Source: Bradyrhizobium sp. Ash2021
GTDB lineage: Bacteria > Pseudomonadota > Alphaproteobacteria > Rhizobiales > Xanthobacteraceae
Assembly (NCBI RefSeq): GCF_031202265.1
Contig: NZ_CP100604.1
Location: 3,888,501-3,952,500 of the forward strand
Length of the DNA: 64,000 nucleotides
Reading direction: 5' to 3'
In this document: positions 1 through 64,000 of the stretch, in pieces
Position numbering within the stretch: the stretch's first letter is position 1
Layout: the number at the start of each line of letters is the position of its first letter
Notes under the pieces: model-generated
The model's input: the letters and a program-made list of their open reading frames with translations, nothing else
Databases searched by the model: none
Told to the model about the DNA's origin: nothing
Translations under genes and position numbers: made by a program

Positions 1-431
1 AACGTTTCGAAACGAACTTTCAGCTCTGCCATAGCTCGTTCCTGCTCAAGCCGCGCTCGATCACGGGCATGACCGAGCTGAATCGCTTCAAGCAAATCCT
101 GCTCTCGGAATGGCTTTGGTAGGAATTCGATCGCGCCACCCTTCATCGCCTGCACCGACATTGGAATGTCACCATGTGCGGTAATGAAGATAATTGGCAG
201 CTGGCTTTTGGCACCTGCCAGTTCGCGCTGCAGTTCGAGTCCGCTCTGGCCGGGAAGCCGCACGTCAAGCACCAGGCAAGCGGGTCCTTCTGGCCGGTCC
301 GCCTTGAAAAATTCGCTCACCGAACCAAGTAAGCTGACCCGAAAGCCCGCCGATCGAAGCAGCTTGCCCAGGGAGTCCCGCACCCCCGGATCATCGTCGA
401 CGACTATCACTATTGGCGGTTGCTCTACCAC
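1..431 (-). CDS. FixJ/NodW-type response regulator, receiver domain (C-terminus beyond the window)
   Basis: The minus strand reads a receiver domain from a GTG at 429-431, starting VVEQPPIVIVVDDDPGV, and is still open at base 1. The acidic pocket (VDDDP), the phosphoacceptor strand (CLVLDVRLPGQSG) and the conserved Thr and Lys (FITAHGD, FLPKPF) are all present. After the receiver the sequence enters the helical linker typical of FixJ/StyR/TodT-type regulators (ARLEQERAMAELK), so a LuxR-type HTH domain is expected beyond the left edge. The GTG is preceded by GAGGAA on its strand, and an in-frame TAG lies shortly upstream, so the start is well bounded. Its cognate kinase is not visible here. 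The class is clear; the target genes are unknown. Confidence 0.85.
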   Translation of the reverse strand, partial: MVEQPPIVIVVDDDPGVRDSLGKLLRSAGFRVSLLGSVSEFFKADRPEGPACLVLDVRLPGQSGLELQRELAGAKSQLPIIFITAHGDIPMSVQAMKGGAIEFLPKPFREQDLLEAIQLGHARDRARLEQERAMAELKVRFET

Positions 432-1017
432 ATGTTCCTCGTTGACATGCGCATTAGCTTTGCCAGTCCGCTATGGAGCATAGTGAGATTACCGCATGGG
501 CGATAGAGGGAACCACCAGCCCAATTCGGCTCCGACGGATCGCAGCCATGGGCGAACTAGCCGGTTGAAATCGGCCAGGTTCTGCGTCAGGCAGCCAGCT
601 GCCCAAAGTCGAACCGACTAAGCTGGCAGCGCACAACCTTCGTATAGTGCGCACATTCCTATTTGGTACTCGATCTTTCCGCTAGATCAATAGTGAGCGC
701 CAATGCGTGCCATTATGGTGAAGTTCTCCTCCCTCGAGGCCGATCACTCCCTGCGGCCTCCCTTGCCCCTGCAGCGCAGTCCAAGCTGGAGGGGCTCTTG
801 TGAGGTAACAGGGGCTAGGGTGATATGAAGGTCGATGCCTGTGACGCAGCTTGCTCCATCGACCACAGGATTTCCGACCACCGAAGCGAATCGTTGAGTT
901 CCTATACATTTGTATAATCGAAGCACGTAGCGGTTGCGCCTAGGCTGGATAAGAAAGTGTCTCGCGGACTATATACGTTCCTCCGTAAAAGCTGCTCGCG
1001 GTTACAGGTCTTGCCAA
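432..1017. other. Intergenic region between two response-regulator genes
   Basis: I see no convincing gene. The open frames on the minus strand lack ribosome binding sites and any protein-like composition. The stretch must hold the promoters of the leftward receiver gene and the rightward response regulator, but I cannot point to specific boxes. Confidence 0.4.
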
Positions 1018-1413
1018 GTGCCAAATAGCGGACCAATAGTGGCCATAGTCGATGATGACGAAGCGGTTGGAAACGCAATCGAAGTTTTAATGCGTTCGAT
1101 AGGGTTGGTCGCCCAAGCATTTTCGTCGGGGGAGGAGTTCTTGCGCTCACCCGAACTGAGCCGCACCGGCTGCCTGGTTGTCGACTTCGACATGCCCAAG
1201 ATGAGTGGCCTTGATCTGCACAACAATTTGTCTCGATTGGGCAAAGAGATTCCCACCGTACTGATAACTGCCTATCCAAGCGATGATATTCGTGCCCGCG
1301 CACTTAAAGCTGGGGTCAGCTGTTATCTGCCCAAGCCGTTCGATGAGAGCGACCTCCTGAATTGTATTCATACCGCTCTAGATCGCGCAAAGGGAAATAG
1401 AGGCGCGCCTTAG
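1018..1413 (+). CDS. Single-domain response regulator (CheY-like receiver)
   Basis: About 131 residues from a GTG at 1018 (VPNSGPIVAIVDDDEAV). The acidic pair is in VDDDE, the phosphoacceptor Asp in CLVVDFDMPKMSG, the conserved Thr in VLITAYP and the Lys in YLPKPFDESD. Nothing follows the receiver, so it is a stand-alone CheY-like protein, probably a phosphate sink or a partner in a phosphorelay. An alternative ATG at 934 would add 28 residues that do not look like a receiver N-terminus, so I prefer the GTG, though its ribosome binding site is weak. It resembles the receivers found alone in rhizobia near FixJ-type regulators. The signal and output are unknown. Confidence 0.8.
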   Translation: MPNSGPIVAIVDDDEAVGNAIEVLMRSIGLVAQAFSSGEEFLRSPELSRTGCLVVDFDMPKMSGLDLHNNLSRLGKEIPTVLITAYPSDDIRARALKAGVSCYLPKPFDESDLLNCIHTALDRAKGNRGAP

Positions 1414-1790
1414 TTTGCTTACGTTGCATCAATGACCACTAAGCACGCGACAGGTCGCCTCCGTCGGCCATCGGCGATGCGACTCAATAACATCGGCGCA
1501 TCGCAGAGGGCGCGAACATATGACCAGTCCGTTATCTGCCGAGTGCAATCAGCTCCAGCGGCTGGACGCGCAACGCAGGACGGCCGTGCCGGCGCATGCT
1601 GCTCGTGCCCCTCATTGTGGTCGCAGCGGCGCGGGGTTCGGCTCAATCCTCCGCGTTGAGGTGATTAAGCGCTATACCAAGGTTCAGTTTGTTACGAGCT
1701 TCGTTGCGGCCAACTTTACGCTCGTACAATTGTGGCAGTTGCCGGCCGACGGCATACAGGGCGCGCGAAATCCGTCGCTTTGGATGACAC
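1414..1790. other. Intergenic region upstream of the large regulator
   Basis: There is no supported gene. Short open frames exist on both strands but none has a plausible start region or recognisable protein character. The promoter of the gene at 1791 must lie here. Confidence 0.35.
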
Positions 1791-4661
1791 ATGTCTGACG
1801 CCGCGGTTCATAGGAAGCTGAGGTTCGGTCCTTTCGAACTTTCGATGGGCGAGAGGGTGCTGCGGCGCGAGGGCGAGGCGCTGCCCCTTGGCAGCAGGGC
1901 CCTGGACCTGCTGATCTACCTTGCCGAGCGTTCGGGTGAGGTGATCGCAAAGCAGGAACTGATCGATTACGTCTGGTCGGACGTAACGGTCGAGGAGGGG
2001 AGCCTCCGGGTCCACGTGGCCGCAATCCGCAAGGCGCTTGGTGACGGCCAATTCGGCAACCGATACATCGCAAACATCAAGGGACGGGGCTACTCGTTCG
2101 TCGGCACCGTTGTCCCTCTCACAGGCAATACGGAGAGCAGGAACGCCAAGTTCTGGCACCAAGGCAGGCTCCCCGTGCGACCGCTCATGATGATTGGGCG
2201 CGAAACGGTCGTCAGTGAGGTTAGCGACAAGCTTCGCGATGAACGGTTCGTGACACTGCTCGGCCCCGGCGGCATTGGCAAGACGACCGTTGCCTTGGCT
2301 GTTGCCCGCGCCGCTGCCGAGGAGTTTGGCGGACAAGTCCATTTTGTCGACCTGGAAAGCCTGACCGATCCGCGCCTTGTTGCGGGGGCTGTCGCGACAT
2401 CCCTGGGACTCGCACTCAAATCGAAAGATCCCGGTCTGGAGCTGGTCGACCTCGTTCGTTCGCGAAAGCTTCTTATCATTCTCGATAGCTGTGAGCACGT
2501 GATCGAGACGGTCGCCCTGATTGCCGAGCAACTCTCCCGGGAAACGGAGCAAGTCCATCTTCTGGCCACGAGCCGCGAATTGCTGAAAGTAGAGGGCGAG
2601 CATTGTTGCCGGGTTCTTCCCCTTGATTTTCCACCAGACGGCTCAGAGCAAACGGCAAATGCCGTGCTTCGATATCCGGCTGTGCAATTGTTTGTACGGC
2701 GCGTGGCGGCGAGAGCGGGAAACTTCGTTCTCACCGACGCGGAGGCGCCGTTTGTCTCGGAAATCTGCCGAAAGCTGGATGGCATACCCCTGGCAATTGA
2801 GTGGGCAGCGGGTCAGGTGGCCGCACTCGGCCTCAAGAACACGGTTTCCCGCCTGGTGTCTCGGCCGGAATTGCTGAAACTAAGCCATCGGACGGCAGTT
2901 CCCAGGCATCGGACCCTCAAGGCAACATTGGATTGGAGCTACGATCTGCTGTCTGACGGAGAGAGGATTGTCTTTCGACGCATCGCTCCTTTCGTTGGCC
3001 ATTTCACCCTTGAGGGCGCTAGATATGTCGCCGGCGAGCAGAGCTCCGTCGACGCAGAGATTTTCGACGCCATCGCCGGCCTGGTCGAAAAGTCGTTGAT
3101 CGTAACTCGGCTTGACGACGGTCAGCAACGGTACCGACTGCTTGACACGACGCGGGCATACGCACTCGAAAAATTGGAGGAGCATGACGAGCTCGATGTG
3201 ATCTCCGGCCGACACGCGAAATACGTTGCGGAATTTCTCGAATCGCAGAGGGAGATGATGCTGGCCTTGCCGAGAGCGAGGAGGACCGCAGCCTATTCCG
3301 ACCAATTGAGCAACATCCGTGCGGCGCTCGAATGGAGCTTTGGTTCACACGGTGACGACGAAATAGCGACGCGACTGGCCGCCGCTTCAGCACAGGTGTT
3401 TCTGGAGCTATCACTACTCATCGAATGCCAGGCATGGGCAGAACGCGCGATAGAACGCCTTGGAACTCGAAATCAAAGCTCTCGCTGGGCAATGGAAATC
3501 TATGCATCGTTACCGTTGGCCTTGATGCATACTGAAGGTAACGATCAACGCGTCCGAGCGGCTTTTGCGAGCGCGCTGGAGATTGCGATCGATCAGGGAG
3601 ACCTCGCCTACGAGCTGAGGATTTTAAGCGGACTCTTCACGTATTCGCATTGGACCATGGACATTCGGGGTGCGACCGACATCGCCGTCCAGAGCAAGAA
3701 ATTAGCGTTGAAGACGGGGAATCCCGACGACGCGGCGCTAGCGGAAGCAATGTTGGCCGCCTCCGATCATCTGCTGGGAAATCACCTCGCCGCACAACTA
3801 CATTGCGAATCGGGCCTCCGATACTTGGTGTCCGGTCGGGGCGTTCGAACCGAACAGTATCTTTTTCATTATACGAGCTTCTTGCTCGTCGGCATGGCAC
3901 GTTCTCTCCTGTACAGAGGCTTGCTCGATCAATCCCTAGATTATGCAAAGCGCGCCAGAGAGGAAGGCAAAAAGTCGGGCCACCCCGCCACGTTTTGCCG
4001 ATCCCTGGCCTTGGTCCTTCCTGTCTTTCTGACCATGGCGGACTTGAGGCAATCGGATGAGTACATCAGTGAACTGAGTAATCTCTCCGCCGCGCACTCC
4101 CTGATACCGTATCGCGCGATAGCGACTGGCCTGAGGGGTCAATGGTTGCTCCTTCAAAACAATCGCATCGATGGAATCGAATTGCTGAAGAGAGCGCTGG
4201 AGGAGCTTCGCGCCCAGCGTCACGAGATGCTGAATATGGATTTTACCTGCGACCTGGCCGCGGCTCTTGTGGACCTTGGTGAACACGAGCAGGCGCTGAC
4301 CCTAACCGTGAATGCAATCGAGCAACAGCAGCGCGTTGGCAAATTTCTGCATATGCCTGCCTTGTTCAGGATGAAAGGGCTCATCTTGGCGTCTCGGTCG
4401 GACGAGGATTGTTTCGAAGCAGAAGGAAGTCTGCTGTCGGCGATCGACTGGGCGAAAAGCCAGTCCGCCACCCTGTTTGAATTGAAGGCTGCGACGGACC
4501 TTGCCGGGCTGTTGCTGCGACAGGATCGCTTGCCAGAAGCCTACAAACATCTCAGCGCGGCTCTTGATCGAACTCCAGCCGGAATTGTATCCCCGACTCG
4601 CAAGGGCGCCCTGCAAATCCTCAACCAGCTCCAATCCGGCGCCGAGGCCGCCGTCGGCTAA
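1791..4661 (+). CDS. Winged-helix / NB-ARC-like ATPase / TPR transcriptional regulator
   Basis: This 956-residue protein has three parts. Residues about 8-105 form an OmpR/PhoB-type winged helix (LRFGPFELSMGERVLRR; recognition region VEEGSLRVHVAAIRKALG; end KGRGYSFVG). Residues about 140-400 form a STAND/AP-ATPase with Walker A GPGGIGKT near 158-165 and Walker B LLIILDSCEHV near 227. The remaining 500 residues are alpha-helical and TPR-like (repeated A-x-A-L and E-A patterns). Such proteins are signal-integrating activators of the MalT/AfsR type in which ATP binding and the helical sensor control DNA binding. It lies 128 bp upstream of, and co-directional with, a pyruvate-oxidase gene, which is the obvious candidate target. 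The effector ligand is unknown. Confidence 0.85.
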   Translation: MSDAAVHRKLRFGPFELSMGERVLRREGEALPLGSRALDLLIYLAERSGEVIAKQELIDYVWSDVTVEEGSLRVHVAAIRKALGDGQFGNRYIANIKGRGYSFVGTVVPLTGNTESRNAKFWHQGRLPVRPLMMIGRETVVSEVSDKLRDERFVTLLGPGGIGKTTVALAVARAAAEEFGGQVHFVDLESLTDPRLVAGAVATSLGLALKSKDPGLELVDLVRSRKLLIILDSCEHVIETVALIAEQLSRETEQVHLLATSRELLKVEGEHCCRVLPLDFPPDGSEQTANAVLRYPAVQLFVRRVAARAGNFVLTDAEAPFVSEICRKLDGIPLAIEWAAGQVAALGLKNTVSRLVSRPELLKLSHRTAVPRHRTLKATLDWSYDLLSDGERIVFRRIAPFVGHFTLEGARYVAGEQSSVDAEIFDAIAGLVEKSLIVTRLDDGQQRYRLLDTTRAYALEKLEEHDELDVISGRHAKYVAEFLESQREMMLALPRARRTAAYSDQLSNIRAALEWSFGSHGDDEIATRLAAASAQVFLELSLLIECQAWAERAIERLGTRNQSSRWAMEIYASLPLALMHTEGNDQRVRAAFASALEIAIDQGDLAYELRILSGLFTYSHWTMDIRGATDIAVQSKKLALKTGNPDDAALAEAMLAASDHLLGNHLAAQLHCESGLRYLVSGRGVRTEQYLFHYTSFLLVGMARSLLYRGLLDQSLDYAKRAREEGKKSGHPATFCRSLALVLPVFLTMADLRQSDEYISELSNLSAAHSLIPYRAIATGLRGQWLLLQNNRIDGIELLKRALEELRAQRHEMLNMDFTCDLAAALVDLGEHEQALTLTVNAIEQQQRVGKFLHMPALFRMKGLILASRSDEDCFEAEGSLLSAIDWAKSQSATLFELKAATDLAGLLLRQDRLPEAYKHLSAALDRTPAGIVSPTRKGALQILNQLQSGAEAAVG

Positions 4662-4789
4662 AGCGGACACCTTCGAGTACCGTGCCCTGTCTGCGCAGCC
4701 AGGTTCAAGTCCTCGCATTCCGATACAAGCCCAAGCCTGCAGTTGGATGCATGTTGTGGCAGGAATGGTCACAGCAGAGATCGAATGCA

Positions 4790-6502
4790 ATGGGCAAGCT
4801 GGTCGCGGACATCATTGTTGAAACCTTGCAGAATGCAGGCGTCAAGCATTGTTACGGCATCGTAGGCGACACGCTTAATCTGATCGCCCGCTCACTCGAA
4901 AAAAGCGAAATCGAGTGGGTGTCGGTGAGACACGAAGAAGCGGGAGCATTTGCCGCGCAGGCGGAGGCGCAGGTAGCGGATCGCCTGACGGCAGTTGCCG
5001 GGAGCTGCGGCCCCGGTAGTCTGCATTTCATCAACGGCATATTCGAGGCCAATCGGAATCGTGCGCCCGTCATCCTGATCGCAAGTCAAATCATTCGCGA
5101 CGAACTGGGCTTCGATTTCATCCAGGAGGTTGACTTCAAGCAGGTCTACAGGGACTGCAGCGTCTTCTGCGACATGATCCATACGCCGGAGCAGGCGCGC
5201 CGGAAGACCGTGATCGCCTGCCAAACGGCCCTGGCGAAACGCGGCGTTGCCGTTCTGATCGTGCCGGCGGATATCTCCGCCTCAGTCGTGGATGATAGCA
5301 TCCCTTACTCGGTGCATGTCGCCAGGCCCGTCACGCGGCCGAACGACGCCGATCTCGCCGAGATCGCAGATATTCTCAACAAAAGCGAAAATGTTGTGCT
5401 GTACGGCGGATCGGGCTGCCAGGGGGCGCATCAGGAGATTCTCGCGGTTGCCAACAAGCTGAAGGCGCCGATCGCGCATACGTCGCGCGCAAAGGACTTC
5501 CTCGAGTTCGACAATCCTTACAACATCGGAATGACCGGGATGCTCGGCAACGAGGCCGGCTACCACGCCTTGCTGGACTGCGATGCGTTGTTGATGCTGG
5601 GCGCCGACTTCGCCTGGCGACAATTTTATCCCGACAAAGCAAAGATCGTGCAGGTCGATATTGACCCGACCCATCTGGGACGACGTCATCCGATCACGAA
5701 GGGCGTTGTCGGCGATGTGAAGGCGACGATGGCGTCGTTGCTACCGATGCTGGTTGAGCGCACCGACGCCTCGTTCCGAAGCGCATACGTTAAACGCTAC
5801 GCGAAGTATCGGGAGTCGGAACGGGCCAAAGTCGCTGTCGGCCACGATGGCAGCATTCCCGGAACCTATCTGACACAGGTGATCAGCCGCAACGCAGCAA
5901 CAGATGCGCTGTTCACGGCCGATGACGGTACCCCGGCGGCCTGGGCCTATCGCCATATCGAGGCGAACGGTCAGCGCCGCATTTTCGCTAGTCTGCTTCA
6001 CGGAACGATGGCCAACGGCATGCCGTCAGCCATTGGACTTCAAAAGGCAGAACCCGGTCGCCAAGTCGTGTGCATGGCAGGGGACGGTGGAATTTCGATG
6101 CTGTTCGGAGACCTGATGACTGTCGTGCAGCAGGAGTTGCCGATCAAGATTGCCGTGTATGACAACGGCAAGCTTGGCTTTGTGGAGATCGAGCAAAAGG
6201 CTGAGGGGATGCTCGATACCTTTACGAAGTTGAAGAATCCGAACTTTGCAGGGGTCGCGCGCGCGTTAGGTCTCTGGGGCCAGACGGTTTCGGACGCGGA
6301 CCAGCTCGAAGCTGCTGTTAAGGACTGGTTGGCGCAACCAGGGCCAGCACTTCTGCACGTGCACGTCAACCCGATGCAGCTCGTCATGCCGCCATTCATG
6401 CAGGTAGAGCCGGCCATCGGGATGGCGCTTTATTCGACTCGTGCCATTCTGCACGGTCGTGGAGGGGACGTCTGGGAAATGGTGAAGGAGAATTTCGTCT
6501 AG
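4790..6502 (+). CDS. poxB: Thiamine-pyrophosphate-dependent pyruvate oxidase / dehydrogenase (PoxB-like)
   Basis: The chosen ATG gives 570 residues, close to the usual 572 of E. coli PoxB; an in-frame start at 4682 adds an unrelated leader. The N-terminal TPP domain carries the catalytic Glu in RHEEAGAFAA (about residues 47-56). The central domain is FAD/DHS-like. The C-terminal TPP-binding motif begins GDGG at residue 431 and continues to YDNGKLGF. The family decarboxylates pyruvate to acetate and CO2, passing electrons to quinone at the membrane. The extreme C-terminus (MALYSTRAILHGRGGDVWEMV) may be the lipid-activated amphipathic tail, which is an inference. It may be controlled by the large regulator just upstream. 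Other TPP enzymes such as acetolactate synthase are less likely given the length and motifs. Confidence 0.85.
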   Translation: MGKLVADIIVETLQNAGVKHCYGIVGDTLNLIARSLEKSEIEWVSVRHEEAGAFAAQAEAQVADRLTAVAGSCGPGSLHFINGIFEANRNRAPVILIASQIIRDELGFDFIQEVDFKQVYRDCSVFCDMIHTPEQARRKTVIACQTALAKRGVAVLIVPADISASVVDDSIPYSVHVARPVTRPNDADLAEIADILNKSENVVLYGGSGCQGAHQEILAVANKLKAPIAHTSRAKDFLEFDNPYNIGMTGMLGNEAGYHALLDCDALLMLGADFAWRQFYPDKAKIVQVDIDPTHLGRRHPITKGVVGDVKATMASLLPMLVERTDASFRSAYVKRYAKYRESERAKVAVGHDGSIPGTYLTQVISRNAATDALFTADDGTPAAWAYRHIEANGQRRIFASLLHGTMANGMPSAIGLQKAEPGRQVVCMAGDGGISMLFGDLMTVVQQELPIKIAVYDNGKLGFVEIEQKAEGMLDTFTKLKNPNFAGVARALGLWGQTVSDADQLEAAVKDWLAQPGPALLHVHVNPMQLVMPPFMQVEPAIGMALYSTRAILHGRGGDVWEMVKENFV

Positions 6503-6638
6503 TCGAGCCGTCATCCTCCACAGTGGATGCGGTGCGGCGGTGTGGCACGCCCTATCGATTTTCCGCGCAACATGAGTGTGGTCAAGCAACGCTGCCATGG
6601 GCTGACCGGGATTGTTGAAGTCACGGGAACCATCGGCT

Positions 6639-7178
6639 GTGCCCATTGCCAAATATTTTGTAGTTGTCGGAAGCGCGCTTGCTCTTCTTCTGCTGATAGC
6701 CGGCCGGTCTTTGCCGGAGCACCCGGAGAGTTTTCCTGATCGGCCGGAGGTCATTGACAGGGCGACGATCCGGATCCGATCCGAGCGCAAATGGCCGGAA
6801 AAGGTTGTCCTGGATACCAGTCAGCTGACGATCCCAACACCATGCATCGAGGTGGCGCCGACCGAGCAGTTGGTCGCGAGCCTGCCCGATGAGACAACGG
6901 ATCAAACGCGCGTGGACTCCCTGGCCAAGCTAAATCCTGATGTACGGCCGATCGATACTCATCGCCGGCCCGCGCTAGCCAAGCGTAAGCCAAGGGTATT
7001 TCCGTCGGTTCATGTGGCCAGAGCTCGTAAGCGCAACGAGCAACCAACATTGAGCACGGGCGAGGAGTGTTGTCGGTCTGAGTGGGCGGATGGGCCCGTA
7101 TTATCAAAAGCTGCATCGCGTAAGCGTGTCGCGCGTCGGGACTCATGGATAGGCTGGCATTTCCCGGAGGCAAATTGA
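6639..7178 (+). CDS. Hypothetical protein with one N-terminal membrane segment
   Basis: From a GTG at 6639 the product has about 179 residues. Residues 4-21 (IAKYFVVVGSALALLLLIAG) form a single hydrophobic helix, so the protein is probably anchored with its basic, proline- and arginine-rich remainder on one side of the membrane. I recall similar short membrane-anchored proteins in Bradyrhizobium but no function. The start could also be the upstream in-frame codon at 6612. The basic C-terminal half (ARKRNEQ, SRKRVARRDS) is of low complexity and its end may be degraded. Confidence 0.55.
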   Translation: MPIAKYFVVVGSALALLLLIAGRSLPEHPESFPDRPEVIDRATIRIRSERKWPEKVVLDTSQLTIPTPCIEVAPTEQLVASLPDETTDQTRVDSLAKLNPDVRPIDTHRRPALAKRKPRVFPSVHVARARKRNEQPTLSTGEECCRSEWADGPVLSKAASRKRVARRDSWIGWHFPEAN

Positions 7179-7596
7179 AGGTCAGTGCACTTCTGTAGGC
7201 CTCATCCTATGCGTCGCCGCCTGGCTTGCTGCGATCTTACGGACACGCAAGGACGCAGCGATTTGCCGCTCTGGAAGGCTGAGAGCAAAACCGCGGTTTC
7301 CCTCTAAACAGATCACGAATGACCAAGATTAGTAGGGGTGTTCACGATACCCTGAGATCACTACAGGAGTGATCGCCCACACCGGCGAGCTAATCAAAGT
7401 CTCGTATCGGGAAGTGGCCGGCTTTATAGAGCGCCATAAAACGTTCGTATTGTTCCGTGACCACTTTGGTCTATTGAGCCGGTGACCGCGATCGTCTTAG
7501 GCTGGATAAGTTGGAAAGGCGCACAGGATCATGAGGTGCGACGGTGAAAGAAGGATGATCGACCAGCAACGACGATAGTACCAAGAGGAGACTGCA
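7179..7596. other. Intergenic region
   Basis: I see no gene here. The end of the region carries a good ribosome binding site (AAGAGGAG) for the small gene at 7597. The rest shows no motif I can name. Confidence 0.35.
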
Positions 7597-7818
7597 ATGC
7601 TGAACTGCTCCGAAAGTCTTAGATGTGGCAGAGCCGCGCGATGCGCGGTTTGTGAGGGCAGGTTTGGTCTCGTCCGGTACTACTCGTGCCGAACTCCCCT
7701 TTGTTCCAAGAAGTGCGTCGATCGCTTCGGAGTTCGCCGGGCAAGTGACCGGAACTGGCTGCGTTGGCTCCAAATCGCCTTAGACCAAGTGACAGAGAAC
7801 CGCGCGAAGGCTCTATGA
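7597..7818 (+). CDS. Small cysteine-rich hypothetical protein (zinc-ribbon-like)
   Basis: 73 residues with seven cysteines, several spaced like zinc ligands (CAVC, then PLCSKKC). The ATG is preceded by AGAGGAG at a good distance, and the stop overlaps the next start as ATGA, so the two genes are probably translationally coupled. I recall near relatives in Bradyrhizobium but no known function. A nucleic-acid- or metal-binding role is only an inference from the cysteine spacing. Confidence 0.6.
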   Translation: MLNCSESLRCGRAARCAVCEGRFGLVRYYSCRTPLCSKKCVDRFGVRRASDRNWLRWLQIALDQVTENRAKAL

Positions 7819-8132
7819 CCTTTCAGCGGATCTCACAACGAGCCAGCGGATATTTAAAAACGGCAGAGACTTTGCTTCGCCCTGCCCAAACCATGAGCGA
7901 CCGAGCGATTGCGGGTCATCTTAAGGCCCATGCCGACGACTACCAGCGGCTAGCTGAGAAAGGCCCGCATGTTGATGCGGCCAAAGCAACGCCGAAGGCG
8001 AGTGGCGTACATGACCTGATGGACAGCATCACGGTCCAGCCTGCGGAGGAGATGTGTGGTGAACGTTGGGATACTGGCGCGCGGCCCAGTCACGAACGTT
8101 TTATGCCTTCGTTACCGCCAGCAGAGCTTTAA
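7815..8132 (+). CDS. Small hypothetical helical protein
   Basis: 105 residues from the ATG that overlaps the previous stop. The first half is amphipathic helical (SGYLKTAETLLRPAQTMSD, then LKAHADDYQRLAEK) and is the part I recall as conserved in Bradyrhizobium. The last 40 residues are less protein-like and may reflect a late frameshift. No function is known. Coupling to the cysteine-rich gene suggests they act together. Confidence 0.55.
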   Translation: MTFQRISQRASGYLKTAETLLRPAQTMSDRAIAGHLKAHADDYQRLAEKGPHVDAAKATPKASGVHDLMDSITVQPAEEMCGERWDTGARPSHERFMPSLPPAEL

Positions 8133-8237
8133 AGTTGGGGCTGACATCCTAAATCCACATTAGATGACTTTCATCATCGTATGGTTGGCTCGTTCTCTAA
8201 CTGCGGACTCCTTCTCTAACCAATGTTTGGAGTGAAT

Positions 8238-8426
8238 ATGGGCGAAATTATTCGATTTGTCCCAATGTCTGAGCGCGAGCGAGCCCGGCTAATTCGAGAG
8301 GCCCGCGCGATATACGACCGCATCTTCTCGCCGGCTGATCCAGTCAGCGAGAAGAAAAAGGCACCGGTAGGTCATGCGGTTAGCGGCGCCAATGCCCGTC
8401 GTAGCGACGGGGTTCTCCCGTCGTGA
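8238..8426 (+). CDS. Small hypothetical protein (MGEIIRF family)
   Basis: 62 residues starting MGEIIRFVPMSERERARL. The first 35 residues are a charged helix (RARLIREARAIYDRIF) that I recall as a very common small protein family in Bradyrhizobium. A start at 8223 would add five residues (MFGVN). The stop overlaps the GTG of the next gene. Function unknown. Confidence 0.6.
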   Translation: MGEIIRFVPMSERERARLIREARAIYDRIFSPADPVSEKKKAPVGHAVSGANARRSDGVLPS

Positions 8427-8632
8427 TCAAGATCATCGCCGTGCTCTGCAGTCTCTCCTCTCCGGCAAATTGCCACGAGCAGACCGTCACCACCTCGGAC
8501 TTCGCTGAGGTCTCAATGCAATCCTGCCTTATGGGCGCGCCGCAGCTCGCCGAGTGGATGAAGCAGCATCCGGTCGAGCGTCTGGCGGCATGGCGCTGCG
8601 TAATCGGCAAACAGGATGGCAAGGCTGTTTAG
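8423..8632 (+). CDS. Small hypothetical protein, probably secreted or periplasmic
   Basis: 69 residues from a GTG that overlaps the preceding stop (GTGA). The start MIKIIAVLCSLSSPANC is hydrophobic, followed by a conserved-looking body with three more cysteines (SMQSCLMG, AAWRCVIGK). I recall this as a recurrent small protein in Rhizobiales. The overlap suggests co-translation with the MGEIIRF protein. Function unknown. Confidence 0.55.
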   Translation: MIKIIAVLCSLSSPANCHEQTVTTSDFAEVSMQSCLMGAPQLAEWMKQHPVERLAAWRCVIGKQDGKAV

Positions 8633-8945
8633 GGTGGAAAGCGGTTTTCCTCGAGAGTTCGCCGCCGATCCCATCGGCGTCGCGCCGCACTTGCGGAGCT
8701 GTACCGCGGTCGTGGACGAGCCGACATTGCTCAATTTGCAGGAGCGATAGGCGGAGCCCTTAGCCCGCTACTTTATCTTCGTCGAAAGCGCGCCTGTGGT
8801 TCTTCTTGCTGGCAGGACTTGGAAGACGAACAGAGTCTGGCTTTGCGCACGGAACTGCGCAGTAACCGTCCAAATGGATCAGGAATGAACAAGATCGTCC
8901 AAAGCAGGTCAGCTACTCCATATAGCATCAAGAGGAGCAAGTTAC
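8633..8945. other. Intergenic region
   Basis: A 44-codon frame from an ATG at 8616 to 8750 exists but has no good start region, so I do not call it. The end of the region carries a strong ribosome binding site (AAGAGGAGC) for the gene at 8946. Confidence 0.3.
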
Positions 8946-9257
8946 ATGTCCAAACCTGCAATCGTTGCGACGACCTTGCTTGCTGTGTTTGGCGGCGGAC
9001 AACCCGTGTTTGCTGAGGAGGCAATATCTGAACCAAGGTGCGTATGCGGTCTATCAACCGGTGCCGACCTGTTGAGTGCGGGCCGCCCCATCTTCTCCGA
9101 CTCGGCCAATGCGTCTGCGAACGAACGCGATTCCAGGATCGATGGCCACGCTCGACCGCCGCAGACTTTGTCGCGACACCATCGCCGCTCCTCCGCTGCG
9201 GACGCGAGATCGACCGCTTACGTGGCTATCACGCGCGCGCGTACACCACGGATCTAA
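8946..9257 (+). CDS. Small secreted hypothetical protein, probably frame-damaged
   Basis: The N-terminus (MSKPAIVATTLLAVFGGGQP, then VFAEEA) is a classical Sec signal peptide with an AxA-type cleavage site, preceded by AAGAGGAG. Just after it the reading frame appears shifted and restored: in the +1 frame the stretch near 9037 reads EPGAYAVYQP, which fits the protein better than the in-frame EPRCVCGLST, and the original frame then resumes with GADLLSAGRP. This suggests two compensating indels. The C-terminal 50 residues are arginine- and serine-rich and may be out of frame. Function unknown. Confidence 0.45.
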   Translation: MSKPAIVATTLLAVFGGGQPVFAEEAISEPRCVCGLSTGADLLSAGRPIFSDSANASANERDSRIDGHARPPQTLSRHHRRSSAADARSTAYVAITRARTPRI

Positions 9258-9287
9258 CCAACATTCTCGCATGGGAGGAGCGTTTGG

Positions 9288-9413
9288 ATGACCGAATACC
9301 TAATCGCCGCGCGCGCTGTGGCCATCCTCTGGACTAGCCTTGCAGTGATGCCGGCCGAGATCGTCTTTGACGCGATTGAAGCCGAATTGAAGCGCGGTGG
9401 CATCGAACTGTAG
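9288..9413 (+). CDS. Tiny hypothetical protein (41 aa)
   Basis: MTEYLIAARAVAILWTSLAV followed by MPAEIVFDAIEAELKRGGIEL. The ATG has a strong ribosome binding site (GGGAGGAG, 8 bases upstream). The hydrophobic first half and acidic-helical second half are coherent, so I consider it a real small gene, but it has no known function. It sits immediately upstream of the decayed cyclase. Confidence 0.45.
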   Translation: MTEYLIAARAVAILWTSLAVMPAEIVFDAIEAELKRGGIEL

Positions 9414-9431
9414 CGTCAAGTCGTTGAGGTG

Positions 9432-9710
9432 ATGGCAGAGCGGGTCTCGTGAGCGGCGGCCGTATGCCGCGGCGATTGCCGGCGGTGCTGGCGGTTGATG
9501 TTGCCGGCTAGAGTCGCCTGATGGGCGCTGACGAGGTCGGCACTCTCGCCGCCATGAAAAACACTGCCGCGAAGTGGTCGATCCTGCCATTGCTGCTCAC
9601 AACGGCCGCATCGTCAAGACGACGGGCGACGGCATGCTGGTCGAATTCGCAAGTGCTGTCGATGCGGTGACCTGCGGTTGAGGTTCAGGGGAGAAAGGCA
9701 GCGCGAATGG
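9432..9710 (+). pseudogene. Remnant of a class III adenylate/guanylate cyclase gene
   Basis: Reading across frames recovers the N-terminal start of a nucleotidyl cyclase domain: RRLPAVLAVDVAGYSRLMG, then ADEVGTLAAMK, then HCREVVDPAIAAHNGRIV, then KTTGDGMLVEFASAVDAVT. The Tyr of AGYSRLMG is now a TAG stop, a frameshift follows the AAMK codons, and further damage follows VDAVT. The rest of the domain and the C-terminal part are absent. In rhizobia these genes are numerous and this one is clearly dead. The match to the cyclase family is from recognised motifs (AxDVAGYSRLM, GDGMLVEFxSA). Confidence 0.8.
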
Positions 9711-10008
9711 CCAGCGGAGGCGGGCCATGCATCTTGTTTCGCGTCGGGGTGACATCATCATGATGCTGCGTTCGGCGGCCGCGGCCGATCGTGGCGCGAA
9801 GCTGGCGTGTCGAGCTTGCAGTGAAAATTATGCGCCTTGGCTTCCGGCGAAATGCCTTGAGATTACTGCATCGATCTCAGCACTCTGTTGAACATATTTC
9901 ATCGCACATGCCTCTCGCTGAGGATTAACATCGTTGCGGGCGATCGGGCTGAATTGACTGGATTTAGAGTTTTCGTGCCGATCACATGCGACATGGCGAG
10001 GTTGAACT

Positions 10009-11172
10009 GTGACCCAAGAAGAGATTCGTGTCGGAATCGTCGGTGCGGACACCAAAGCAAGCTGGGCGAAGGTGTCGCACGTTCCGGCGATCAAGGGCCT
10101 TCCGGGCGTGAGACTCGCGGCTGTGGCAACGCGCAACGAGCAGAGTGCACGAGAGGCGGCTCAAGCCTTCGGTGCTGATCGCTGGTTTTCAGATCCGTTC
10201 GCGATGATCCGCGATGACCGGATTGATGTCGTAACGATTGCTGTCAGGGTGCCGGCACACCGCGAACTCGTTCTGACGGCGCTGGAAGCGGGCAAAGCGG
10301 TCTACTGCGAGGCGCCTCTGGGACGCAGCGTCGCCGAGACACAAGAGATGGCGCGCGCGGTACGTTCGCACCACACAGCGATCGGGTTGCAGGGCCGGCA
10401 CAATCCAGCCGTGCGACGCGCGGCCGAGTTGGTTTCCTCTGGAAAGATCGGGCGTCCGCTCAGCGCCAGAGTTGCATCCCCAACTTTCGGTTTCGGGCCG
10501 GAAATCCCGGTTGCGCAGGATATTTTCAATAAGTCATCATCCGGCGCCAACCTGCTCACCATCACCGCAGGGCATACGCTCGATTTGGTGGAAGCGATCC
10601 TCGGGCCGATTGTCGAGGTCGACGCAAGGACTGAGATTCGGTGGGCTACCGTCAGGTTGACGGAGACCGGCGCGGAGAGCCTGCGGGACACCGCCGATTA
10701 CGTCGGCGTCCTGGGAACGACACGTTCCGGCACCCCATTCACGGCCGACGTCGACGCTGGAGTGAGCCCAGAGAATATTCGCTTCAGCTTCGAGGTCAGG
10801 GGATCGATTGGATGGCTCAGCCTGACCAGTAATCATCCCTACGGTTTCCAGGCCGGGGATCTCAAGCTGACGTCAAATGTGCTATTCGTTGAACCGGACG
10901 CGGCCGCGGTCTCGGGCGGGACCGTGGAGACGGCAATCAATGTAGGAGAGGTCTACGCCCAGCTTGTCCGCGATTTGCGTGAAGGGACCTACAGAACTCC
11001 GGGATTCAAACACGCACTTCACAATGCGCGCCTCATCGAGGCCGTAAGGAATTCCGCCAAGCGAGGAGTGCGTCAGAAGGTGCACCACCGAGACGCACGT
11101 GTCGAGCGACTTGGGTCAACCTCCGAGCGGGAGCCCATCTCGGCCCTTGCGGTTCTCGTCCCCAGGAATTGA
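10009..11172 (+). CDS. Gfo/Idh/MocA-family NAD(P)-dependent oxidoreductase
   Basis: 387 residues from a GTG. The N-terminus has the Rossmann fold (IRVGIVGADTK) and the family EAPLG motif in the EKP position (YCEAPLGRSVAE, residues about 103-114), where the usual lysine is replaced by Ala-Pro. The C-terminal part is the mixed sheet domain with an HTLD (AGHTLDLVEAILG) signature. Relatives of this type include galactose 1-dehydrogenase and Gal80-like proteins that oxidise or bind sugars and sugar derivatives. The substrate cannot be told from sequence. Its stop overlaps the start of the NYN gene. Confidence 0.8.
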   Translation: MTQEEIRVGIVGADTKASWAKVSHVPAIKGLPGVRLAAVATRNEQSAREAAQAFGADRWFSDPFAMIRDDRIDVVTIAVRVPAHRELVLTALEAGKAVYCEAPLGRSVAETQEMARAVRSHHTAIGLQGRHNPAVRRAAELVSSGKIGRPLSARVASPTFGFGPEIPVAQDIFNKSSSGANLLTITAGHTLDLVEAILGPIVEVDARTEIRWATVRLTETGAESLRDTADYVGVLGTTRSGTPFTADVDAGVSPENIRFSFEVRGSIGWLSLTSNHPYGFQAGDLKLTSNVLFVEPDAAAVSGGTVETAINVGEVYAQLVRDLREGTYRTPGFKHALHNARLIEAVRNSAKRGVRQKVHHRDARVERLGSTSEREPISALAVLVPRN

Positions 11173-11777
11173 TGCCAATGTCATTTCGGTCCGACAAGCT
11201 CGCGCTGTTTATAGATGGTGCCAATCTCTACGCGACAGTGAAGGCACTTGGCTTCGACATTGATTACAAGCGCCTGCTCAGGGAATTCCAGGGTTGGGGG
11301 ACGATGGTCCGGGCATACTACTACACGGCGATCATCGAGGATCAGGAATATTCGTCGATACGGCCCCTGATCGATTGGCTGGACTACAACGGCTACACGG
11401 TCGTTACCAAGACGACCAAGGAATTCATCGATGCAACCGGGCGCCGGAAGGTGAAGGGCAACATGGACGTCGAACTGGCCGTCCACGCAATGGAGTTGGC
11501 GGAGCACATCGACCATCTGGTGCTGTTTTCTGGCGACGGCGATTTTCGGCCATTGGCGGAAGCGGTGCAACGTCGCGGCGTCCGGGTCACGGTGGTCTCG
11601 ACGATTGCCAGCCAACCACCGATGGTTGCGGATGAGTTGCGCCGCCAAGCCGACGACTTCATCGACATCACTGAGCTGAAGCCTTTCGTCAGCCGCGATC
11701 CCTCGGAGCGCCCCGCTCCGCGCGACCCGCGCCATTACTCGCCCCACCTTGCGCACCGTGAGAGCTCGCCGAACTAG
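11172..11777 (+). CDS. NYN-domain (LabA/DUF88-type) protein, putative nuclease
   Basis: About 201 residues. The NYN/PIN-like acidic residues are visible in LALFIDGANLY, KGNMDVELAVHAMEL and LVLFSGDGDFRPLAEA, which is the full LabA set. The family is thought to cleave RNA in a metal-dependent way. The ATG at 11172 shares bases with the upstream stop; an internal ATG at 11178 (MSFRSDK) is an equally good start. The C-terminal 30 residues are basic and proline-rich. It is usually a stand-alone gene, so the overlap with a sugar-type oxidoreductase is unusual. Confidence 0.85.
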   Translation: MPMSFRSDKLALFIDGANLYATVKALGFDIDYKRLLREFQGWGTMVRAYYYTAIIEDQEYSSIRPLIDWLDYNGYTVVTKTTKEFIDATGRRKVKGNMDVELAVHAMELAEHIDHLVLFSGDGDFRPLAEAVQRRGVRVTVVSTIASQPPMVADELRRQADDFIDITELKPFVSRDPSERPAPRDPRHYSPHLAHRESSPN

Positions 11778-11859
11778 AGCGCGGTTTTTATCAATGTCGA
11801 CCACGCGGCGCAAAGTGCCGCTCCACTCTCGCCCAAAGCAGAATAAGACTTCTAGGCTT

Positions 11860-12792
11860 TCAAAATGGGTTCTTGAGTGAACGTCGGCCCGAGCGTCCCT
11901 TGGGCGCGCGAACCATATCGATGAATGCGCGCAGCGCGGCGGGCGGCTGCCTTCGGCCGTGATAGTAGAGATAAGCTCCCTCGATGCATGGCGACCAGGG
12001 TTCGAGGACGCGTACAAGTTGGCCGCTGCGCAGGAACGGCTCTGCCAGGGCGTCGAGCATGTAGACGATCCCAAGTCCGTCGAGCGCGGCGCGGATGGCC
12101 GTTTCGGCGGTGTTGACGGTGATGTTTCCGCGAGGAGAAACGAATTTCCTGCTGCCGTTCCGCTCGAATCTCCACCGAAAGATCTCGCCATCTCGTCCAA
12201 TGCGAAACTGGACGCACTGGTGAGACGCGAGATCGTCCGGCGTGCGGGGCGCAGGATGTTTTGCAAGATAGCTGGGACTCGCAACGACGGCCGCCTCCAT
12301 CGGCCCTGTCACGCGGACCGCGATCATTTCGTCCGGCACGCGCTCACGCACCGCGAGGCCCGCGTCGAACCCGCCCGCAACGATATCGATCGTCGGTCCG
12401 GAGTCGACACAAAGCTCAAGATGCACTTCGGGATAGCTCGACAAGAATCGCTGCCAGACCGGTGCGATGACCGTCGCTGCGGTCCACTGTTGCGTGTAGA
12501 TCCGCAGGCGACCGGAAGGACGGCGGCGCTCCTCCTTCAGTTCCTCAAGCGCATCCGAGATCTGATCCATGCCTGGCCTTAGACGTTCCAACAGGCGAAG
12601 GCCGGAGTCGGTCAGCGACACGCTGCGTGTTGTTCGGTGCAGCAGCCTCACGCCGAGACGTTCTTCCAGCTGCCGGATTGAATGACTGAGGGCGGATGAG
12701 GTCACCCCGAGCTGGGCCGCTGCTGCACGAAAGCTGAGATGGTCGGCGATTGCGAGAAAGGTGTTGAGGTCATTGAGGTCGCCGCGATTCAT
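11860..12792 (-). CDS. LysR-family transcriptional regulator
   Basis: 310 residues. The N-terminal HTH is clear (LNTFLAIADHLSFRAAAAQLG, then SSALSHSIRQLEERLG, then LLHRTTRSVSLTDSG). The effector domain follows from about residue 90. It is transcribed away from the RND efflux operon, and the 109-bp gap between the two starts is the natural place for a shared LysR operator, so it probably controls the pump. The C-terminus (RAPKGRSGRRSLKNPF) is of the usual length for the family. Confidence 0.9.
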   Translation of the reverse strand: MNRGDLNDLNTFLAIADHLSFRAAAAQLGVTSSALSHSIRQLEERLGVRLLHRTTRSVSLTDSGLRLLERLRPGMDQISDALEELKEERRRPSGRLRIYTQQWTAATVIAPVWQRFLSSYPEVHLELCVDSGPTIDIVAGGFDAGLAVRERVPDEMIAVRVTGPMEAAVVASPSYLAKHPAPRTPDDLASHQCVQFRIGRDGEIFRWRFERNGSRKFVSPRGNITVNTAETAIRAALDGLGIVYMLDALAEPFLRSGQLVRVLEPWSPCIEGAYLYYHGRRQPPAALRAFIDMVRAPKGRSGRRSLKNPF

Positions 12793-12901
12793 TGATGAAT
12801 TCCTCTCAATACCAGATGGACTGATATGAGATTTTCATCCGGCCGCGTCGAGTCAATAGTTGCCGGCGAGGTTTGTAGCAGCCGTGAGGTCATTTTCAGG
12901 C
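12793..12901. promoter_or_regulatory. Divergent promoter region between LysR gene and RND operon
   Basis: This 109-bp gap separates two oppositely transcribed starts. It contains an imperfect dyad ATGAGATTTTCAT at about 12828-12840 that could be a LysR half-site pair. The role is inferred from the divergent arrangement, which is standard for LysR regulators and their targets. Confidence 0.4.
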
Positions 12902-14167
12902 ATGTGCTTATTCAGGTATGGAACGAGCCGGGTGTCCAGAACAATCGCGGCTTTCCTCGCGTTGGGGGCGACGTTTGCGGTGCCGTGCGCGGCGCCAGCC
13001 CAGCATGCGCCGGATCCACCGGCGGTCGGCGTCGTCGAAGTGGTCAAGCGGCCGATCACGGAGACCAGCGAGTTCCTGGGACGCATCGAGGCAATCAATC
13101 GCGTCAACGTCGTTGCCCGTGTGACGGCCTTCCTGGAAAAGCGGTTCTTTACCGAGGGAGCGGAGGTGTCGGCCAATGACCAGCTCTATCTCCTCGAGCG
13201 TGGCCCGTTCCAGGCGGATCTTGACGCCAGGAAGGCGCAGGTTGCACAGCTCGAGGCGACCCTCGCCAATGCAAAACTCACGACGGAGCGACAGAGCATT
13301 CTGCTAAACGGCCCGGCCGGAGTGCGCGCGAATTATGATACGGCAATCTCAAATCAGAAGAGCCTGGAAGCCCAGGTGCAGGCGGCCGAGGCTCAGGTCA
13401 ACCTTTCGCAGATCAACCTCGACTACGCAGATATCCGTTCGCCGATCGACGGAAAGATCGGACGCACTGCGGTCACCGAGGGCAACGTCGTGAGTCCCAC
13501 CACGGGGACGCTGACCACCATTGTCAGCCAGGATCCGATGTATGTGACCTTTCCCGTCTCGGTGAGGCAGGCATTGGTGTTGCGCGAGCGATATGCTGCC
13601 AAGGGCGTTCGCGACGCCGTCGTCATCGTTCTAAGGCTTCCGGATGGTCGCATCTACGGCCAGACCGGGCATTTGGACTTTGAGAGCAACTCCATTACCC
13701 AGACCACCGACACACTGCTGTTGCGTGGCACAATTCCCAATCCCCCGCTTTACTTGGCGCCCAACCCGGTGCGCGAGCTTACCAACGGAGAATTGGTGAC
13801 TGTCATGCTTGAGGGCGCGGAGCCCGTCGAGGTTCCCGCAATCCCTCGTGCGGCCGTGCTATCGGACCAGCAGGGTAACTACGTCCTTGTCCTCGGTACG
13901 GAGAACAAGGTCGAGCAGCGCCGCATCCAGGTCGGTCAGTCCACGACGACGATCGCATCGGTCACGACCGGCCTTTCGCTTGGCGACAAGGTCATCGTCG
14001 AAGGAATTCAGCGCGTGCGACCGGGGCAGGTGGTCGCGCCAGGCCCGGCCAGCGCTGGAGTCCAGGCCGCCATGAATCAGCCGGAGCGGGTTGGGCCGAG
14101 ACCGGGCGCATCGCAGCTTGGCAGCACAAATGCGGCGCAACGGGCGATGACGCGGGATGGCGGGTGA
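12902..14167 (+). CDS. RND efflux periplasmic adaptor (MexE/AcrA-like membrane fusion protein)
   Basis: 421 residues from the ATG at 12902. A signal sequence ([20 protein letters not shown]) is followed by the lipoyl half-motif ([20 protein letters not shown]), a coiled-coil hairpin of about residues 100-180 ([38 protein letters not shown]), the second lipoyl half ([20 protein letters not shown]) and beta-barrel and membrane-proximal domains. It links an inner-membrane RND pump to an outer-membrane channel. Its end overlaps the pump gene. No TolC-type channel gene is present, so the system must borrow one. Confidence 0.92.
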
Positions 14168-14172
14168 TTGAT

Positions 14173-17100
14173 ATGATCTCGTCGGTTTTTGTCGACCGAC
14201 CTCGGCTGGCGATTGTGATCGCATTCGTCATGACCATCGCCGGCTTGCTGGCGCTGACACAGATTCCAGTCGCGCAATTTCCCGACATCGTGCCGCCACA
14301 GGTGACGGCCACCGCCACATACCCGGGTGCCTCGGCCTCGGTGGTGGAAGCGAGCGTCGGCCAGCCGCTCGAGGCGCAGGTGATTGGCGTCGACAAGATG
14401 CTCTACATGAAGTCGACGAGCGGTGACGATGGGTCGTATACGCTGACGACGAGCTTTGCGCTCGGCACCAATCCCGACATCAACACGGTGAACGTCAATA
14501 ACCGCGTACAAGCGGCGTTGGCGCAACTGCCGCCCGAGGTGCAGCTTCAGGGGGTGACGGTTCAGAAGAAGTCGTCAGCGATTCTGCAATTCATCGTTCT
14601 CTATAGCGATACGGGCGCCCAGGATCCGGTATTCATCACCAACTATGCGGTGGTCCACGTCCTGGACGCGATCTCGCGGACGCCAGGCGTCGGGCAGGCG
14701 ACCCTGTTCGCGAAGATGAACTATTCGATGAGGATCTGGTTCGATACGCAACGACTAACAAGCCTCAATCTTGCGCCATCGGACGTCGTCAACGCGATTC
14801 GGGCCCAGAGCGTGCAGGCCCCGGTCGGACGGATCGGAGCGCGCCCGACCGACGACAACCAGCAGTTCCAGCTGAATCTCCAGACCCAGGGACGGCTGGC
14901 GACGCCGGAGGAATTCGGCAAGATCGTGTTGCGGGCCAACCAGGATGGCTCGTTGTTGCATGTCAGCGACGTCGCCCGCGTCGAAATCGGCGCGCAAAAT
15001 CTCGACAGCGAGTCGCGCATCGATGGCCGTCCCGGCGTCGGCATCGGCATCTATCTCGCTCCGGGCGCCAACGCGGTGGCGACCGCCGCCGCTGTACAAC
15101 GTACTTTGAAGGAGGCTTCTGCCCACTTTCCGGCCGGCCTCCACTACCTCGTCCAATTCGACACCACCACATTTGTAACCGACACCATCAAGGAGGTGCT
15201 GCGGACGCTGGCCGAGGCGTTCGTCCTGGTTGTCGTCGTGGTCTTCCTGTTTCTTGGAAACCTGCGCGCGACCATCATCCCAATGGTCGCCGTTCCCGTC
15301 AGTTTGATCGGGACATTCGCCGTTCTGCTGGTGATCGGCTATTCGGCGAATACTGTGTCTCTGCTCGCCATGGTGCTCGCGATCGGCATTGTCGTGGATG
15401 ATGCGATCGTCGTCGTCGAGAACGTCGAGCGGGTTCTCGAAGAAGGGCCCGGCCTGTCGCCAGGAGAGGCAACCAAGAAGGCCATGGCGCAGATCACGGC
15501 GCCTATCATTGCGATCACGCTCGTGCTGCTTTCTGTGTTCGTTCCGATCGCGTTCATTCCGGGGATTTCCGGCACGTTGTTCCGTCAGTTTGCAGTCACC
15601 ATCAGCGCGGCAATGCTGATCTCGGCGATCAATGCGCTGACGCTGTCGCCGGCCCTCTGCGCGCTGTTCCTGCGGCACACGGGGCCGCGCCGCCGCATCC
15701 TGGCCAAGGTCCTCGCGGGGATCGATTGGACCCGAGATCGTTATGCCGGGGGGGTGCGCCGGCTTTTGCGAATGTCCATTCTGTCGTTGGTCGCTGTAGC
15801 TGTTTTCGCCGGCGGTATCTACGGTGTCTCGCGCATCGTGCCTACCGGGTTCTTGCCGGAGGAGGACCAGGGCGCCTTCTTTGTGATGGTCCAGCTGCCG
15901 GATGGAGCATCGGTCGCACGCACGAGCGAGGTCACCAAACGCGTTGAGGACATCCTGAAAAGGATGCCGGCAGTCGATCATACGATGTCGATCATTGGCT
16001 ATTCGCTCCTCGACGGCGGCAATCTCCCGAATGCCGCGTTTTTAGTCGTGCGATTGAAGCCGTTTGAGGATCGGACCACCGCTGCCGCGTCTGCCCAGGT
16101 GCTCATCCGCAAGGTGTTCAGCGAAGGATCGAAAATTCGCGAGGCTAACGTCGTGGCCTTCAATTTTCCGCCCATCATCGGCCTGTCCGTCGGCGGCGGC
16201 TTTGAATACGTGCTCGAGGCTCTGGAGGGGCAGGAGCCCGCAGCAATCAATAGCGTCATGGGCGGCCTCATTGCCGCGGCCAATCGGGATCCCTTGCTGG
16301 CGCGGGTGTTTTCGACTTTCACCGCCACCACTCCCTCGATCTATCTCGACATCGACCGCGGCAAGGCGCAGGCGCTCGGCCTCAACATAAATGACGTGTT
16401 CACAGCCCTGCAGGCCACATTCGGCGGCATCTATGTCAACAATTTCAACATGCTTGGCCGGACCTGGCAGGTCAACGTTCAGGGCGAGGCGGCTAATCGC
16501 AACGATATCCCGGACCTCTGGCAGGTCTACGTTCGCAATAACCGCAACGAGATGGTTCCGCTTCAGTCGATTGCCAACATGCGTTTCGAGCGGGGCCCGC
16601 AGGTCATCACGCGCTATAACAACTATCGCGCCGTCACCATCAACGGCGGGCCGGCGCCTGGGGTCTCCTCTGGCACTGCCCTGGAGGCTATGCAGAAGGT
16701 GTCCGACCAGACTTTGCCGACGGGCTACAACTTCGAATGGACCGGCACCGCTTATCAGGAGAAGGCCGCTTCCGGCCAGACCGGCATGATCCTCTCGCTT
16801 GCCGTCTTGTTCGCATATTTGTTCCTGGTCGCGCTCTACGAGAGCTGGACCATTCCCATTCCTGTTCTTCTGTCCGTCGTCGTTGGCGTACTCGGCTCGT
16901 TCGCCGGCATCAAGGTGGCTGGGCTTAGCCTCGATCTCTACGGTCAGATCGGTTTGGTCGTTCTGATCGCGCTCGCAGCCAAGAATGGCATTCTGATCGT
17001 GGAGTTTGCCAAGGAGCAGCGCGAGGCCGGAGTGGACATTGACGAGGCAGCCGTTTTGGGCGCGCAGATGCGCTTTCGGGCCGTGATGATGACCTCAGTT

Positions 17101-17325
17101 GCCTTCATTCTCGGTCTGGTGCCGCTGGTAGTGGCAACCGGCGCCGCTCAGATCAGCCGCCGCGCGGTAGGAACGGCCGTGTTCGGTGGTATGATCGCCG
17201 CAAGCTCGATCGGCATCTTCCTGGTGCCGATGCTTTATACGACGTTCCAGCGCCTCCGTGAGCGTCTGAAGGGGCGATTTGGTCGTCGGTCCGGCGTGAC
17301 GAACGCTCCGGTGCGTCATGGGTAA
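14173..17325 (+). CDS. RND multidrug efflux permease (HAE1 family, AcrB/MexF-like)
   Basis: About 1050 residues, full length for the family, starting [18 protein letters not shown]; a GTG at 14164 overlapping the adaptor stop is the alternative start. It has the two six-helix repeats with large periplasmic loops. The proton-relay aspartates lie in [14 protein letters not shown] (TM4) and the partner lysine in [18 protein letters not shown] (TM10). The substrate is not predictable, but AcrB-like pumps expel lipophilic drugs, solvents and aromatic compounds, which would suit the aromatic-degradation genes nearby. It is the second gene of an adaptor-pump-MarR operon with overlapping ends. Confidence 0.93.
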
Positions 17326-17848
17326 GAGGCATTATGGCGTCGCGGCGCTTCCGACAAATACCAATCAAGTTTATGGAGGGCGTTCCCGGAGATTGGAGTT
17401 CTTGCTTTACGGCGTTGCGCGCCTGCTGCGAAGGCAATTCGACTCGAAAGCACGCGGATTGCGCCTCAGCAGAACTCAGTGTCAGGCACTGCTCTATCTC
17501 CATCGAAACGAAGGCATCAATCAAACGTGCCTGGCTCAGCTCCTCGATGTGAAGGCGATCACTCTTGTGCGGCTGATCGACAAGATGCAAAGCATGGGAT
17601 TGATCGAACGACATACCGACCCATCCGATCGGCGAGTCTGGCGACTTAACTTGACGCCGGCTGCGCGGGCCAAGGTGGCGGAAGTCCGCGAATTGGGCGA
17701 TCTCACCCGCAGCGAAGCATTGGCGGGACTTGCGCCGGCAGAGATCGAGCTACTGGTCGAGACACTCCAGGTCGTAAGGGCCAACCTGTTGAACGCGTAC
17801 AATTCGTCTGCGATCGAAGGGGAGAGGGTGGGGCACACACGAGACTGA
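17318..17848 (+). CDS. MarR-family transcriptional regulator
   Basis: 176 residues from an ATG overlapping the last codons of the pump gene. The winged helix is plain: [19 protein letters not shown], then [25 protein letters not shown], then [20 protein letters not shown] with the DxRxxR wing signature. MarR proteins usually repress efflux or aromatic-catabolism genes and release DNA on binding phenolic ligands. Position at the end of the efflux operon suggests autoregulation of the pump, in addition to or in competition with the LysR protein. It is also a candidate for binding the palindromes at 18506 and 19260. Confidence 0.88.
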
Positions 17849-17868
17849 ACGGTGCTCCCAAACAAATT

Positions 17869-17903
17869 GCCCCGGCGTCCGCGGGTGGGGTCGACGCCGG
17901 GGC
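17869..17903 (+). terminator. Perfect GC-rich hairpin after the efflux operon
   Basis: GCCCCGGCGTC and GACGCCGGGGC form an 11-bp perfect stem with a 13-base loop, starting 21 bases after the MarR stop. There is no T-run behind it, so it may terminate weakly or stabilise the mRNA end. Confidence 0.55.
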
Positions 17904-18017
17904 TACAGCTCATTCCATTGGAACCGGGGGGACGGGGGAATGAGCCGATATTGGAGCAAGAAGGCGGACACACTCATCACTGCAAACCCGTCGCTCGTCG
18001 ACGGAGTAAGCTCCTTA

Positions 18018-18299
18018 CTAATCGCGTTCAGAGAGTCCGGCAGACACAGCTGACTGCTTGCCCATCATGTCCGAAAGTAGCCGAGCCCATGAGCTTGCAA
18101 ACATCCTTTGCTCGTGAGCTACGATAGCCATGCGCTTTACCATCCATTCGCTGCAGAAGCTTACCGCTTCCGAGGGAGTTTTTGCGGCCATGATTCTGGA
18201 ACCGTAGTCCAGCTCGAGATCACGAATTTCCCTTAGCTTTTCGAGCCAGGCTCGATGCATGCCACGCATCTGTTCGAACAGATGAGCGTTGGAATTCAT
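18018..18299 (-). CDS. Small phasin-like protein
   Basis: 93 residues starting MNSNAHLFEQMRGMHRAWLE, with a ribosome binding site (AAGGGCG) before the ATG. The sequence is one long amphipathic helical run (LREIRDLELDYGSRIMAA, SEWMVKRMAIVAHEQRMFAS) of the phasin_2 type that coats polyhydroxyalkanoate granules or acts as a small stress protein. It is shorter than typical phasins (about 110-150 residues). The frame continues upstream to 18440, but that extension is not helical in the same way. It is transcribed against its neighbours. Confidence 0.6.
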   Translation of the reverse strand: MNSNAHLFEQMRGMHRAWLEKLREIRDLELDYGSRIMAAKTPSEAVSFCSEWMVKRMAIVAHEQRMFASSWARLLSDMMGKQSAVSAGLSERD

Positions 18300-18505
18300 C
18301 GTATGCGCCCTTTCTCCCTGGTCACATGCGTCCATGGAAGATATCCAATTCTTTTTGAGCGGGTCCGAGTGACGCCAAAAGCCAATCTCTGTCTTGGATC
18401 CTGACGAGACCTGGCGACAATACCCCTCAGCAACGGGCATGTGTGCTGAATTGTATTCAGCAGAATGCTGAGAAATATGGTGTTGGCCTCGATGTTACGA
18501 TTGCA

Positions 18506-18521
18506 CTTTACAATCGTAAAG
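18506..18521. promoter_or_regulatory. Palindromic operator upstream of the DoxX gene
   Basis: CTTTACAATCGTAAAG is a perfect 6+6 inverted repeat with a 4-base centre. A second overlapping dyad (TTACGATTG at 18495-18503 with CAATCGTAA at 18511-18519) shares its right arm. GATAAT directly follows the palindrome and could be the -10 box. The same palindrome recurs at 19260 and, with one mismatch, at 25904. Confidence 0.7.
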
Positions 18522-18609
18522 GATAATGTTAACGGAGGAATTGGTCGTCAGGCCGTCCCTTTCCGACCGCCGCTAAACGTCAACACAAGTGTCGCGAAAA
18601 GAGTCGAAC

Positions 18610-19029
18610 ATGGAAATTACAAGATTTCTGCCACTGCTTGGTCGCATACTTATCGGTCTGCCGTTTCTCGTGAGCGGCCTCGGCAAGCTCGCCGCCTTCG
18701 GACCGACGACAGCCTACATCAGCAGCGCGGGCTTGCCCGTGGCGCCGCTGGGCTGGGCAATTGCCGTTGCCTTCGAAGTTGGCGGTGGAGTGTTGTTGAT
18801 ACTTGGGTTTCGTGCGCGGGAGGTGGCGTCAGGCCTTGCGGTGTTCACCCTGGCAGCGGCGATCTTCTTTCACCACGACTTTGCTGACCGAAATCAGATG
18901 ATCCATTTTCTCAAGAACATCATGATTATCGGCGGTCTTTTGCAAATCGCGCATTTCGGCGCCGAACGCTACAGCCTTGACGCACGCAGAACGCGGGATA
19001 CCAAAAATATCGCCGGTGCGACCGCCTAG
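18610..19029 (+). CDS. DoxX-family membrane protein
   Basis: 139 residues with four predicted membrane helices (FLPLLGRILIGLPFLVSGLG; LGWAIAVAFEVGGGVLLILG; GLAVFTLAAAIFFHHDFA; NIMIIGGLLQIAHFG). The start matches the family pattern (RxLxGxxFLxSGxxKL). An upstream GTG at 18589 would add seven residues. DoxX-like proteins are small subunits linked to quinone oxidation or thiosulfate metabolism, and are also common as accessory genes in aromatic catabolic operons. It is preceded by the palindromic operator and heads the catabolic cluster. Confidence 0.85.
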   Translation: MEITRFLPLLGRILIGLPFLVSGLGKLAAFGPTTAYISSAGLPVAPLGWAIAVAFEVGGGVLLILGFRAREVASGLAVFTLAAAIFFHHDFADRNQMIHFLKNIMIIGGLLQIAHFGAERYSLDARRTRDTKNIAGATA

Positions 19030-19259
19030 AGCGCCGGACGTAAGCCGCTACCAGCGCAAGACAATTCTCACCATCGTGGGGCTCCTGGCCAAGCCGGGTG
19101 CCCTTTCAGCGCGTCATGACCGAGCGTGCGCTGACAAGTATTGAGAATGCTCGGGGGACGTGCAGTCGTCACGCTCCCGCGAACGCCTTCCTTATCCGAT
19201 GCAAAACGATTTCCAGGGCGGTCGGAGCGCTTCCTCACCGCGATATATCGAAAGTTATA

Positions 19260-19275
19260 CTTTACGAACGTAAAG
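19260..19275. promoter_or_regulatory. Palindromic operator upstream of the hydrolase gene
   Basis: CTTTACGAACGTAAAG is again a perfect 6+6 inverted repeat with a 4-base centre, 110 bp upstream of the chosen hydrolase start. GACAAT follows immediately at the position occupied by GATAAT at the DoxX site, consistent with one conserved promoter layout. Confidence 0.7.
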
Positions 19276-19385
19276 GACAATGGTATCTTCCAATCCGCGC
19301 GGCGCGGACGACGATCAGTCGATGCCGCGCTCGCTATTCCGAAATGCCGGCGGTCAGCGTCGCGAAAATGGGCGGAGACGAAGCG

Positions 19386-21131
19386 ATGATCGAGGAGCGA
19401 GACATCAGTGTCGCCATGCGAGATGGCACGCGGTTGGCGGTAGACGTCTATCGACCGGATAAGTCGGGCAAGTATCCCGTACTTTATGCGTCGGCCCTGC
19501 ATAACAAGGACATTCAAGGCCCAGACATCGCGGACATATTGCCGCCGCAACCGGCCCACGCACCGCTCTGGTTCGGTCCCATAGAGGCGGGCGACACGCG
19601 GCGTTTTATCGCCAACGGCTATGTTCATGTGATCGCGCAGCCGAGGGGCTCGGCCAAGTCGGAGGGGCATTACGGCAACGAGGACACAGACCACTACGAC
19701 CTGATCGAATGGATCACCCAGCAACCTTGGTCAGACGGCAAGGTCGGGATGGTCGGCATCTCCGGATTTGCCGGAGAACAATGGCGCGCGGCCGCGCAGG
19801 GACATCCGGCCCTGAAAGCTATCTTCCCGTACGACGCGTGCAGCGCCTATGGCGGCATGTTCGGATTCCGCGATTTCAATCCCGGCGGCCTCCTTCATTC
19901 CTTCCCCTATTTGCTCGACGTCTTCAGCACGGTTCATGAGTCGCGTGACCGGCCCGCGGAACTTCCCGCCGCGGAGGAAGACCTTTGGCGCCGGGCGATG
20001 CGGAATCCGGACTATAAGCAGTACATCAACCTCTACAACATTCTCACTCAAAAGGGGCAGCGGACGTTCATCATGTATCTCATGATGACACATCCCTGGG
20101 AGTTCGACGGCACTGTCGAGCGCGCGGAAGAGACCTTCAAGAAAATCAAAATACCATTCTATACCGGTTCAGGAGCTTACGCCTACACTTACAAGCTCCA
20201 TTGGCTCGGCGCACAGCACTACTTTCAGAATGTCGATGCGCCAAAGAAGCTGTTGTTTACGGGCCCGGCTCATCTGGAGCGGCCATTTCATCAATACCAC
20301 GACGAGATCATCCGGTGGTATGACCATTGGCTGAAGGGGCAGAACACCGGCATCATGGACGAACCGCCGGTGCGCTACTGGCTCATGGGTGCCAACGAGT
20401 GGCGAACCGGAATGGATTGGCCACTGCCCGAGACACGATGGACAAAATACTATCTGTCGCATTGGGAGACTCTGTCGACCGAGCCCCTACGACCCGCCTC
20501 CGAGCTCGGAGCGGCCGCGCGCGAGCCCGACGTCTTCACGCAAATGCCGGTGACCCGAACGACGAAGGTCGAGCGGCTGCGCTATATGACCGATCCCTTG
20601 CCGCACGACGTCACCGTCGCCGGCCCGATCACGCTGACGCTGTTTGCGGCAATCGATCAGGAAGACACCAACTGGATTGTCGTGCTCAAGGATGTGGGAC
20701 CCGACGTCTCGGTTCGTACCGCGCGCGAAGGTGAACGCGATGTTCCGTCGACGCTGCCCGAACGCGAGCTGACGCGGGGCTGGCTGAAAGCGTCTTATCG
20801 GGCTCTCGATGAGAAGCGCTCCAAGCCCTGGGAGCCGTTCCACAAGCTCACGCAGGATTCGATTGCTCCGGTGAAGCCGGGAGAAGTGGTCGAGTACCGG
20901 ATACAGATCCTCGCTACGGCAAACCAATTTAAGGCGGGGCACCGGATTTGCCTCGATGTCACATCCATGGATGTTCCGACCGGCACCGGCGCGATGACCA
21001 ATGTCGAGTACATTCCATACCACGTTTGCAGCAGCAGGACCGTGACCCACAGGATCTATCGGGATGCAGAGCGGCCATCGCATCTGCTGCTGCCCATCAT
21101 CCCTGAACCCCGCGATCAGCGTCCGGCCTGA
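19386..21131 (+). CDS. CocE/NonD-family hydrolase (X-Pro dipeptidyl-peptidase S15-like)
   Basis: 581 residues from the ATG at 19386, which has GGAG nearby and begins with the family N-terminus (MIEERDISVAMRDGTRLAVD). The upstream extension of the frame to 19098 runs across the operator and is not coding. The alpha/beta-hydrolase core has AQPRGSAKSEG (oxyanion region) and the nucleophile elbow GISGFAGEQW. The C-terminal jelly-roll domain of the PepX type begins near residue 390. Such enzymes hydrolyse esters or amides of acyl compounds. In this cluster it may release an aromatic or acyl acid for the ligase that follows. The substrate is inference only. Confidence 0.82.
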   Translation: MIEERDISVAMRDGTRLAVDVYRPDKSGKYPVLYASALHNKDIQGPDIADILPPQPAHAPLWFGPIEAGDTRRFIANGYVHVIAQPRGSAKSEGHYGNEDTDHYDLIEWITQQPWSDGKVGMVGISGFAGEQWRAAAQGHPALKAIFPYDACSAYGGMFGFRDFNPGGLLHSFPYLLDVFSTVHESRDRPAELPAAEEDLWRRAMRNPDYKQYINLYNILTQKGQRTFIMYLMMTHPWEFDGTVERAEETFKKIKIPFYTGSGAYAYTYKLHWLGAQHYFQNVDAPKKLLFTGPAHLERPFHQYHDEIIRWYDHWLKGQNTGIMDEPPVRYWLMGANEWRTGMDWPLPETRWTKYYLSHWETLSTEPLRPASELGAAAREPDVFTQMPVTRTTKVERLRYMTDPLPHDVTVAGPITLTLFAAIDQEDTNWIVVLKDVGPDVSVRTAREGERDVPSTLPERELTRGWLKASYRALDEKRSKPWEPFHKLTQDSIAPVKPGEVVEYRIQILATANQFKAGHRICLDVTSMDVPTGTGAMTNVEYIPYHVCSSRTVTHRIYRDAERPSHLLLPIIPEPRDQRPA

Positions 21132-21153
21132 CGCCGGCCAAAGGAGAAGTGCT

Positions 21154-21942
21154 ATGACGACGATCCGATTTGAACGAGACGGCGCGATTGGCAATATCGT
21201 GCTGGCCAACCCGCCTTTTAACCGACTGGATCTGCGCTTTGCGGAGGCTTTGCGGGTAGCCGTACGCCAGGCCGGTGAAAGCGACATACGTGTGCTGGTG
21301 GTTCGCTCCGAAGGGCCGCATTTCAGCTTCGGCGGCGAAGTCCGGGAATGGCCGGGAAGGGATGTCAATTGGTTCCGGACGTTCGTTGCCGACGTGAACG
21401 TGTCCTATCGCGCCATCGAGATGCTGAAAATACCCACCGTAGCGGTAGTGCAGGGGATCGCCTTCGGTGGCGGTTTCGAGCTGGCGCTGGCCTGCGATTT
21501 TCTTGTTGCGGCCGACAACGCCACCTTCCGTTGCGTGGAAGTCACGACTGCTATGCTGCCGATCGCCGGCGCTCTCCAGCGAATCGCCGAGCGCGCCGGT
21601 CGTGCCCGGGCATCACGATTTGCCATGCTGGGCGAGCCCATTTCCGGACGCGAGGCCGGTGCACTTGGAATTGCCACGCATGTAGTTCCCGAGAATGAGC
21701 TTGGGGCAGCCGCCGCCGCATTGGCGAAGCAGCTCGCGACAGGGCCGACCAGGTCGTACGCCGCGACGCGCACGCTACTCAAGGCGTGGTCAAGCGGAGG
21801 CGTGGCCGCTGCGGATCTCGTGATGCTCGACGTGGCGATGGAACTCTACGACGGCCCTGATGCGCAGCGCGGCTTTGCCAACACGGCGGATGCGTTCAAC
21901 AGGGATATCGAGCCGCCGACCCTTGTGTTCGAAGGGAAGTAG
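21154..21942 (+). CDS. Enoyl-CoA hydratase/isomerase-family protein
   Basis: 262 residues with an excellent ribosome binding site (AAGGAGAAG). The crotonase core is clear: oxyanion region HFSFGGEVREWPGR, then GIAFGGGFELALACDFLVAA carrying the first catalytic-type Glu, then FRCVEVTTAMLPIAGALQRI with the second Glu. Crotonase enzymes hydrate, isomerise or cleave CoA thioesters. Between a hydrolase and an acyl-CoA ligase, it probably acts on the CoA ester made by the ligase. Substrate unknown. It lies 22 bp after the hydrolase gene. Confidence 0.85.
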   Translation: MTTIRFERDGAIGNIVLANPPFNRLDLRFAEALRVAVRQAGESDIRVLVVRSEGPHFSFGGEVREWPGRDVNWFRTFVADVNVSYRAIEMLKIPTVAVVQGIAFGGGFELALACDFLVAADNATFRCVEVTTAMLPIAGALQRIAERAGRARASRFAMLGEPISGREAGALGIATHVVPENELGAAAAALAKQLATGPTRSYAATRTLLKAWSSGGVAAADLVMLDVAMELYDGPDAQRGFANTADAFNRDIEPPTLVFEGK

Positions 21943-21993
21943 ATCGACCGCGAAAGGACTCTGGCTCCAGATCCGAAGGTATCGGAGGTATTC

Positions 21994-23706
21994 GTGCTAC
22001 GTGAAAGCTATGTGCATGGTAACAGCGGCCCACCACTGATCGGGAAGACCATCGGCGCTCTCCTGGATGAGGTGAGTGCGACTGACGGGGGGCGTGAAGC
22101 GCTGGTCGTTGCGCACCAGAAAATTCGCTGGACCTACTCCGAACTTAAATCACGCTCCGACGCTTTCGCCTCGGGGCTTCTGTCCCTCGGCCTTGAGCCA
22201 GGCGATCGCGTCGGCATCTGGGCCCCGAACTGCGCGGAATGGACGGTCGCGCAGTTTGCGACGGCGAAGGCTGGTCTGATTCTGGTCAACATCAATCCCG
22301 CCTATCGCCTGAGCGAGTTGGAGCACGTGCTGCGCGCGGTGGGATGTCGAGCGTTGATAACTGCGGCTCGCTTCAAGACCAGCGACTATATTGCAATGAT
22401 TCGCGAGCTTGTCCCTGAGCTGGGAAACGGAAGCAGTGAGCTGAAAAGTTCGCGTTTGCCAGAGCTGCGGCACGTTGTCTCGATTGGCAGCGGCAGCTAC
22501 GCCGGCTGCCTGGCCTTTGATCGGGTCCTGGACCGAGGGAAGCAACTCGGTAGCCAGCGGCTGAGTTCGGTGGCGGCTGCTATCCAGATGGACGACGCCG
22601 TGAATATCCAGTTCACCAGCGGCACCACGGGATTGCCGAAGGGCGCAACACTTTCGCATCACAATCTGATCAACAATGCGTTCTTCGTAGGAGAAGCGAC
22701 GGGAATCGAGCCCGGCTCGCGCGTGTGCATTCCCGTGCCGCTATACCACTGCTTTGGCATGGTAATGGGCAATCTCGGTTGTGTGACCCATGCGGCAACG
22801 ATGGTCTACCCGTCGGAGTCCTTCGATTCGCTGAAAACCCTGGAAACGGTCGAAGCAGAACGTTGTGACGTGCTCTACGGGGTACCCACAATGTTCATTG
22901 CTCAACTGAACCATCCTGAGTTCTCTCGCTTCAATCTCAGTTCGCTTCGGCGCGGCATTATGGCTGGGGCTCCGTGCCCGATCGAAGTCATGAAGGAAGT
23001 CGCTTCGACAATGCACATGAGCGAGATAACGATTGCCTACGGGATGACGGAAACCAGCCCGGTGAGCTTTCAGAGCCGCCGTGACGATTCGCTGGAGCTC
23101 CGTGTTTCGACAGTCGGACGGATACAGCCGCATCTTGAAGTCAAGATAGTCGACCGCGACGGTCGGGTGGTGCCGCGCGGCGAAGCCGGGGAGCTGTGCA
23201 CCAGGGGATATTCGGTCATGCTCGGCTATTGGAATGACGAGGTCCGAACAAGGGAAGCCATCGATTCAGCCGGCTGGATGCATACCGGAGACCTGGCGAC
23301 CATCGATGACAATGGATATTGCCGTATTGTCGGCAGGATCAAGGATATGGTTATCCGCGGCGGAGAAAACATCTATCCGCGTGAAGTCGAAGAGTATCTG
23401 TACGGTCATCCCGATATTCAAGACGTCCAGGTTTTCGGGGTGCCCGACACGAAATACGGCGAAGAACTGTGCGCCTGGATCGTCTCTAAGGCCGGCGCCG
23501 CTGTCGACGAGGAGGGGGTCCGCAGGTTCTGTCAGGACCGGATCTCTCACTACAAGATTCCGCGCTACATTCGCTTCGTCGAGAGTTTTCCATCAACCGT
23601 AACCGGCAAGATTCAGAAGTTTGCAATGCGCGAGGCGATGATCGAGGAATTCGCCCGCGCAGAACGGGGACATGACATTCCGGGCAAGCGACATGGAGGC
23701 GTTTGA
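21994..23706 (+). CDS. AMP-dependent acyl-CoA synthetase/ligase
   Basis: 570 residues from a GTG. The AMP-binding signature is [18 protein letters not shown] at about residue 207, the adenylate motif is YGMTETSP, the hinge is [20 protein letters not shown], and the C-terminal catalytic Lys lies in [13 protein letters not shown]. It activates a carboxylic acid as AMP then CoA ester; the fold is that of medium-chain fatty-acyl and aryl-CoA ligases. It is co-directional with the crotonase gene, 51 bp downstream, and its last codons overlap the maleylacetate reductase remnant. The true substrate is unknown. Confidence 0.88.
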
Positions 23707-23922
23707 ATATTCGGCGCTGCCAGCGCGTGTCATTTTCGGGTTCGGAACACTCGCGCGCGTTACCGACGAGCTGATCGCTCTGGGTCGCAAACGGGCCTTC
23801 GTTCGTTCCGATCCACATCACGCACCGCCGGCGCAACGCGGCTTTGGAATCCGCGCCCAATCGAGCGGGATCCGATCCGAGCCCTTCTCGACGACGCCTA
23901 TCACGGCCGCCGGCCGTCTTAA
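23693..23922 (+). pseudogene. Maleylacetate reductase with internal deletion
   Basis: The N-terminus is a good match to maleylacetate reductase ([20 protein letters not shown], then ARVTDELIALGRKRAF). After about 43 codons the reading jumps to the C-terminal end of the same family, seen in another frame as WNPRPIERDPIRALLDDAYH followed by GRRPS and a TAA at 23920. About 280 residues, including the whole NAD-binding and metal-binding core, are missing and the join is out of frame. Maleylacetate reductase normally follows intradiol cleavage of hydroxyquinol and converts maleylacetate to 3-oxoadipate. Loss of it here leaves the intact dioxygenase without its usual partner. Confidence 0.85.
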
Positions 23923-23934
23923 GCAGGAGCGCAA

Positions 23935-24864
23935 ATGATGGTCATGATCGGCAACCAGAAGGGTGTTCCAACAGAGGAAGTCTTTCCAGAACTGACCCGC
24001 GACGTCATTGACCGCATGAGCAACGCGAAGAGCGCCAGATTGCAGGAGGTCATGGAGGTCGTCATCCGCCATTTGCATGCGATCGTCAGAGAATCGAAGA
24101 TAACGCAAGGCGAGTGGTGGCAAGCCATCGACTTTCTCACCCGTGCGGGCCAGATGTGTTCCGAAAGCCGCCAGGAGCTTATTCTGCTCTCGGACATTCT
24201 TGGCATCTCCATGCTCGTTGACGCGGTCGACAATGTAGCCGGTCCAGGCATCAGTGACTCGACAGTCCTCGGTCCGTTCTATGCCGGGCATCAGCGTGAA
24301 CTCGCGCTAGGCGACAGTATCCTGCTTCGGGAGGAGGCGAGCGAGCCGTTAGTGATGAGCGGCAATGTCACTGACCCCGAGGGGCAGCCCGTTGCGAACG
24401 CATTGATAGAGGTTTGGCAAACTGCTCCAAATCAACTGTATGACGTTCAGGACACAGATCAACCACAGGGTCACCTGAGGGCGAGCTTCCGGACCGATAT
24501 GGCAGGTACCTATCGATTCCAAACGATCATGCCTGTCAGTTATCCAATTCCAGATGACGGTCCCGCGGGTCAGTTGCTCGCGGCAATGGGACGACATCCC
24601 TTCCGACCCGCGCACATTCATTTCATGATCAGCGCACCGGGCTATCGCACCCTCGTCACTCATCTATTCTTCGAAGGCGATGAATTTCTGGAGAGCGATG
24701 CGGTTTTTGGGGTTAAGCCGTCGCTCGTTGTTCGTCCCGAGGTGAAAGAGGCTACCAACACCGTCGAATATAACTTCGGACTTGCCAGAGAGCTGCGCAC
24801 AGAAGAGTCAAGGTCGCCGAGCTTCGTCGCGGGCAACAAAGGGATCAGGTCTTCCGAATTCTAG
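23935..24864 (+). CDS. Intradiol ring-cleavage dioxygenase (hydroxyquinol 1,2-dioxygenase type)
   Basis: 309 residues with AGGAG 6 bases before the ATG. The helical N-terminal dioxygenase domain (residues 15-100) is followed by the beta core with the four Fe(III) ligands in place: Tyr169 (LYDVQD), Tyr203 (VSYPIPDDGP), His227 and His229 (RPAHIHF). Enzymes of this family cleave catechols or hydroxyquinol between the hydroxyls; adjacency to a maleylacetate reductase favours hydroxyquinol. The product would be maleylacetate. All catalytic residues are intact although its partner is a pseudogene. Two further ATGs lie at 23938 and 23944. Confidence 0.9.
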   Translation: MMVMIGNQKGVPTEEVFPELTRDVIDRMSNAKSARLQEVMEVVIRHLHAIVRESKITQGEWWQAIDFLTRAGQMCSESRQELILLSDILGISMLVDAVDNVAGPGISDSTVLGPFYAGHQRELALGDSILLREEASEPLVMSGNVTDPEGQPVANALIEVWQTAPNQLYDVQDTDQPQGHLRASFRTDMAGTYRFQTIMPVSYPIPDDGPAGQLLAAMGRHPFRPAHIHFMISAPGYRTLVTHLFFEGDEFLESDAVFGVKPSLVVRPEVKEATNTVEYNFGLARELRTEESRSPSFVAGNKGIRSSEF

Positions 24865-24963
24865 GATGAGCGACACTGTTGCCGTACCGAGAGGATTGCA
24901 CGGGCGGAGTACGATGAAGCAGTATCGGAAGATGAGGTTGGTCGCAGTGGTCGTTAGTGCATG

Positions 24964-24981
24964 ACGCCCCTTGGCGTTTTT
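24964..24981 (+). terminator. Rho-independent terminator before the TetR gene
   Basis: ACGCC-CCTT-GGCGT followed by TTTT, 100 bp after the dioxygenase stop. It separates the catabolic genes from the TetR gene, which therefore probably has its own promoter or depends on read-through. Confidence 0.6.
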
Positions 24982-25000
24982 CCTGCAATCGTGTTAGCCA

Positions 25001-25717
25001 ATGAACATGGCGAAGAGCGCAAAGCTGAAATCGACCGTGGAGCGGCGGGTGCGTCCGCGCAAGAGAGCCGAACAACAACGCTCGCTTGAGACGCGAGGCG
25101 CGATCCTGGACGCGGCCATCACGGAGTTCGCCGAACGAGGATTCGAAGGCGCGAGCATTCGAGCGATTGCAGATCGGCTTGGTCTGCAACATCCTCTCAT
25201 CACATACCATTACCGAAGCAAAGACATTCTCTGGCGAGCGGCGGCTGAACATGCGTTCGAGCAGATCAGGGCAGGGTGGGATACGTCGGCGCCAGAAAAC
25301 TCCGATTTGGCTCCGCTTGCCCGATTGCGGGAGGAGTATGCTACGCTTTTCCGCTACACCGTCGCATTTCCCGAGTTTCACCGGTTCATGCGGCAGGAGG
25401 CCTTTACCAACAATCCGCGGCTGAAGTGGGTTGCGGAAACGGTATTGGCGCCGCTCCTTGGACGATTGATCCCCCAGATTGTTGCGGCCCAAAAAAAAGG
25501 ACTTCTTCCTGCGGTTGATCCCATCCTCTTCCACTACATGATGGTTAGTCTTACGGCGACGCTCTCCGGATTCGGGCCTGAAATGCAGGCTACGAGCGGA
25601 CTATCCGCTGAAAATGCGAAGGTCATCGAGGCGTACTGGCGCCTTGTGGACGAAACAGTCTTTGGAAAATATGCGCGCGGGAAGCCTGCCCGGGTCAACG
25701 AAGCAAGTAAGCGGTAG
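25001..25717 (+). CDS. TetR-family transcriptional regulator
   Basis: 238 residues from the ATG at 25001 (a second at 25007). The basic leader is followed by the TetR HTH: RGAILDAAITEFAERGFEGA, then SIRAIADRLGLQHPLITYHY, then RSKDILWRAA. The C-terminal ligand domain is helical. It sits at the end of the catabolic cluster and is the best candidate to bind the 16-bp palindromes at 18506, 19260 and 25904, which have the size and symmetry of TetR operators. No palindrome is seen directly upstream of its own start. The ligand would be expected to be a pathway intermediate. Confidence 0.88.
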   Translation: MNMAKSAKLKSTVERRVRPRKRAEQQRSLETRGAILDAAITEFAERGFEGASIRAIADRLGLQHPLITYHYRSKDILWRAAAEHAFEQIRAGWDTSAPENSDLAPLARLREEYATLFRYTVAFPEFHRFMRQEAFTNNPRLKWVAETVLAPLLGRLIPQIVAAQKKGLLPAVDPILFHYMMVSLTATLSGFGPEMQATSGLSAENAKVIEAYWRLVDETVFGKYARGKPARVNEASKR

Positions 25718-25764
25718 GCGCAGGCAGAATTAGGTCCACTTGGAAATAGGCCGCAGCCAACGAG

Positions 25765-25790
25765 GCGGCCAGACCAGAAGTCCTGGCCGC
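25765..25790 (+). terminator. Hairpin after the TetR gene
   Basis: GCGGCCAG and CTGGCCGC form a perfect 8-bp stem around a 10-base loop, 48 bp after the TetR stop. There is no T-run, so its strength as a terminator is uncertain. Confidence 0.35.
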
Positions 25791-25903
25791 TTCGACGGAT
25801 TCCCTCAATTGAACGGATGATGGCGGCGACCGCCCGGCGCGCAACCGCCTGGGCGTGCGTTGCCTCACTCCGGATTCCAGCCTCATTTTTCTCTTGAAAT
25901 AAA

Positions 25904-25919
25904 CTTTACAGACGTATAG
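25904..25919. promoter_or_regulatory. Third copy of the palindromic operator, now orphaned
   Basis: CTTTACAGACGTATAG differs from a perfect palindrome by one base (TATAG for TAAAG). TTGAAA lies at 25894 and TATAAT at 25920, so it sits inside a plausible promoter. No intact gene follows; the next 650 bp hold only debris. It looks like the promoter of a lost member of the same regulon. Confidence 0.6.
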
Positions 25920-25925
25920 TATAAT

Positions 25926-26279
25926 AACGTGGTGCTAAAGACAAGCTGAAATGCCACGGCTTTGAGTTCGATGCTTCCGTTCGAAAAGTCGTAATGCGCT
26001 GACCAAGGCCCCGGGAGGAGGCAGTCGCCGTTCGCATGTCGCGTCATGCTGGGTCCGTCCGTCGACGTATTTGGCTGGCATCGAATCGTGCGGCCATGCC
26101 GTCGCCGGCCTGACCAGTTGCTCTAGGCGCATCGGCCAAGTGTTCCCGCGGATAAGCCGCAAACCGCTCGGCAACATCGCCTGGTCCGTGATTGCGGTTA
26201 ACAGCAAGGGGTCCGAGAGCAATGCCTGGTTCGCTTCGACTTTGCATATGCCGCGCGGACGGATGCCGCAAAGCTACGG
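25926..26279. other. Region without a supported gene
   Basis: Downstream of the orphan promoter I find only short frames with no family resemblance. This may be what is left of a deleted operon. Confidence 0.3.
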
Positions 26280-26551
26280 TCAGGTACGGGTCACCTGCGA
26301 TATCGCAACGTGTCTGGATTTCTCGCGCGATTTCTTTGGAAACGTCGTCCGCCCAATGCTCTAAGGTGTTGAAAGGCGATGACGCGAACCGGGTCATTGA
26401 ATTGCCCGGTCATAAATTCGCTAACAATGGTTTCGAGCTCGGTCCGCTCCAGCTCGGTCTCGCGGTAGACGCTGCCGCTACTGAAGCGATCAAGCAATAC
26501 TCCAAACGCCAACAGCAAGCTCAATAGATGGGTTTCCGATACCCCCAGCAA
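26280..26551 (-). pseudogene. Frameshifted small hypothetical gene
   Basis: Two minus-strand frames join into one protein: TELETIVSEFMTGQFNDPVR, then VIAF, then in the next frame NTLEHWADDVSKEIAREIQT and RCDIAG. The junction is a single extra T in a TTT run near 26370. I recall similar small rhizobial proteins (GQxNxPxRVIAFNTxE), none with a function. The N-terminus before about codon 25 is uncertain and the end is not recognisable. Confidence 0.5.
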
Positions 26552-26683
26552 GATCGTCGGGCCATCTATGCGGCCAAGGTCGAAAGGAGCCGGTCAAGAT
26601 GGTGATCAATCCGACTTCGACTGTTGCATCTAGGTAACTCCCTTATCAGCCGGGCGGGGTATGCTCATGCGTTTGGAGGGCGT

Positions 26684-26902
26684 ATGTTCGATATTTATTT
26701 GAGCCATAGGCGAGATTACCTCTTGGTGGTCCCCAAAGGACTGCCGATACCGAGTGATAAAGCATCAGGAAAATGGCGGAAGAAAAGAACGGGGACGGGC
26801 ACCGTCAGCGACGAAATTAGGTCGGCCGTTGAGAAAGACGGCTTCTACAGGCGCAGACTAAGGGACGCTGGGAAACAAACGCACTTCGGGGCGACATCGT
26901 AG
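26684..26902 (+). CDS. Small conserved hypothetical protein (MFDIYLSHRR family)
   Basis: 72 residues starting MFDIYLSHRRDYLLVVPKGL with GGAGGG just before the ATG. The middle (SGKWRKKRTGTGTVSDEIRS) is basic. I recall this as a widely repeated small protein of Bradyrhizobium and relatives, often beside mobile elements. Function unknown. Its stop lies 8 bp before the IS5-type element. Confidence 0.6.
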   Translation: MFDIYLSHRRDYLLVVPKGLPIPSDKASGKWRKKRTGTGTVSDEIRSAVEKDGFYRRRLRDAGKQTHFGATS

Positions 26903-26910
26903 GGGCCTAA

Positions 26911-27844
26911 GAGTCTGTCCGGGATCATGCTGTTTTTTGACAGAGCTTTCTGAGCATGAGGCGGATTGAGGCAAGGCGCAAGAACGCCAAGGCCTTTCGG
27001 TTGAGGCACTCCCAATCCTTGGCCAAGCGGCGGCAGCGATTGAGCCAGGCGATGGTGCGCTCGACGATCCATCGCTTGGGCAAGACCGCAAAGCCCTTTG
27101 CTGTATCGGAACGCTTGACGATTTCCACGTCGATTTGCCGGAGGATTTTGCGAACGGCGGACTGAAAGATCGGCCCCTGGTAGCCGCCGTCGGCATAGAG
27201 CTTCAGCAGGAATGGATGCAGGCCAAACAGAGTGGCCATCACCAACACCCCGCCGTCTCGATCCTGGATGTCCGCCGAATGTACAAGGGCGTGGAGCAAT
27301 AAGCCCTGGGTATCGACTAGGATGTGGCGCTTCTTGCCCTTGATCTTCTTTCCCGCATCGTAGCCATGCGGGTCAATCCACGCCCCCCTTTTTCCGCGCT
27401 CTTGACGCTTTGACTGTCGATGATGGCGGCGCTCGGGCTGGGTTCTCGGTTGGCCAACTCCCGACATTGTACATAGAGCGCGTGATGGATGCGATCGAGC
27501 GTGCCGTCCCAAGTCCACAAGTCAAAATAACCGTGCACCGTGCTGCGCGGCGGCAGATCCTTCGGGATCGCTCGCCATTGGCAACCGCTGCTCAGCACAT
27601 ACATCAGACCATTGACCACTTCACGCACATCCACCGTGCGCTTGTTGCCGCCTCGCTTGGCTGACGCAATCAGCGGCTCCACAAACGCCCATTCCTCATC
27701 GGTCAAATCGCTGGGATAGCGTAGCCGGCTGCGGTCGTAACGACCGCGGTTCTCTTTCGTCCACATCGGCGCTCCTTCAGATTCGGACCGCCTCCCTTGA
27801 ATCACAAATGATTCCGATGATTCAACATGTTTTCGGACAGACAC
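26911..27844 (-). mobile_element. IS5-family (IS427-type) insertion sequence, complete
   Basis: Ends are readable: GAGTCTGTCCGGGATCATG at the left and, reversed, GTGTCTGTCCGAAAACATG at the right. Both sides are flanked by TAA (26908-26910 and 27845-27847), a 3-bp target duplication. The element is 934 bp and encodes a two-frame transposase on the minus strand. It is related to, but not identical with, the element at 63106. Confidence 0.9.
26925..27766 (-). CDS. IS5-family transposase, two frames joined by a -1 frameshift
   Basis: OrfA runs from the ATG at 27766 (MWTKENRGRYDRSRLRYPSD) through the HTH-like N-terminus to SQSVKSAEKGG. OrfB continues in the -1 frame (AWIDPHGYDAGKKIKGKKRH) to LRKLCQKTA, stop at 26925. 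The slip site, read on the minus strand near 27390, is five A followed by six G. A -1 slip restores the full DDE enzyme: catalytic Asp in IDSQSVKSAE, then YADGGYQGP, and Glu in RWIVERTIAWLNRCRRLAKD. This is the known expression strategy of IS427-group elements. Confidence 0.85.
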
Positions 27845-27929
27845 TAAGGCGCTCTTGTCCGATAAAACGCTCTCCTCGATCCTCATGTAATTGTTGTTGC
27901 ACCTTCAGATGATGAACAGAAAATCGTAT

Positions 27930-28061
27930 TCAATCGCTCGGCGATTTCCACTTTTTTCGCCTGAGCCTCGACAATGCTCTCGTCTCGTACCGGCTGATTC
28001 TCTCAATTGCGTGCAACGCGTTCTCGAAGTCCTCGCGGCTCGCATTTTGTAAATCATTCAT
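27930..28061 (-). CDS. Tiny hypothetical protein coupled to the gene before it
   Basis: 43 residues, MNDLQNASREDFENALHAIE then RISRYETRALSRLRRKKWKS and PSD. Its ATG overlaps the stop of the upstream minus-strand gene. It is a coherent charged helical peptide without known function. Called because of the overlap and composition; no homologue is recalled. Confidence 0.4.
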   Translation of the reverse strand: MNDLQNASREDFENALHAIERISRYETRALSRLRRKKWKSPSD

Positions 28062-28386
28062 CGTCAAAAATACGTCGTGACGGGCCGATCGTAACCAAAC
28101 CATGATCAGTCCGCACAGTGGCCTCGATCATTTCGCGCCTGCCGCATACGCCAAGGGCAGAGGTCGCGAAGAACAACGGGACGAAACGCTGCGCCACATC
28201 AATTGAAATTCGCCAGCCGCGCGGGGTAATCATCAAACGGAGCCGTGCGGCATTAGGGCGGTCGGCACAGGACCATGCAGAGAACGACGCGGAGATTAGA
28301 GCTGGAAACGGCAGGAACGCCGGACGCCTTGTGTGCAGGCATGTCCTGTCCACGCGTGCAAGTTGCGCCGCAACATAATCCACCAT
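28054..28386 (-). CDS. Hypothetical protein
   Basis: 110 residues. The C-terminal two-thirds (RPNAARLRLMITPRGWRISI, then DVAQRFVPLFFATSALGVCG) read like a real folded protein, and the end (SRRIFDDE) overlaps the start of the next small gene. The first 40 residues are less convincing, so the start may lie further in. No function recognised. Confidence 0.45.
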   Translation of the reverse strand: MVDYVAAQLARVDRTCLHTRRPAFLPFPALISASFSAWSCADRPNAARLRLMITPRGWRISIDVAQRFVPLFFATSALGVCGRREMIEATVRTDHGLVTIGPSRRIFDDE

Positions 28387-28507
28387 CGAACCCGCGACGC
28401 AGTGCTATATGTCCTTCCGGTGGCGCGTTCCAAAGCGGTTGGCAAAGGTCGGGCGGAACGCGCCTCCATTTAAGGAAGAATTAAAATATTGGCATGAAAT
28501 TGTCAGC

Positions 28508-28636
28508 ATGAGAGTCGGCATGGCTGCAATTGTTGCTGTCCTCACTCTGAATTTTGTGGACGAGCATTTTAATGACGCCCGCTATACGCGGGCGGCGATC
28601 AATGTCATTTCGCAAGTCGCACGGGCATTTGTGTAA
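28508..28636 (+). CDS. Tiny conserved membrane peptide (NFVDEHFNDARYTRA type)
   Basis: 42 residues, MRVGMAAIVAVLTLNFVDEH then FNDARYTRAAINVISQVARA. A short hydrophobic N-terminus is followed by a conserved-looking helical tail. I recall this exact layout as a frequent small protein in Bradyrhizobium. Function unknown. The frame is open back to 28409, but that extension is not protein-like. Confidence 0.5.
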   Translation: MRVGMAAIVAVLTLNFVDEHFNDARYTRAAINVISQVARAFV

Positions 28637-28886
28637 GCAGCTTGGTCGGCGGGCGCTATAGCCTGAGATTGCGCATGGGTTCGGAGGTTAGCCTGCCGAT
28701 TTCACCGCGTCCCAGCCCTCGCCGAATGCAGCCGTTTTGGTGGATTGGGGGTTGATTGGGGCTTGCTTGGCCCCCGTCGGCGGCTTTAGAACGGGTTCCA
28801 GGGCTGGCGGTGGTAGGGAATCGCTGCGCCGCTGCCGTGTTGGCGGAAGTGAAGGGCGGGCAAGCGTTACCCCTGGGGAGGGCTCA

Positions 28887-29075
28887 ATGACCGTTGCTGA
28901 ATTGATCGAGAAGTTATCGGCGCTTCCGGATAAGACGGCGCGCGTGGTGAAAAGCCCGGGACCATGGGATGGCTTGAACGAACCGAGCCCTCCATATGAC
29001 GGTTATGCCGACAAGGATATGCAATTCCCAGTTCAGGCCACGGATCCGGACGCAATCCACGTCGTTTATCTCTGA
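28887..29075 (+). CDS. Small hypothetical protein (MTVAELIEKLSALPD)
   Basis: 62 residues with a strong ribosome binding site (GGGGAGGG). The start MTVAELIEKLSALPDKTARV is typical of a small protein family seen in phage-like and accessory regions, in which this helix-strand unit precedes a variable acidic stretch. Function unknown. Confidence 0.5.
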   Translation: MTVAELIEKLSALPDKTARVVKSPGPWDGLNEPSPPYDGYADKDMQFPVQATDPDAIHVVYL

Positions 29076-29125
29076 TATTCGGCAAGCCATTGACGTTCTT
29101 TGGGCTATGAACGGCGACGGCGGCC

Positions 29126-29209
29126 TTACGGCATGAAGTAGGAATAAGCGATCACAGCCAGCACCGAAATGCTGACCACGAGCGTTCCCGCCTCTAAAAT
29201 GCGCCGCAC
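29126..29209 (-). CDS. Tiny single-span membrane peptide
   Basis: 27 residues from a GTG: MRRILEAGTLVVSISVLAVI then AYSYFMP. It is one clean membrane helix with a basic start. I recall similar tiny genes in Bradyrhizobium, but the call rests mainly on the clean helix and is weak. Confidence 0.35.
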   Translation of the reverse strand: MRRILEAGTLVVSISVLAVIAYSYFMP

Positions 29210-29559
29210 TCGCTACCATTACCAAGGCTGTTTTGTGGATAGGCCTGATGCTTGATTGAGCATCTGCATGGGGGCAGCCGTCTTCGAGGCCACGCAAACA
29301 GGCCGGCCCGCAGACACCCATTTCCGGAAGCATAAATCAAAGTAGCGGTCCGTTTGATCAGGCCGGTGTCGCGATCAATCGCGGTACTTTGGGCCGTGGA
29401 GAGCCCATGCTGGTCACGGCATTTCAGTATATTAAGGCCAAATTCGAGAGCCGCCCAAAATATCGGTCACAGACCAGGAGGTTGGCACGAATGATCCTCC
29501 GGCCGTTCTGGTTACGGGCGGCGCGGTGTTGGCTTGCTTGGCATCGAGCGCTGGGGAAG
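29210..29559. other. Region without a supported gene
   Basis: I see no gene or motif here. It lies between small lineage genes and the membrane-protein remnant and is probably decayed sequence. Confidence 0.3.
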
Positions 29560-29660
29560 ACGAGCGTAGCGCGACTCCGAGCCCGAACTTAAAATTGACG
29601 AAGCCCAAGGCGAACGGAATGCTGCAGAGAAACATGCCGACGTAGAACAGTTCCGACGTG
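29560..29660 (-). pseudogene. Short remnant of a polytopic membrane-protein gene
   Basis: The minus strand reads LFYVGMFLCSIPFALGFVNF then KFGLGVAL. This aligns with TALYSLPFLWGLLNFEFGCG and VALW in the intact 503-residue membrane protein at 35020 (10 of 17 positions in the core identical by eye). Nothing else of the gene is recognisable. It points to an older extra copy of that gene upstream of the IS cluster, in opposite orientation. Confidence 0.5.
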
Positions 29661-30949
29661 CTACAACTACGACACAGGGGCGCTTCCGGCGCCCGCCCTT
29701 TACCATGCCACCAAGGGCGGTGTCTGCGTCGGGTTATCCCCAGCTACTCCGTTGCTGGTCGTGTTAGAATGCGTATTGAATGAATGCACGACAGCTCACT
29801 GATGCCGTTCTCAGGACAAGCGAAGATGGCGGCGCGCTCAAAATGGCAGGATTAATGCTTGTAACAAAGAAAGCCAGCTCTGCCAGCCTAGGAGCCCGTC
29901 CAGATAGGCGTTGCGACGGGCATTTATTGGCAGGTTAGCCGGCTCAGGCAGCCTTTGCGAGGGTGAACAGCTTCAGGAGGTTGTGGGCGGTGCAGATCAT
30001 GGCCCACTCGGCACGCACTTTTTCGACACCCCGCAACAGGAACTGGCGGAAGCCGCGTGCCTGTTTGATCTGTCCGAACACCGGTTCGACCACTTGCTTT
30101 CTCAATCGGTAGGGCGTTTCGAAGCCGCCATCGTCGATCTTCTTTCGCATCCGTTGGGTCAGCGGTCCGCCGATTTTTCCGTTCGCGGCTGTCGGGTGCT
30201 TGGCGCGTCCAGGCGCGACATAGCCGTCAACGCGATGTGCTTCGAGCGCTTCGAGATTGGATTCGCTGCAGTAGCCGGAGTCCGCTGAGGCCTGCTCCGG
30301 CGTGCGGCCGAGATTGTTCTCGATGGCCTCGATCAGGGGCACCAGCTGGCCCTGATCGTTGCCGCACTGCGTCAGTTCGTGCGCGACAATGATCTGGGCG
30401 CCTGCGTCGACGGCGGCCTGTGCATTATAGGCCTGAACGAAGCCATCCTTCGACTTCATGATGCGGCTTTCCGGATCGGTGAAGTTGCGTTGCGACTTGG
30501 GATCAGGCTGGTCCGATGCCGGCGCCGCCGGTTTGCCCGGCTTCTTGCGGCCTTCGGCTTGGCGCTGCTGTTCCTTTTCGGCCTCGATGCGACGCTCTTC
30601 CTCCGCGGCCAGCCTGGCGTCGGCCTCCAGCGCCGCCATCGCCTGCTGGATCTTCGCCAGCCGCTTCTCCTTGTCGCCAGCCCAATCCGGCAGCTCGTCG
30701 CCGCGTTTGTCTTTGCCGAAAGTCTCGTCCTCCTGAGCATCCGCCGCCTCAGCGGCCGCCAGCATGCGAGCGACCTCGGCTTTCAATTCCGCCTCGCGTT
30801 TCTTCATGCGCTCATAACTCATCGCTTTATGTTTCGACGCGTTTGCTTTGATCTTCGTGCCATCCAGCGCCACGTGGCCGAGTTTGACCAGCCCGGCCGT
30901 CTCGCACAACTTCAGAACCTGCAGGAACAGCGCACCCAGCGCCTTCAAA

Positions 30950-32366
30950 GAGCTATCGCCAATTTTTGGTGACGGCCTGATCAGTCAGGCGGCGGCGGTT
31001 GCGGGCTGAGGGGCGGCCAGCTTGGCGGTGACCTCGATCCCGTCGGTGAATTTCACACCGAGAATGATCTTTGGCAAGTGTGCATGTCCGTCGAGCCGTC
31101 GCCAGGATCGTTGCGCCCCTTCGACCAGCTTGAATACCATGGCGAGAGCGGTCTTGTTTGAGAGGCAGCCTTTCGATCGGATCGTGCGGTGGCGGACGGT
31201 CGCGAAAGTGCTTTCAATCGGGTTGGTGGTGCGCAGGTGCTTCCAATGCTCGGCCGGGAAGTCGTAGAAGGCGAGCAGCAGGTCGCGATCCTTCGTCAGA
31301 CAATCGACGGCCTTCTGGTATTTCGGCGTGTAGCTTTCGATGAAGGCGTCGAAGGCGACTTCGGCATTGGCCTTGGTCTCGGCCATCCAGATTTCCTGCA
31401 GCGCCCGCTTGGCCTTTGGTTGCACACTCTTGGGTAATTTGCCCAGCACGTTCGCCGTCTTGTGCACCCAACAGCGCTGCTCGCGTGCTTTCGGCCAGAC
31501 CTCGCCGGCCGCTTTCCAGAAGCCGAGCGCGCCGTCGGCGATCATCAGCTCGGGCCGGGCATCGAGCCCGCATCGCTTCAGATCCAGCAGCAGATCGCGC
31601 CAATCCTGCGCACTTTCCCGAGCGCCATCGGTGAACCCGACGAGCTCTTTCTTGCCCTCGGGCGTCGCGCCGATCAGCACCAGGATGCACTGCTTTTCAT
31701 CTTCCAGCCGCGCCTCGAGGTGGATGCCGTCCGCCCAGACGTACACGTAGCGCTTGCCCGACAAATCACGCTTGCGCCACTGGGCATGATCATCCTGCCA
31801 GCCGTCCTTCAGGCGGCCGATGGCGCTGGCCGAGAGGCCGGGCGCATCCTTGCCGAGCAAGGCCGCCAGAGCGTCCGAGAAATCGCCGGTCGAGATGCCC
31901 TTCAGGTAGAGGATCGGTAGCAGCGTCTCGATCGACTTCGAGCGGCGCATATAGGGCGGCAAGATCGATGGCGAGAAGCGGATGCGGCGGGGATCGCCGG
32001 CTGCGGCCTCGCGATCGCGCACGCGGGGCTGGCGCACCGGGACCGCGCCGATGCCCGTCATCACCTCGCGCTCGGGCAGATGACCGTGGCGCACCACGCG
32101 TTGGTGGCCATCCTCGGTCTTCAAATCGGCATGCTTGGAAAGAAACCCGGCGACCTCGGCCTCCACCGCCTGGGCGAGAAGGGCACGCGCCCCATCGCGC
32201 AAAATGTCGGTGAGTTGGTCGCTGAAAGTTCCTGGCTGAATCAGTTTTACGACGGTATCCTTAGACACGGCATATCGCTCCTTTGGTGGAGAAGTGGAGG
32301 CGTTGAACACCCCCACGATATGCCGCCTTCCCGATTCACGCCGTCACCAACTTTGGGCCATAGCTC
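30950..32366 (-). mobile_element. IS256-family insertion sequence, complete, nested in IS1182
   Basis: Terminal repeats are GAGCTATCGCCAATTTTTGG at the left and, reversed, GAGCTATGGCCCAAAGTTGG at the right, both continuing TGACGGC. The flanks are an exact 9-bp duplication GCCTTCAAA (30941-30949 and 32367-32375), the length usual for this family. The clean duplication and in-frame host gene indicate a recent insertion. Size 1417 bp. Confidence 0.92.
30985..32268 (-). CDS. IS256-family (mutator-like) transposase
   Basis: 427 residues from the GTG at 32268 (VSKDTVVKLIQPGTFSDQLT), which has AGGAG upstream; the frame is open to 32316. The DDE residues lie in VYVWADGIHLEARLED, ELMIADGALGFWKAAGEVWP and the C-terminal NPIESTFATVRHRTIRSKGC. 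The length and motifs are full for the family, so it is probably active. Confidence 0.92.
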   Translation of the reverse strand: MSKDTVVKLIQPGTFSDQLTDILRDGARALLAQAVEAEVAGFLSKHADLKTEDGHQRVVRHGHLPEREVMTGIGAVPVRQPRVRDREAAAGDPRRIRFSPSILPPYMRRSKSIETLLPILYLKGISTGDFSDALAALLGKDAPGLSASAIGRLKDGWQDDHAQWRKRDLSGKRYVYVWADGIHLEARLEDEKQCILVLIGATPEGKKELVGFTDGARESAQDWRDLLLDLKRCGLDARPELMIADGALGFWKAAGEVWPKAREQRCWVHKTANVLGKLPKSVQPKAKRALQEIWMAETKANAEVAFDAFIESYTPKYQKAVDCLTKDRDLLLAFYDFPAEHWKHLRTTNPIESTFATVRHRTIRSKGCLSNKTALAMVFKLVEGAQRSWRRLDGHAHLPKIILGVKFTDGIEVTAKLAAPQPATAAA

Positions 32367-33276
32367 GCCTTCAAATGCCGCTTGCGGAAGTCGCTGATCG
32401 TCCGGAAGTCCGGCGGATCCAGCGCCACAATCATCACAAAATCGTTCCGTTCGCGGCAGGCCTTCGCGATCCGCCGCGACGAATACAACCCACTCGCATA
32501 GCCGTGCAGCAGAAGTGCCACCATCATGCGCGGGTCAAACGGCGGCTGCCCGAGCCCGCTCACATAGCGGCCCGTGATCTCCTTGAGATCGAGGCTCTCC
32601 CGCATCAGTTCAACGATAAACCGCGAGACATGGCCTTTCGGCACGAAGTCCTGCACATTCGGCGGCAAAAGCAGCGTCTGATCGATATTCCAGGGGCGAA
32701 AATACTTGCTCATCGCCCAAGGTTGAATCAGACTCGCTCAGAATTGAACAGCGACTATTCGGACAGGCTCCTAGCCGCCGTAGACAACCGCAAATCCGGG
32801 AATGGCCTGCGGCCTTGGCTGCCAATCATATTCGGCGCAACCGCGTATCTAAGTCTCCTTCCCTACACCATTGGGCGAACCTTCACGGCAGCTTTACGCT
32901 GGGGTTGGCGCTCATTGCGCCGTTCGCATCAGAGGCGGTCTGGACGGCCGACCCATCCGCGCGGAGGGCACTGGCGATCCAATGGCTCCGGTTTGGGCTG
33001 CTGGCGCTGGCGGCAGCCTGTATTACTCCGTATGGCGCAGAGTCGTTCCTCGCCACGTTTCGGATCCTTGGCCTCGGTAGCGTTCTTTCGGCCATCGGCG
33101 AGTGGCAACCGCAAAATTTCGCGATGCTGGGTCCTTTTGAAGGCTACCTGTTAGCCGGCCTGGCCTACGTTCTTTATAGCGGATTGAAGCTTCCTCCCAT
33201 GCGAATTGTTGTACTGCTTGCGGTCCTTCACGAGACCTTGGCCCACATGCGCTACGTCGACGTAATGGCACTGGTA

Positions 33277-34436
33277 GTGTTCTGTCACTGACATTTGAAT
33301 CCCAACTTGTCGCGAACATGATTCACTCGCGGCATGGGAAATGACTTGATTGTACTTGATCGCAAGGCTCGCAGGGAACTGGAGCAACTGCTCACCGATG
33401 GAAACACGGCTCAGAAGATCGCCAAGCGAGCGAGGATCGTGCTGATGACGGCGGACGGTCATGGCGTCGTGGCGATTATGCGTGAGGTCGGGGTTTCGAA
33501 GACCACCGTCTGGCGCTGGCAGGACTATTTTGCCGAGGCCGGCGTCGATGGTCTGATCAAAGGCCGCTCCAAGCCGCCTGGCCGAAAGCCGCTCAGCGCT
33601 GCCATGAAGCTCAAGGTCGTCGAGAAGACCGTGAAGGAGCGTCCCGCCAATGCCACGCACTGGAGCGTGCGGTCGATGGCGGAAGAAATGGGCATCAGCC
33701 ACACGAGCGTGCAGCGCATCTGGGCCGAACACGGCCTCAAGCCGCATCTCGTGCGCAGCTTCAAGATCTCCAACGATCCCGACTTCGTCGCGAAGGTCGA
33801 GGACATCGTCGGCCTTTACGTCGATCCGCCGGAGAAGGCGCTGGTGCTTTCCGTCGATGAGAAGAGCCAAATCCAGGCACTCGACCGCACGCAGCCGGGT
33901 TTGCCCTTGAAAAAGGGCCGTGCCGGCACGATGACCCATGATTACAAGCGCAACGGCACCACAACACTCTTCGCCGCGCTCGATGTGGCGGCCGGTACCG
34001 TCATCGGCGAATGTCTGGCACGCCATCGGGCAGACGAGTTCCTGTCGTTTCTGAAAACAATCGACCGCGAGACGCCCGCACATCTCGATCTGCATCTGAT
34101 CCTCGACAACTACGCCACCCACAAGACGCCGGCCGTGAAGCGCTGGTTGGCGCGACACAAACGCTTCACACTGCACTTCACGCCGACATCCTGTTCCTGG
34201 CTCAACCTCGTCGAGCGGCTCTTCGCCGAAATCACTCGCCAGCGCATCCGGCGAGGAACCTTCAACGACGTCACCGAACTCAAGACCGCGATTGACGAGT
34301 GGATCGAGCATCGAAACCAAAACCCAAAGCCCTTCAAGTGGACCGCCAGCGCCAAATCCATCCTCGCAAAGCACCGCCGAGCCAAAAAAGCGCTCGCCAT
34401 CGCAAAAGCGGGATGCAAATGAATGAGTCAGAACAG
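33277..34436 (+). mobile_element. IS630-family insertion sequence, complete
   Basis: The ends are GTGTTCTGTCACTGACATTT and, reversed, CTGTTCTGACTCATTCATTT, flanked on both sides by TA (33275-33276 and 34437-34438), the target used by IS630/Tc1 elements. Removing the element restores the codons ALV-APFFVARPLA of the interrupted gene exactly, which proves the borders. Confidence 0.92.
33334..34422 (+). CDS. IS630-family transposase
   Basis: 362 residues. An N-terminal HTH pair (MREVGVSKTTVWRWQDYFAE; MGISHTSVQRIWAEHGLKPH) is followed by the DDE core: Asp in VLSVDEKSQIQALDRTQPG, Asp in LILDNYATHKTPAV and Glu in SWLNLVERLFAEITRQRIRR. It is full length in a single frame, so the element is probably functional. 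Confidence 0.93.
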   Translation: MGNDLIVLDRKARRELEQLLTDGNTAQKIAKRARIVLMTADGHGVVAIMREVGVSKTTVWRWQDYFAEAGVDGLIKGRSKPPGRKPLSAAMKLKVVEKTVKERPANATHWSVRSMAEEMGISHTSVQRIWAEHGLKPHLVRSFKISNDPDFVAKVEDIVGLYVDPPEKALVLSVDEKSQIQALDRTQPGLPLKKGRAGTMTHDYKRNGTTTLFAALDVAAGTVIGECLARHRADEFLSFLKTIDRETPAHLDLHLILDNYATHKTPAVKRWLARHKRFTLHFTPTSCSWLNLVERLFAEITRQRIRRGTFNDVTELKTAIDEWIEHRNQNPKPFKWTASAKSILAKHRRAKKALAIAKAGCK

Positions 34437-35019
34437 TAGCACCATTTTTTGTTGCGCGCCCGCTGGCGCAACACCTGTCATACCGGGTGCAGCCGGACGA
34501 CCTGAAGATGACTGTTTCGTCGCGGCGAGGATTTATCGCGGCCATCGTGGCGCTCGTCGCGGTGACCGGTGTGACGATAGCCATGGCTGATTTTGCGCCA
34601 CCCCGGACGCCCTCTGCTGCCGTCGAAAAAATCAAAGAGAGGAAAGCCGATCGCATTTTCAACGAGTACTACTTTGCGGTTATTTGATTTATCAGGGGAT
34701 TCCGACGTTTATCGATTCACGTGCCGAGTTGTACGGGGCAGCCTTCCTCACTCGCTATGAACGCGCAGTTACACTTAGCGATGTCGCGGATTTTGTCCGA
34801 TTGCTCGATGAATACGGGATGCGTCTGCTCATGGTCTCTCCTGTTCACGGCAATTATCCGCCGCTGTCAGGCAGAAATTCCACTTATCGTCCTGTCCAGA
34901 TTTCCGCGACCGGCTCTTTGGAACAAATCGGCAAATAATCAGGTGTAGTCGTAGACGTTACGTTGTATGAGTAGCGGATATCCTTCCGGCGAGATATCAA
35001 GCGTTATTTGGCGAGTAAC

Positions 35020-36528
35020 ATGATTTACGAGCAAAAGTTGCGGGGGCAGCCGCAGGCAATTTTGAGGCACCGAGATCTAATCCTAATAGGTTCGCTGTTT
35101 GTCATATCGGTCGCCCCCGTACTTTTAGTTCGGATCCCCGCGATGATCGACTACGTCAATCATCTCGCTCGAATGCACGTGCTCGTTGATGCCGCCGCTG
35201 GACGGTCGAACACAGCTTATGTAGTGGATTCGCGCCTCTATCCGAATCTCGCTGTCGATATTATTGTTCCATGGTTGGCTCAGTTAGTTGGTGTCGAAAC
35301 CGCCACTCGACTTTTCCTGCTTGCAAGCCAGACCCTGGTGGTTACCGGCGCGATTGCGTTGGAGATCGTGGTTCGCGGGCGACATCAACTCTCAGGCTTC
35401 GCAGCGCTAACTGCCCTTTACAGCTTGCCTTTCCTTTGGGGTTTGTTGAACTTTGAGTTTGGCTGTGGCGTCGCGTTGTGGGCTATCGCGGTTTGGATTC
35501 GCTACCGTGACGGGCGTTGGCAAGCGCAGATCGCATTACATACGATCTTTGTCGTTGTGCTATTCGTCAGTCACCTATTCGGGCTGGGTATCTATGGTTT
35601 GACGATTGGTTGTTACGAAGCCAGCCGAATTGCCGGGTACCGTCAGGCGGCGCGAACGCTAGCTGTGATGGGGTTCCCCGTCGTTGCGCTTTACGTCTAT
35701 CTCATTTGGTCAGGCGGTGCGATTGGGAAGCCGGTGTTCGACTGGTGGTTCATATTTAAGTTGGTGTGGCCGTTACTGGTTATGAATGGGTACAACCTAT
35801 CTCTTTCAATTGCACTTGCGCTTACAATCGCTGCATTGCTGCTGTTCCTTGGATATAACCGCGTATTCGGGCTGACGCGGCCTGCCATCTTAATCGGATC
35901 CGGTTTTCTGGTCGCATATCTACTAATGCCGACGCGACTGTTCGATAGCGCATACTCCGAGGTTCGTCTCATTCCCGCGATAATGACGATCCTTCCCGCG
36001 TTCTTGACGGTGAGCTGGCCGTCACGGTCCGTTCAATCGGTGGCCGCACTCGTGGCTGTAACCATCATTCTCGTCAATGCGGCGAGCATCGCATCCGTTT
36101 GGTCGGCCTACCGTTCCGACTACGCCGAGATGATCGAGTCATTTCATTTACTTCCCCCTGGTTCAACGATCCTGATCGCACGCAGCGATGGCAGTGGGGG
36201 CGTAGATACGCCGATGTTCTATGCCCCGACACTGGCGGCGCACTACGCAAACGCATTCGTGCCATCGCTTTACAATGTGTCGGGGCCTATCAAGAAAGCG
36301 CCTTCGAAATCGCGTTTCGAAATCGAAGATTCGCGTGACTACCTACCCACACCGATTTCGCAGTTGAACAGCGCTTCAGGTGGTGGACCGGCGCCGGCCC
36401 ATGTCCGCGGTTGGCGCACCGACTATGATTACCTCTATGTTGTCGGAGATCAGACGGTCAGCATCCCGGACCACTTAACCATCATGATGGGCAGCCGCCG
36501 GTTTAGCCTTTATTCCATCGGTAAATAG
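35020..36528 (+). CDS. Polytopic membrane protein, GT-C glycosyltransferase-like
   Basis: About 502 residues from the ATG at 35020 (MIYEQKLRG, with GGCGAG before it; a TTG at 35008 is in frame). It has ten or more hydrophobic segments. The first periplasmic loop reads RIPAMIDYVNHLARMHVLVD, placing an Asp and a His right after the first helix, as in GT-C-type lipid-linked sugar transferases; this is a pattern match, not proof. The C-terminal third is soluble-looking (TPMFYAPTLAAHYANAFVPS). It lies just after the decayed paralogue of the 38585 gene and just before the sterol-desaturase gene. Function unknown. Confidence 0.6.
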   Translation: MIYEQKLRGQPQAILRHRDLILIGSLFVISVAPVLLVRIPAMIDYVNHLARMHVLVDAAAGRSNTAYVVDSRLYPNLAVDIIVPWLAQLVGVETATRLFLLASQTLVVTGAIALEIVVRGRHQLSGFAALTALYSLPFLWGLLNFEFGCGVALWAIAVWIRYRDGRWQAQIALHTIFVVVLFVSHLFGLGIYGLTIGCYEASRIAGYRQAARTLAVMGFPVVALYVYLIWSGGAIGKPVFDWWFIFKLVWPLLVMNGYNLSLSIALALTIAALLLFLGYNRVFGLTRPAILIGSGFLVAYLLMPTRLFDSAYSEVRLIPAIMTILPAFLTVSWPSRSVQSVAALVAVTIILVNAASIASVWSAYRSDYAEMIESFHLLPPGSTILIARSDGSGGVDTPMFYAPTLAAHYANAFVPSLYNVSGPIKKAPSKSRFEIEDSRDYLPTPISQLNSASGGGPAPAHVRGWRTDYDYLYVVGDQTVSIPDHLTIMMGSRRFSLYSIGK

Positions 36529-36558
36529 CGATAGGGTAACGGCCAAGGGAGGAGCGTA

Positions 36559-37437
36559 ATGGATCCCTTTGGCTTCAAGGTAATTTTTGTCATTTTTATT
36601 GTGTTTGTACCGCTCGAGCGGCTGTTCGGCATGCATCCGGAGCAGAAGGTTTTTCGTCGCGATTGGGGCAACGATGTAATCTTCCTGCTCTTGAATGGCA
36701 TTTTGACTAAGCTTGGTCTGCTGGCCGTTATTATTGGGACCATTTATTGCGCTGCATGGATTGTCCCGGCATCCCTTCAGGCAACGGTCGGCGGTTTGCC
36801 CTATTGGGTGCAAATCGCGGCCGTCATCGTGCTCGCCGATTTGGGATTCTATTGGACCCATCGCATGTTTCATGCGGTTCCCTGGCTATGGAGATTCCAC
36901 TCCATTCACCACAGCATGGAGGAGCTTGACTGGCTGGCCGCGAGCAGGGGCCATCCGGTCGATCAGATTGTGACCATGGGGGTCTCGCTGGTACCTGTAA
37001 TCGCGCTGGGTTTCTCCGAATGGGCAATTGGGGCCTTTGCCATGCTCCATCTGTGGCAGTCGGTTCTCGCTCACTCCAACATTCGCTTAGGATTCGGTCC
37101 GCTGCGCTTCTTGTTTGTTTCGCCAGAATTTCATCATTGGCATCATAGCAACCAGCGTGAAGCCAGGGACCGGAATTTCGCGGCGCAGCTGTCCTTCCTG
37201 GATTTATTGTTCGGGAGTTTTCATTTGCCGCGAGGGCAAATACCGACGATCTACGGTCTGGATCGGCCGATGCCGCAGCGCTATGGGCTTCAGTTGCTTT
37301 ATCCGTTCATCGGCGAGCGGATCTTTCGATCCAAACCGGACACAACGGGGCTGGCTGAGACGATGCGCGCGCCAGAGGAGGCGCCCCGCCCTAATAAACC
37401 TCAGTTCGTAACGGATCCCCCGTGCTTAACCGGTTAA
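36559..37437 (+). CDS. Sterol desaturase / fatty acid hydroxylase-family protein
   Basis: 292 residues with a strong ribosome binding site (GGGAGGAG). The di-iron histidine boxes are all present: HRMFH (about residue 105), HSIHH (about 116) and EFHHWHH (about 195-201), set between membrane helices. The family hydroxylates or desaturates membrane lipids. Bacterial members act on fatty acids, carotenoids or hopanoid-like lipids. It starts 30 bp after the membrane protein gene, so the two are probably co-transcribed. The exact substrate is unknown. Confidence 0.88.
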   Translation: MDPFGFKVIFVIFIVFVPLERLFGMHPEQKVFRRDWGNDVIFLLLNGILTKLGLLAVIIGTIYCAAWIVPASLQATVGGLPYWVQIAAVIVLADLGFYWTHRMFHAVPWLWRFHSIHHSMEELDWLAASRGHPVDQIVTMGVSLVPVIALGFSEWAIGAFAMLHLWQSVLAHSNIRLGFGPLRFLFVSPEFHHWHHSNQREARDRNFAAQLSFLDLLFGSFHLPRGQIPTIYGLDRPMPQRYGLQLLYPFIGERIFRSKPDTTGLAETMRAPEEAPRPNKPQFVTDPPCLTG

Positions 37438-37513
37438 TCTGCACCTTGAATGACCAAACCTGCTCGAGTCGGGAACAGAAGCAAATTTCAAGGGCTTGCC
37501 CTTCGCCGGCGAT

Positions 37514-38237
37514 GAAAGCACGAGATTGCGACGATGACCGTCAAACTCGATGAAACCGAATCCCACGGGGAAAGTATGGCCGTTGAGTTGACTGTCAATC
37601 GTTGGCTCGATCGGACCGCGAGAGCCGCGGTCGTTGTTGTTTTTACCGCGCTTGTCATGATTGGCGTTGCGGTAATTCCTCGCCTGTTTCCGTTGGACAG
37701 CATCCATAAGCTGCTCATGCTTGCGGCCAGTATTGCTAACGTCCTTTTTCTGAGCCTGGTTGCAGCGACAGCTATTACCCGGCTGGCCCCGATACAGAAG
37801 TCCAAAGGCATCGAGCCGCGGCTCTCGGCTTTGCTCGGCACGTTTTTGTGCACAACACTTGCTTTGCTTCCGAAGGCAGAGCTGGGCCCTGTTTGGTCGG
37901 TCGTGTCCACGACGTTGATCCTGGTGGGCACTTCGCTTTCTTTCGTGGTGCTTCGCTGGTTGGGCAAATCTTTCAGCATTTTTGCGGAGGCAAGGCGCTT
38001 GGTGACAGAAGGACCTTATCGAATCGTCCGGCATCCGCTTTACCTCTGTGAGGGGGTTGCTTTGATCGGCATCACCCTCCAGGTGCTTTCGCCGCTTGCC
38101 GTGCTGATTCTCATTGCAGTTGCGATGGTTCAATGTCGGCGTATGATAAACGAAGAGGCGATTCTAAAGGTGGCTTTTCCTGAATATCTCGCCTATGCCG
38201 CGAATACATCTTTTCTGATCCCCACAAAGCTTAGCTG
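37514..38237 (+). repeat. Near-identical direct repeat, copy 1
   Basis: This tract matches 40458-41181 with only a few base differences over about 720 bp. Sequence on both sides is still alignable for about 100 bp (for example the AACGGATCCCCCGTGC and AACGGACCCCCGTGC blocks upstream) but clearly more diverged. The sharp fall in identity at the edges suggests gene conversion between older duplicates. Confidence 0.85.
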
Positions 38238-38262
38238 GTTCTCAGGATCGAACCCGCCGTAG
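37534..38262 (+). CDS. Isoprenylcysteine carboxyl methyltransferase-like membrane protein, copy 1
   Basis: 242 residues with about five membrane helices and the ICMT/PEMT signature near the C-terminus (TEGPYRIVRHPLYLCEGVAL; later MINEEAILKVAFPEYLAYA). Bacterial members methylate membrane lipids or prenyl-type substrates using S-adenosylmethionine. It is nearly identical to the gene at 40478; the C-terminal end differs slightly (KLSWFSGSNPP). A long open frame on the opposite strand is only a shadow. Function in this membrane-protein cluster is unknown. Confidence 0.8.
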   Translation: MTVKLDETESHGESMAVELTVNRWLDRTARAAVVVVFTALVMIGVAVIPRLFPLDSIHKLLMLAASIANVLFLSLVAATAITRLAPIQKSKGIEPRLSALLGTFLCTTLALLPKAELGPVWSVVSTTLILVGTSLSFVVLRWLGKSFSIFAEARRLVTEGPYRIVRHPLYLCEGVALIGITLQVLSPLAVLILIAVAMVQCRRMINEEAILKVAFPEYLAYAANTSFLIPTKLSWFSGSNPP

Positions 38263-38584
38263 GTGGTTCGCCCCGGTTCGATGGATCGAGTCCAGTTGAT
38301 CTAAGCCTTCCTTCACTCAGCGATGGAGATAACCGTTGGCGAGATTGCGGATTGCGCCGCTCTGCAGCGAGCAAGGTCGGCCCAGGATCAAAACCCTCAT
38401 CAATTGTGTCGGCCTGCCGCGTTGGAATTTAACTTAATCTGTTCGCTGCCGATGCAGTGATGTTCTTTAAGCGAAAGTTCAGCCCGCCACCGCCAATGCT
38501 GGCGCGGCCATTAATCAACTTGAGAGCTTTTCGTTGCGCCGATAGGTCGAAGTTGACAATAGTCGACATCCCGGGACATAGAGC
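38263..38584. other. Intergenic region with the diverged end of repeat copy 1
   Basis: The first 80 bases correspond to the diverged downstream flank of repeat copy 1 (shared block TTCACTCAGCGATGGAGA). No gene is seen. The promoter of the gene at 38585 must be here. Confidence 0.4.
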
Positions 38585-40093
38585 ATGCCTTCAAGCAATA
38601 TTTCGTTTCAGGTGGATGCGGAGACCAGGCTGAGCGCGGCCCCTATTCGCAGCGATTACCTTCGGCCTTGGTTGCCACTCATATTCGCGGCTACAGCCTA
38701 TCTGACGCTCATCACCAGGATGGCCAGCCTATCGAGGGATTCGGACCTCTATTGGCACATTACGGTCGGCCAGTGGATCATTGATCATCGTGCTGTACCT
38801 CACGTTGATCTGTTCTCCTTCACCATGCGCGATTCACCTTGGATAACCAGCGCGTGGCTTTCAGAAGTCCTTTACTTCGCTGCATTCAAATTAGCTGGTT
38901 GGCCGGGACCTGCAATACTAGCCGCGCTGTCGGCGTCCATAGCGTTCTTCCTGCTTACGCTTCTACTTTTGAAAAGACTGCCGAACATACCTGTCATGAT
39001 CTTGGTGGGTGCCGGAATTGCCATGACGGAGATCCACATGCTGGCCCGGCCGCATGTCTTGATCTTTCCCTTAATGGTGCTGTGGGCTAACGCCCTGGTC
39101 GAGGCGACCGAACGGGGCCGAGCTCCTTCGGTCGCGTATATCCCGCTCATCACTCTCTGGGCGAATCTGCACGGAAGCTTTACGCTGGGCCTGGCTTTGA
39201 TTGCGCCGTTTGCCTTCGAAGCACTTTGGACAGCGGGCAAATCCGCCCGCATGACGATCGCGTTGCAATGGCTTCGATTTGGGGTACTGGCACTTGTGGC
39301 TGGCTGTATCACCCCGTATGGGCTCGAGTCGATCCTGGTCACATCCCGCATTTTGAACCTTGGGGCGACCCTTTCAAACATCAGCGAGTGGAGGGCGCTG
39401 GACTTCGGCACACTAAATCCCGTTACAGTATGCATTATCGCTGGCGCTGCTTACGTCCTGTACAGCGGGTTTAAGCTGCCTGCGCTCAGGATTGCTGTGC
39501 TCCTAGCTGTAATTTACCAGACTCTCGCCCATATACGCTATGTCGACGTTTTCGCACTCGTTGCCCCGTTCTTCGTTGCCGGTCCATTAGGGGAGCACCT
39601 CTCATGGCCCCAATTGCAGCACAGCCGGAAAGTCATTCCCGCAGCAAGGACAGCTTTTATCGCAGCTATCGCGGGCCTCGTTTTAACAACTGGAGTGATC
39701 GTGGCGACAATGGAGAATACGCCACCGCTTGTTCCGCGCGTTGCAGTGGAAAGGCTCACGAGCTTAAAGGCAAATCGCGTCTTAAATGACTACTACTTCG
39801 GCGGGTATCTGATTTTCCAGGGTATTCCGACGTTCATTGATTCACGTGCCGAATTGTACGGGCCGGTCTTTCTCAAACGCTATTTCCGAGCCATTTGGCT
39901 CGATGATCTGGCGGATTTTGTCAGATTGCTCGATGAATACAATATCGATGCAACGCTGCTTTTCCCCTCGACTCAGGCCGTAGGTCTGCTCGATCGACTG
40001 CAAGGATGGGAGCGGACTTATGCCGATGACGTGGCCGTCGTCCACGTTCGTCGCAGGCATCCGGGAAACGCGGATTCCATCGACGGCAATTAA
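38585..40093 (+). CDS. Polytopic membrane protein of the DxDxWWH-like (GT-C-type) family
   Basis: 502 residues with about ten membrane helices. After the first helix comes SRDSDLYWHITVGQWIIDHR, then VPHVDLFSFTMRDSPWITSA and WLSEVLYF. I recall this order (DxDLxWHxxxGxWI, P..DxFS.T, W...WLSEV) from a large family of uncharacterised membrane proteins that resemble GT-C glycosyltransferases. The C-terminal 120 residues are soluble and include GIPTFIDSRAELYGPVF. It is the intact paralogue of the pseudogene at 32775 and lies between the two methyltransferase copies. Function not established. Confidence 0.65.
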   Translation: MPSSNISFQVDAETRLSAAPIRSDYLRPWLPLIFAATAYLTLITRMASLSRDSDLYWHITVGQWIIDHRAVPHVDLFSFTMRDSPWITSAWLSEVLYFAAFKLAGWPGPAILAALSASIAFFLLTLLLLKRLPNIPVMILVGAGIAMTEIHMLARPHVLIFPLMVLWANALVEATERGRAPSVAYIPLITLWANLHGSFTLGLALIAPFAFEALWTAGKSARMTIALQWLRFGVLALVAGCITPYGLESILVTSRILNLGATLSNISEWRALDFGTLNPVTVCIIAGAAYVLYSGFKLPALRIAVLLAVIYQTLAHIRYVDVFALVAPFFVAGPLGEHLSWPQLQHSRKVIPAARTAFIAAIAGLVLTTGVIVATMENTPPLVPRVAVERLTSLKANRVLNDYYFGGYLIFQGIPTFIDSRAELYGPVFLKRYFRAIWLDDLADFVRLLDEYNIDATLLFPSTQAVGLLDRLQGWERTYADDVAVVHVRRRHPGNADSIDGN

Positions 40094-40164
40094 GCATGTT
40101 GCGGCCGCGGCTCGTCCCGTCTTCCAAGACATCCGCCGCAAGTTCGAAGGTCGGCCAAACAGCC

Positions 40165-40338
40165 GAACGCGGGCGTCCGTGGCTCAATGAAGGCTCCTGC
40201 ATCCGTCTGCGACCTGAACGACCCACCATGTTTGGTCGTACGACTTCGTTGCTATCGTATCCGTTCCGATAATGGCTGAGTGCGTGGCCGAGGCGCTTTC
40301 GTAATTGGATCGCGGTGGTCGGAGCCAACACCGCCCTC
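40165..40338 (+). pseudogene. Remnant of an IS3-family transposase (OrfB)
   Basis: The plus strand reads ERGRPWLNEGSCIRLRPERP, a stretch typical of IS3-group OrfB, followed after a frameshift by WSYDFVAI-like codons, then IRSDNG after a deletion, and a final piece corresponding to WIAAVGA. The gene is heavily deleted. It lies exactly at the upstream edge of the second methyltransferase repeat and may mark the event that created it. Confidence 0.6.
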
Positions 40339-40457
40339 GCTTCGTAACGGACCCCCGTGCTTTACCGGTTAAATCTGCACCTTGAATGATCTATCCTGCT
40401 TGAGCGGGGAACGGAGGTAAATTTTCAAGGACTTGCCGGGTCACTTTCGCCGACAAG

Positions 40458-41181
40458 GAAAGCACGAGATTGAGACGATGACCGTCAAACTCGATGAAAC
40501 CGAATCCCACGGGGAAAGTATGGCCGTAGAGTTGACTGTCAATCGTTGGCTCGATCGGACCGCGAGAGCCGCGGTCGTTGTTGTTTTTACCGCGCTTGTC
40601 ATGATTGGCGTTGCGGTAATTCCTCGCCTGTTTCCGTTGGACAGCATCCATAAGCTGCTCATGCTTGCGGCCAGTATTGCTAACGTCCTTTTTCTGAGCC
40701 TGGTTGCAGCGACAGCTATTACCCGGCTGGCCCCGATACAGAAGTCCAAAGGCATCGAGCCGCGGCTCTCGGCTTTGCTCGGCACGTTTTTGTGCACAAC
40801 ACTTGCTTTGCTTCCGAAGGCAGAGCTGGGCCCTGTTTGGTCGGTCGTGTCCACGACGTTGATCCTGGTGGGCACTTCGCTTTCTTTCGTGGTGCTTCGC
40901 TGGTTGGGCAAATCTTTCAGCATTTTTGCGGAGGCAAGGCGCTTGGTGACAGAAGGACCTTATCGAATCGTCCGGCATCCGCTTTACCTCTGTGAGGGGG
41001 TTGCTTTGATCGGCATCACCCTCCAGGTGCTTTCGCCGCTTGCCGTGCTGATTCTCATTGCAGTTGCGATGGTTCAATGTCGGCGTATGATAAACGAAGA
41101 GGCGATTCTAAAGGTGGCTTTTCCTGAATATCTCGCCTATGCCGCGAATACATCCTTTCTGATCCCCACAAAGCTTAGCCG
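40458..41181 (+). repeat. Near-identical direct repeat, copy 2
   Basis: Second copy of the tract described at 37514, in the same orientation, 2.94 kb downstream. Differences I noticed are one base just before the start codon, one early in the gene, one near the end, and a 3-base length change near the stop. Confidence 0.85.
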
Positions 41182-41209
41182 GTTTTTCTCAGGATCGAAC
41201 CCGCCGTAG
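40478..41209 (+). CDS. Isoprenylcysteine carboxyl methyltransferase-like membrane protein, copy 2
   Basis: 243 residues, almost the same as the protein at 37534; the C-terminus reads KLSRFFSGSNPP. The chosen ATG is the one homologous to copy 1; a longer frame from 40433 runs into the diverged flank. The signature TEGPYRIVRHPLYL is intact, so both copies should be functional. It lies next to the pilus locus with the same direction. Confidence 0.8.
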   Translation: MTVKLDETESHGESMAVELTVNRWLDRTARAAVVVVFTALVMIGVAVIPRLFPLDSIHKLLMLAASIANVLFLSLVAATAITRLAPIQKSKGIEPRLSALLGTFLCTTLALLPKAELGPVWSVVSTTLILVGTSLSFVVLRWLGKSFSIFAEARRLVTEGPYRIVRHPLYLCEGVALIGITLQVLSPLAVLILIAVAMVQCRRMINEEAILKVAFPEYLAYAANTSFLIPTKLSRFFSGSNPP

Positions 41210-41548
41210 GTGGTTCGCCCGGCGTTCCACGGAATCGAGCCCGGTTGATCTAAGCCATCCTTCACTCAGCGATGGAGAGAAACCGTTGATCAACAAGCTG
41301 GCATCGGTGACGCAACGGAACGGGGGCGCGAAGGCCCAGATCAGCTCATAGCGTTCCGTCCCGTTGCATGTCGGAAGCGTTGCTGGAAGTGCTGCCATTT
41401 GGTTGCAGGCCTTCGCGCAGCCGGCGAGGCTGAACGAAGAACGCGTATCGACGTGGGGCAGGAGGTTCGCGGTCCTCCAGCCACCAAAATCGATCCAAGC
41501 CCGGAAGGTAAAAAGATTTCATGCTGCAGAACCAGGGAAGGGTACCCC
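41210..41548. other. Intergenic region upstream of the first pilin
   Basis: The first 80 bases are the diverged flank of repeat copy 2. The rest has no gene I can support. Confidence 0.35.
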
Positions 41549-41558
41549 TTAAGGTTAA
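41549..41558 (+). promoter_or_regulatory. TTAAGGTTAA motif upstream of pilin 1
   Basis: The same 10-mer occurs at 43773, 123 bp before the second pilin start; here it is 126 bp before the first. Conserved spacing suggests a shared regulator site or promoter element. It resembles but does not match the CtrA consensus TTAA-N7-TTAA. Confidence 0.45.
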
Positions 41559-41674
41559 TAAAGGATTAGCGGATGACAACCTTCGGACCAGATAGTATAA
41601 ATTTGGGCTGTTGGCAGGAGGCCATCGACGTTCTGATGTATGCATTAATTCGCCTTGTAGAAGGATTTGCTTCT

Positions 41675-41884
41675 ATGTTGAATTTTTATGTCAAGACCAC
41701 AGAAGCTTTTAAGCGTCTGCGCACCGACAAGGACGGCGTGGTGTCGTTCGAGTACGTGATCGTAGCCGTTTGTATCATCGCCGCGGTGCTAGCTGCGTAC
41801 GGTACCACTACTGGTACTGGTATCGGGTCTGCTCTGAGTGGGGGGATCGCGCAAATCGCCAACACTTTCAGCGCCGTCCCGTAG
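41675..41884 (+). CDS. flp: Flp-type pilin 1
   Basis: 69 residues from the ATG at 41675, with AAGGAT upstream. The class III (Flp) prepilin site is DKDG|VVSFEYVIVAVC: cleavage after Gly, Glu at +5 and Tyr at +6, then one hydrophobic helix (VIVAVCIIAAVLAAYGTTTG). The leader is MLNFYVKTTEAFKRLRTDKD plus G. The upstream in-frame extension to 41573 is not a pilin leader. The product forms the shaft of the tad pilus used for surface adhesion. A hairpin follows the gene, as often seen after highly expressed flp genes. Confidence 0.92.
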   Translation: MLNFYVKTTEAFKRLRTDKDGVVSFEYVIVAVCIIAAVLAAYGTTTGTGIGSALSGGIAQIANTFSAVP

Positions 41885-41898
41885 TACGGTCGTCTGAC

Positions 41899-41931
41899 CT
41901 CAAAGGCGGCAGCGGAATCTGCCGCCTTGAG
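41899..41931 (+). terminator. Strong hairpin after pilin 1
   Basis: CTCAAAGGCGGCAG pairs with CTGCCGCCTTGAG around a 6-base loop, with one mismatch in about 13 pairs. There is no T-run. It starts 15 bp after the stop and could terminate or protect the short pilin mRNA. Confidence 0.6.
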
Positions 41932-42032
41932 AGGGTGGGCAGCATCTCAGAACACTTAACTGAGTTCTTCCAACGTGGGATGTTGCTGGCCGAGAGCCTG
42001 CGTCTGGCGCACGACACCCGCGCTGGCGCGGC

Positions 42033-42125
42033 ATGGATTTGGCGCGGGTGACGGTCGATACCACGGTGCAGCCGAAGGCCATTGACGCCGAGCTGCTGCA
42101 AGCAGCGATCCGGGGTGGGGACTGA
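42033..42125 (+). pseudogene. Fragment of an IS5-type transposase
   Basis: The frame MDLARVTVDTTVQPKAIDAE then LLQAAIRGGD contains VTVDTTVQPKAI, which I recall as the start of the DDE domain in IS5-group transposases. It is followed by a truncated stretch that in whole enzymes reads TFPTDAKLL. About 30 codons remain. Confidence 0.55.
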
Positions 42126-42389
42126 ACCGCTTGATAATGCCGGCAGTGTCATTCGGCCCTTTAATTGCGGATTGTTGTCAAGTCCTCTCTTCCTTTTTTC
42201 AAGCCGTTTGGCAATGCCGTAGCGCTCGTCCCGTCGGAGCGGGTCGGGGTTGCGGAGAAGGGGCGAGGGCGGCTGGCAAATCGATCGCCAGCTGGGTGGT
42301 TGGTAGTTGGTATTTGATGTCGTTCAGCTTTGCTATAAATCTCAATGCGATCGCGTTGCTGCCGTCGCTGGGTCATGATCCTTTCCGAG

Positions 42390-43203
42390 GTCGCGAGACG
42401 CGCCTGATGATGATGTCCGGGGCGGACGCCTCAACGTCTGCAGCGGAGTGCGGCCGAGCCGCCACCAGCCGAATGAACGAGATCGCCACAACCACCGTCC
42501 CAGCGGGACATGGCCAGCCCGGTAAACCAGGCCAGAAACTTGCAGATCAAGGTCAAGCTGCTTGGGCTTGTCCCCATTCGAAAGCAGTCCCATCAACCCA
42601 GATGCAATGGAGCTGCGGAACACGAAGACGTCGCCGCAATACGGGTTCGCACGTAGCGCCTCGCTCACCAGCGCCGACAGCGTGTGCAACGATTTGCGAA
42701 AGTCGACCGGCTGTGCCGCCAGCACCACCTTGAGGTCGGCCCGCAGCGCGATCACCGGCCGCCCCGAAGCGCCGACACCGTCGAAAGCGTCGGCGCGTCG
42801 ACTCCCGGCTCGACCCGGATGCGCACCCCGCTCATCTCGATCTCGATCACCCCGCGCAGCTGACCTGGTGGCGAGACCATCTCCTGCGGCCTCGTGTGCG
42901 CCGGCGGAAGATGACCCGGCTCGTCTGCCGTCGCCGGACCGCAATCGGAACCGATCCGGACCGGCACAAAGCCTAGCGCCTTGACGCCTGCCGCCGCTTG
43001 TGTCGCCATACCGTGAGCAGCCCGCGGACAACGCCATTGCGGCGCGCGACCTCGGAAATGTTGGCGCCTTCCTCGAAGCTCTCCGCTACGATCCGTGCCT
43101 TCTCTTCCGCCGTCCACCGCCGCCGCCGGCGCTCCCCGGTGATCAACTCGATACGACGATACGAACAGCCTTCCTGCCTGGCATCAAGCATGGCATCTGC
43201 CAT
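42390..43203 (-). mobile_element. Degenerate IS66-type element (TnpA and TnpB remnants)
   Basis: On the minus strand a TnpA-like start (MADAMLDARQEGCSYRRIEL, then RRRRWTAEEKARIVAESFEE and EVARRNGV) is followed, in another frame, by the TnpA end (VIEIEMSGVRIRVEPGVDAP). Then comes TnpB (MIALRADLKVVLAAQPVDFR, KSLHTLSALVSEALRANPYC, GDVFVFRSS), which goes out of frame. No TnpC is present and no ends are seen. The debris separates the two pilin genes. Confidence 0.75.
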
Positions 43204-43263
43204 CGATTCACTCCCAACGATCAGCTCATGCCAAGCTGTATCGCAGACCACGCGCACGACCGC

Positions 43264-43772
43264 GAGGTGGGGGCCTCATGCCGGTTACGAAAGGTCGTTC
43301 GGTGCCACTGAAATAACGCACCATCGAGAGGATGCTCTGCAACTTCCACCATGTCATCTTGCCCTCGGTCAGGTGCGCTTGCGAGGTTCTCGGCAGCCAG
43401 TGGAAGAACGCCAGCCAGCTCTCGGTGCCGAAGACGAGCTGTGGACGACGAACATCGCGATGGCCGTCACGCTGACGCTGACAAACACGCGCCGCTAGCG
43501 GTCACACAATGGCGCTCCTCGAATCCTCGATGGCTGCGTGTCGCTGGGCGGCAATGTGCAAACTGTTATTGAATGTGAAGCGACTCTTGGCGTCGGCGTT
43601 TCCCGACTACGCGCTTATGCTGCCAGTTGCCGCGTATCATTCCGGTACATCCTGCTTTTTCGGGGTACTCCGCCTGAGCGCGGGAGGGAACTCGGTCAAC
43701 CGGCGCCAGAAAAAGCAGAGAATGCCCGGCGATTTGGCGTTGTAGCCCGCCGGTTACACCGGAGTTTCACGG
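43264..43772. other. Region between IS66 debris and pilin 2
   Basis: I find no supported gene. Open frames on both strands lack family resemblance. This is probably further decayed mobile-element sequence. Confidence 0.3.
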
Positions 43773-43782
43773 TTAAGGTTAA
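43773..43782 (+). promoter_or_regulatory. TTAAGGTTAA motif upstream of pilin 2
   Basis: Same 10-mer and nearly the same distance to the start codon as at pilin 1. The bases around it (GGTTAAGGTTAAATTAGGG) are otherwise different from those at pilin 1, so the conservation is local. Confidence 0.45.
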
Positions 43783-43895
43783 ATTAGGGCAAACATTGAC
43801 TTAGAGGCCACTTTAACACAAAGTTTACCCAGTTGGCAGCGCGTTTGTCTGCCAGCGTAGTTGCAGTTTCATCTTGTAAAGAAGGATTTCCTCCT

Positions 43896-44105
43896 ATGTT
43901 GAAGTATTATTTTAAGACAACCGAAGCCTTGAAGAACCTGCGCGCGGACCAGGACGGCGTGGTGTCGTTCGAGTACGTGATCGTAGCCGTTTGTATCATC
44001 GCCGCGGTGCTAGCTGCGTACGGTACCACTACTGGTTCTGGTATCGGGTCTGCTCTGAGTGGGGGGATCGCCAAGATCGTCACCAATTTCGCCGCCGTGC
44101 CGTAA
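43896..44105 (+). CDS. flp: Flp-type pilin 2
   Basis: 69 residues: leader MLKYYFKTTEALKNLRADQD plus G, then VVSFEYVIVAVCIIAAVLAA as in pilin 1. The middle of the gene is identical to pilin 1 at the DNA level over about 85 bp, while the ends differ (GIAKIVTNFAAVP against GIAQIANTFSAVP). AAGAAGGATT precedes the ATG. It is followed by a terminator and then the assembly genes, so this is the pilin copy in the standard position for the locus. Confidence 0.93.
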   Translation: MLKYYFKTTEALKNLRADQDGVVSFEYVIVAVCIIAAVLAAYGTTTGSGIGSALSGGIAKIVTNFAAVP

Positions 44106-44123
44106 TATGGTCGTCTGACCTCA

Positions 44124-44155
44124 GAGGGGGGCATGGAATCTGCCCCTCCTTTTTT
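44124..44155 (+). terminator. Rho-independent terminator after pilin 2
   Basis: AGGGGGGCA and TGCCCCTCC form a stem closed by a 7-base loop and followed by TTTTTT. It should make most pilin transcripts stop here, with a fraction reading into the assembly operon. Confidence 0.7.
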
Positions 44156-44220
44156 AAAGCATGCATTTGATCTTAAAGCATGCGTTTTAATGTGCCCGGC
44201 TTTTCAAAGGCGTGCATTTA

Positions 44221-44727
44221 ATGGATTGGATTGCTCCCACAGCCTCGTTTCTGGAAATTCTGTTGTTGCTCTATGTCGCAACGATCGATATCGCGACACG
44301 ATTGATCAGAAATGAAATTTGTCTGGTGTTGGCGCTGCTAGGGATCGCCGGGCAAGTTGGCGGCCCGATGCAAGTTGCCGGATCGCTGATCGTCGCGACA
44401 ATTCTGTTCGCGCTGCTGTTAGTCATATACCAGCGGGGAATGATTGGCGGCGGCGATGTCAAGTTGCTGGTGGCTTTGGCGATTGGTCTCCCGTTGCGGG
44501 GTGTGATTGAGTTGTTCACCATAACCGCGCTGGCCGGCGGCGTTCTTGCTCTGGTGCATGTAATGATGCGCCTGCTGCCATCTCCCAGGCTGGCGCCCGC
44601 CGGATCGTCGTTCGTACGCCGCGTCTACGCGATCGAGCGCTGGCGCCATTTGCGACACGCGCCGCTTCCTTACGGAGTTGCGATAGCGTGCGGTGGTATT
44701 TGGACCGTTTTGAACCGAGGATTCTGA
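44221..44727 (+). CDS. cpaA: Flp prepilin peptidase (CpaA/TadV)
   Basis: 168 residues from the ATG at 44221; a GTG at 44212 is in frame. It is the short A24-type aspartic peptidase: first Asp in LYVATIDIATRLIRNEICLV, second in the GxGD-like motif MIGGGDVKLLVALA, set between membrane helices. It removes the leader of the Flp pilins and of the TadE/TadF-type pseudopilins at the inner membrane. It is first of the assembly genes and runs straight into cpaB. Confidence 0.9.
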   Translation: MDWIAPTASFLEILLLLYVATIDIATRLIRNEICLVLALLGIAGQVGGPMQVAGSLIVATILFALLLVIYQRGMIGGGDVKLLVALAIGLPLRGVIELFTITALAGGVLALVHVMMRLLPSPRLAPAGSSFVRRVYAIERWRHLRHAPLPYGVAIACGGIWTVLNRGF

Positions 44728-44728
44728 C

Positions 44729-45685
44729 ATGTCGTCTAGTTTGCGTCTCTCGATCATTTTAGTGTTTTTGCTCGCAACCACTGCGCTCGGGCTTATCGCC
44801 TACAACATGAACGTGTCGAAAGCACAGGTCCCGGTACAGGTCACGGAGAAGGCGTCGGCGCCTCTCACTCGGTACCTTGTCGCGGCACGTCCGTTGAAGG
44901 CGGGTACATTGACACGCGACGAAGATTTCCGTTCCGAGCCGTTGGATAGTGTTCCAGCGGGGGCGATACGTGATACGACCGAGGATAGGAACAAACTTCT
45001 CGGTTCCCTGGTTCGCAAGAACCTCGACACTGGCAGTCTTATCACATCAGAAAACGTATTGCTCCGAGGAGATCGGGGTTTCCTCGCCAGCGTCTTGGAA
45101 CCGGGTACCCGTGCCATCAGCATCAAGGTTGATGCAGAATCTGGTGTCTCGGGCCTGATCAAGCCGGGTGACTATGTGGATGTCGTGTTGACCCAAGTGG
45201 TCGCGAACGCAGATGTCGCGCGTCGGGCCCTCAGCGAAACCCTTCTCCAAAATGTTCGAATCATCGCGATTGACCAGGAGATTGTGCAAGGCGGCGGAGC
45301 CAATAACACCACGGCCGCGAAGGTAGCGCAAACCGTGTCACTGCAGCTTGCGCCAGAGCAGGTCAAGAAGATTGCGGTCGCAAAAAATCTCGGATCGCTT
45401 TCCTTGGCCATGCGGTCAGCGGTCGAGCTACGGGATACAGCGGACAGTCGCACTATTTCCAGTTGCGATGTATCGCCGGAAATAGCCCGCCAGAATGCCA
45501 TTGCCGGCCAGAGCGCAGCGGTGGTGGTTTATGGAGGCGGTAAGGTTCAGGAATACTCAGTCAGGAAACAAGATTCAACCTTCGGTTGTGGCGTTTTGCC
45601 GAAAATTGCCCGCGAGAGCGAAACGGTGGTGGTCCATGCGGCTGATGAGGTTGAGGCCGTAAAGCCGCTGGAGAAACGGCGATGA
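44729..45685 (+). CDS. cpaB: Flp pilus assembly protein CpaB/RcpC
   Basis: 318 residues, one N-terminal membrane helix (LSIILVFLLATTALGLIAYN) and a periplasmic SAF domain (LTRYLVAARPLKAGTLTRDE, then LLGSLVRKNLDTGSLIT), followed by the RcpC/CpaB beta domain (GLIKPGDYVDVVLTQ). The protein is thought to act in the periplasm with the secretin. It begins 1 bp after cpaA and its stop overlaps the start of cpaE (ATGA). Confidence 0.92.
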   Translation: MSSSLRLSIILVFLLATTALGLIAYNMNVSKAQVPVQVTEKASAPLTRYLVAARPLKAGTLTRDEDFRSEPLDSVPAGAIRDTTEDRNKLLGSLVRKNLDTGSLITSENVLLRGDRGFLASVLEPGTRAISIKVDAESGVSGLIKPGDYVDVVLTQVVANADVARRALSETLLQNVRIIAIDQEIVQGGGANNTTAAKVAQTVSLQLAPEQVKKIAVAKNLGSLSLAMRSAVELRDTADSRTISSCDVSPEIARQNAIAGQSAAVVVYGGGKVQEYSVRKQDSTFGCGVLPKIARESETVVVHAADEVEAVKPLEKRR

Positions 45686-46881
45686 GCATTAACATGGCAA
45701 TAGTCAGTCCGACCGAAGAAGCTGCGTCTCTTGTAACGCGCAACCGAATCGTTTGTTTCGTAAATGACGAGCTCAGTGCAGCAGCGCTGCGAAAAGGCCT
45801 CGAAGGTAGCAACTTGTCAATCAGACGTGGCACGATCAGTCATGCCATACGGATGCTCGAGACCGACACCGAGCTATTTGCGTTGGTGGCAGACATCAGT
45901 GGACTCGATGATCCATTTACCGAACTGGAAAGGTTGTCCGCCGTCTGCCCTCCCGATGTTCTGGTGGCGCTGATCGGTGAGAGCCGGGAGATCACTTTCT
46001 ACCGCGAGCTGATGGAAATCGGCTTGACCGAGTACCTTCCGAGGCCGCTCACGCGCGATATGGTGCTGCATCAGTTGCGCCCGAAGCTGCTTGGCGACGT
46101 GAGACCCGGTGCGGCCGATCGGGGCGGGCATGTGATCTCGATCTGCGGCGCGCAGGGGGGCGCCGGAGCAACGAGTATCGCTATCAATCTCGCACTGCAA
46201 CTGGCCGAGACCACAAAGGCCAAGGTCGCGCTGCTCGACCTTCATTTGCAAAACGGCGAAACGGCAGTGATGCTGGGTGTTCGGCCCGGGCCGGGGCTGC
46301 GGATCGCTCTGGAAAACCCGATGCGGGCGGACACCTTGTTTCTCGAACGCGCGGCAATTGATATCAACGAGCGGGTTTGCTTGATTTCCGCCGATGAGGA
46401 TCTGGATGCGCAGCTGGACATCACTGAAGCCGGAGTGAGACACGTGCTGGGTCTGCTCCGTCAACGGTTCAACTACATCGTTGTCGACATACCGGTGCCG
46501 TTTCCGCCATCCATCCATCCCGTGATCACACTTTCGCGCCACGTACTGGTGCTGCTGGAGGCGGAAGTGACCGGACTTCGCAACGCCCATGCACTCCGCA
46601 ATGCCGTCACCAACATTGCCGGTAAGGATCGGGTCTTCACTTTGCTCAATCGTGCCAATCGTGCCGGCGGCCTTCCCCGGGCCACGATCGTCAAGGCCTT
46701 GGGCGCAGAACCCGACATGGTGATTCCCGATCTCGGCAAGGGGATGACCCAAGCGGTCAATCTCGGAATTCCAGCTTTAAAGCACGTATCAAAACTGCGT
46801 CGTTACCTCGCCCCGATTGTGCGGGAGATCGCCGGTATCGGCGCCCAGCGGAAGGGATGGTTCAGGAGGCTGTTCCGGTGA
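45682..46881 (+). CDS. cpaE: Flp pilus localisation ATPase CpaE/TadZ
   Basis: 399 residues. The N-terminal half is a receiver-like domain without the usual phosphoacceptor (VADISGLDDPFTELERLSAV). The C-terminal half is a MinD/ParA-type ATPase with a deviant Walker A loop, GAQGGAGATSIAINLAL, lacking the usual lysine before T, as in other TadZ/CpaE proteins, and a Walker B region in YIVVDIPVPFP. It places the pilus machine at the cell pole. Overlaps cpaB and cpaF. Confidence 0.9.
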   Translation: MSINMAIVSPTEEAASLVTRNRIVCFVNDELSAAALRKGLEGSNLSIRRGTISHAIRMLETDTELFALVADISGLDDPFTELERLSAVCPPDVLVALIGESREITFYRELMEIGLTEYLPRPLTRDMVLHQLRPKLLGDVRPGAADRGGHVISICGAQGGAGATSIAINLALQLAETTKAKVALLDLHLQNGETAVMLGVRPGPGLRIALENPMRADTLFLERAAIDINERVCLISADEDLDAQLDITEAGVRHVLGLLRQRFNYIVVDIPVPFPPSIHPVITLSRHVLVLLEAEVTGLRNAHALRNAVTNIAGKDRVFTLLNRANRAGGLPRATIVKALGAEPDMVIPDLGKGMTQAVNLGIPALKHVSKLRRYLAPIVREIAGIGAQRKGWFRRLFR

Positions 46882-48353
46882 CGAAAAAATTTGGTACGCG
46901 CGAACGCGATGGCACACCAACCCGTTTTCCTGAATCGACGCCAAGGGATGGCGGGCCAACTGGTTTGCTTGAATTGATGCCAAGCGACGACGGTTTGACC
47001 GCGCAGCCGGTGATGCCAGGCGAACCTTCGACCGAGCAGCCCGTGATGCCGGCTTCGCTGCGCGAACAAATCGTGATGCCATCTTCGCTGCGCGCGCGCG
47101 TCGAGATGCCAGCATCACTGCGCGAACGGGTCATTGAGCAGATTGAGCCATCGGTGGCGGCAACTGTTTCGCGCGATGTGCTCCGGCGGCAGATCGAGGA
47201 AATCATCCATGGCATCGCCAACCAGGACCGACTCGAATTGTCAGGTCGCGAGCAGTTTCAGCTAGCAGACGAGATAGCGGACGACATGACCGGCTATGGG
47301 CCGCTCCGTCCGCTCCTGATGGATCAGTCGATTAACGATATCATGGTCAACGGACCAAGTAACGTCTATGTCGAGCGCAACGGCAAGCTGGAACGAATCG
47401 CGATAAGATTCCGCGACAATGCTCACATCGCATCGGTGGCGCAGAAGATTGCGGCGCAGGTTGGACGGCGCGTTGACGAATCAAGTCCGATGGTGGATTG
47501 CCGCCTGCCGGATGGCAGCCGGGTCAACATCATCTTTCCGCCGCTGGCGATCCATAGCCCCTGCATTTCCATCCGAAAATTTCCAAGTCGCCGTTTGGAT
47601 ATGGCCGGTATGATCCAAAACGGCTCACTGACTTCGGCCATGGGAAAATTGCTGGAGATTGCTGCCCGGTCTCGCCTCAATGTTCTGGTCTCTGGCGGTA
47701 CTGGTTCAGGCAAGACGACGCTGTTGAACGCTATGAGCCAATTCATTGATCACAGTGAACGCGTTGTCACCATCGAGGATGCGGCAGAGTTGCAGCTCCA
47801 ACAACCGCACGTGATCAGCTTGGAAACCCGGCCTCCTAGCCTCGAAGGCACGGGGCAGGTGACACAACGTGATCTGGTGTGGAATGCCCTGCGCATGCGT
47901 CCTGACCGGATCGTCGTAGGCGAGGTGCGCGGCCCTGAAGCATTTGATATGCTGCAAGCGATGAACACAGGTCATGATGGTTCGATCTCCACGGTGCATG
48001 CCAACTCAGCCCGCGACGCACTGACTCGAATTGAAAACATGGTTCAGATGGGGCAGCCAAATCTGCCGCTACGGGCGATTCGGTCTCAGATCGTCGCTGC
48101 GTTGGACATCATCGTGCAAGTAGAACGCATGCGGGATGGACAGCGTCGCGTCATCCAGATTAGCGAGGTGATCGGCCTGGAAGGCGATGTGATCACCACC
48201 AATGACATCGCGGCGTTCGAGTACGAAGAGGAGGATGTTCACGGGCGGATATCGGGTACCTATAGGTCCACCCAAGCAATCCCGAAATTCAAGAGCCGTC
48301 TTACCTATTTTGGGCTTGATCGAGCCTGGGTTGACGCCATGAGGCAGCTATGA
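46878..48353 (+). CDS. cpaF: Flp pilus secretion ATPase CpaF/TadA
   Basis: 491 residues from the GTG at 46878, which shares bases with the cpaE stop and has AGGAGG 8 bases upstream; an ATG at 46857 adds seven residues but lacks such a site. Walker A is [12 protein letters not shown] (about 272-283), followed by the Asp box and Walker B ([20 protein letters not shown]) and His box ([12 protein letters not shown]). It is a type II/IV secretion hexamer that powers pilus extension. The N-terminal 85 residues are not like other CpaF proteins and contain three tandem 10-residue repeats (xxMPASLRExx). Confidence 0.93.
47043..47132 (+). repeat. Three tandem 30-bp repeats inside cpaF
   Basis: Units at 47043-47072, 47073-47102 and 47103-47132 encode [20 protein letters not shown] and [11 protein letters not shown] degenerate [11 protein letters not shown] unit lies just before. 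The unit is codon-aligned, so changes in copy number keep the frame. Confidence 0.8.
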
Positions 48354-49282
48354 TGGCGGAGCCTTTGATTATCATTGTCCTGGTGCTCGTCCTATGCGCA
48401 GCGGCCGAGACGTTATGGCTCGACGCACGACACAGGCGCTTCGATCGTCAACTAGCGATCGCTCTACCAACCTCAGACCCTGCGAGGCTGCCCTCCATTC
48501 GTCGGTTACAAGCCGGGTCCCGGTGGCGGTTTTTCCACCGCTTTGCCAATTTCAGTCCCGAGATGGCTTACGACTGGCACCCCGCGTATGTGCTGCTTGC
48601 CGGTGCCATCGCAGCAGTGGCAGTCTTTTATGCTAATAGCCTACTGGGATTTTCCACCTTCTACGTGTCCCTCGCGGCTGCAATTGTCGACATCATGGTG
48701 GTGCGAGGTCTGTTTGGATGGCAGCGCCGTCGCCTCGCCAATCAACTGTTTCGACAGCTACCTGACACGATCCAGCTGGTGACAAGTACCGTTCGATCCG
48801 GGCTGCCTGTGAACGAAGCATTTCGCACTATCGCGCGCGAGATGCCCGAGCCAACTGCTGGGCAGTTTGCCATCGTATGTAACGAAGTAAGGTTGGGGAG
48901 ACCTCCAGAGGAAGCTATCGAGGATGTCTATTGGCGAACGCAGGTGGCAGAGTATGGAATCTTTGCGATGACGCTGGCAGTCCAGTTGAAGTCGGGTGGC
49001 AGTTTGAGCGAAACCTTGCAGACACTGGGAGACACTGTGAGTCAGCGTGTTGCGCTAGCTGCGCGCGCGAAGGCTTTGGCAGGAGAGGTGATCTTTTCCT
49101 CACGAGCGCTTGCAATCTCACCCTTGGTTGTTGGAGCGATACTATACTGGGTCAATCCGCAATCAATTGATCTACTGTTCACGGATCCGACTGGAAACAT
49201 GCTCCTGGCCTACGCGGTCACCTCGGTGGTTATGGGGCACCTGGTTATAAGCTGGATGATCAGAAGGGAAACAAAACTATGA
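48350..49282 (+). CDS. tadB: Flp pilus inner-membrane platform protein TadB
   Basis: 310 residues with a start overlapping the cpaF stop. It has an N-terminal helix, two central helices (AYVLLAGAIAAVAVFYANSL; FSTFYVSLAAAIVDIMVVRG), the T2SF domain (QLPDTIQLVTSTVRSGLPVN; FAMTLAVQLKSGGSLSETLQ) and two C-terminal helices. With TadC it forms the GspF-like platform on which the CpaF ATPase acts. The end overlaps tadC by four bases. Confidence 0.92.
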   Translation: MMAEPLIIIVLVLVLCAAAETLWLDARHRRFDRQLAIALPTSDPARLPSIRRLQAGSRWRFFHRFANFSPEMAYDWHPAYVLLAGAIAAVAVFYANSLLGFSTFYVSLAAAIVDIMVVRGLFGWQRRRLANQLFRQLPDTIQLVTSTVRSGLPVNEAFRTIAREMPEPTAGQFAIVCNEVRLGRPPEEAIEDVYWRTQVAEYGIFAMTLAVQLKSGGSLSETLQTLGDTVSQRVALAARAKALAGEVIFSSRALAISPLVVGAILYWVNPQSIDLLFTDPTGNMLLAYAVTSVVMGHLVISWMIRRETKL

Positions 49283-50184
49283 CGTTTGGTCTCGGCATGG
49301 TGACGCTGGCCATAGCGGCTGGGGCTGTGACCTTGATGTTGATCATTTACGAAGTACACCTTCGTACATTGAACACACGGGTAACAAACGCGGTACTGGG
49401 CATTCCTAACCAGCCAGCACGATTCCAGGACATGACCGGCTGGATGTCATCGCTCGGCATGCGGTACCGGCGCTTCTACGCTTCGGAAAATCTGGAACAA
49501 CTACGAACGGTCCTTCAATCGTCAGGTTTCAATCATCATCGAACCCTGCCGGTCTGGATCGGCGTCAAAACTGTCAGCATGTTCTTATTCCCGATCGTCG
49601 CGTTTTTTGTTGCGCAGCTTTCTGGGAAGCCACTGACCGATGTGCTGATCTTTACGCTGATTGGGGTGGTGATCGGAATTATGGGGCCGCGATTAATTCT
49701 GATGGTACTGAGACGTCGTTTTGAAGCTGCCGTTCGAGTAGGCACGCCCGATGCTATTGATTTGCTGGTTGTGTGCAGCGAAGCGGGAATGGGTCTGGAG
49801 AGCGCGGTGCAACGAGTTGCGCAAGAATTAAACCAGACGAATCCTGCCTTGGCCCGGGTTTTATTTGGTCTCCTTGATGATCTGCGGATATTGCCAAATC
49901 GCAGCGACGCATTCGAGAAATTGGGAGCTACGTCGGAGGGGCTTCGCCGATTTGCTGCCATGGTCAGCCAAAGCCTGCAATACGGAACGCCATTGGGCCA
50001 GGCTCTGCGCGGTATCGCGGTCGACCTGCGGCGAGAACGCATTACCAAGCTGGAAGAAAGAGCGCACAAGTTAGGGGCCAAGCTGACTATTCCGATGGTG
50101 TTGTTCCTGCTTCCAGCCATGTTCGTCATTATGGGTGGAAGCCCGTTTCTGCGCCTTGTTCGTACATTCACCAGCTTCCAGTAA
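49279..50184 (+). CDS. tadC: Flp pilus inner-membrane platform protein TadC
   Basis: 301 residues in the TadC pattern: N-terminal helix, then two helices, then a T2SF domain (DAIDLLVVCSEAGMGLESAV; FAAMVSQSLQYGTPLGQALR) and a C-terminal helix (LTIPMVLFLLPAMFVIMGGS). Partner of TadB. It is the last gene in the tightly overlapping cpaB-tadC block; an 83-bp gap follows. Confidence 0.92.
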   Translation: MTFGLGMVTLAIAAGAVTLMLIIYEVHLRTLNTRVTNAVLGIPNQPARFQDMTGWMSSLGMRYRRFYASENLEQLRTVLQSSGFNHHRTLPVWIGVKTVSMFLFPIVAFFVAQLSGKPLTDVLIFTLIGVVIGIMGPRLILMVLRRRFEAAVRVGTPDAIDLLVVCSEAGMGLESAVQRVAQELNQTNPALARVLFGLLDDLRILPNRSDAFEKLGATSEGLRRFAAMVSQSLQYGTPLGQALRGIAVDLRRERITKLEERAHKLGAKLTIPMVLFLLPAMFVIMGGSPFLRLVRTFTSFQ

Positions 50185-50267
50185 GTAAGCGATGAGCACG
50201 GTGACTACCCTGTGGAACCACTGGTTTTAACGATCGGACTTTCGGTCGCCCCCGTCGAGGTAGGCTT

Positions 50268-50717
50268 ATGAGCAAGAAAGGTTCTTTGATAGCGGATCAA
50301 CGCGGCGCCGTCGCGTTTGAGATGATCATCGTTTACTGGTTCTTGTGCTTGTTCCTGCTTCTGCCGCTTGCCGACGTTGCTGTCGCTGGCTTCCAATATA
50401 TATCCGCGTGGCAGGCATTGCGCGCCTTCGGGCAATACGTTCAGTACGCACCGCCACCTGACGTCACCAACGCTTCAAGTTGGGCGTCAAGCGCACTCGC
50501 CAAAGCCGATTCCCGTTTTCCCATCCCCAGTATTCAACTCGTTTGCGGTGATAGCGCTTTTGCGTGCTCCGCATCCAATACTGCGTCCCCCAAGTACTAT
50601 TCATACACGACGACCGTCACCCTGGCACCCATGGTGGTTCCGAAGTCGGTGATGTGTCAGAGTGGCAATGCTGATCCGTGTGCCTACACACTGGCTTACT
50701 CAGAACGGTTTCAATAG
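50268..50717 (+). CDS. tadE: TadE-like pseudopilin
   Basis: 149 residues. The class III prepilin-type site DQRG|AVAFEMIIVYWFLC has Gly at -1 and Glu at +5, followed by one hydrophobic helix, so it should be cut by CpaA. The remainder is periplasmic with four cysteines (LVCGDSAFAC; VMCQSGNADPC) that may form disulfides. TadE-type minor pilins are needed for pilus assembly. The order tadE-tadG-tadF here fits other alphaproteobacterial loci. Confidence 0.82.
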   Translation: MSKKGSLIADQRGAVAFEMIIVYWFLCLFLLLPLADVAVAGFQYISAWQALRAFGQYVQYAPPPDVTNASSWASSALAKADSRFPIPSIQLVCGDSAFACSASNTASPKYYSYTTTVTLAPMVVPKSVMCQSGNADPCAYTLAYSERFQ

Positions 50718-50727
50718 GAGATTTCCA

Positions 50728-52086
50728 ATGCGTAAACTGCTCCGTTGCCGCCGAGGTTCAGTCGCATTCGCCACCGTCGTCGCCTTAGTGCCGCTGATTG
50801 GAGCGGTTGCCCTCGGGGCCGAGGCCGGATCGTGGTACGTCACCAAGCAACACGCACAGAATGCCGCTGATGCGGCAGCGTATGCGGGCGCGTTGCGCTT
50901 GGCGTGCTCTCTTGATCCATCGTGCGTTGATGCAAATTCGGTGGACTATCGTGGCAAGGAGTTTGCAGCGCGGAACGCATTCTGCAACGCGGGCGATATC
51001 TCGTATCTTGGCTCCAAGTGTGCGACTAGCCTTCCGAGTGGAACCTCGCAGACCGTCCAGCTCGCTTTGCTGACTTCTTGGAACGGGACCCCCGGAAATT
51101 TCGTTCAGGCCACTGTTAGCCAACAACAGCAGGCGCAGCTCGCAGCAGTGCTTGGTTTTTCCACGGTCAACATACCCGCGACAGCCGTTGCCAGCGTTAT
51201 AGTGCCAACGATCCTTCCTTGCGTTCTAGCGGAATCCGGTGCGATTAGCTTCCAGGACGCTTCTGTCAACATCAACGCCCCAAACTGTGGACTCGCATCA
51301 AACGGTTCGCCGATCGGCTTTAACTTCAAAACCGGTCTCAATAGCCCACCTGTTGTCGGATCAATGTCGACAGCTGGTGGCTGCAGCGGCAACGCCTCAC
51401 TCTGTAGCTCTGTCTCGACTTATAATCCAAGGGTGATTGACCCCTTTTCTGCTCTCACGAGCGCGATTGACAATTTGACTCTGACGGCGTGTAAGGGATC
51501 AACGTTGCAGCCTTATGCCACCGGCCTATGCGCTAATGACAACACGACGCTTAATAGCGTTACCAGCCTAACTGTCAGTGGCGTCTACTTCTTCTCTGGC
51601 GGCCTCTCGCTGGGGGGCAACGGAGGCCTTCGTACTTGCACTGGTTCCGGCGATCCCGACCCTTTATGCGCAGGAAAGGGGATCGTAACAGCGACGATTA
51701 TCGTGCTGCCGGTTTCAGGCAACAAAACCAGTTTGAAGATGGCTGGCGGTAGTAAATTCAACATCACTGCACCATCAACCGCGCCATCCGCATCCGCGAT
51801 TCCCAGTCAGCTTTCATCTGTCGCCAATCTTCTGACGAGTATGGCGTTGTTCGATCCTGAACAATCACCACAGACGACTGGAACCTCTACAATGGCAGGT
51901 AGTGGTGTGTTTTACCTCCCGAAAGCAGACCCCCTCAATTGGCAGGGTAGTAGCACTGGCCAGGTCAGTACCTGCACCGAAGTCATCGCCGCATCAATCA
52001 CGCTTGCCGGTACGCCGAATTTCAACAATCAGGGATGCATTGACAAAATAAAACTTAAGAGCCAAATCGTACAATTGGTGCAGTGA
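50728..52086 (+). CDS. tadG: TadG-like Flp pilus protein
   Basis: 452 residues from the ATG at 50728 with TAGGAG before it; the frame open to 50662 overlaps tadE. The start (CRRGSVAFATVVALVPLIGA, then VALGAEAGSWYVTKQHAQNA and ADAAAYAGAL) is the N-terminal TadG-like motif. The body is Ser/Thr/Asn-rich and probably exposed in the periplasm or on the surface. No von Willebrand A domain is obvious, so it is shorter than some TadG proteins. Confidence 0.85.
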   Translation: MRKLLRCRRGSVAFATVVALVPLIGAVALGAEAGSWYVTKQHAQNAADAAAYAGALRLACSLDPSCVDANSVDYRGKEFAARNAFCNAGDISYLGSKCATSLPSGTSQTVQLALLTSWNGTPGNFVQATVSQQQQAQLAAVLGFSTVNIPATAVASVIVPTILPCVLAESGAISFQDASVNINAPNCGLASNGSPIGFNFKTGLNSPPVVGSMSTAGGCSGNASLCSSVSTYNPRVIDPFSALTSAIDNLTLTACKGSTLQPYATGLCANDNTTLNSVTSLTVSGVYFFSGGLSLGGNGGLRTCTGSGDPDPLCAGKGIVTATIIVLPVSGNKTSLKMAGGSKFNITAPSTAPSASAIPSQLSSVANLLTSMALFDPEQSPQTTGTSTMAGSGVFYLPKADPLNWQGSSTGQVSTCTEVIAASITLAGTPNFNNQGCIDKIKLKSQIVQLVQ

Positions 52087-52499
52087 TGAGAAAGCTCGAT
52101 CAGCGCGGCGTCGCGGCGTTGGAATTTTGCCTTGTCGCCGTGCCGTTGTTCACATTGATGTTCGTCATTTTCGATCTGGGACGTTATGCAATCACCGCCC
52201 AGTCATTGCGGACGCTTGCGAATGCCGGTGCTCGGGCAATGATGATCAATTGCTATACGCCTGCCGTAATAAGTAAGACATCTCCATCGAGCTGCACGAG
52301 TGACTACCTTTCGGCCACAGACAAGCAGACCGCTGCCCCTTTCCTATATAGCAATGGTAGTTCCTCGCCGACAGTTAGCACCACTGCGGGAGCCGCTGCA
52401 CTTACTGTGACGGCGTCTCAACCTGGCTTCGCCATGATAATGCCGGTATGGGGCACGGCCTTGAACGCGCCGAGCGCGTCGACCTCAGTTCCGTTCTAG
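52086..52499 (+). CDS. tadF: TadE/TadF-like pseudopilin
   Basis: 137 residues from the ATG at 52086, overlapping the tadG stop; a GTG at 52083 is also possible. The site QRG|VAALEFCLVAVPLFTLMF has Gly at -1 and Glu at +5 with a hydrophobic helix after it. The rest is a Ser/Thr-rich periplasmic tail with two or three cysteines. The name tadF is given by position; tadE-like is equally defensible. Confidence 0.82.
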   Translation: MRKLDQRGVAALEFCLVAVPLFTLMFVIFDLGRYAITAQSLRTLANAGARAMMINCYTPAVISKTSPSSCTSDYLSATDKQTAAPFLYSNGSSSPTVSTTAGAAALTVTASQPGFAMIMPVWGTALNAPSASTSVPF

Positions 52500-52820
52500 C
52501 AGAGCGAGAGGCTCGGCAATACTCGGTGGTCGAATGACCGTCGGCGCATTGCCCGGATCGTGAGGACGAGCGGTCCTTAGCCCGGATCATAGCCAAAACT
52601 TCAAATCCGCGCCAGCGCGCGAGTGCATCGGCCAAATTTTTGAAGCTAGTTCCCGCCTCTTGCAAAAAGTGTCGGCATGGGGGATTTGTAAAGCGGTACG
52701 ATGACGACGGCGTCCTACTCGCAGGCCTGCCGGGTTTCGGCGTTTTTCGACGTCGAGAAACTGGAGAGAGTCGATGTGCCGCCACGTCTCACTTTTCCGC
52801 CCCAGCTCGACGAGATTGGT
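52500..52820. other. Intergenic region after the pseudopilin genes
   Basis: I see no supported gene. This is the boundary between the pseudopilin operon and a convergent small membrane gene. Confidence 0.35.
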
Positions 52821-53108
52821 TCAGTTGATTCCAGAGATAACGACGAGGTTGTTTAGCACGGGCGTTGAGCAAAACGCTACCACCAGACCAATATTGTAAA
52901 TGTTTTTGCTGCGCGAAAGCAGCAAAGTCATGATGAACGTTCCACCTAGTTTTGGAATAAGCCACCATTCACCGAGCGATGACTGGGCCAGCCGCATGAA
53001 CGGGTTCAACTCGCCCAAGCCGTGATCCAGAATCACATTCGTGGTCAAGAGATCAGCGCAGCCAAATACAAAGCAAGAGAGCAACAACAGCGCCTTAACC
53101 GAACTCAT
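52821..53108 (-). CDS. Small membrane protein (DUF5658-like)
   Basis: 95 residues with three or four helices and the pattern FGCADLLTTNVILDHGLGELN then PFMR. The Asp-x-x-x-T and G-x-x-E-x-NP motifs are those I associate with DUF5658 membrane proteins. Function unknown. It is transcribed against the pilus genes, inside the gap before the secretin gene. Confidence 0.6.
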   Translation of the reverse strand: MSSVKALLLLSCFVFGCADLLTTNVILDHGLGELNPFMRLAQSSLGEWWLIPKLGGTFIMTLLLSRSKNIYNIGLVVAFCSTPVLNNLVVISGIN

Positions 53109-53951
53109 TTTCTTGGACTCCCGGTGCCGAAATGCCGGACTTGGCCATAGATGCCTACGCGCTTCTAGGACTACAAAACTAATTTAGGATTAATTCGAAG
53201 CGCCGCCAGAGGTTCCGCCGACCGGCGCTCAGTTCCAAAGTGAACACAGAACGGAGAGTCCGCTCCTAAAATCTAACGGGGCCAGTACCGCCGAATACAG
53301 GCCGAATTAGGCTACTTGCAGATTCCAAGACAGGCCGCTCAACGAAAAGCCCGGCCGTGAAGCCGGGCGAGGTCGCGAATATAAACTGGTTAAGCACGTT
53401 CCCTTCGTCCTGGGAATCGTCTGGATTACGGTTAAGCGATGGTGGGTCGGCCGCGATTTCCGCGTCGGTAATGGAGACTCTGCCGCGAGTCAGGCTGCCT
53501 GGTAGGGCCGGCGAGCGGCCACGTAACCTCAAGGCACTAATGTTATAAAAACGTTGACCGAATGAACCCCAAGATCAATTTCACGTAGTGATTAATCTGA
53601 CCTTCAGCTATTGGTTGTGATTGTGCGTTGCAGGTCACTCCCGAGCACGCACAGAAGGTGGTGCTCGCTGGCAACATTGGAAAACTTTCTCTGATGTTGC
53701 GATAGCCCGGTGAAGTTTGCGCCTTGCAAAACGAGCCGCACGACGGATGATGACCTTGGCGCATTTGCCATGAGGGGCCGAACTGATTCTGTGCCCAAAG
53801 CCGGTGCCCGCCGGGATAAGGAAATACGAAGGTAACGATTTATAACGGGACAGATTGTAAGCTCTACGACGCGGGGGGCGAAGGAGAGTTGTCAGGACGC
53901 TGAAGGCGTATATTGCGGGGACAGCCGTGTATCGCGGCGAAGGGGATTGGA
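53109..53951. other. Long gap before the secretin gene
   Basis: This 840-bp stretch contains no gene I can support. A GC hairpin (GCCCGGC and GCCGGGC, about 53348-53368) lies in it and could be a terminator for either side. Short minus-strand frames at 53543-53798 have an unusual cysteine-rich peptide but no ribosome binding site. The promoter for cpaC should be near the right end. Confidence 0.4.
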
Positions 53952-55607
53952 ATGAGTGGCGGTCGCGTTGCGAGCAAGGAAGGACAAAGGCTTCTCGCCT
54001 TGAGCGCGATAGCTGTTGGCGCTGCGCTTGCCTTGTTTGGCTCGGCGGACGGCGCGGGTGCGGCAGATCGGCGGGCCTCCTCCAGCGGCGTTTTCGTCGG
54101 CGAAATGAGCGACGTCCAGCGCGTCAAGGTGACCATCAACAAGTCACGCACCTTCAGGGTCGATACAGCTTTTTCGACCATTGTCTCGGGCTCGCCCGAC
54201 ATCGCCGAGGTGAGGTCGCTGAGCGATCACGTGATCTACATCCAGGGCAAGCAGACCGGTACCACCAACGTCATCCTGTTCGATAATACGATGAAGCAGA
54301 TCGGCATCCTCGATGTCGAGGTCGCGATCGATACCGGCAATCTGCAGCAGAACATCCAGTCCTCGACCGGCACCCGCGGCATCCGTGTCACAGCCGCGGA
54401 GGGCCAGGTTGTGCTCAGCGGAACGGCCACGGATGCGGTCGCCGCCGAGCGAGCCATGGCGATTGCCACCGGCATCGTCCCGAAGGGCGGCGTCGTGGTT
54501 AACGCCATGAATGTGGCGGGGCCGCAGCAAGTCATGCTGGAGGTGCGCTTTCTCGAAGTCACCCGTTCTGCCGGTCGTGACCTGGGTGTCAATCTCTTTG
54601 CCGCCAATGCAAACGGCACTAACATCGCTAATACCGGGCCGGGCTCTGTGACCGCCGCCGGTCGATCACCGATTGGTGGTATTAATACCGCCCCTGGTCC
54701 CCTCGGTGCTGGGGGGAGTTCTGTCGGTTCTCCTCCAACGGGTAGCCTTCCGGTACTCGGAACAGTGGGGACGCTCTTGGGTGTCGCGGGCAACGCAGCT
54801 CCTCCCCCGTTCGGAAGTTTGTTGACCAGCATTATCCGAACCAGCAACGGCGGCTCAGTGGACTTGCTGATCTCCGCATTGGAAACCAAAGGCTTGGTTC
54901 GCTCGCTGGCGGAACCGAACCTGATCGCGCTCTCGGGCGACTCTGCGCGGTTTCTGGCCGGTGGCGAGATCCCAGTTCCCAGTGTGCAGCCGGGAAGCGG
55001 AAATGGTGTCCCCACCATTACGACCCAATACAAGCCTTTCGGCGTGGAATTAGTGTTCGTTCCCACAGTTCTCTCGCGAGGCACTATCAATTTGAGGATC
55101 GAACCTTCGGTAAGCGAACTGGACTTCGCGAATGCGGTGACGATTGCCGGAACTCAAATTCCAGCACTGACTAGTCGGAGCGTAAGAACTACCGTCGAGC
55201 TGCGTGACGGCCAGAGCTTTGCGGTTGCCGGCCTGTTGCAGACCCGGAACGTCCAGAATGTCTCGCAGTTGCCCTGGATCGGTTCGGTGCCGGTGCTTGG
55301 GACCTTGTTCAGCAGCAAGTCGTACCAGCAGCAGGAGACTGATCTCGTCATCATCGTCACGCCGCGCCTGGTGGCGCCGGCGGCGCCTGGGCAGGTGTTG
55401 GCGTCACCGCTAGATTCCCGCCTGCCGGCGAACGACGTCGATTTCTTCCTCAACGGCCAGATGGAGGTGAAAAAGCGCTATAACGACTACGTCAATTCCG
55501 GCGGCGACGTCAAGGGGCCTTACGGGCACATCATCGCGCCCGATGTGCGCCTGTCAGAACCGCCGACCGTTGTGACCGACCAGCCCGTTGTCAAGACCCT
55601 CAACTGA
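53952..55607 (+). CDS. cpaC: Flp pilus secretin CpaC/RcpA
   Basis: About 551 residues from the ATG at 53952; an in-frame codon at 53913 adds a short leader. A signal peptide (LLALSAIAVGAALALFGSAD) is followed by the N-terminal pilus domain (VKVTINKSRTFRVDTAFSTI; ADHVIYIQGKQTGTTNVILF-type strand), a BON-like domain (IRVTAAEGQVVLSGTATDAV) and the secretin core (SLAEPNLIALSGDSARFLAG; VRTTVELRDGQSFAVAGLLQ; LPWIGSVPVLGTLFSS). It forms the outer-membrane channel. In most loci cpaC sits between cpaB and cpaE; here it is 7 kb downstream with its own gap. Confidence 0.92.
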   Translation: MSGGRVASKEGQRLLALSAIAVGAALALFGSADGAGAADRRASSSGVFVGEMSDVQRVKVTINKSRTFRVDTAFSTIVSGSPDIAEVRSLSDHVIYIQGKQTGTTNVILFDNTMKQIGILDVEVAIDTGNLQQNIQSSTGTRGIRVTAAEGQVVLSGTATDAVAAERAMAIATGIVPKGGVVVNAMNVAGPQQVMLEVRFLEVTRSAGRDLGVNLFAANANGTNIANTGPGSVTAAGRSPIGGINTAPGPLGAGGSSVGSPPTGSLPVLGTVGTLLGVAGNAAPPPFGSLLTSIIRTSNGGSVDLLISALETKGLVRSLAEPNLIALSGDSARFLAGGEIPVPSVQPGSGNGVPTITTQYKPFGVELVFVPTVLSRGTINLRIEPSVSELDFANAVTIAGTQIPALTSRSVRTTVELRDGQSFAVAGLLQTRNVQNVSQLPWIGSVPVLGTLFSSKSYQQQETDLVIIVTPRLVAPAAPGQVLASPLDSRLPANDVDFFLNGQMEVKKRYNDYVNSGGDVKGPYGHIIAPDVRLSEPPTVVTDQPVVKTLN

Positions 55608-55619
55608 AGGACGACCGAT

Positions 55620-56012
55620 ATGACATGCACGGTGTTACTTGCGGTCTTTACACTCGGGTCTTGCAACGGCTTGGCCGGCAATGACGAAATGGATCGTTAT
55701 TTCCAGCGTTCAGATACCGTCACCTTAAGTGCCGGCGACGCGAAGCAGGCCAATGCCGTGACCCACACGATCAATCCCTGGCCGAGCTACGTCGGCGATC
55801 GCAGGATCGTTGTTGGGGCGGCGAAGACGGGAGGTGCTATTGCGCGTTATCGTAGCGGTACCCAACCACGCGATCCGTTACCTGCGATCGGGTTGGGGGG
55901 CCTTCCATTGGGAATTGCGGGCGCAACGGCAGCAACAGTCGACGCAGGTGGTGGCGTCATCTTGGGCGGTGCCGGCGTGAGCGTGGGCGTTGGAGGTGCT
56001 GCCGCACGTTAA
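55620..56012 (+). CDS. Pilus-associated small lipoprotein
   Basis: 130 residues with a lipobox (VFTLGSC, Cys at about residue 15) and AAGGACG before the ATG. The body contains DTVTLSAGDAKQANAVTHTI, then NPWPSYVGDRRIV, and a glycine-rich tail. It follows the secretin by 12 bp, so it is probably its outer-membrane partner, a place usually held by CpaD/RcpB-type proteins, although I do not see CpaD similarity. Role inferred from position. Confidence 0.65.
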   Translation: MTCTVLLAVFTLGSCNGLAGNDEMDRYFQRSDTVTLSAGDAKQANAVTHTINPWPSYVGDRRIVVGAAKTGGAIARYRSGTQPRDPLPAIGLGGLPLGIAGATAATVDAGGGVILGGAGVSVGVGGAAAR

Positions 56013-56046
56013 TGAGTTGAGAGACAAAGAAGACAAAGTCAGCCAC

Positions 56047-56258
56047 ATGAGCTTCAGATTTAACGAATCGGCGTCGCCACCGGCAGGGACACCGCGCGTT
56101 CCCGGCTGGACGGTCGGCAGCGTGACCATTACAGGTAAAGCAGCGTGACCATTACAGGTAAAAATGGTACTACCTCCGAATCTGTATTTACCCGGGCTTT
56201 TGGTTGTTTTGCTACCGGTAGTAGTAAAGTTGAGCGCGGCGTTTGGTCATATACTTGA
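56047..56258 (+). pseudogene. Small ORF broken by a 23-bp tandem duplication
   Basis: The frame MSFRFNESASPPAGTPRVPG then WTVGSVTITGKAA stops at 56146-56148. If one copy of the 23-bp duplication is removed, the frame reads on as NGTTSESVFTRAFGCFATGS then SKVERGVWSYT to 56258. So the duplication truncates the product from about 62 to 33 residues. Whether this small protein was ever expressed is unknown. Confidence 0.4.
56117..56162 (+). repeat. 23-bp tandem duplication
   Basis: Two exact adjacent copies (56117-56139 and 56140-56162) of a unit starting GCAGCGTGACCATTACAGG. The length is not a multiple of three, so gain or loss of a copy switches the reading frame of the small ORF that contains it. 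Confidence 0.9.
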
Positions 56259-56405
56259 ACGCTGGGGTCGGCCGGGCAGGGGAGTTTATCCGGCGTCTTT
56301 TTCAATAGGAGCATGTGGCTTACCGGTAACACGTCTCTAACCCCGCTTATGTTATTGTGGGATTGATTTCGAACGGTGCAGTAAGTGGGGCGGGGATAAC
56401 GGATT

Positions 56406-56954
56406 ATGCGGCGCCTTCTTTTTTTGCTTGCTAGCGCTCTATTGGCCACAGCCTTGGCCGCTTGCGAAACGGTGCAAGAACCTACAGTGCGAGACGCTGC
56501 TGTCGTTGCGCCCGTTGCTCCAGCCGGTCCAGACCCTGTGCAGGAGCCGACCGACGTCAAATACTACCCCTCAGACGAGCCGGTCCGGATGGGATTGGAG
56601 CAATTCAACCGCGGCAGCTACGGGATCGCCCAGCGCTATTTCAAGGACGCTGTCGAGAAATCGCCGAAGGATGTCACCGCCTGGATCGGGCTCGCGGCGA
56701 GCTATGATCGGCTGCGGCGCTTTGACCTCGCTGACCAAGCCTATGGGCAAGCGATCCGGCTCGGCGGCGTAACCGTGCAAGTCCTGAATGACCAGGGATA
56801 TTCATATATGCTGCGCGGCAATCTGAGTGCAGCGCGCCGGAAGTTTGAGAAGGCCTATTCGCTTGATCCGACTAACCCTGTTATTGCCAATAATCTTCAG
56901 CTTCTCAATGGCAGCCGACGGTTCATTGAAAGGCCGGCCGAAAATCAGCCATAA
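56406..56954 (+). CDS. tadD: TadD-like TPR lipoprotein
   Basis: 182 residues. The signal ends in a lipobox (LATALAAC, Cys at about 20). TPR repeats follow from about residue 60 (RMGLEQFNRGSYGIAQRYFK; AWIGLAASYDRLRRFDLADQ; NDQGYSYMLRGNLSAARRKF). TadD is thought to be the pilotin for the secretin. It lies downstream of cpaC with the lipoprotein and the broken ORF in between, and is the last recognisable tad gene. Confidence 0.85.
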   Translation: MRRLLFLLASALLATALAACETVQEPTVRDAAVVAPVAPAGPDPVQEPTDVKYYPSDEPVRMGLEQFNRGSYGIAQRYFKDAVEKSPKDVTAWIGLAASYDRLRRFDLADQAYGQAIRLGGVTVQVLNDQGYSYMLRGNLSAARRKFEKAYSLDPTNPVIANNLQLLNGSRRFIERPAENQP

Positions 56955-57090
56955 ACTACCCGTGATCGGTTGATTTTTATCGATAAAGGCTGCGTGATCG
57001 TTGGATTTTTATTAATAAAGGCTAGAAGGTGCCCCTTGCGCCGGGGAACCCTTAAGACAAGTTAAACATTTCTGACGTTAGGCTTGTCGC

Positions 57091-57693
57091 ATGAACCGTC
57101 TTTTCAAACTGCAATTCCTGGGACCACTCGCGCTTTTTGCAGCCACGCTTTGCGCCGAATTGGCGGCGCGTGCCCTTCAATATTTCCCCAGCTCCGAGCT
57201 TCTCTGGTTCATCAACCTCAGGATGTTCGGCCTCTTTCAGCGAAGCCACGCATTATTGAGCGAGATCGTTCCGATTGATGGGTTTCAGTTCTTCGGGCTT
57301 GCGCTTCCGATCTTCCTGCTGGCCTGCTTGGGGCTCGCAGCCAAGCGGAGGCTCTCGTTCACGATCGCAACTCACTTGAGCGCAGTCTATGCGGGCTTTT
57401 TGGTCCTCTCCTGGCAGGTTGGCGTACCCACAATTACGCAGGCATCGCTGGTACCCGTTGCGGTCCCGTCGGGTCCTGGGCTGTACGTGATGGCGACCAT
57501 TTTAGGGACTTGCCTGCTGTCCTTTGCGATCACGCACCTGCTCTATTTCTATGCCGTACTGGAGGAAATTGGAGCTCTGCTGTGTATCTTACTAAAAACG
57601 GCACAGCGGCTTCGCGGATCAAGCGCTGCGCAGACCGATTCCACCGCGTCGGCCATGGTCGAGAGCCCGATCGGCACCTCCTCCAGAGCGTAA
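57091..57693 (+). CDS. Hypothetical four-helix membrane protein
   Basis: 200 residues with about four hydrophobic helices (FLGPLALFAATLCAELAARA; FQFFGLALPIFLLACLGLAA; LYVMATILGTCLLSFAITHL; LLYFYAVLEEIGALLCILL). The C-terminal 35 residues are Ser/Ala-rich and soluble. No family recognised. It follows the tad locus but is not a known tad gene. Confidence 0.6.
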   Translation: MNRLFKLQFLGPLALFAATLCAELAARALQYFPSSELLWFINLRMFGLFQRSHALLSEIVPIDGFQFFGLALPIFLLACLGLAAKRRLSFTIATHLSAVYAGFLVLSWQVGVPTITQASLVPVAVPSGPGLYVMATILGTCLLSFAITHLLYFYAVLEEIGALLCILLKTAQRLRGSSAAQTDSTASAMVESPIGTSSRA

Positions 57694-57815
57694 CGTTCGG
57701 CCTGACGGTTCAGGGGCAGATGCTGACCGAACTTCTCGAACATGATCGTCGCCGGCGGGCTTGGTCAGCCCGGCCTCTTGCAACGGTATGGAATGGTGCC
57801 AGCGCCTAGCGAAGT

Positions 57816-58144
57816 CACGTCGAATGCCCGGGCTGCCTTCGTTTCGTGATTCGGGTCCGCTGCTCCGGCTTTCGAAGGTCCGTGGTGCCATCTCCGGTCA
57901 TCGGGAGCGAAGGACCCAGCGCTGCGTCACCCTCAGCCACACCGCTTGCAGAGACGGCAAGTGGGTGGGTCTCGATCCACAGCCTCTGGGCAATGTCGGT
58001 CGGCTCGATGCCCGTCGTCGCCCACCAGTCGACTTCCTTACCCGCGCGGTGCAGTTCGCGATGATCGGTGAATTCGTCACTGACCTTTTGTCCGAGACCG
58101 CGGGATTGCGCAAAGCGCAGGTGATGCGGGTCGCAGGGCTGCTG
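57816..58144 (-). pseudogene. Remnant of an HNH-nuclease-like protein, copy 1
   Basis: The minus strand reads QQPCDPHHLRFAQSRGLGQK, then VSDEFTDHRELHRAGKEVDW, then WATTGIEPTDIAQRLWIETH. Compared with copy 2 near 62765 it lacks the VPLCRAH residues between DEFT and the second HH-like pair. I recall the full protein from Bradyrhizobium, with a C-terminal CxxC...DPHHLR...PLCRxHHRELH zinc/HNH pattern. Upstream the frame stops at once, so this is a dead end fragment. Confidence 0.6.
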
Positions 58145-58264
58145 TCATTCGGCCTGCAATTGACCCACAACTTAGCGGTGACGCGGGCTATGTCGGGCTC
58201 AAAATTGGTTGCTTATGAACTCCTCCAGCCAAGAATGGCAGAACGTCTCGCCGATGTGGGGTCC

Positions 58265-58645
58265 TTATTTGGGCTCCGTCCGGCGGAACGTGGTTCGAAG
58301 GAAGCCCGGCCTGGTTAGCCGCCGGGCTTTCTCCCGTCCCGCATTGAGCGCGGACCGAAATGGGGGTCTGCGTAAACCTAGCCGAACGACAATCTTACCG
58401 TCTCGGACAAACTTAGTGACGGTCCAATCAATCGAAACAACGTGTTCAGCGTCTTTCATCCCCATGGCGACCAGCTTCTGACGGGAAAATTTGATGCTGT
58501 AATCCGGGGCTGTCCAACTCAAGCCATTCAGCATACGTTTCGATGCGCCGCGGTAGCGTCCAGCGGGCATGATGATGCCCAGCTCCAATTCAACTGGATC
58601 CGCGGCCGTCAGGATGACGGTTCTTGTTTCTACCTCCTGGCGCAT
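58265..58645 (-). CDS. Hypothetical protein
   Basis: 126 residues, MRQEVETRTVILTAADPVEL then ELGIIMPAGRYRGASKRMLN. The N-terminal two-thirds are coherent (TVTKFVRDGKIVVRLGL); the tail RRPPFRSALNAGREKARRLT is arginine-rich and overlaps a hairpin at 58302, so the original stop may have been earlier. No function recognised. Confidence 0.5.
   Translation of the reverse strand: MRQEVETRTVILTAADPVELELGIIMPAGRYRGASKRMLNGLSWTAPDYSIKFSRQKLVAMGMKDAEHVVSIDWTVTKFVRDGKIVVRLGLRRPPFRSALNAGREKARRLTRPGFLRTTFRRTEPK
58302..58330 (+). terminator. GC hairpin inside the end of the minus-strand gene
   Basis: AAGCCCGGC and GCCGGGCTT form a 9-bp stem with an 11-base loop, followed on the plus strand by TCTC. Usable from either side. 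Its position in the tail of the hypothetical gene supports the idea that the true coding end is earlier. Confidence 0.4.
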
Positions 58646-58909
58646 TTTGATTGCCTCCCCCGAGACAAGGGCTTCCTGTATTCGCCGACTAAGGTAAAGG
58701 CAGTATCATTCGCGTCTGTTTTCACCGACATCGATTGCCCGTGCATCTTTTCGCATTCTCCGCCTTTTGAACACGAACCTTCGCAGGCGCCTCAGTTTCT
58801 TCCAAAAGGCCTTCATTTCGGAGCCTTCACTGACGACAAGGTGGCGGATGGTCTCGCAGGGTAGCGATAATTGAGCGAATAGAAAAGGGGCGGCCTTTCG
58901 TAACGCAGA
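58646..58909. other. Intergenic region
   Basis: No gene supported. It lies between two minus-strand hypothetical genes. Confidence 0.3.
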
Positions 58910-59278
58910 TCAGGCGCGTAGTGGCTCGTCATCGAGCGGGGGAACGTCATTCGTGTCGTAGAGACCAGCCCGATACGGCGGAAGTTTCGGTCTTGCCTCT
59001 GCATACCCGACGAGCAATCCGCTGATATCGCCGAACAAGACCCACTCTAACGAACCGCCATGCCGGTAAATGAAGTCCATGAAGTGCTCTTGACGTGCAG
59101 GGTTGTGGGGCCCGCCCGCAACCCTGCTCTGGCAATATCGGATCGCGCTTTCAGCCGCTAACGGGTTCACGTTGATCTGTTCACCGATTACCTTGGTCGC
59201 AAACTGGAAGAGCAGAAGCGCTAACCTAGCTTCGATGGCAGGCCAGTCGTATTGGCATGCTTCGCAGTCCTCAGTCAT
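58910..59278 (-). CDS. Hypothetical protein
   Basis: 122 residues, MTEDCEACQYDWPAIEARLA then LLLFQFATKVIGEQINVNPL. It is mostly helical and acidic; the stretch EWVLFGDISGLLVGYAEARP looks like a conserved core. Its ATG overlaps the end of the J-domain frame, so the two were one operon. I recall no function. Confidence 0.55.
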   Translation of the reverse strand: MTEDCEACQYDWPAIEARLALLLFQFATKVIGEQINVNPLAAESAIRYCQSRVAGGPHNPARQEHFMDFIYRHGGSLEWVLFGDISGLLVGYAEARPKLPPYRAGLYDTNDVPPLDDEPLRA

Positions 59279-59538
59279 GAATCTGGCCTGCCGCGACCAA
59301 CTTTGCGCGCACGTTCAATTGATTGTTGTGCTCAAGATCGTATTGCGCGTTTGACCGGATCTCTGAGCGTATTGTGCGCTTCCAACATTACGTCGAAGCG
59401 CGAACGATCGCCGGTATCCCGATTGTCGGGATGGTAGAGCTGAGCAAAATAGCGAAACATCCGCTCGATAGTTCCCGAATTGGCATTCGGGCTGATTTCT
59501 AGAAGTTCGTAACAGTCGATGAACTCAGCGGCTGCCAT
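59271..59538 (-). pseudogene. J-domain (DnaJ-type) protein gene with a late frameshift
   Basis: The minus strand begins MAAAEFIDCYELLEISPNAN, then RMFRYFAQLYHPDNRDTGDR with the HPD motif of J-domains, then FDVMLEAHNTLRDPVKRA. After KRA the frame ends (IRS stop); the shifted frame reads QYDLEHNNQLNVRAKLVAAG then QIHD, which is the natural J-domain end, and its stop at 59271 overlaps the next gene's ATG. So a single indel near 59350 breaks the gene. A 68-residue product with the complete HPD helix pair could still be made. Confidence 0.65.
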
Positions 59539-59564
59539 CGTATTCGCCCTCAACCTGATCTCTG

Positions 59565-59759
59565 TTATCGCTCGGGCCCATTGCCCTGGCTAGCGAACTG
59601 CAGGTCTATTGGCGTTGTCGCGGCGCGCGCAGGCGGCGGGTTCACGTCGTATCGTGCTGCGAGATTAAGGAGGCGGTTCTTGATGAAAGGGTCGATGGCT
59701 TGATCGGCGAGATCGCGCACGACCCTGGCGCGCTGCTTCTTAAATTCATCGGTCAACAT
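59565..59759 (-). CDS. Small conserved hypothetical protein (MLTDEFKKQRARVVRD)
   Basis: 64 residues from the ATG at 59759; upstream in-frame codons add an unrelated leader. MLTDEFKKQRARVVRDLADQ then AIDPFIKNRLLNLAARYD is a basic helical pattern I recall as a very common small protein in Bradyrhizobium. The tail after RYD is variable. It lies 26 bp upstream of the J-domain gene on the same strand. Confidence 0.55.
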   Translation of the reverse strand: MLTDEFKKQRARVVRDLADQAIDPFIKNRLLNLAARYDVNPPPARAATTPIDLQFASQGNGPER

Positions 59760-60251
59760 GACTGTCCCCAACGCAATAAAGACGGAATGCAATGGAGGTG
59801 AGTATAGCGCTCCCGGCTTCTCGCGGAAGTCTCAAATGTAGAAGGAGGGACCTTTAAGCCTGCTTGTTAACCTACGCTGTTGCCGCTCGCCGGCCGATGT
59901 GGTTCCATCGGGCAATCCTGTATGTCTTAGCTTTCCTTCCCGTTGGCGTGACGTCCGGGTTTGGATCGCCGGCGTTCAATGCCCGCAGCGTTCCGACCCG
60001 CGCACGTAAGAGAAAGTCCCGCCCCATCCAGTAGCGTAATCGAGGGCTGGGTTTCTGACGCCAATGCATAGCCAGGACGAAAGCGTCGCGGTCAATGGCT
60101 GGCAACGAACCTGAGCGTCGCGGGTGTCGATAGGTCGGCGGGAGAATCGGTGTGAGTGATATCCGTATTTCTACGGGTGCGAATGTACACGATTTCGACT
60201 CACAGAACAGTTGGACTCTCAGTGGGACTGTTGATTCAGAGCTTAAAGCAA

Positions 60252-60359
60252 ATGACTTCCATGACCGCACTCGCCCATCCGCCGGAAAGCGTCCGCATTC
60301 GCAATTGCGAAGATTGCGGGGATCAGATGCAACACTTGGGCGACTTGCGACGTACGTAA
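60252..60359 (+). pseudogene. Truncated small hypothetical gene (zinc-ribbon-like)
   Basis: MTSMTALAHPPESVRIRNCE then DCGDQMQHLGDLRRT. The CEDCG motif and the order match a small zinc-ribbon protein I recall from Bradyrhizobium that continues past LGDLR with a second CxxC. Here the frame stops at DLRRT and the second half is gone. Confidence 0.5.
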
Positions 60360-60404
60360 GGCTAATTGGGCGTGCGCGCAGACGTTTCGCAGGGCTGCTG
60401 CCGG

Positions 60405-60830
60405 TCAGCGTGCGATACAAACCGCTCCCTCAGGGCGATGACGCAAGCATTCGCCGATCGTCCAGAATCGCCGAGTTATTCGGCCGCTCTCGGAAAGGTC
60501 TGTGTGCGGGATCGACGAAGGATCGGCGTCGAGCACCTGGTCAAGACATCGGTTCAAGCGGCCATAACTATCATGGGCAACTTCCAAGCACCGGCCCTGT
60601 ATGTCGGCCGGTACATATTGCCATTTTTGACTGACCAGCGGGATCGCGCCTTCGTCTTCATGCTGACATGTTGAGATGAAGGCGCTGCGGTTTTCCGGTT
60701 CAACTTGCTCTCTGTCCGCAGCGAAGTTGCAGTAAAGCTCAAATTTTAGGTCTGGCACAGCATCGGTCGAATGAGCAGCGGCGATATTCCCGAGTGCCAG
60801 GACAGTCCCTGCGAGCAGCACGAACCTCAT
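60405..60830 (-). CDS. Secreted hypothetical protein
   Basis: 141 residues. A signal peptide (MRFVLLAGTVLALGNIAAAH) is followed by a soluble domain with three cysteines near LYCNFAAD, STCQHEDEG and GRCLEVAH plus RCLDQVLD, suggesting disulfide bonds in the periplasm. The last 40 residues (RRFWTIGECLRHRPEGAVCI) may be frame-damaged. No function recognised. Confidence 0.5.
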   Translation of the reverse strand: MRFVLLAGTVLALGNIAAAHSTDAVPDLKFELYCNFAADREQVEPENRSAFISTCQHEDEGAIPLVSQKWQYVPADIQGRCLEVAHDSYGRLNRCLDQVLDADPSSIPHTDLSESGRITRRFWTIGECLRHRPEGAVCIAR

Positions 60831-60948
60831 CTGCCTATTTCTCCAGTCTGGGCACGATCCTGATGTCGGTTCGCATACCCGCCCAAACCATTAAATTCTG
60901 TTTTAGAGTGGGCCTATTTCGGCCCTGCGGGAGCGGGGCCCCCGCCTC

Positions 60949-61175
60949 TCAGCACTTCTGTTCATTCAATCGAGTGAGATTTTTTATTTCGTAGGTCTCT
61001 TTTAAGACGGCTATCTGCTCGTCAAATCTGTTGATCCGTCGAAGAGCGTTGACGCGATTGGCTCCCGGCGGCAGTTTGAGGGCGCTCGCCCTTAACTCCG
61101 CTGCCATTTCCTCTAATTCTTTTAGCTCCTGGCGTCCTCTGCGACATGCCTTAAATCAAGATCGTGTTTTTTCAT
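60949..61175 (-). pseudogene. Frameshifted small helical protein gene
   Basis: The minus strand starts MKKHDLDLRHVAEDARS and stops, but the next frame continues RQELKELEEMAAELRASALK, then LPPGANRVNALRRINRFDEQ, then IAVLKETYE to a stop at 60949. The second part is a typical small Bradyrhizobium helical protein. One indel near 61135 separates the two halves. Confidence 0.5.
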
Positions 61176-61226
61176 CCTGGAGGCGGGCTCCCGATGACGT
61201 AGTGGGCTGCTGAGCTTTCCATGAGG

Positions 61227-61401
61227 CTAGATCTCCGGGGAGCAGAACGGGATCGTTTTCGACCTCGTTTTTTGACTGAGCGCCAGCCCAATGACTCCGA
61301 CCATCACCAACAGGGCTCCGGCAATCATCAATCAATGCGGTAATTCCAACAATGGCATCGCGGTCTCCCCGCCGAGCCTGTGCGACAAGGTATTTCTTCA
61401 C
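61227..61401 (-). pseudogene. Small membrane protein gene, probably frameshifted
   Basis: MKKYLVAQARRGDRDAIVGI then TALI starts well, and in the overlapping frame MIAGALLVMVGVIGLALSQK follows with one clean membrane helix, ending at 61227. In the original frame the helix is lost. It may be one gene with an indel, or two overlapping genes; I favour the first. Confidence 0.4.
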
Positions 61402-61423
61402 TTTCAGCCCAGCTCTACAAGAG

Positions 61424-61594
61424 GCGCCTACGGAGTACCCCGTTAGACCGAGCGTGGGCGCCGCGCGGCATCGAGTACAATTCCCCGCCCTGGGAATTGG
61501 CTCGGCGTAGACTGGGATGCCCCTTCCCAGCGAGCGCTTGGAGTGGCGGCCCCGGCATCGCCTCCGCTGGGGCCGTTCTCATTCCACGAGGCGA
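61424..61594. repeat. GC-rich hairpin block, copy A
   Basis: The block GCCTACGGAGTACCC ... TGGCGGCCCCGGC ... GGGGCCGTTCT matches 62151-62325 in order, with substitutions and length changes. The hairpin core is GGCCCCGG with CTGGGGCC at about 61548-61574. It may be a small dispersed repeat or terminator-type element. Confidence 0.5.
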
Positions 61595-61815
61595 AGAATC
61601 CGGCGCCGGTTCATCCTGTCCAAGGCGCGGATAAAATCGTCACTATCGAGGGCCGCCAATAGTCGCTCGACCGTTTGCGTGGCATCGCGCGGGCCCGGTT
61701 CGATGTATTCTCCGAGAATGCGCCTGGCGTCCTCCACAACTAACCAGTCCAGCGGTGGCCCGTTCCCCGGCCAATTCTGAGGGCCACGAAATGATCCTGA
61801 AACATAGGAGGTCAA
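61579..61815 (-). CDS. Small hypothetical protein
   Basis: 78 residues. After a variable start (MTSYVSGSFRGPQNWPGNGP) comes an acidic helical domain (DARRILGEYIEPGPRDATQT, then VERLLAALDSDDFIRALDRM) with a basic end. It has protein-like composition but no recognised family. Its end overlaps repeat copy A. Confidence 0.5.
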   Translation of the reverse strand: MTSYVSGSFRGPQNWPGNGPPLDWLVVEDARRILGEYIEPGPRDATQTVERLLAALDSDDFIRALDRMNRRRILRLVE

Positions 61816-61903
61816 TGATCTAGATGTTTTGTAGGAAATAAATTTGCCACTCAGGGGTTTCAGTTCATTGAAGATGATATGTCCTTATCGCGGGGGGTGA
61901 TCC

Positions 61904-62131
61904 ATGGATTTGAAAGATAGAATTGCCATCGGCGCTCGCTTCAAGATGAATAAGCTTCGAGCCATTCGTTGCCCAAGCCTGGCGGACAAGGTCGGTGTCG
62001 TTGTCGGCGTGAGCCGCCATACCACCGGTATCACCGTGCTGTTCGATGGCGACAGAAGACCGACCTGCTTGCACAGGGACTATATATCTTCAACATCTGA
62101 ACAGCGCCAAGACCCGCCCCAGCGAGCATAA
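61904..62131 (+). CDS. Small conserved hypothetical protein (MDLKDRIAIGARFK)
   Basis: 75 residues: MDLKDRIAIGARFKMNKLRA, then CPSLADKVGVVVGVSRHTTG, then ITVLFDGDRRPTCLHRDYIS. A beta-rich, KOW-like small domain that I recall as common in Bradyrhizobium. Function unknown. The last ten residues are poorly conserved in character. Confidence 0.6.
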   Translation: MDLKDRIAIGARFKMNKLRAIRCPSLADKVGVVVGVSRHTTGITVLFDGDRRPTCLHRDYISSTSEQRQDPPQRA

Positions 62132-62150
62132 TCGCTAGGCGAGTGTGGGC

Positions 62151-62325
62151 GCCGCCTAAGGGGTACCCAATCAGACCCAGCTCTGGGCGGGGCAGCCGCC
62201 GTGATAATTTTCCGCAACCAGAATAAAAATACGACGCTTCCGGGTTTCGGCCCCCCAGCCCCTGCTAGAATCCGGAAGCATTGGAATGGCGGCCCCGGCG
62301 TGTTTTGCGTCCGGGGCCGTTCTAA
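62151..62325. repeat. GC-rich hairpin block, copy B
   Basis: Second copy of the block at 61424. The hairpin is stronger here: CGGCCCCGG and CCGGGGCCG at 62290-62319 pair perfectly around a 12-base loop. The shared flanking words (GCCTAAGGGGTACCC, TGGCGGCCCCGGC, CCGTTCT) show common origin. Confidence 0.5.
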
Positions 62326-62629
62326 GGCCCCACCGGGTTGACGCTGGCGGGCCTAGCGTAGGAACGATTCTCCGGCCGGGGAGCGGATTGCGCAGAGCGT
62401 TCGGCAGCGCCGTAATCGACGGCCATGAGCACCAAAAAGCGTGAGGTAATCTGGGGCGGCGCGATCAAGTTAGCGGGCCTGTCACAAACCAGTGGCATAT
62501 TTCGTGCAAGGTTTTCCTCGCTGGGATTTCAGGGCCCAGACTGGAATGCGTGGCGGGCGCCGCCGAGCGAACATACTCCGCTCGCGCGGCGTCAGCATCC
62601 TCTCATGACCGGAGGCGGGGCGCGGGGGC
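62326..62629. other. Region without a supported gene
   Basis: A plus-strand frame from 62425 (MSTKKREVIWGGAIKLAGLS) exists, but its body is not protein-like and it has no clear ribosome binding site. I see no other signal. Confidence 0.3.
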
Positions 62630-62824
62630 ATGTTCGACGCCGAAACGACTGCACTACTCAGGGCCGTGCTCGAGGAGGTGTGCGAGAATATTTCCGTCTA
62701 TGAGTCCGGTGCCAGAACGCACGTTGCCTCCAAGATCCTCGAAGCCGCGGCAAACGGTCAACTATACCGGTTGGCTCTCGCCCACCAATCCGCTTCTTTG
62801 CCGGCGCGGTGCAGCTCGCGATGA
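62630..62824 (+). pseudogene. Small conserved gene (MFDAETTALLRAVLEEVC) fused to debris
   Basis: The first 43 codons, MFDAETTALLRAVLEEVCEN then ISVYESGARTHVASKILEAA, are a small protein I recall as conserved in Bradyrhizobium. After AANGQ the frame runs into the antisense of the HNH remnant (LYRLALAHQSASLPARCSSR), so the natural C-terminus is lost. GGGGGC precedes the ATG. Confidence 0.55.
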
Positions 62825-63100
62825 TGCGCCCGGCAAAGCGGCACAGTGAACTCATCGCTGACCTTCAGGCCGAGGCCGCGTGATTGTGCAAAGCGCAAAT
62901 GATGAGCATCGCACGGTTGGCGGCCACAGCGGCCCCAGAGTGACCCGGTGAAGAAGGGCTCGGCTCTTTGGACCGGGGAGGGGTATCCAACTCGTCCAAT
63001 TTAGCCCGGAAGGCGTCCTCCACCAGCTTCGCGTCAGCGGCGACCAGGGTGTTCTTGGTCGGTAGGCGGCGATAGGCCCACCTATCCGGTCGTCTCCCGG
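62765..63100 (-). pseudogene. Remnant of an HNH-nuclease-like protein, copy 2
   Basis: From the right the minus strand reads AYRRLPTKNTLVAADAKLVE, then DAFRAKLDELDTPPRS, and after a frame change CGRQPCDAHHLRFAQSRGLG, then LKVSDEFTVPLCRAHHRELH and RAGKEADWWARANRYS. This is a longer piece of the same protein as at 57816, with the complete PLCRxHH motif. The IS5-type element at 63106 sits immediately upstream of it and has replaced the N-terminal part. Confidence 0.65.
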
Positions 63101-63105
63101 GGTAA

Positions 63106-64000
63106 GAGTCTGTCCGGAAAGATCATGTTGGATTGCATAGCTTTCTCAGCATGAGCCTGATCGACGCGAGACGTAGGAATGCGAGGCCTCGGCGGTTGAG
63201 ATTTTCCCAATCCTTGGCCAGGCGCCTGCATCGTCCAAGCCACGCGAACGTGCGCTCGACGACCCATCGCTTGGGCAAGACGATGAAGCCCTTCGCGTGA
63301 TCGGATCGCTTGACGATTTCGACATTTACTTGCGCCATTATTTTTGCCATAGCGCGGCGAAACAAGGGGCCTTGATAGCCACCATCGGCGTAGAGCCTCA
63401 GCAGGAATGGATAAAGACCGAATAGCGTCGCCATGACGAGTTCGCCGCCATCGCGATCCTGAATGTCGGCGGCGTGCACGATGGCGTGGATCAGCAGGCC
63501 TTGCGTATCGACGAGAATGTGGCGCTTCTTGCCCTTGATCTTTTTTCCCGCATCGTAACCCGGCGGATCGATCGAAGACCCCCTTTTTCAGCGCTTTTGA
63601 CGCTCTGGCTGTCGATGACGGCGGCGGTGGGACTGGCTTCCCGGCCAAGCGCTTCGCGACATTTCACATAGAGCATGTGATGGATGCGATCGAGCGTGCC
63701 ATCCCAGCTCCACAGATCGAAATATCCATGGATGGTCGAACGCGGCGGCAGGTCTTTCGGAATGGCCCGCCACTGGCAACCTGTCGACAGAATATACATG
63801 AGGCCGTTCACCACCTCGCGCATGATCACCGTGCGCTTGTCGCCGCCGCGCTTGGCGGGCGGGATCAGCGGCTCAACAAGCGCCCATTCGTCATCAGTCA
63901 GATCGCTGGGATAGCGCAAGAAGCTACGATCATAACGAGCGCGGTTGTTCGTCGTCCACATGGGCGGCTCCTACGAATCAGGCCACCACCCTTGAATCAC
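63106..64000 (-). mobile_element. IS5-family (IS427-type) insertion sequence, right end outside the window
   Basis: The left end GAGTCTGTCCGGAAAGATCA follows TAA at 63103-63105, as at the first element. The window stops inside the right end, at the block CCCTTGAATCAC, which in the first element lies about 45 bp before its border. The element is clearly diverged from the one at 26911, so the two are separate arrivals. Confidence 0.88.
63123..63961 (-). CDS. IS5-family transposase, two frames joined by a -1 frameshift
   Basis: OrfA runs from the ATG at 63961 (MWTTNNRARYDRSFLRYPSD) to IDSQSVKSAEKGG. OrfB continues in the -1 frame (SSIDPPGYDAGKKIKGKKRH, then YADGGYQGP, RWVVERTFAWLGRCRRLAKD) to LRKLCNPT at 63123. 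The slip site on the minus strand is five A followed by five G near 63590. Motifs are intact, so it may be active. Confidence 0.85.

Follow-up and report, generated by a model that had tools for sequence, protein, structure and literature searches.

A palindrome that recurs at three promoters of a catabolic cluster in Bradyrhizobium sp. Ash2021 is very probably the operator bound by the product of the TetR-family gene at 25001-25717; judging from comparative sequence evidence, this protein would act as an autoregulated repressor on the core promoters and would be released by a ligand of the pathway. The sites, their rarity, their placement at promoters and their co-occurrence with the TetR gene were observed directly, and binding, repression, an inducer and co-transcription are what we infer from them. 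All positions refer to the window, that is, the whole stretch of 64,000 nucleotides that was analyzed. A previous sequence-only reading had proposed that the same inverted repeat at 18506, 19260 and 25904 defines a small local regulon with three promoters; all three copies are present at those positions, and their rarity together with their promoter placement upholds the proposal. The sites and genes concerned are the following:

17318 to 17848, plus strand: MarR-family gene (PF01047), a disfavored candidate for the binder, linked to the site in 2 of 19 loci
18506 to 18521, plus strand: proposed operator 1, CTTTACAATCGTAAAG, before the DoxX gene, with GATAAT next to it (18522-18527); the same copy occurs in genome G241 (locus L084, 8469)
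18610 to 19029, plus strand: DoxX family gene (PF07681, 64.2 bits)
19260 to 19275, plus strand: proposed operator 2, CTTTACGAACGTAAAG, which precedes the CocE operon and is kept in 19 of 19 Bradyrhizobium loci
19261 to 19289, plus strand: proposed core promoter of the CocE operon, from conservation over 19 aligned sites and hexamer scoring, with putative function
19386 to 21131 (the start could be 19344), plus strand: CocE/NonD family hydrolase gene, here CocE (PF02129, PF08530; TIGR00976 above cut-off)
21154 to 21942, plus strand: enoyl-CoA hydratase/isomerase family gene, ECH (PF00378)
21994 to 23706, plus strand: acyl-CoA ligase family gene, ACS (PF00501, PF13193; NF009233 above cut-off)
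23693 to 23938, plus strand: iron-containing dehydrogenase gene fragment, a 56% match to L086 13123-13335, which is part of an Fe-ADH open frame of 360 aa
23935 to 24864, plus strand: intradiol dioxygenase gene, hydroxyquinol 1,2-dioxygenase-like, HQD (PF00775, PF04444)
25001 to 25717, plus strand: TetR-family regulator gene, the proposed binder (PF00440, 47.3 bits with a cut-off of 24), which co-occurs with the site
25904 to 25919, plus strand: proposed operator 3, CTTTACAGACGTATAG, with one mismatch; counterparts at L084 15860 and L086 16158

Further along the window, Flp/Tad pilus assembly genes (RcpC/CpaB, T2SSE, T2SSF and TadE/G-like) were found at 44729-50184 and 50662-52086.

The 9.7-Mb genome has just two exact matches to CTTTAC-N4-GTAAAG, at 18506 and 19260, and both belong to the catabolic cluster; the copy at 25904 deviates from this pattern by one mismatch. 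When one mismatch was allowed, 11 places were found, three of them in the cluster, and a reversed-pattern control gave 15 in the whole genome, so the other eight are at chance level. Moreover, the pattern CTTTACNNNCGTAWAG with up to two mismatches gave nine strand-wise matches in the window versus 0.89 expected, a number reached by none of 100 shuffles; this enrichment is partly circular because the pattern was built from these very sites. The pattern CTTTACNNNCGTAAAGNAYAAT, which comprises the palindrome and the -10-like letters that follow it, matched with at most one mismatch only the three cluster places genome-wide, and its control matched none.

The comparison within the genus was based on 242 genomes, including the own genome, drawn from a larger group. 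Full-length orthologues of the TetR protein (79-100% identity) were present in 19 of them, and the next relatives had 35% identity, besides fragments in two of the 19 genomes. Orthologues of the CocE hydrolase (at least 91% identity) were found in the identical set of 19. The exact palindrome was present in 17 of these 19 genomes versus one of the 223 others, G020 (Fisher p = 5.8e-23, for genomes that are related and hence not independent); the remaining two, G027 and G173, carry one-mismatch copies before CocE. The 21 exact places comprised 17 before CocE, two before DoxX (window and G241) and two outside the cluster, namely that of G020 and the second copy of G028, which falls within an open frame. 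The genome scan for CTTTAC-N4-GTAAAG that the earlier reading had suggested thus found the pattern not frequent away from promoters, either in the own genome or in the 242-genome set. The reversed control palindrome occurred in 31 of the 242 genomes, four of them among the 19, and is therefore not concentrated in genomes with the TetR orthologue.

Furthermore, 20-kb stretches of 18 relatives were compared with the window, which gave 19 loci. In all of them the palindrome lies directly before CocE, ECH follows CocE, and the TetR gene is located downstream in the same orientation. In G055 (L105, 9985), CTTTACCTTCGTAAAA followed by TATAAT precedes the gene of a methyl-accepting chemotaxis receptor, at a distance of 40-50 kb from that genome's CocE cluster; this site may be either chance or a regulon member, and it is, like the second exact copy of G028, probably chance. 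Pieces of a second CocE gene with 66-73% identity lie elsewhere in the own genome (G000:C1:1824141-1824784, L106), and no palindrome with up to two mismatches was found in the 18-kb stretch around them.

The joint occurrence of site and TetR gene extends to Burkholderiales and to metagenome-assembled genomes (MAGs) of other groups. A scan with the TetR alignment yielded 36 loci, six of which were removed as repeats, and 49 distinct loci were considered overall. CocE with at least 75% identity was present in 44 of the 49, other genera included, and a site within 300 bp before CocE was found in 38 of the 44 with at most one mismatch and in 41 with at most two. In total, 20 permuted palindromes with up to one mismatch gave two sites before CocE and 13 elsewhere. 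Elsewhere in the 0.92 Mb, 14 further sites with at most one mismatch, which include window operators 1 and 3 and their counterparts, and 36 further sites with at most two were found. The loci outside the one-mismatch class were L134, L156 and L159 (two mismatches), L155 (three), L135 and L138. Accordingly, L135, L138 and L155 (3 of 44) had no site with up to two mismatches in the scored 300 bp before CocE; L135 and L138 have one-mismatch copies beyond the scored stretch, that of L138 about 1 kb upstream. The sites of the Cupriavidus type are degenerate, with two to three mismatches (L155, L156 and L159). In Burkholderiales loci L139-L151, at about 8330-9825, degenerate sites of the TTTTCC-N4-GTAYAG type with one to three mismatches lie near porin, ECH and TetR genes and are perhaps further operators of the same regulator. 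In the TetR protein, conservation of residues 32-78 exceeded that of residues 79-225 by 1 to 32 points in all 28 non-Bradyrhizobium proteins compared (L161 left out), the narrowest gap being that of L135 (68 versus 67%). These data suggest that the palindrome is very probably a site of the local TetR protein, because site and TetR gene travel together through many bacteria. Since the TetR and CocE genes are themselves linked, co-occurrence alone leaves room for another linked factor or a host factor.

Site alignment and hexamer scoring placed the palindrome over, or exactly within, the core promoter. At the hydrolase promoter, an element TGnnATnnT that is conserved in the 19 relatives starts 21 bp into the site (window 19281-19289); in the alignment of the 19 CocE sites, T, G, A and T at offsets 21, 22, 25 and 26 reached 1.7-2.0 bits and T at offset 29 reached 1.3 bits. 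This element fits a predicted extended -10 (TGGTATCTT, with TATCTT as -10), separated by a 17-bp spacer from the putative -35 TTTACG (19261-19266), which belongs to the left arm of the palindrome. A -10-like hexamer (GATAAT, GACAAT or TATAAT) had previously been noted directly after each copy. These hexamers are present and plausible as -10 elements for DoxX and site 3, but as the -10 of the hydrolase the conserved TGnnATnnT fits better, and GACAAT (19276-19281) is probably not the -10 of that promoter.

At site 3, TTGAAA (25894-25899) and TATAAT (25920-25925) are separated by 20 bp, and the spacer of the counterpart is 19 bp in G241 and G028. Where the DoxX orthologue is divergent, in six loci (L085, L086, L088, L089, L093 and L096), TATAAT abuts the other arm of the palindrome, so that one operator would serve two promoters. 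An ATTATA-like flank is conserved also in loci where no divergent DoxX orthologue was found, so the operator may include this flank. Collinear DoxX genes, each with an operator copy to itself, occur in the window and in G241. In Paraburkholderia, the site takes up exactly the 17-bp spacer from TTGCAT to TATAGT. Adjoining operator 1 on the minus strand, a 140-aa open frame (18018-18440) is 86% conserved in G241; it had no Pfam or NCBIfam match.

The TetR and MarR proteins had both been named as candidate binders from the sequence. Binding by the MarR protein would tie the neighboring RND efflux pump to the catabolic genes, and in both the window and G241 its gene precedes operator 1 by about 650 bp. 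However, among the 20-kb neighborhoods of the 18 relatives with the site, the MarR gene was present only in that of G241, which gives 2 of 19 loci with the window versus 19 of 19 for the TetR gene; the MarR protein was set aside on this linkage as a most improbable binder, and the TetR protein is strongly favored. Another reading, that a regulator encoded elsewhere in the genome, such as one of the MerR family, binds the palindrome, is very improbable. MerR-type sites lie between the -35 and -10 elements, and the palindrome of LiuR is similar; in the present case, the palindrome also lies between -35-like and -10-like elements, and the spacing at site 3 is long (19-20 bp). On the other hand, the MerR model PF13411 matched five genes in the genome and none in the window, and a MerR-type regulator was rejected with no such gene linked to the site. 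Besides the single exact palindrome among the 223 genomes with no TetR orthologue, no site with up to two mismatches was found in the 20 kb by three CocE relatives (70-84% identity) that have no linked TetR gene (G226, G241 C4 and the second copy of G178); a fourth such relative, in G196, lies on a 3.1-kb contig and is uninformative.

The TetR protein might also bind the palindrome as an activator instead of a repressor. The -35 elements are weak (TTTACG and TTGATT), as is often the case in activated promoters, but the overlap of the site with the core promoter, which extends in Paraburkholderia to filling the whole TTGCAT-TATAGT spacer, suits a repressor and makes activation improbable. In the TetR family generally, a site over the core promoter suits repression. 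Two features of an autoregulated TetR repressor were found here, namely a TetR_N domain and, in 19 of 19 loci, the palindrome at the promoter of the unit to which the TetR gene belongs, a single transcript being assumed. The predicted structure of the protein (AlphaFold) had a mean pLDDT of 54. Under repression by TetR, a dimer would occupy the core promoters of DoxX and of the CocE-ECH-ACS-HQD-TetR operon and block RNA polymerase, and the protein would repress itself through the CocE operon, which ends in its own gene and is presumably co-transcribed. The repressor would leave the operator when an aromatic substrate or a CoA intermediate of the pathway binds, and a FAD monooxygenase unit would formerly have been under the same TetR protein through site 3.

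The gene behind site 3 had been described as lost, which proved right, since 17 bases of a FAD monooxygenase gene are left. The features behind site 3 are as follows:

26222 to 26238, plus strand: FAD monooxygenase gene, reduced to a remnant with the start codon and about five codons; homology to L084 ends at 26238
26925 to 27886, minus strand: transposase of the IS5 family, located behind the break in two frames that overlap (NF033580; PF01609, PF13340)

Homology in the transposase stretch starts near 26937 in the window. Both G241 and G028 have the counterpart of site 3 before a FAD monooxygenase gene. In G028 this gene has an open frame of 398 codons, with an MFS transporter gene behind it, and in G241 the end of the gene is lost at sequence common to the IS5-type transposase stretch of the window. 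In G031, G216 and G027, the monooxygenase and transporter genes lie between the ligase and TetR genes with no extra site; in G192, they are inverted behind the TetR gene and no site was detected there. The nearest solved chains of the monooxygenase were tropone 2-monooxygenase and decarboxylative hydroxylases, and the protein was below the curated cut-off of all 25 NCBIfam families listed.

The nearest solved chains of HQD were PnpC (3n9t) and hydroxyquinol dioxygenases (8r2x and 1tmx), and the hydroxyquinol 1,2-dioxygenases among them suggest a hydroxyquinol route. Only four of the 19 Bradyrhizobium loci were found to have HQD (window, L084, L086 in two frames, and L092). The reductase fragment at 23693-23938 is, in our reading, that of a maleylacetate reductase. 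The window combines an intact HQD with this reductase fragment; L086 has the 360-aa Fe-ADH frame open and HQD split over two frames. With the monooxygenase gone and the reductase fragmentary, the pathway copy of the window looks partly decayed, its operators persisting. A literature search for the cluster, the operator or a CocE-linked hydroxyquinol route returned nothing relevant, which is weak evidence of absence as most subscription journals lay outside its scope.

The CocE hydrolase is about 80% identical between classes, and the scattered hosts suggest horizontal spread, with the reservation that MAG assignments may be wrong. The TetR protein, the palindrome and CocE-ECH might together be a self-contained cassette that has spread horizontally (Bradyrhizobium, Burkholderiales, Pseudonocardia and MAGs of other groups) and serves an undescribed route of aromatic breakdown with CocE as its hallmark enzyme, a reading to which we give slightly less than even confidence. 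A promoter motif seen by eye has become a testable regulator-operator pair across several bacterial groups, and the palindrome marks which genes form one catabolic unit. In addition, the loci show operator copies appearing where the operon was split into separate units. Knowing what induces the TetR protein would reveal the substrate of the uncharacterized pathway, and the pair could be used as a biosensor.

Compared with known hydroxyquinol clusters, the present loci share HQD (in 4 of 19), a reductase of the Fe-ADH family (in L086) and a 3-oxoacid CoA-transferase subunit gene (in L137), but their core genes are the CocE hydrolase and ECH, which together with TetR occur in 19 of 19 loci. RutR and ScbR were the best NCBIfam hits of the TetR protein, and RutR was also among its nearest solved chains; with 46.3 of 368 and 48.9 of 150 bits, respectively, the scores are far below the curated cut-offs, and the protein is therefore a member of neither. 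RolR is the TetR-family local repressor of the resorcinol cluster of Corynebacterium. With RolR and other catabolic repressors of the TetR family, the present system shares TetR_N (PF00440), a regulator gene at the operon end, a palindrome over the promoter and nearby ring cleavage of the hydroxyquinol type; the operator sequence of RolR is a different one, and the likeness is drawn from these features. The predicted operator would be ordinary in kind, and it is well supported by co-occurrence.
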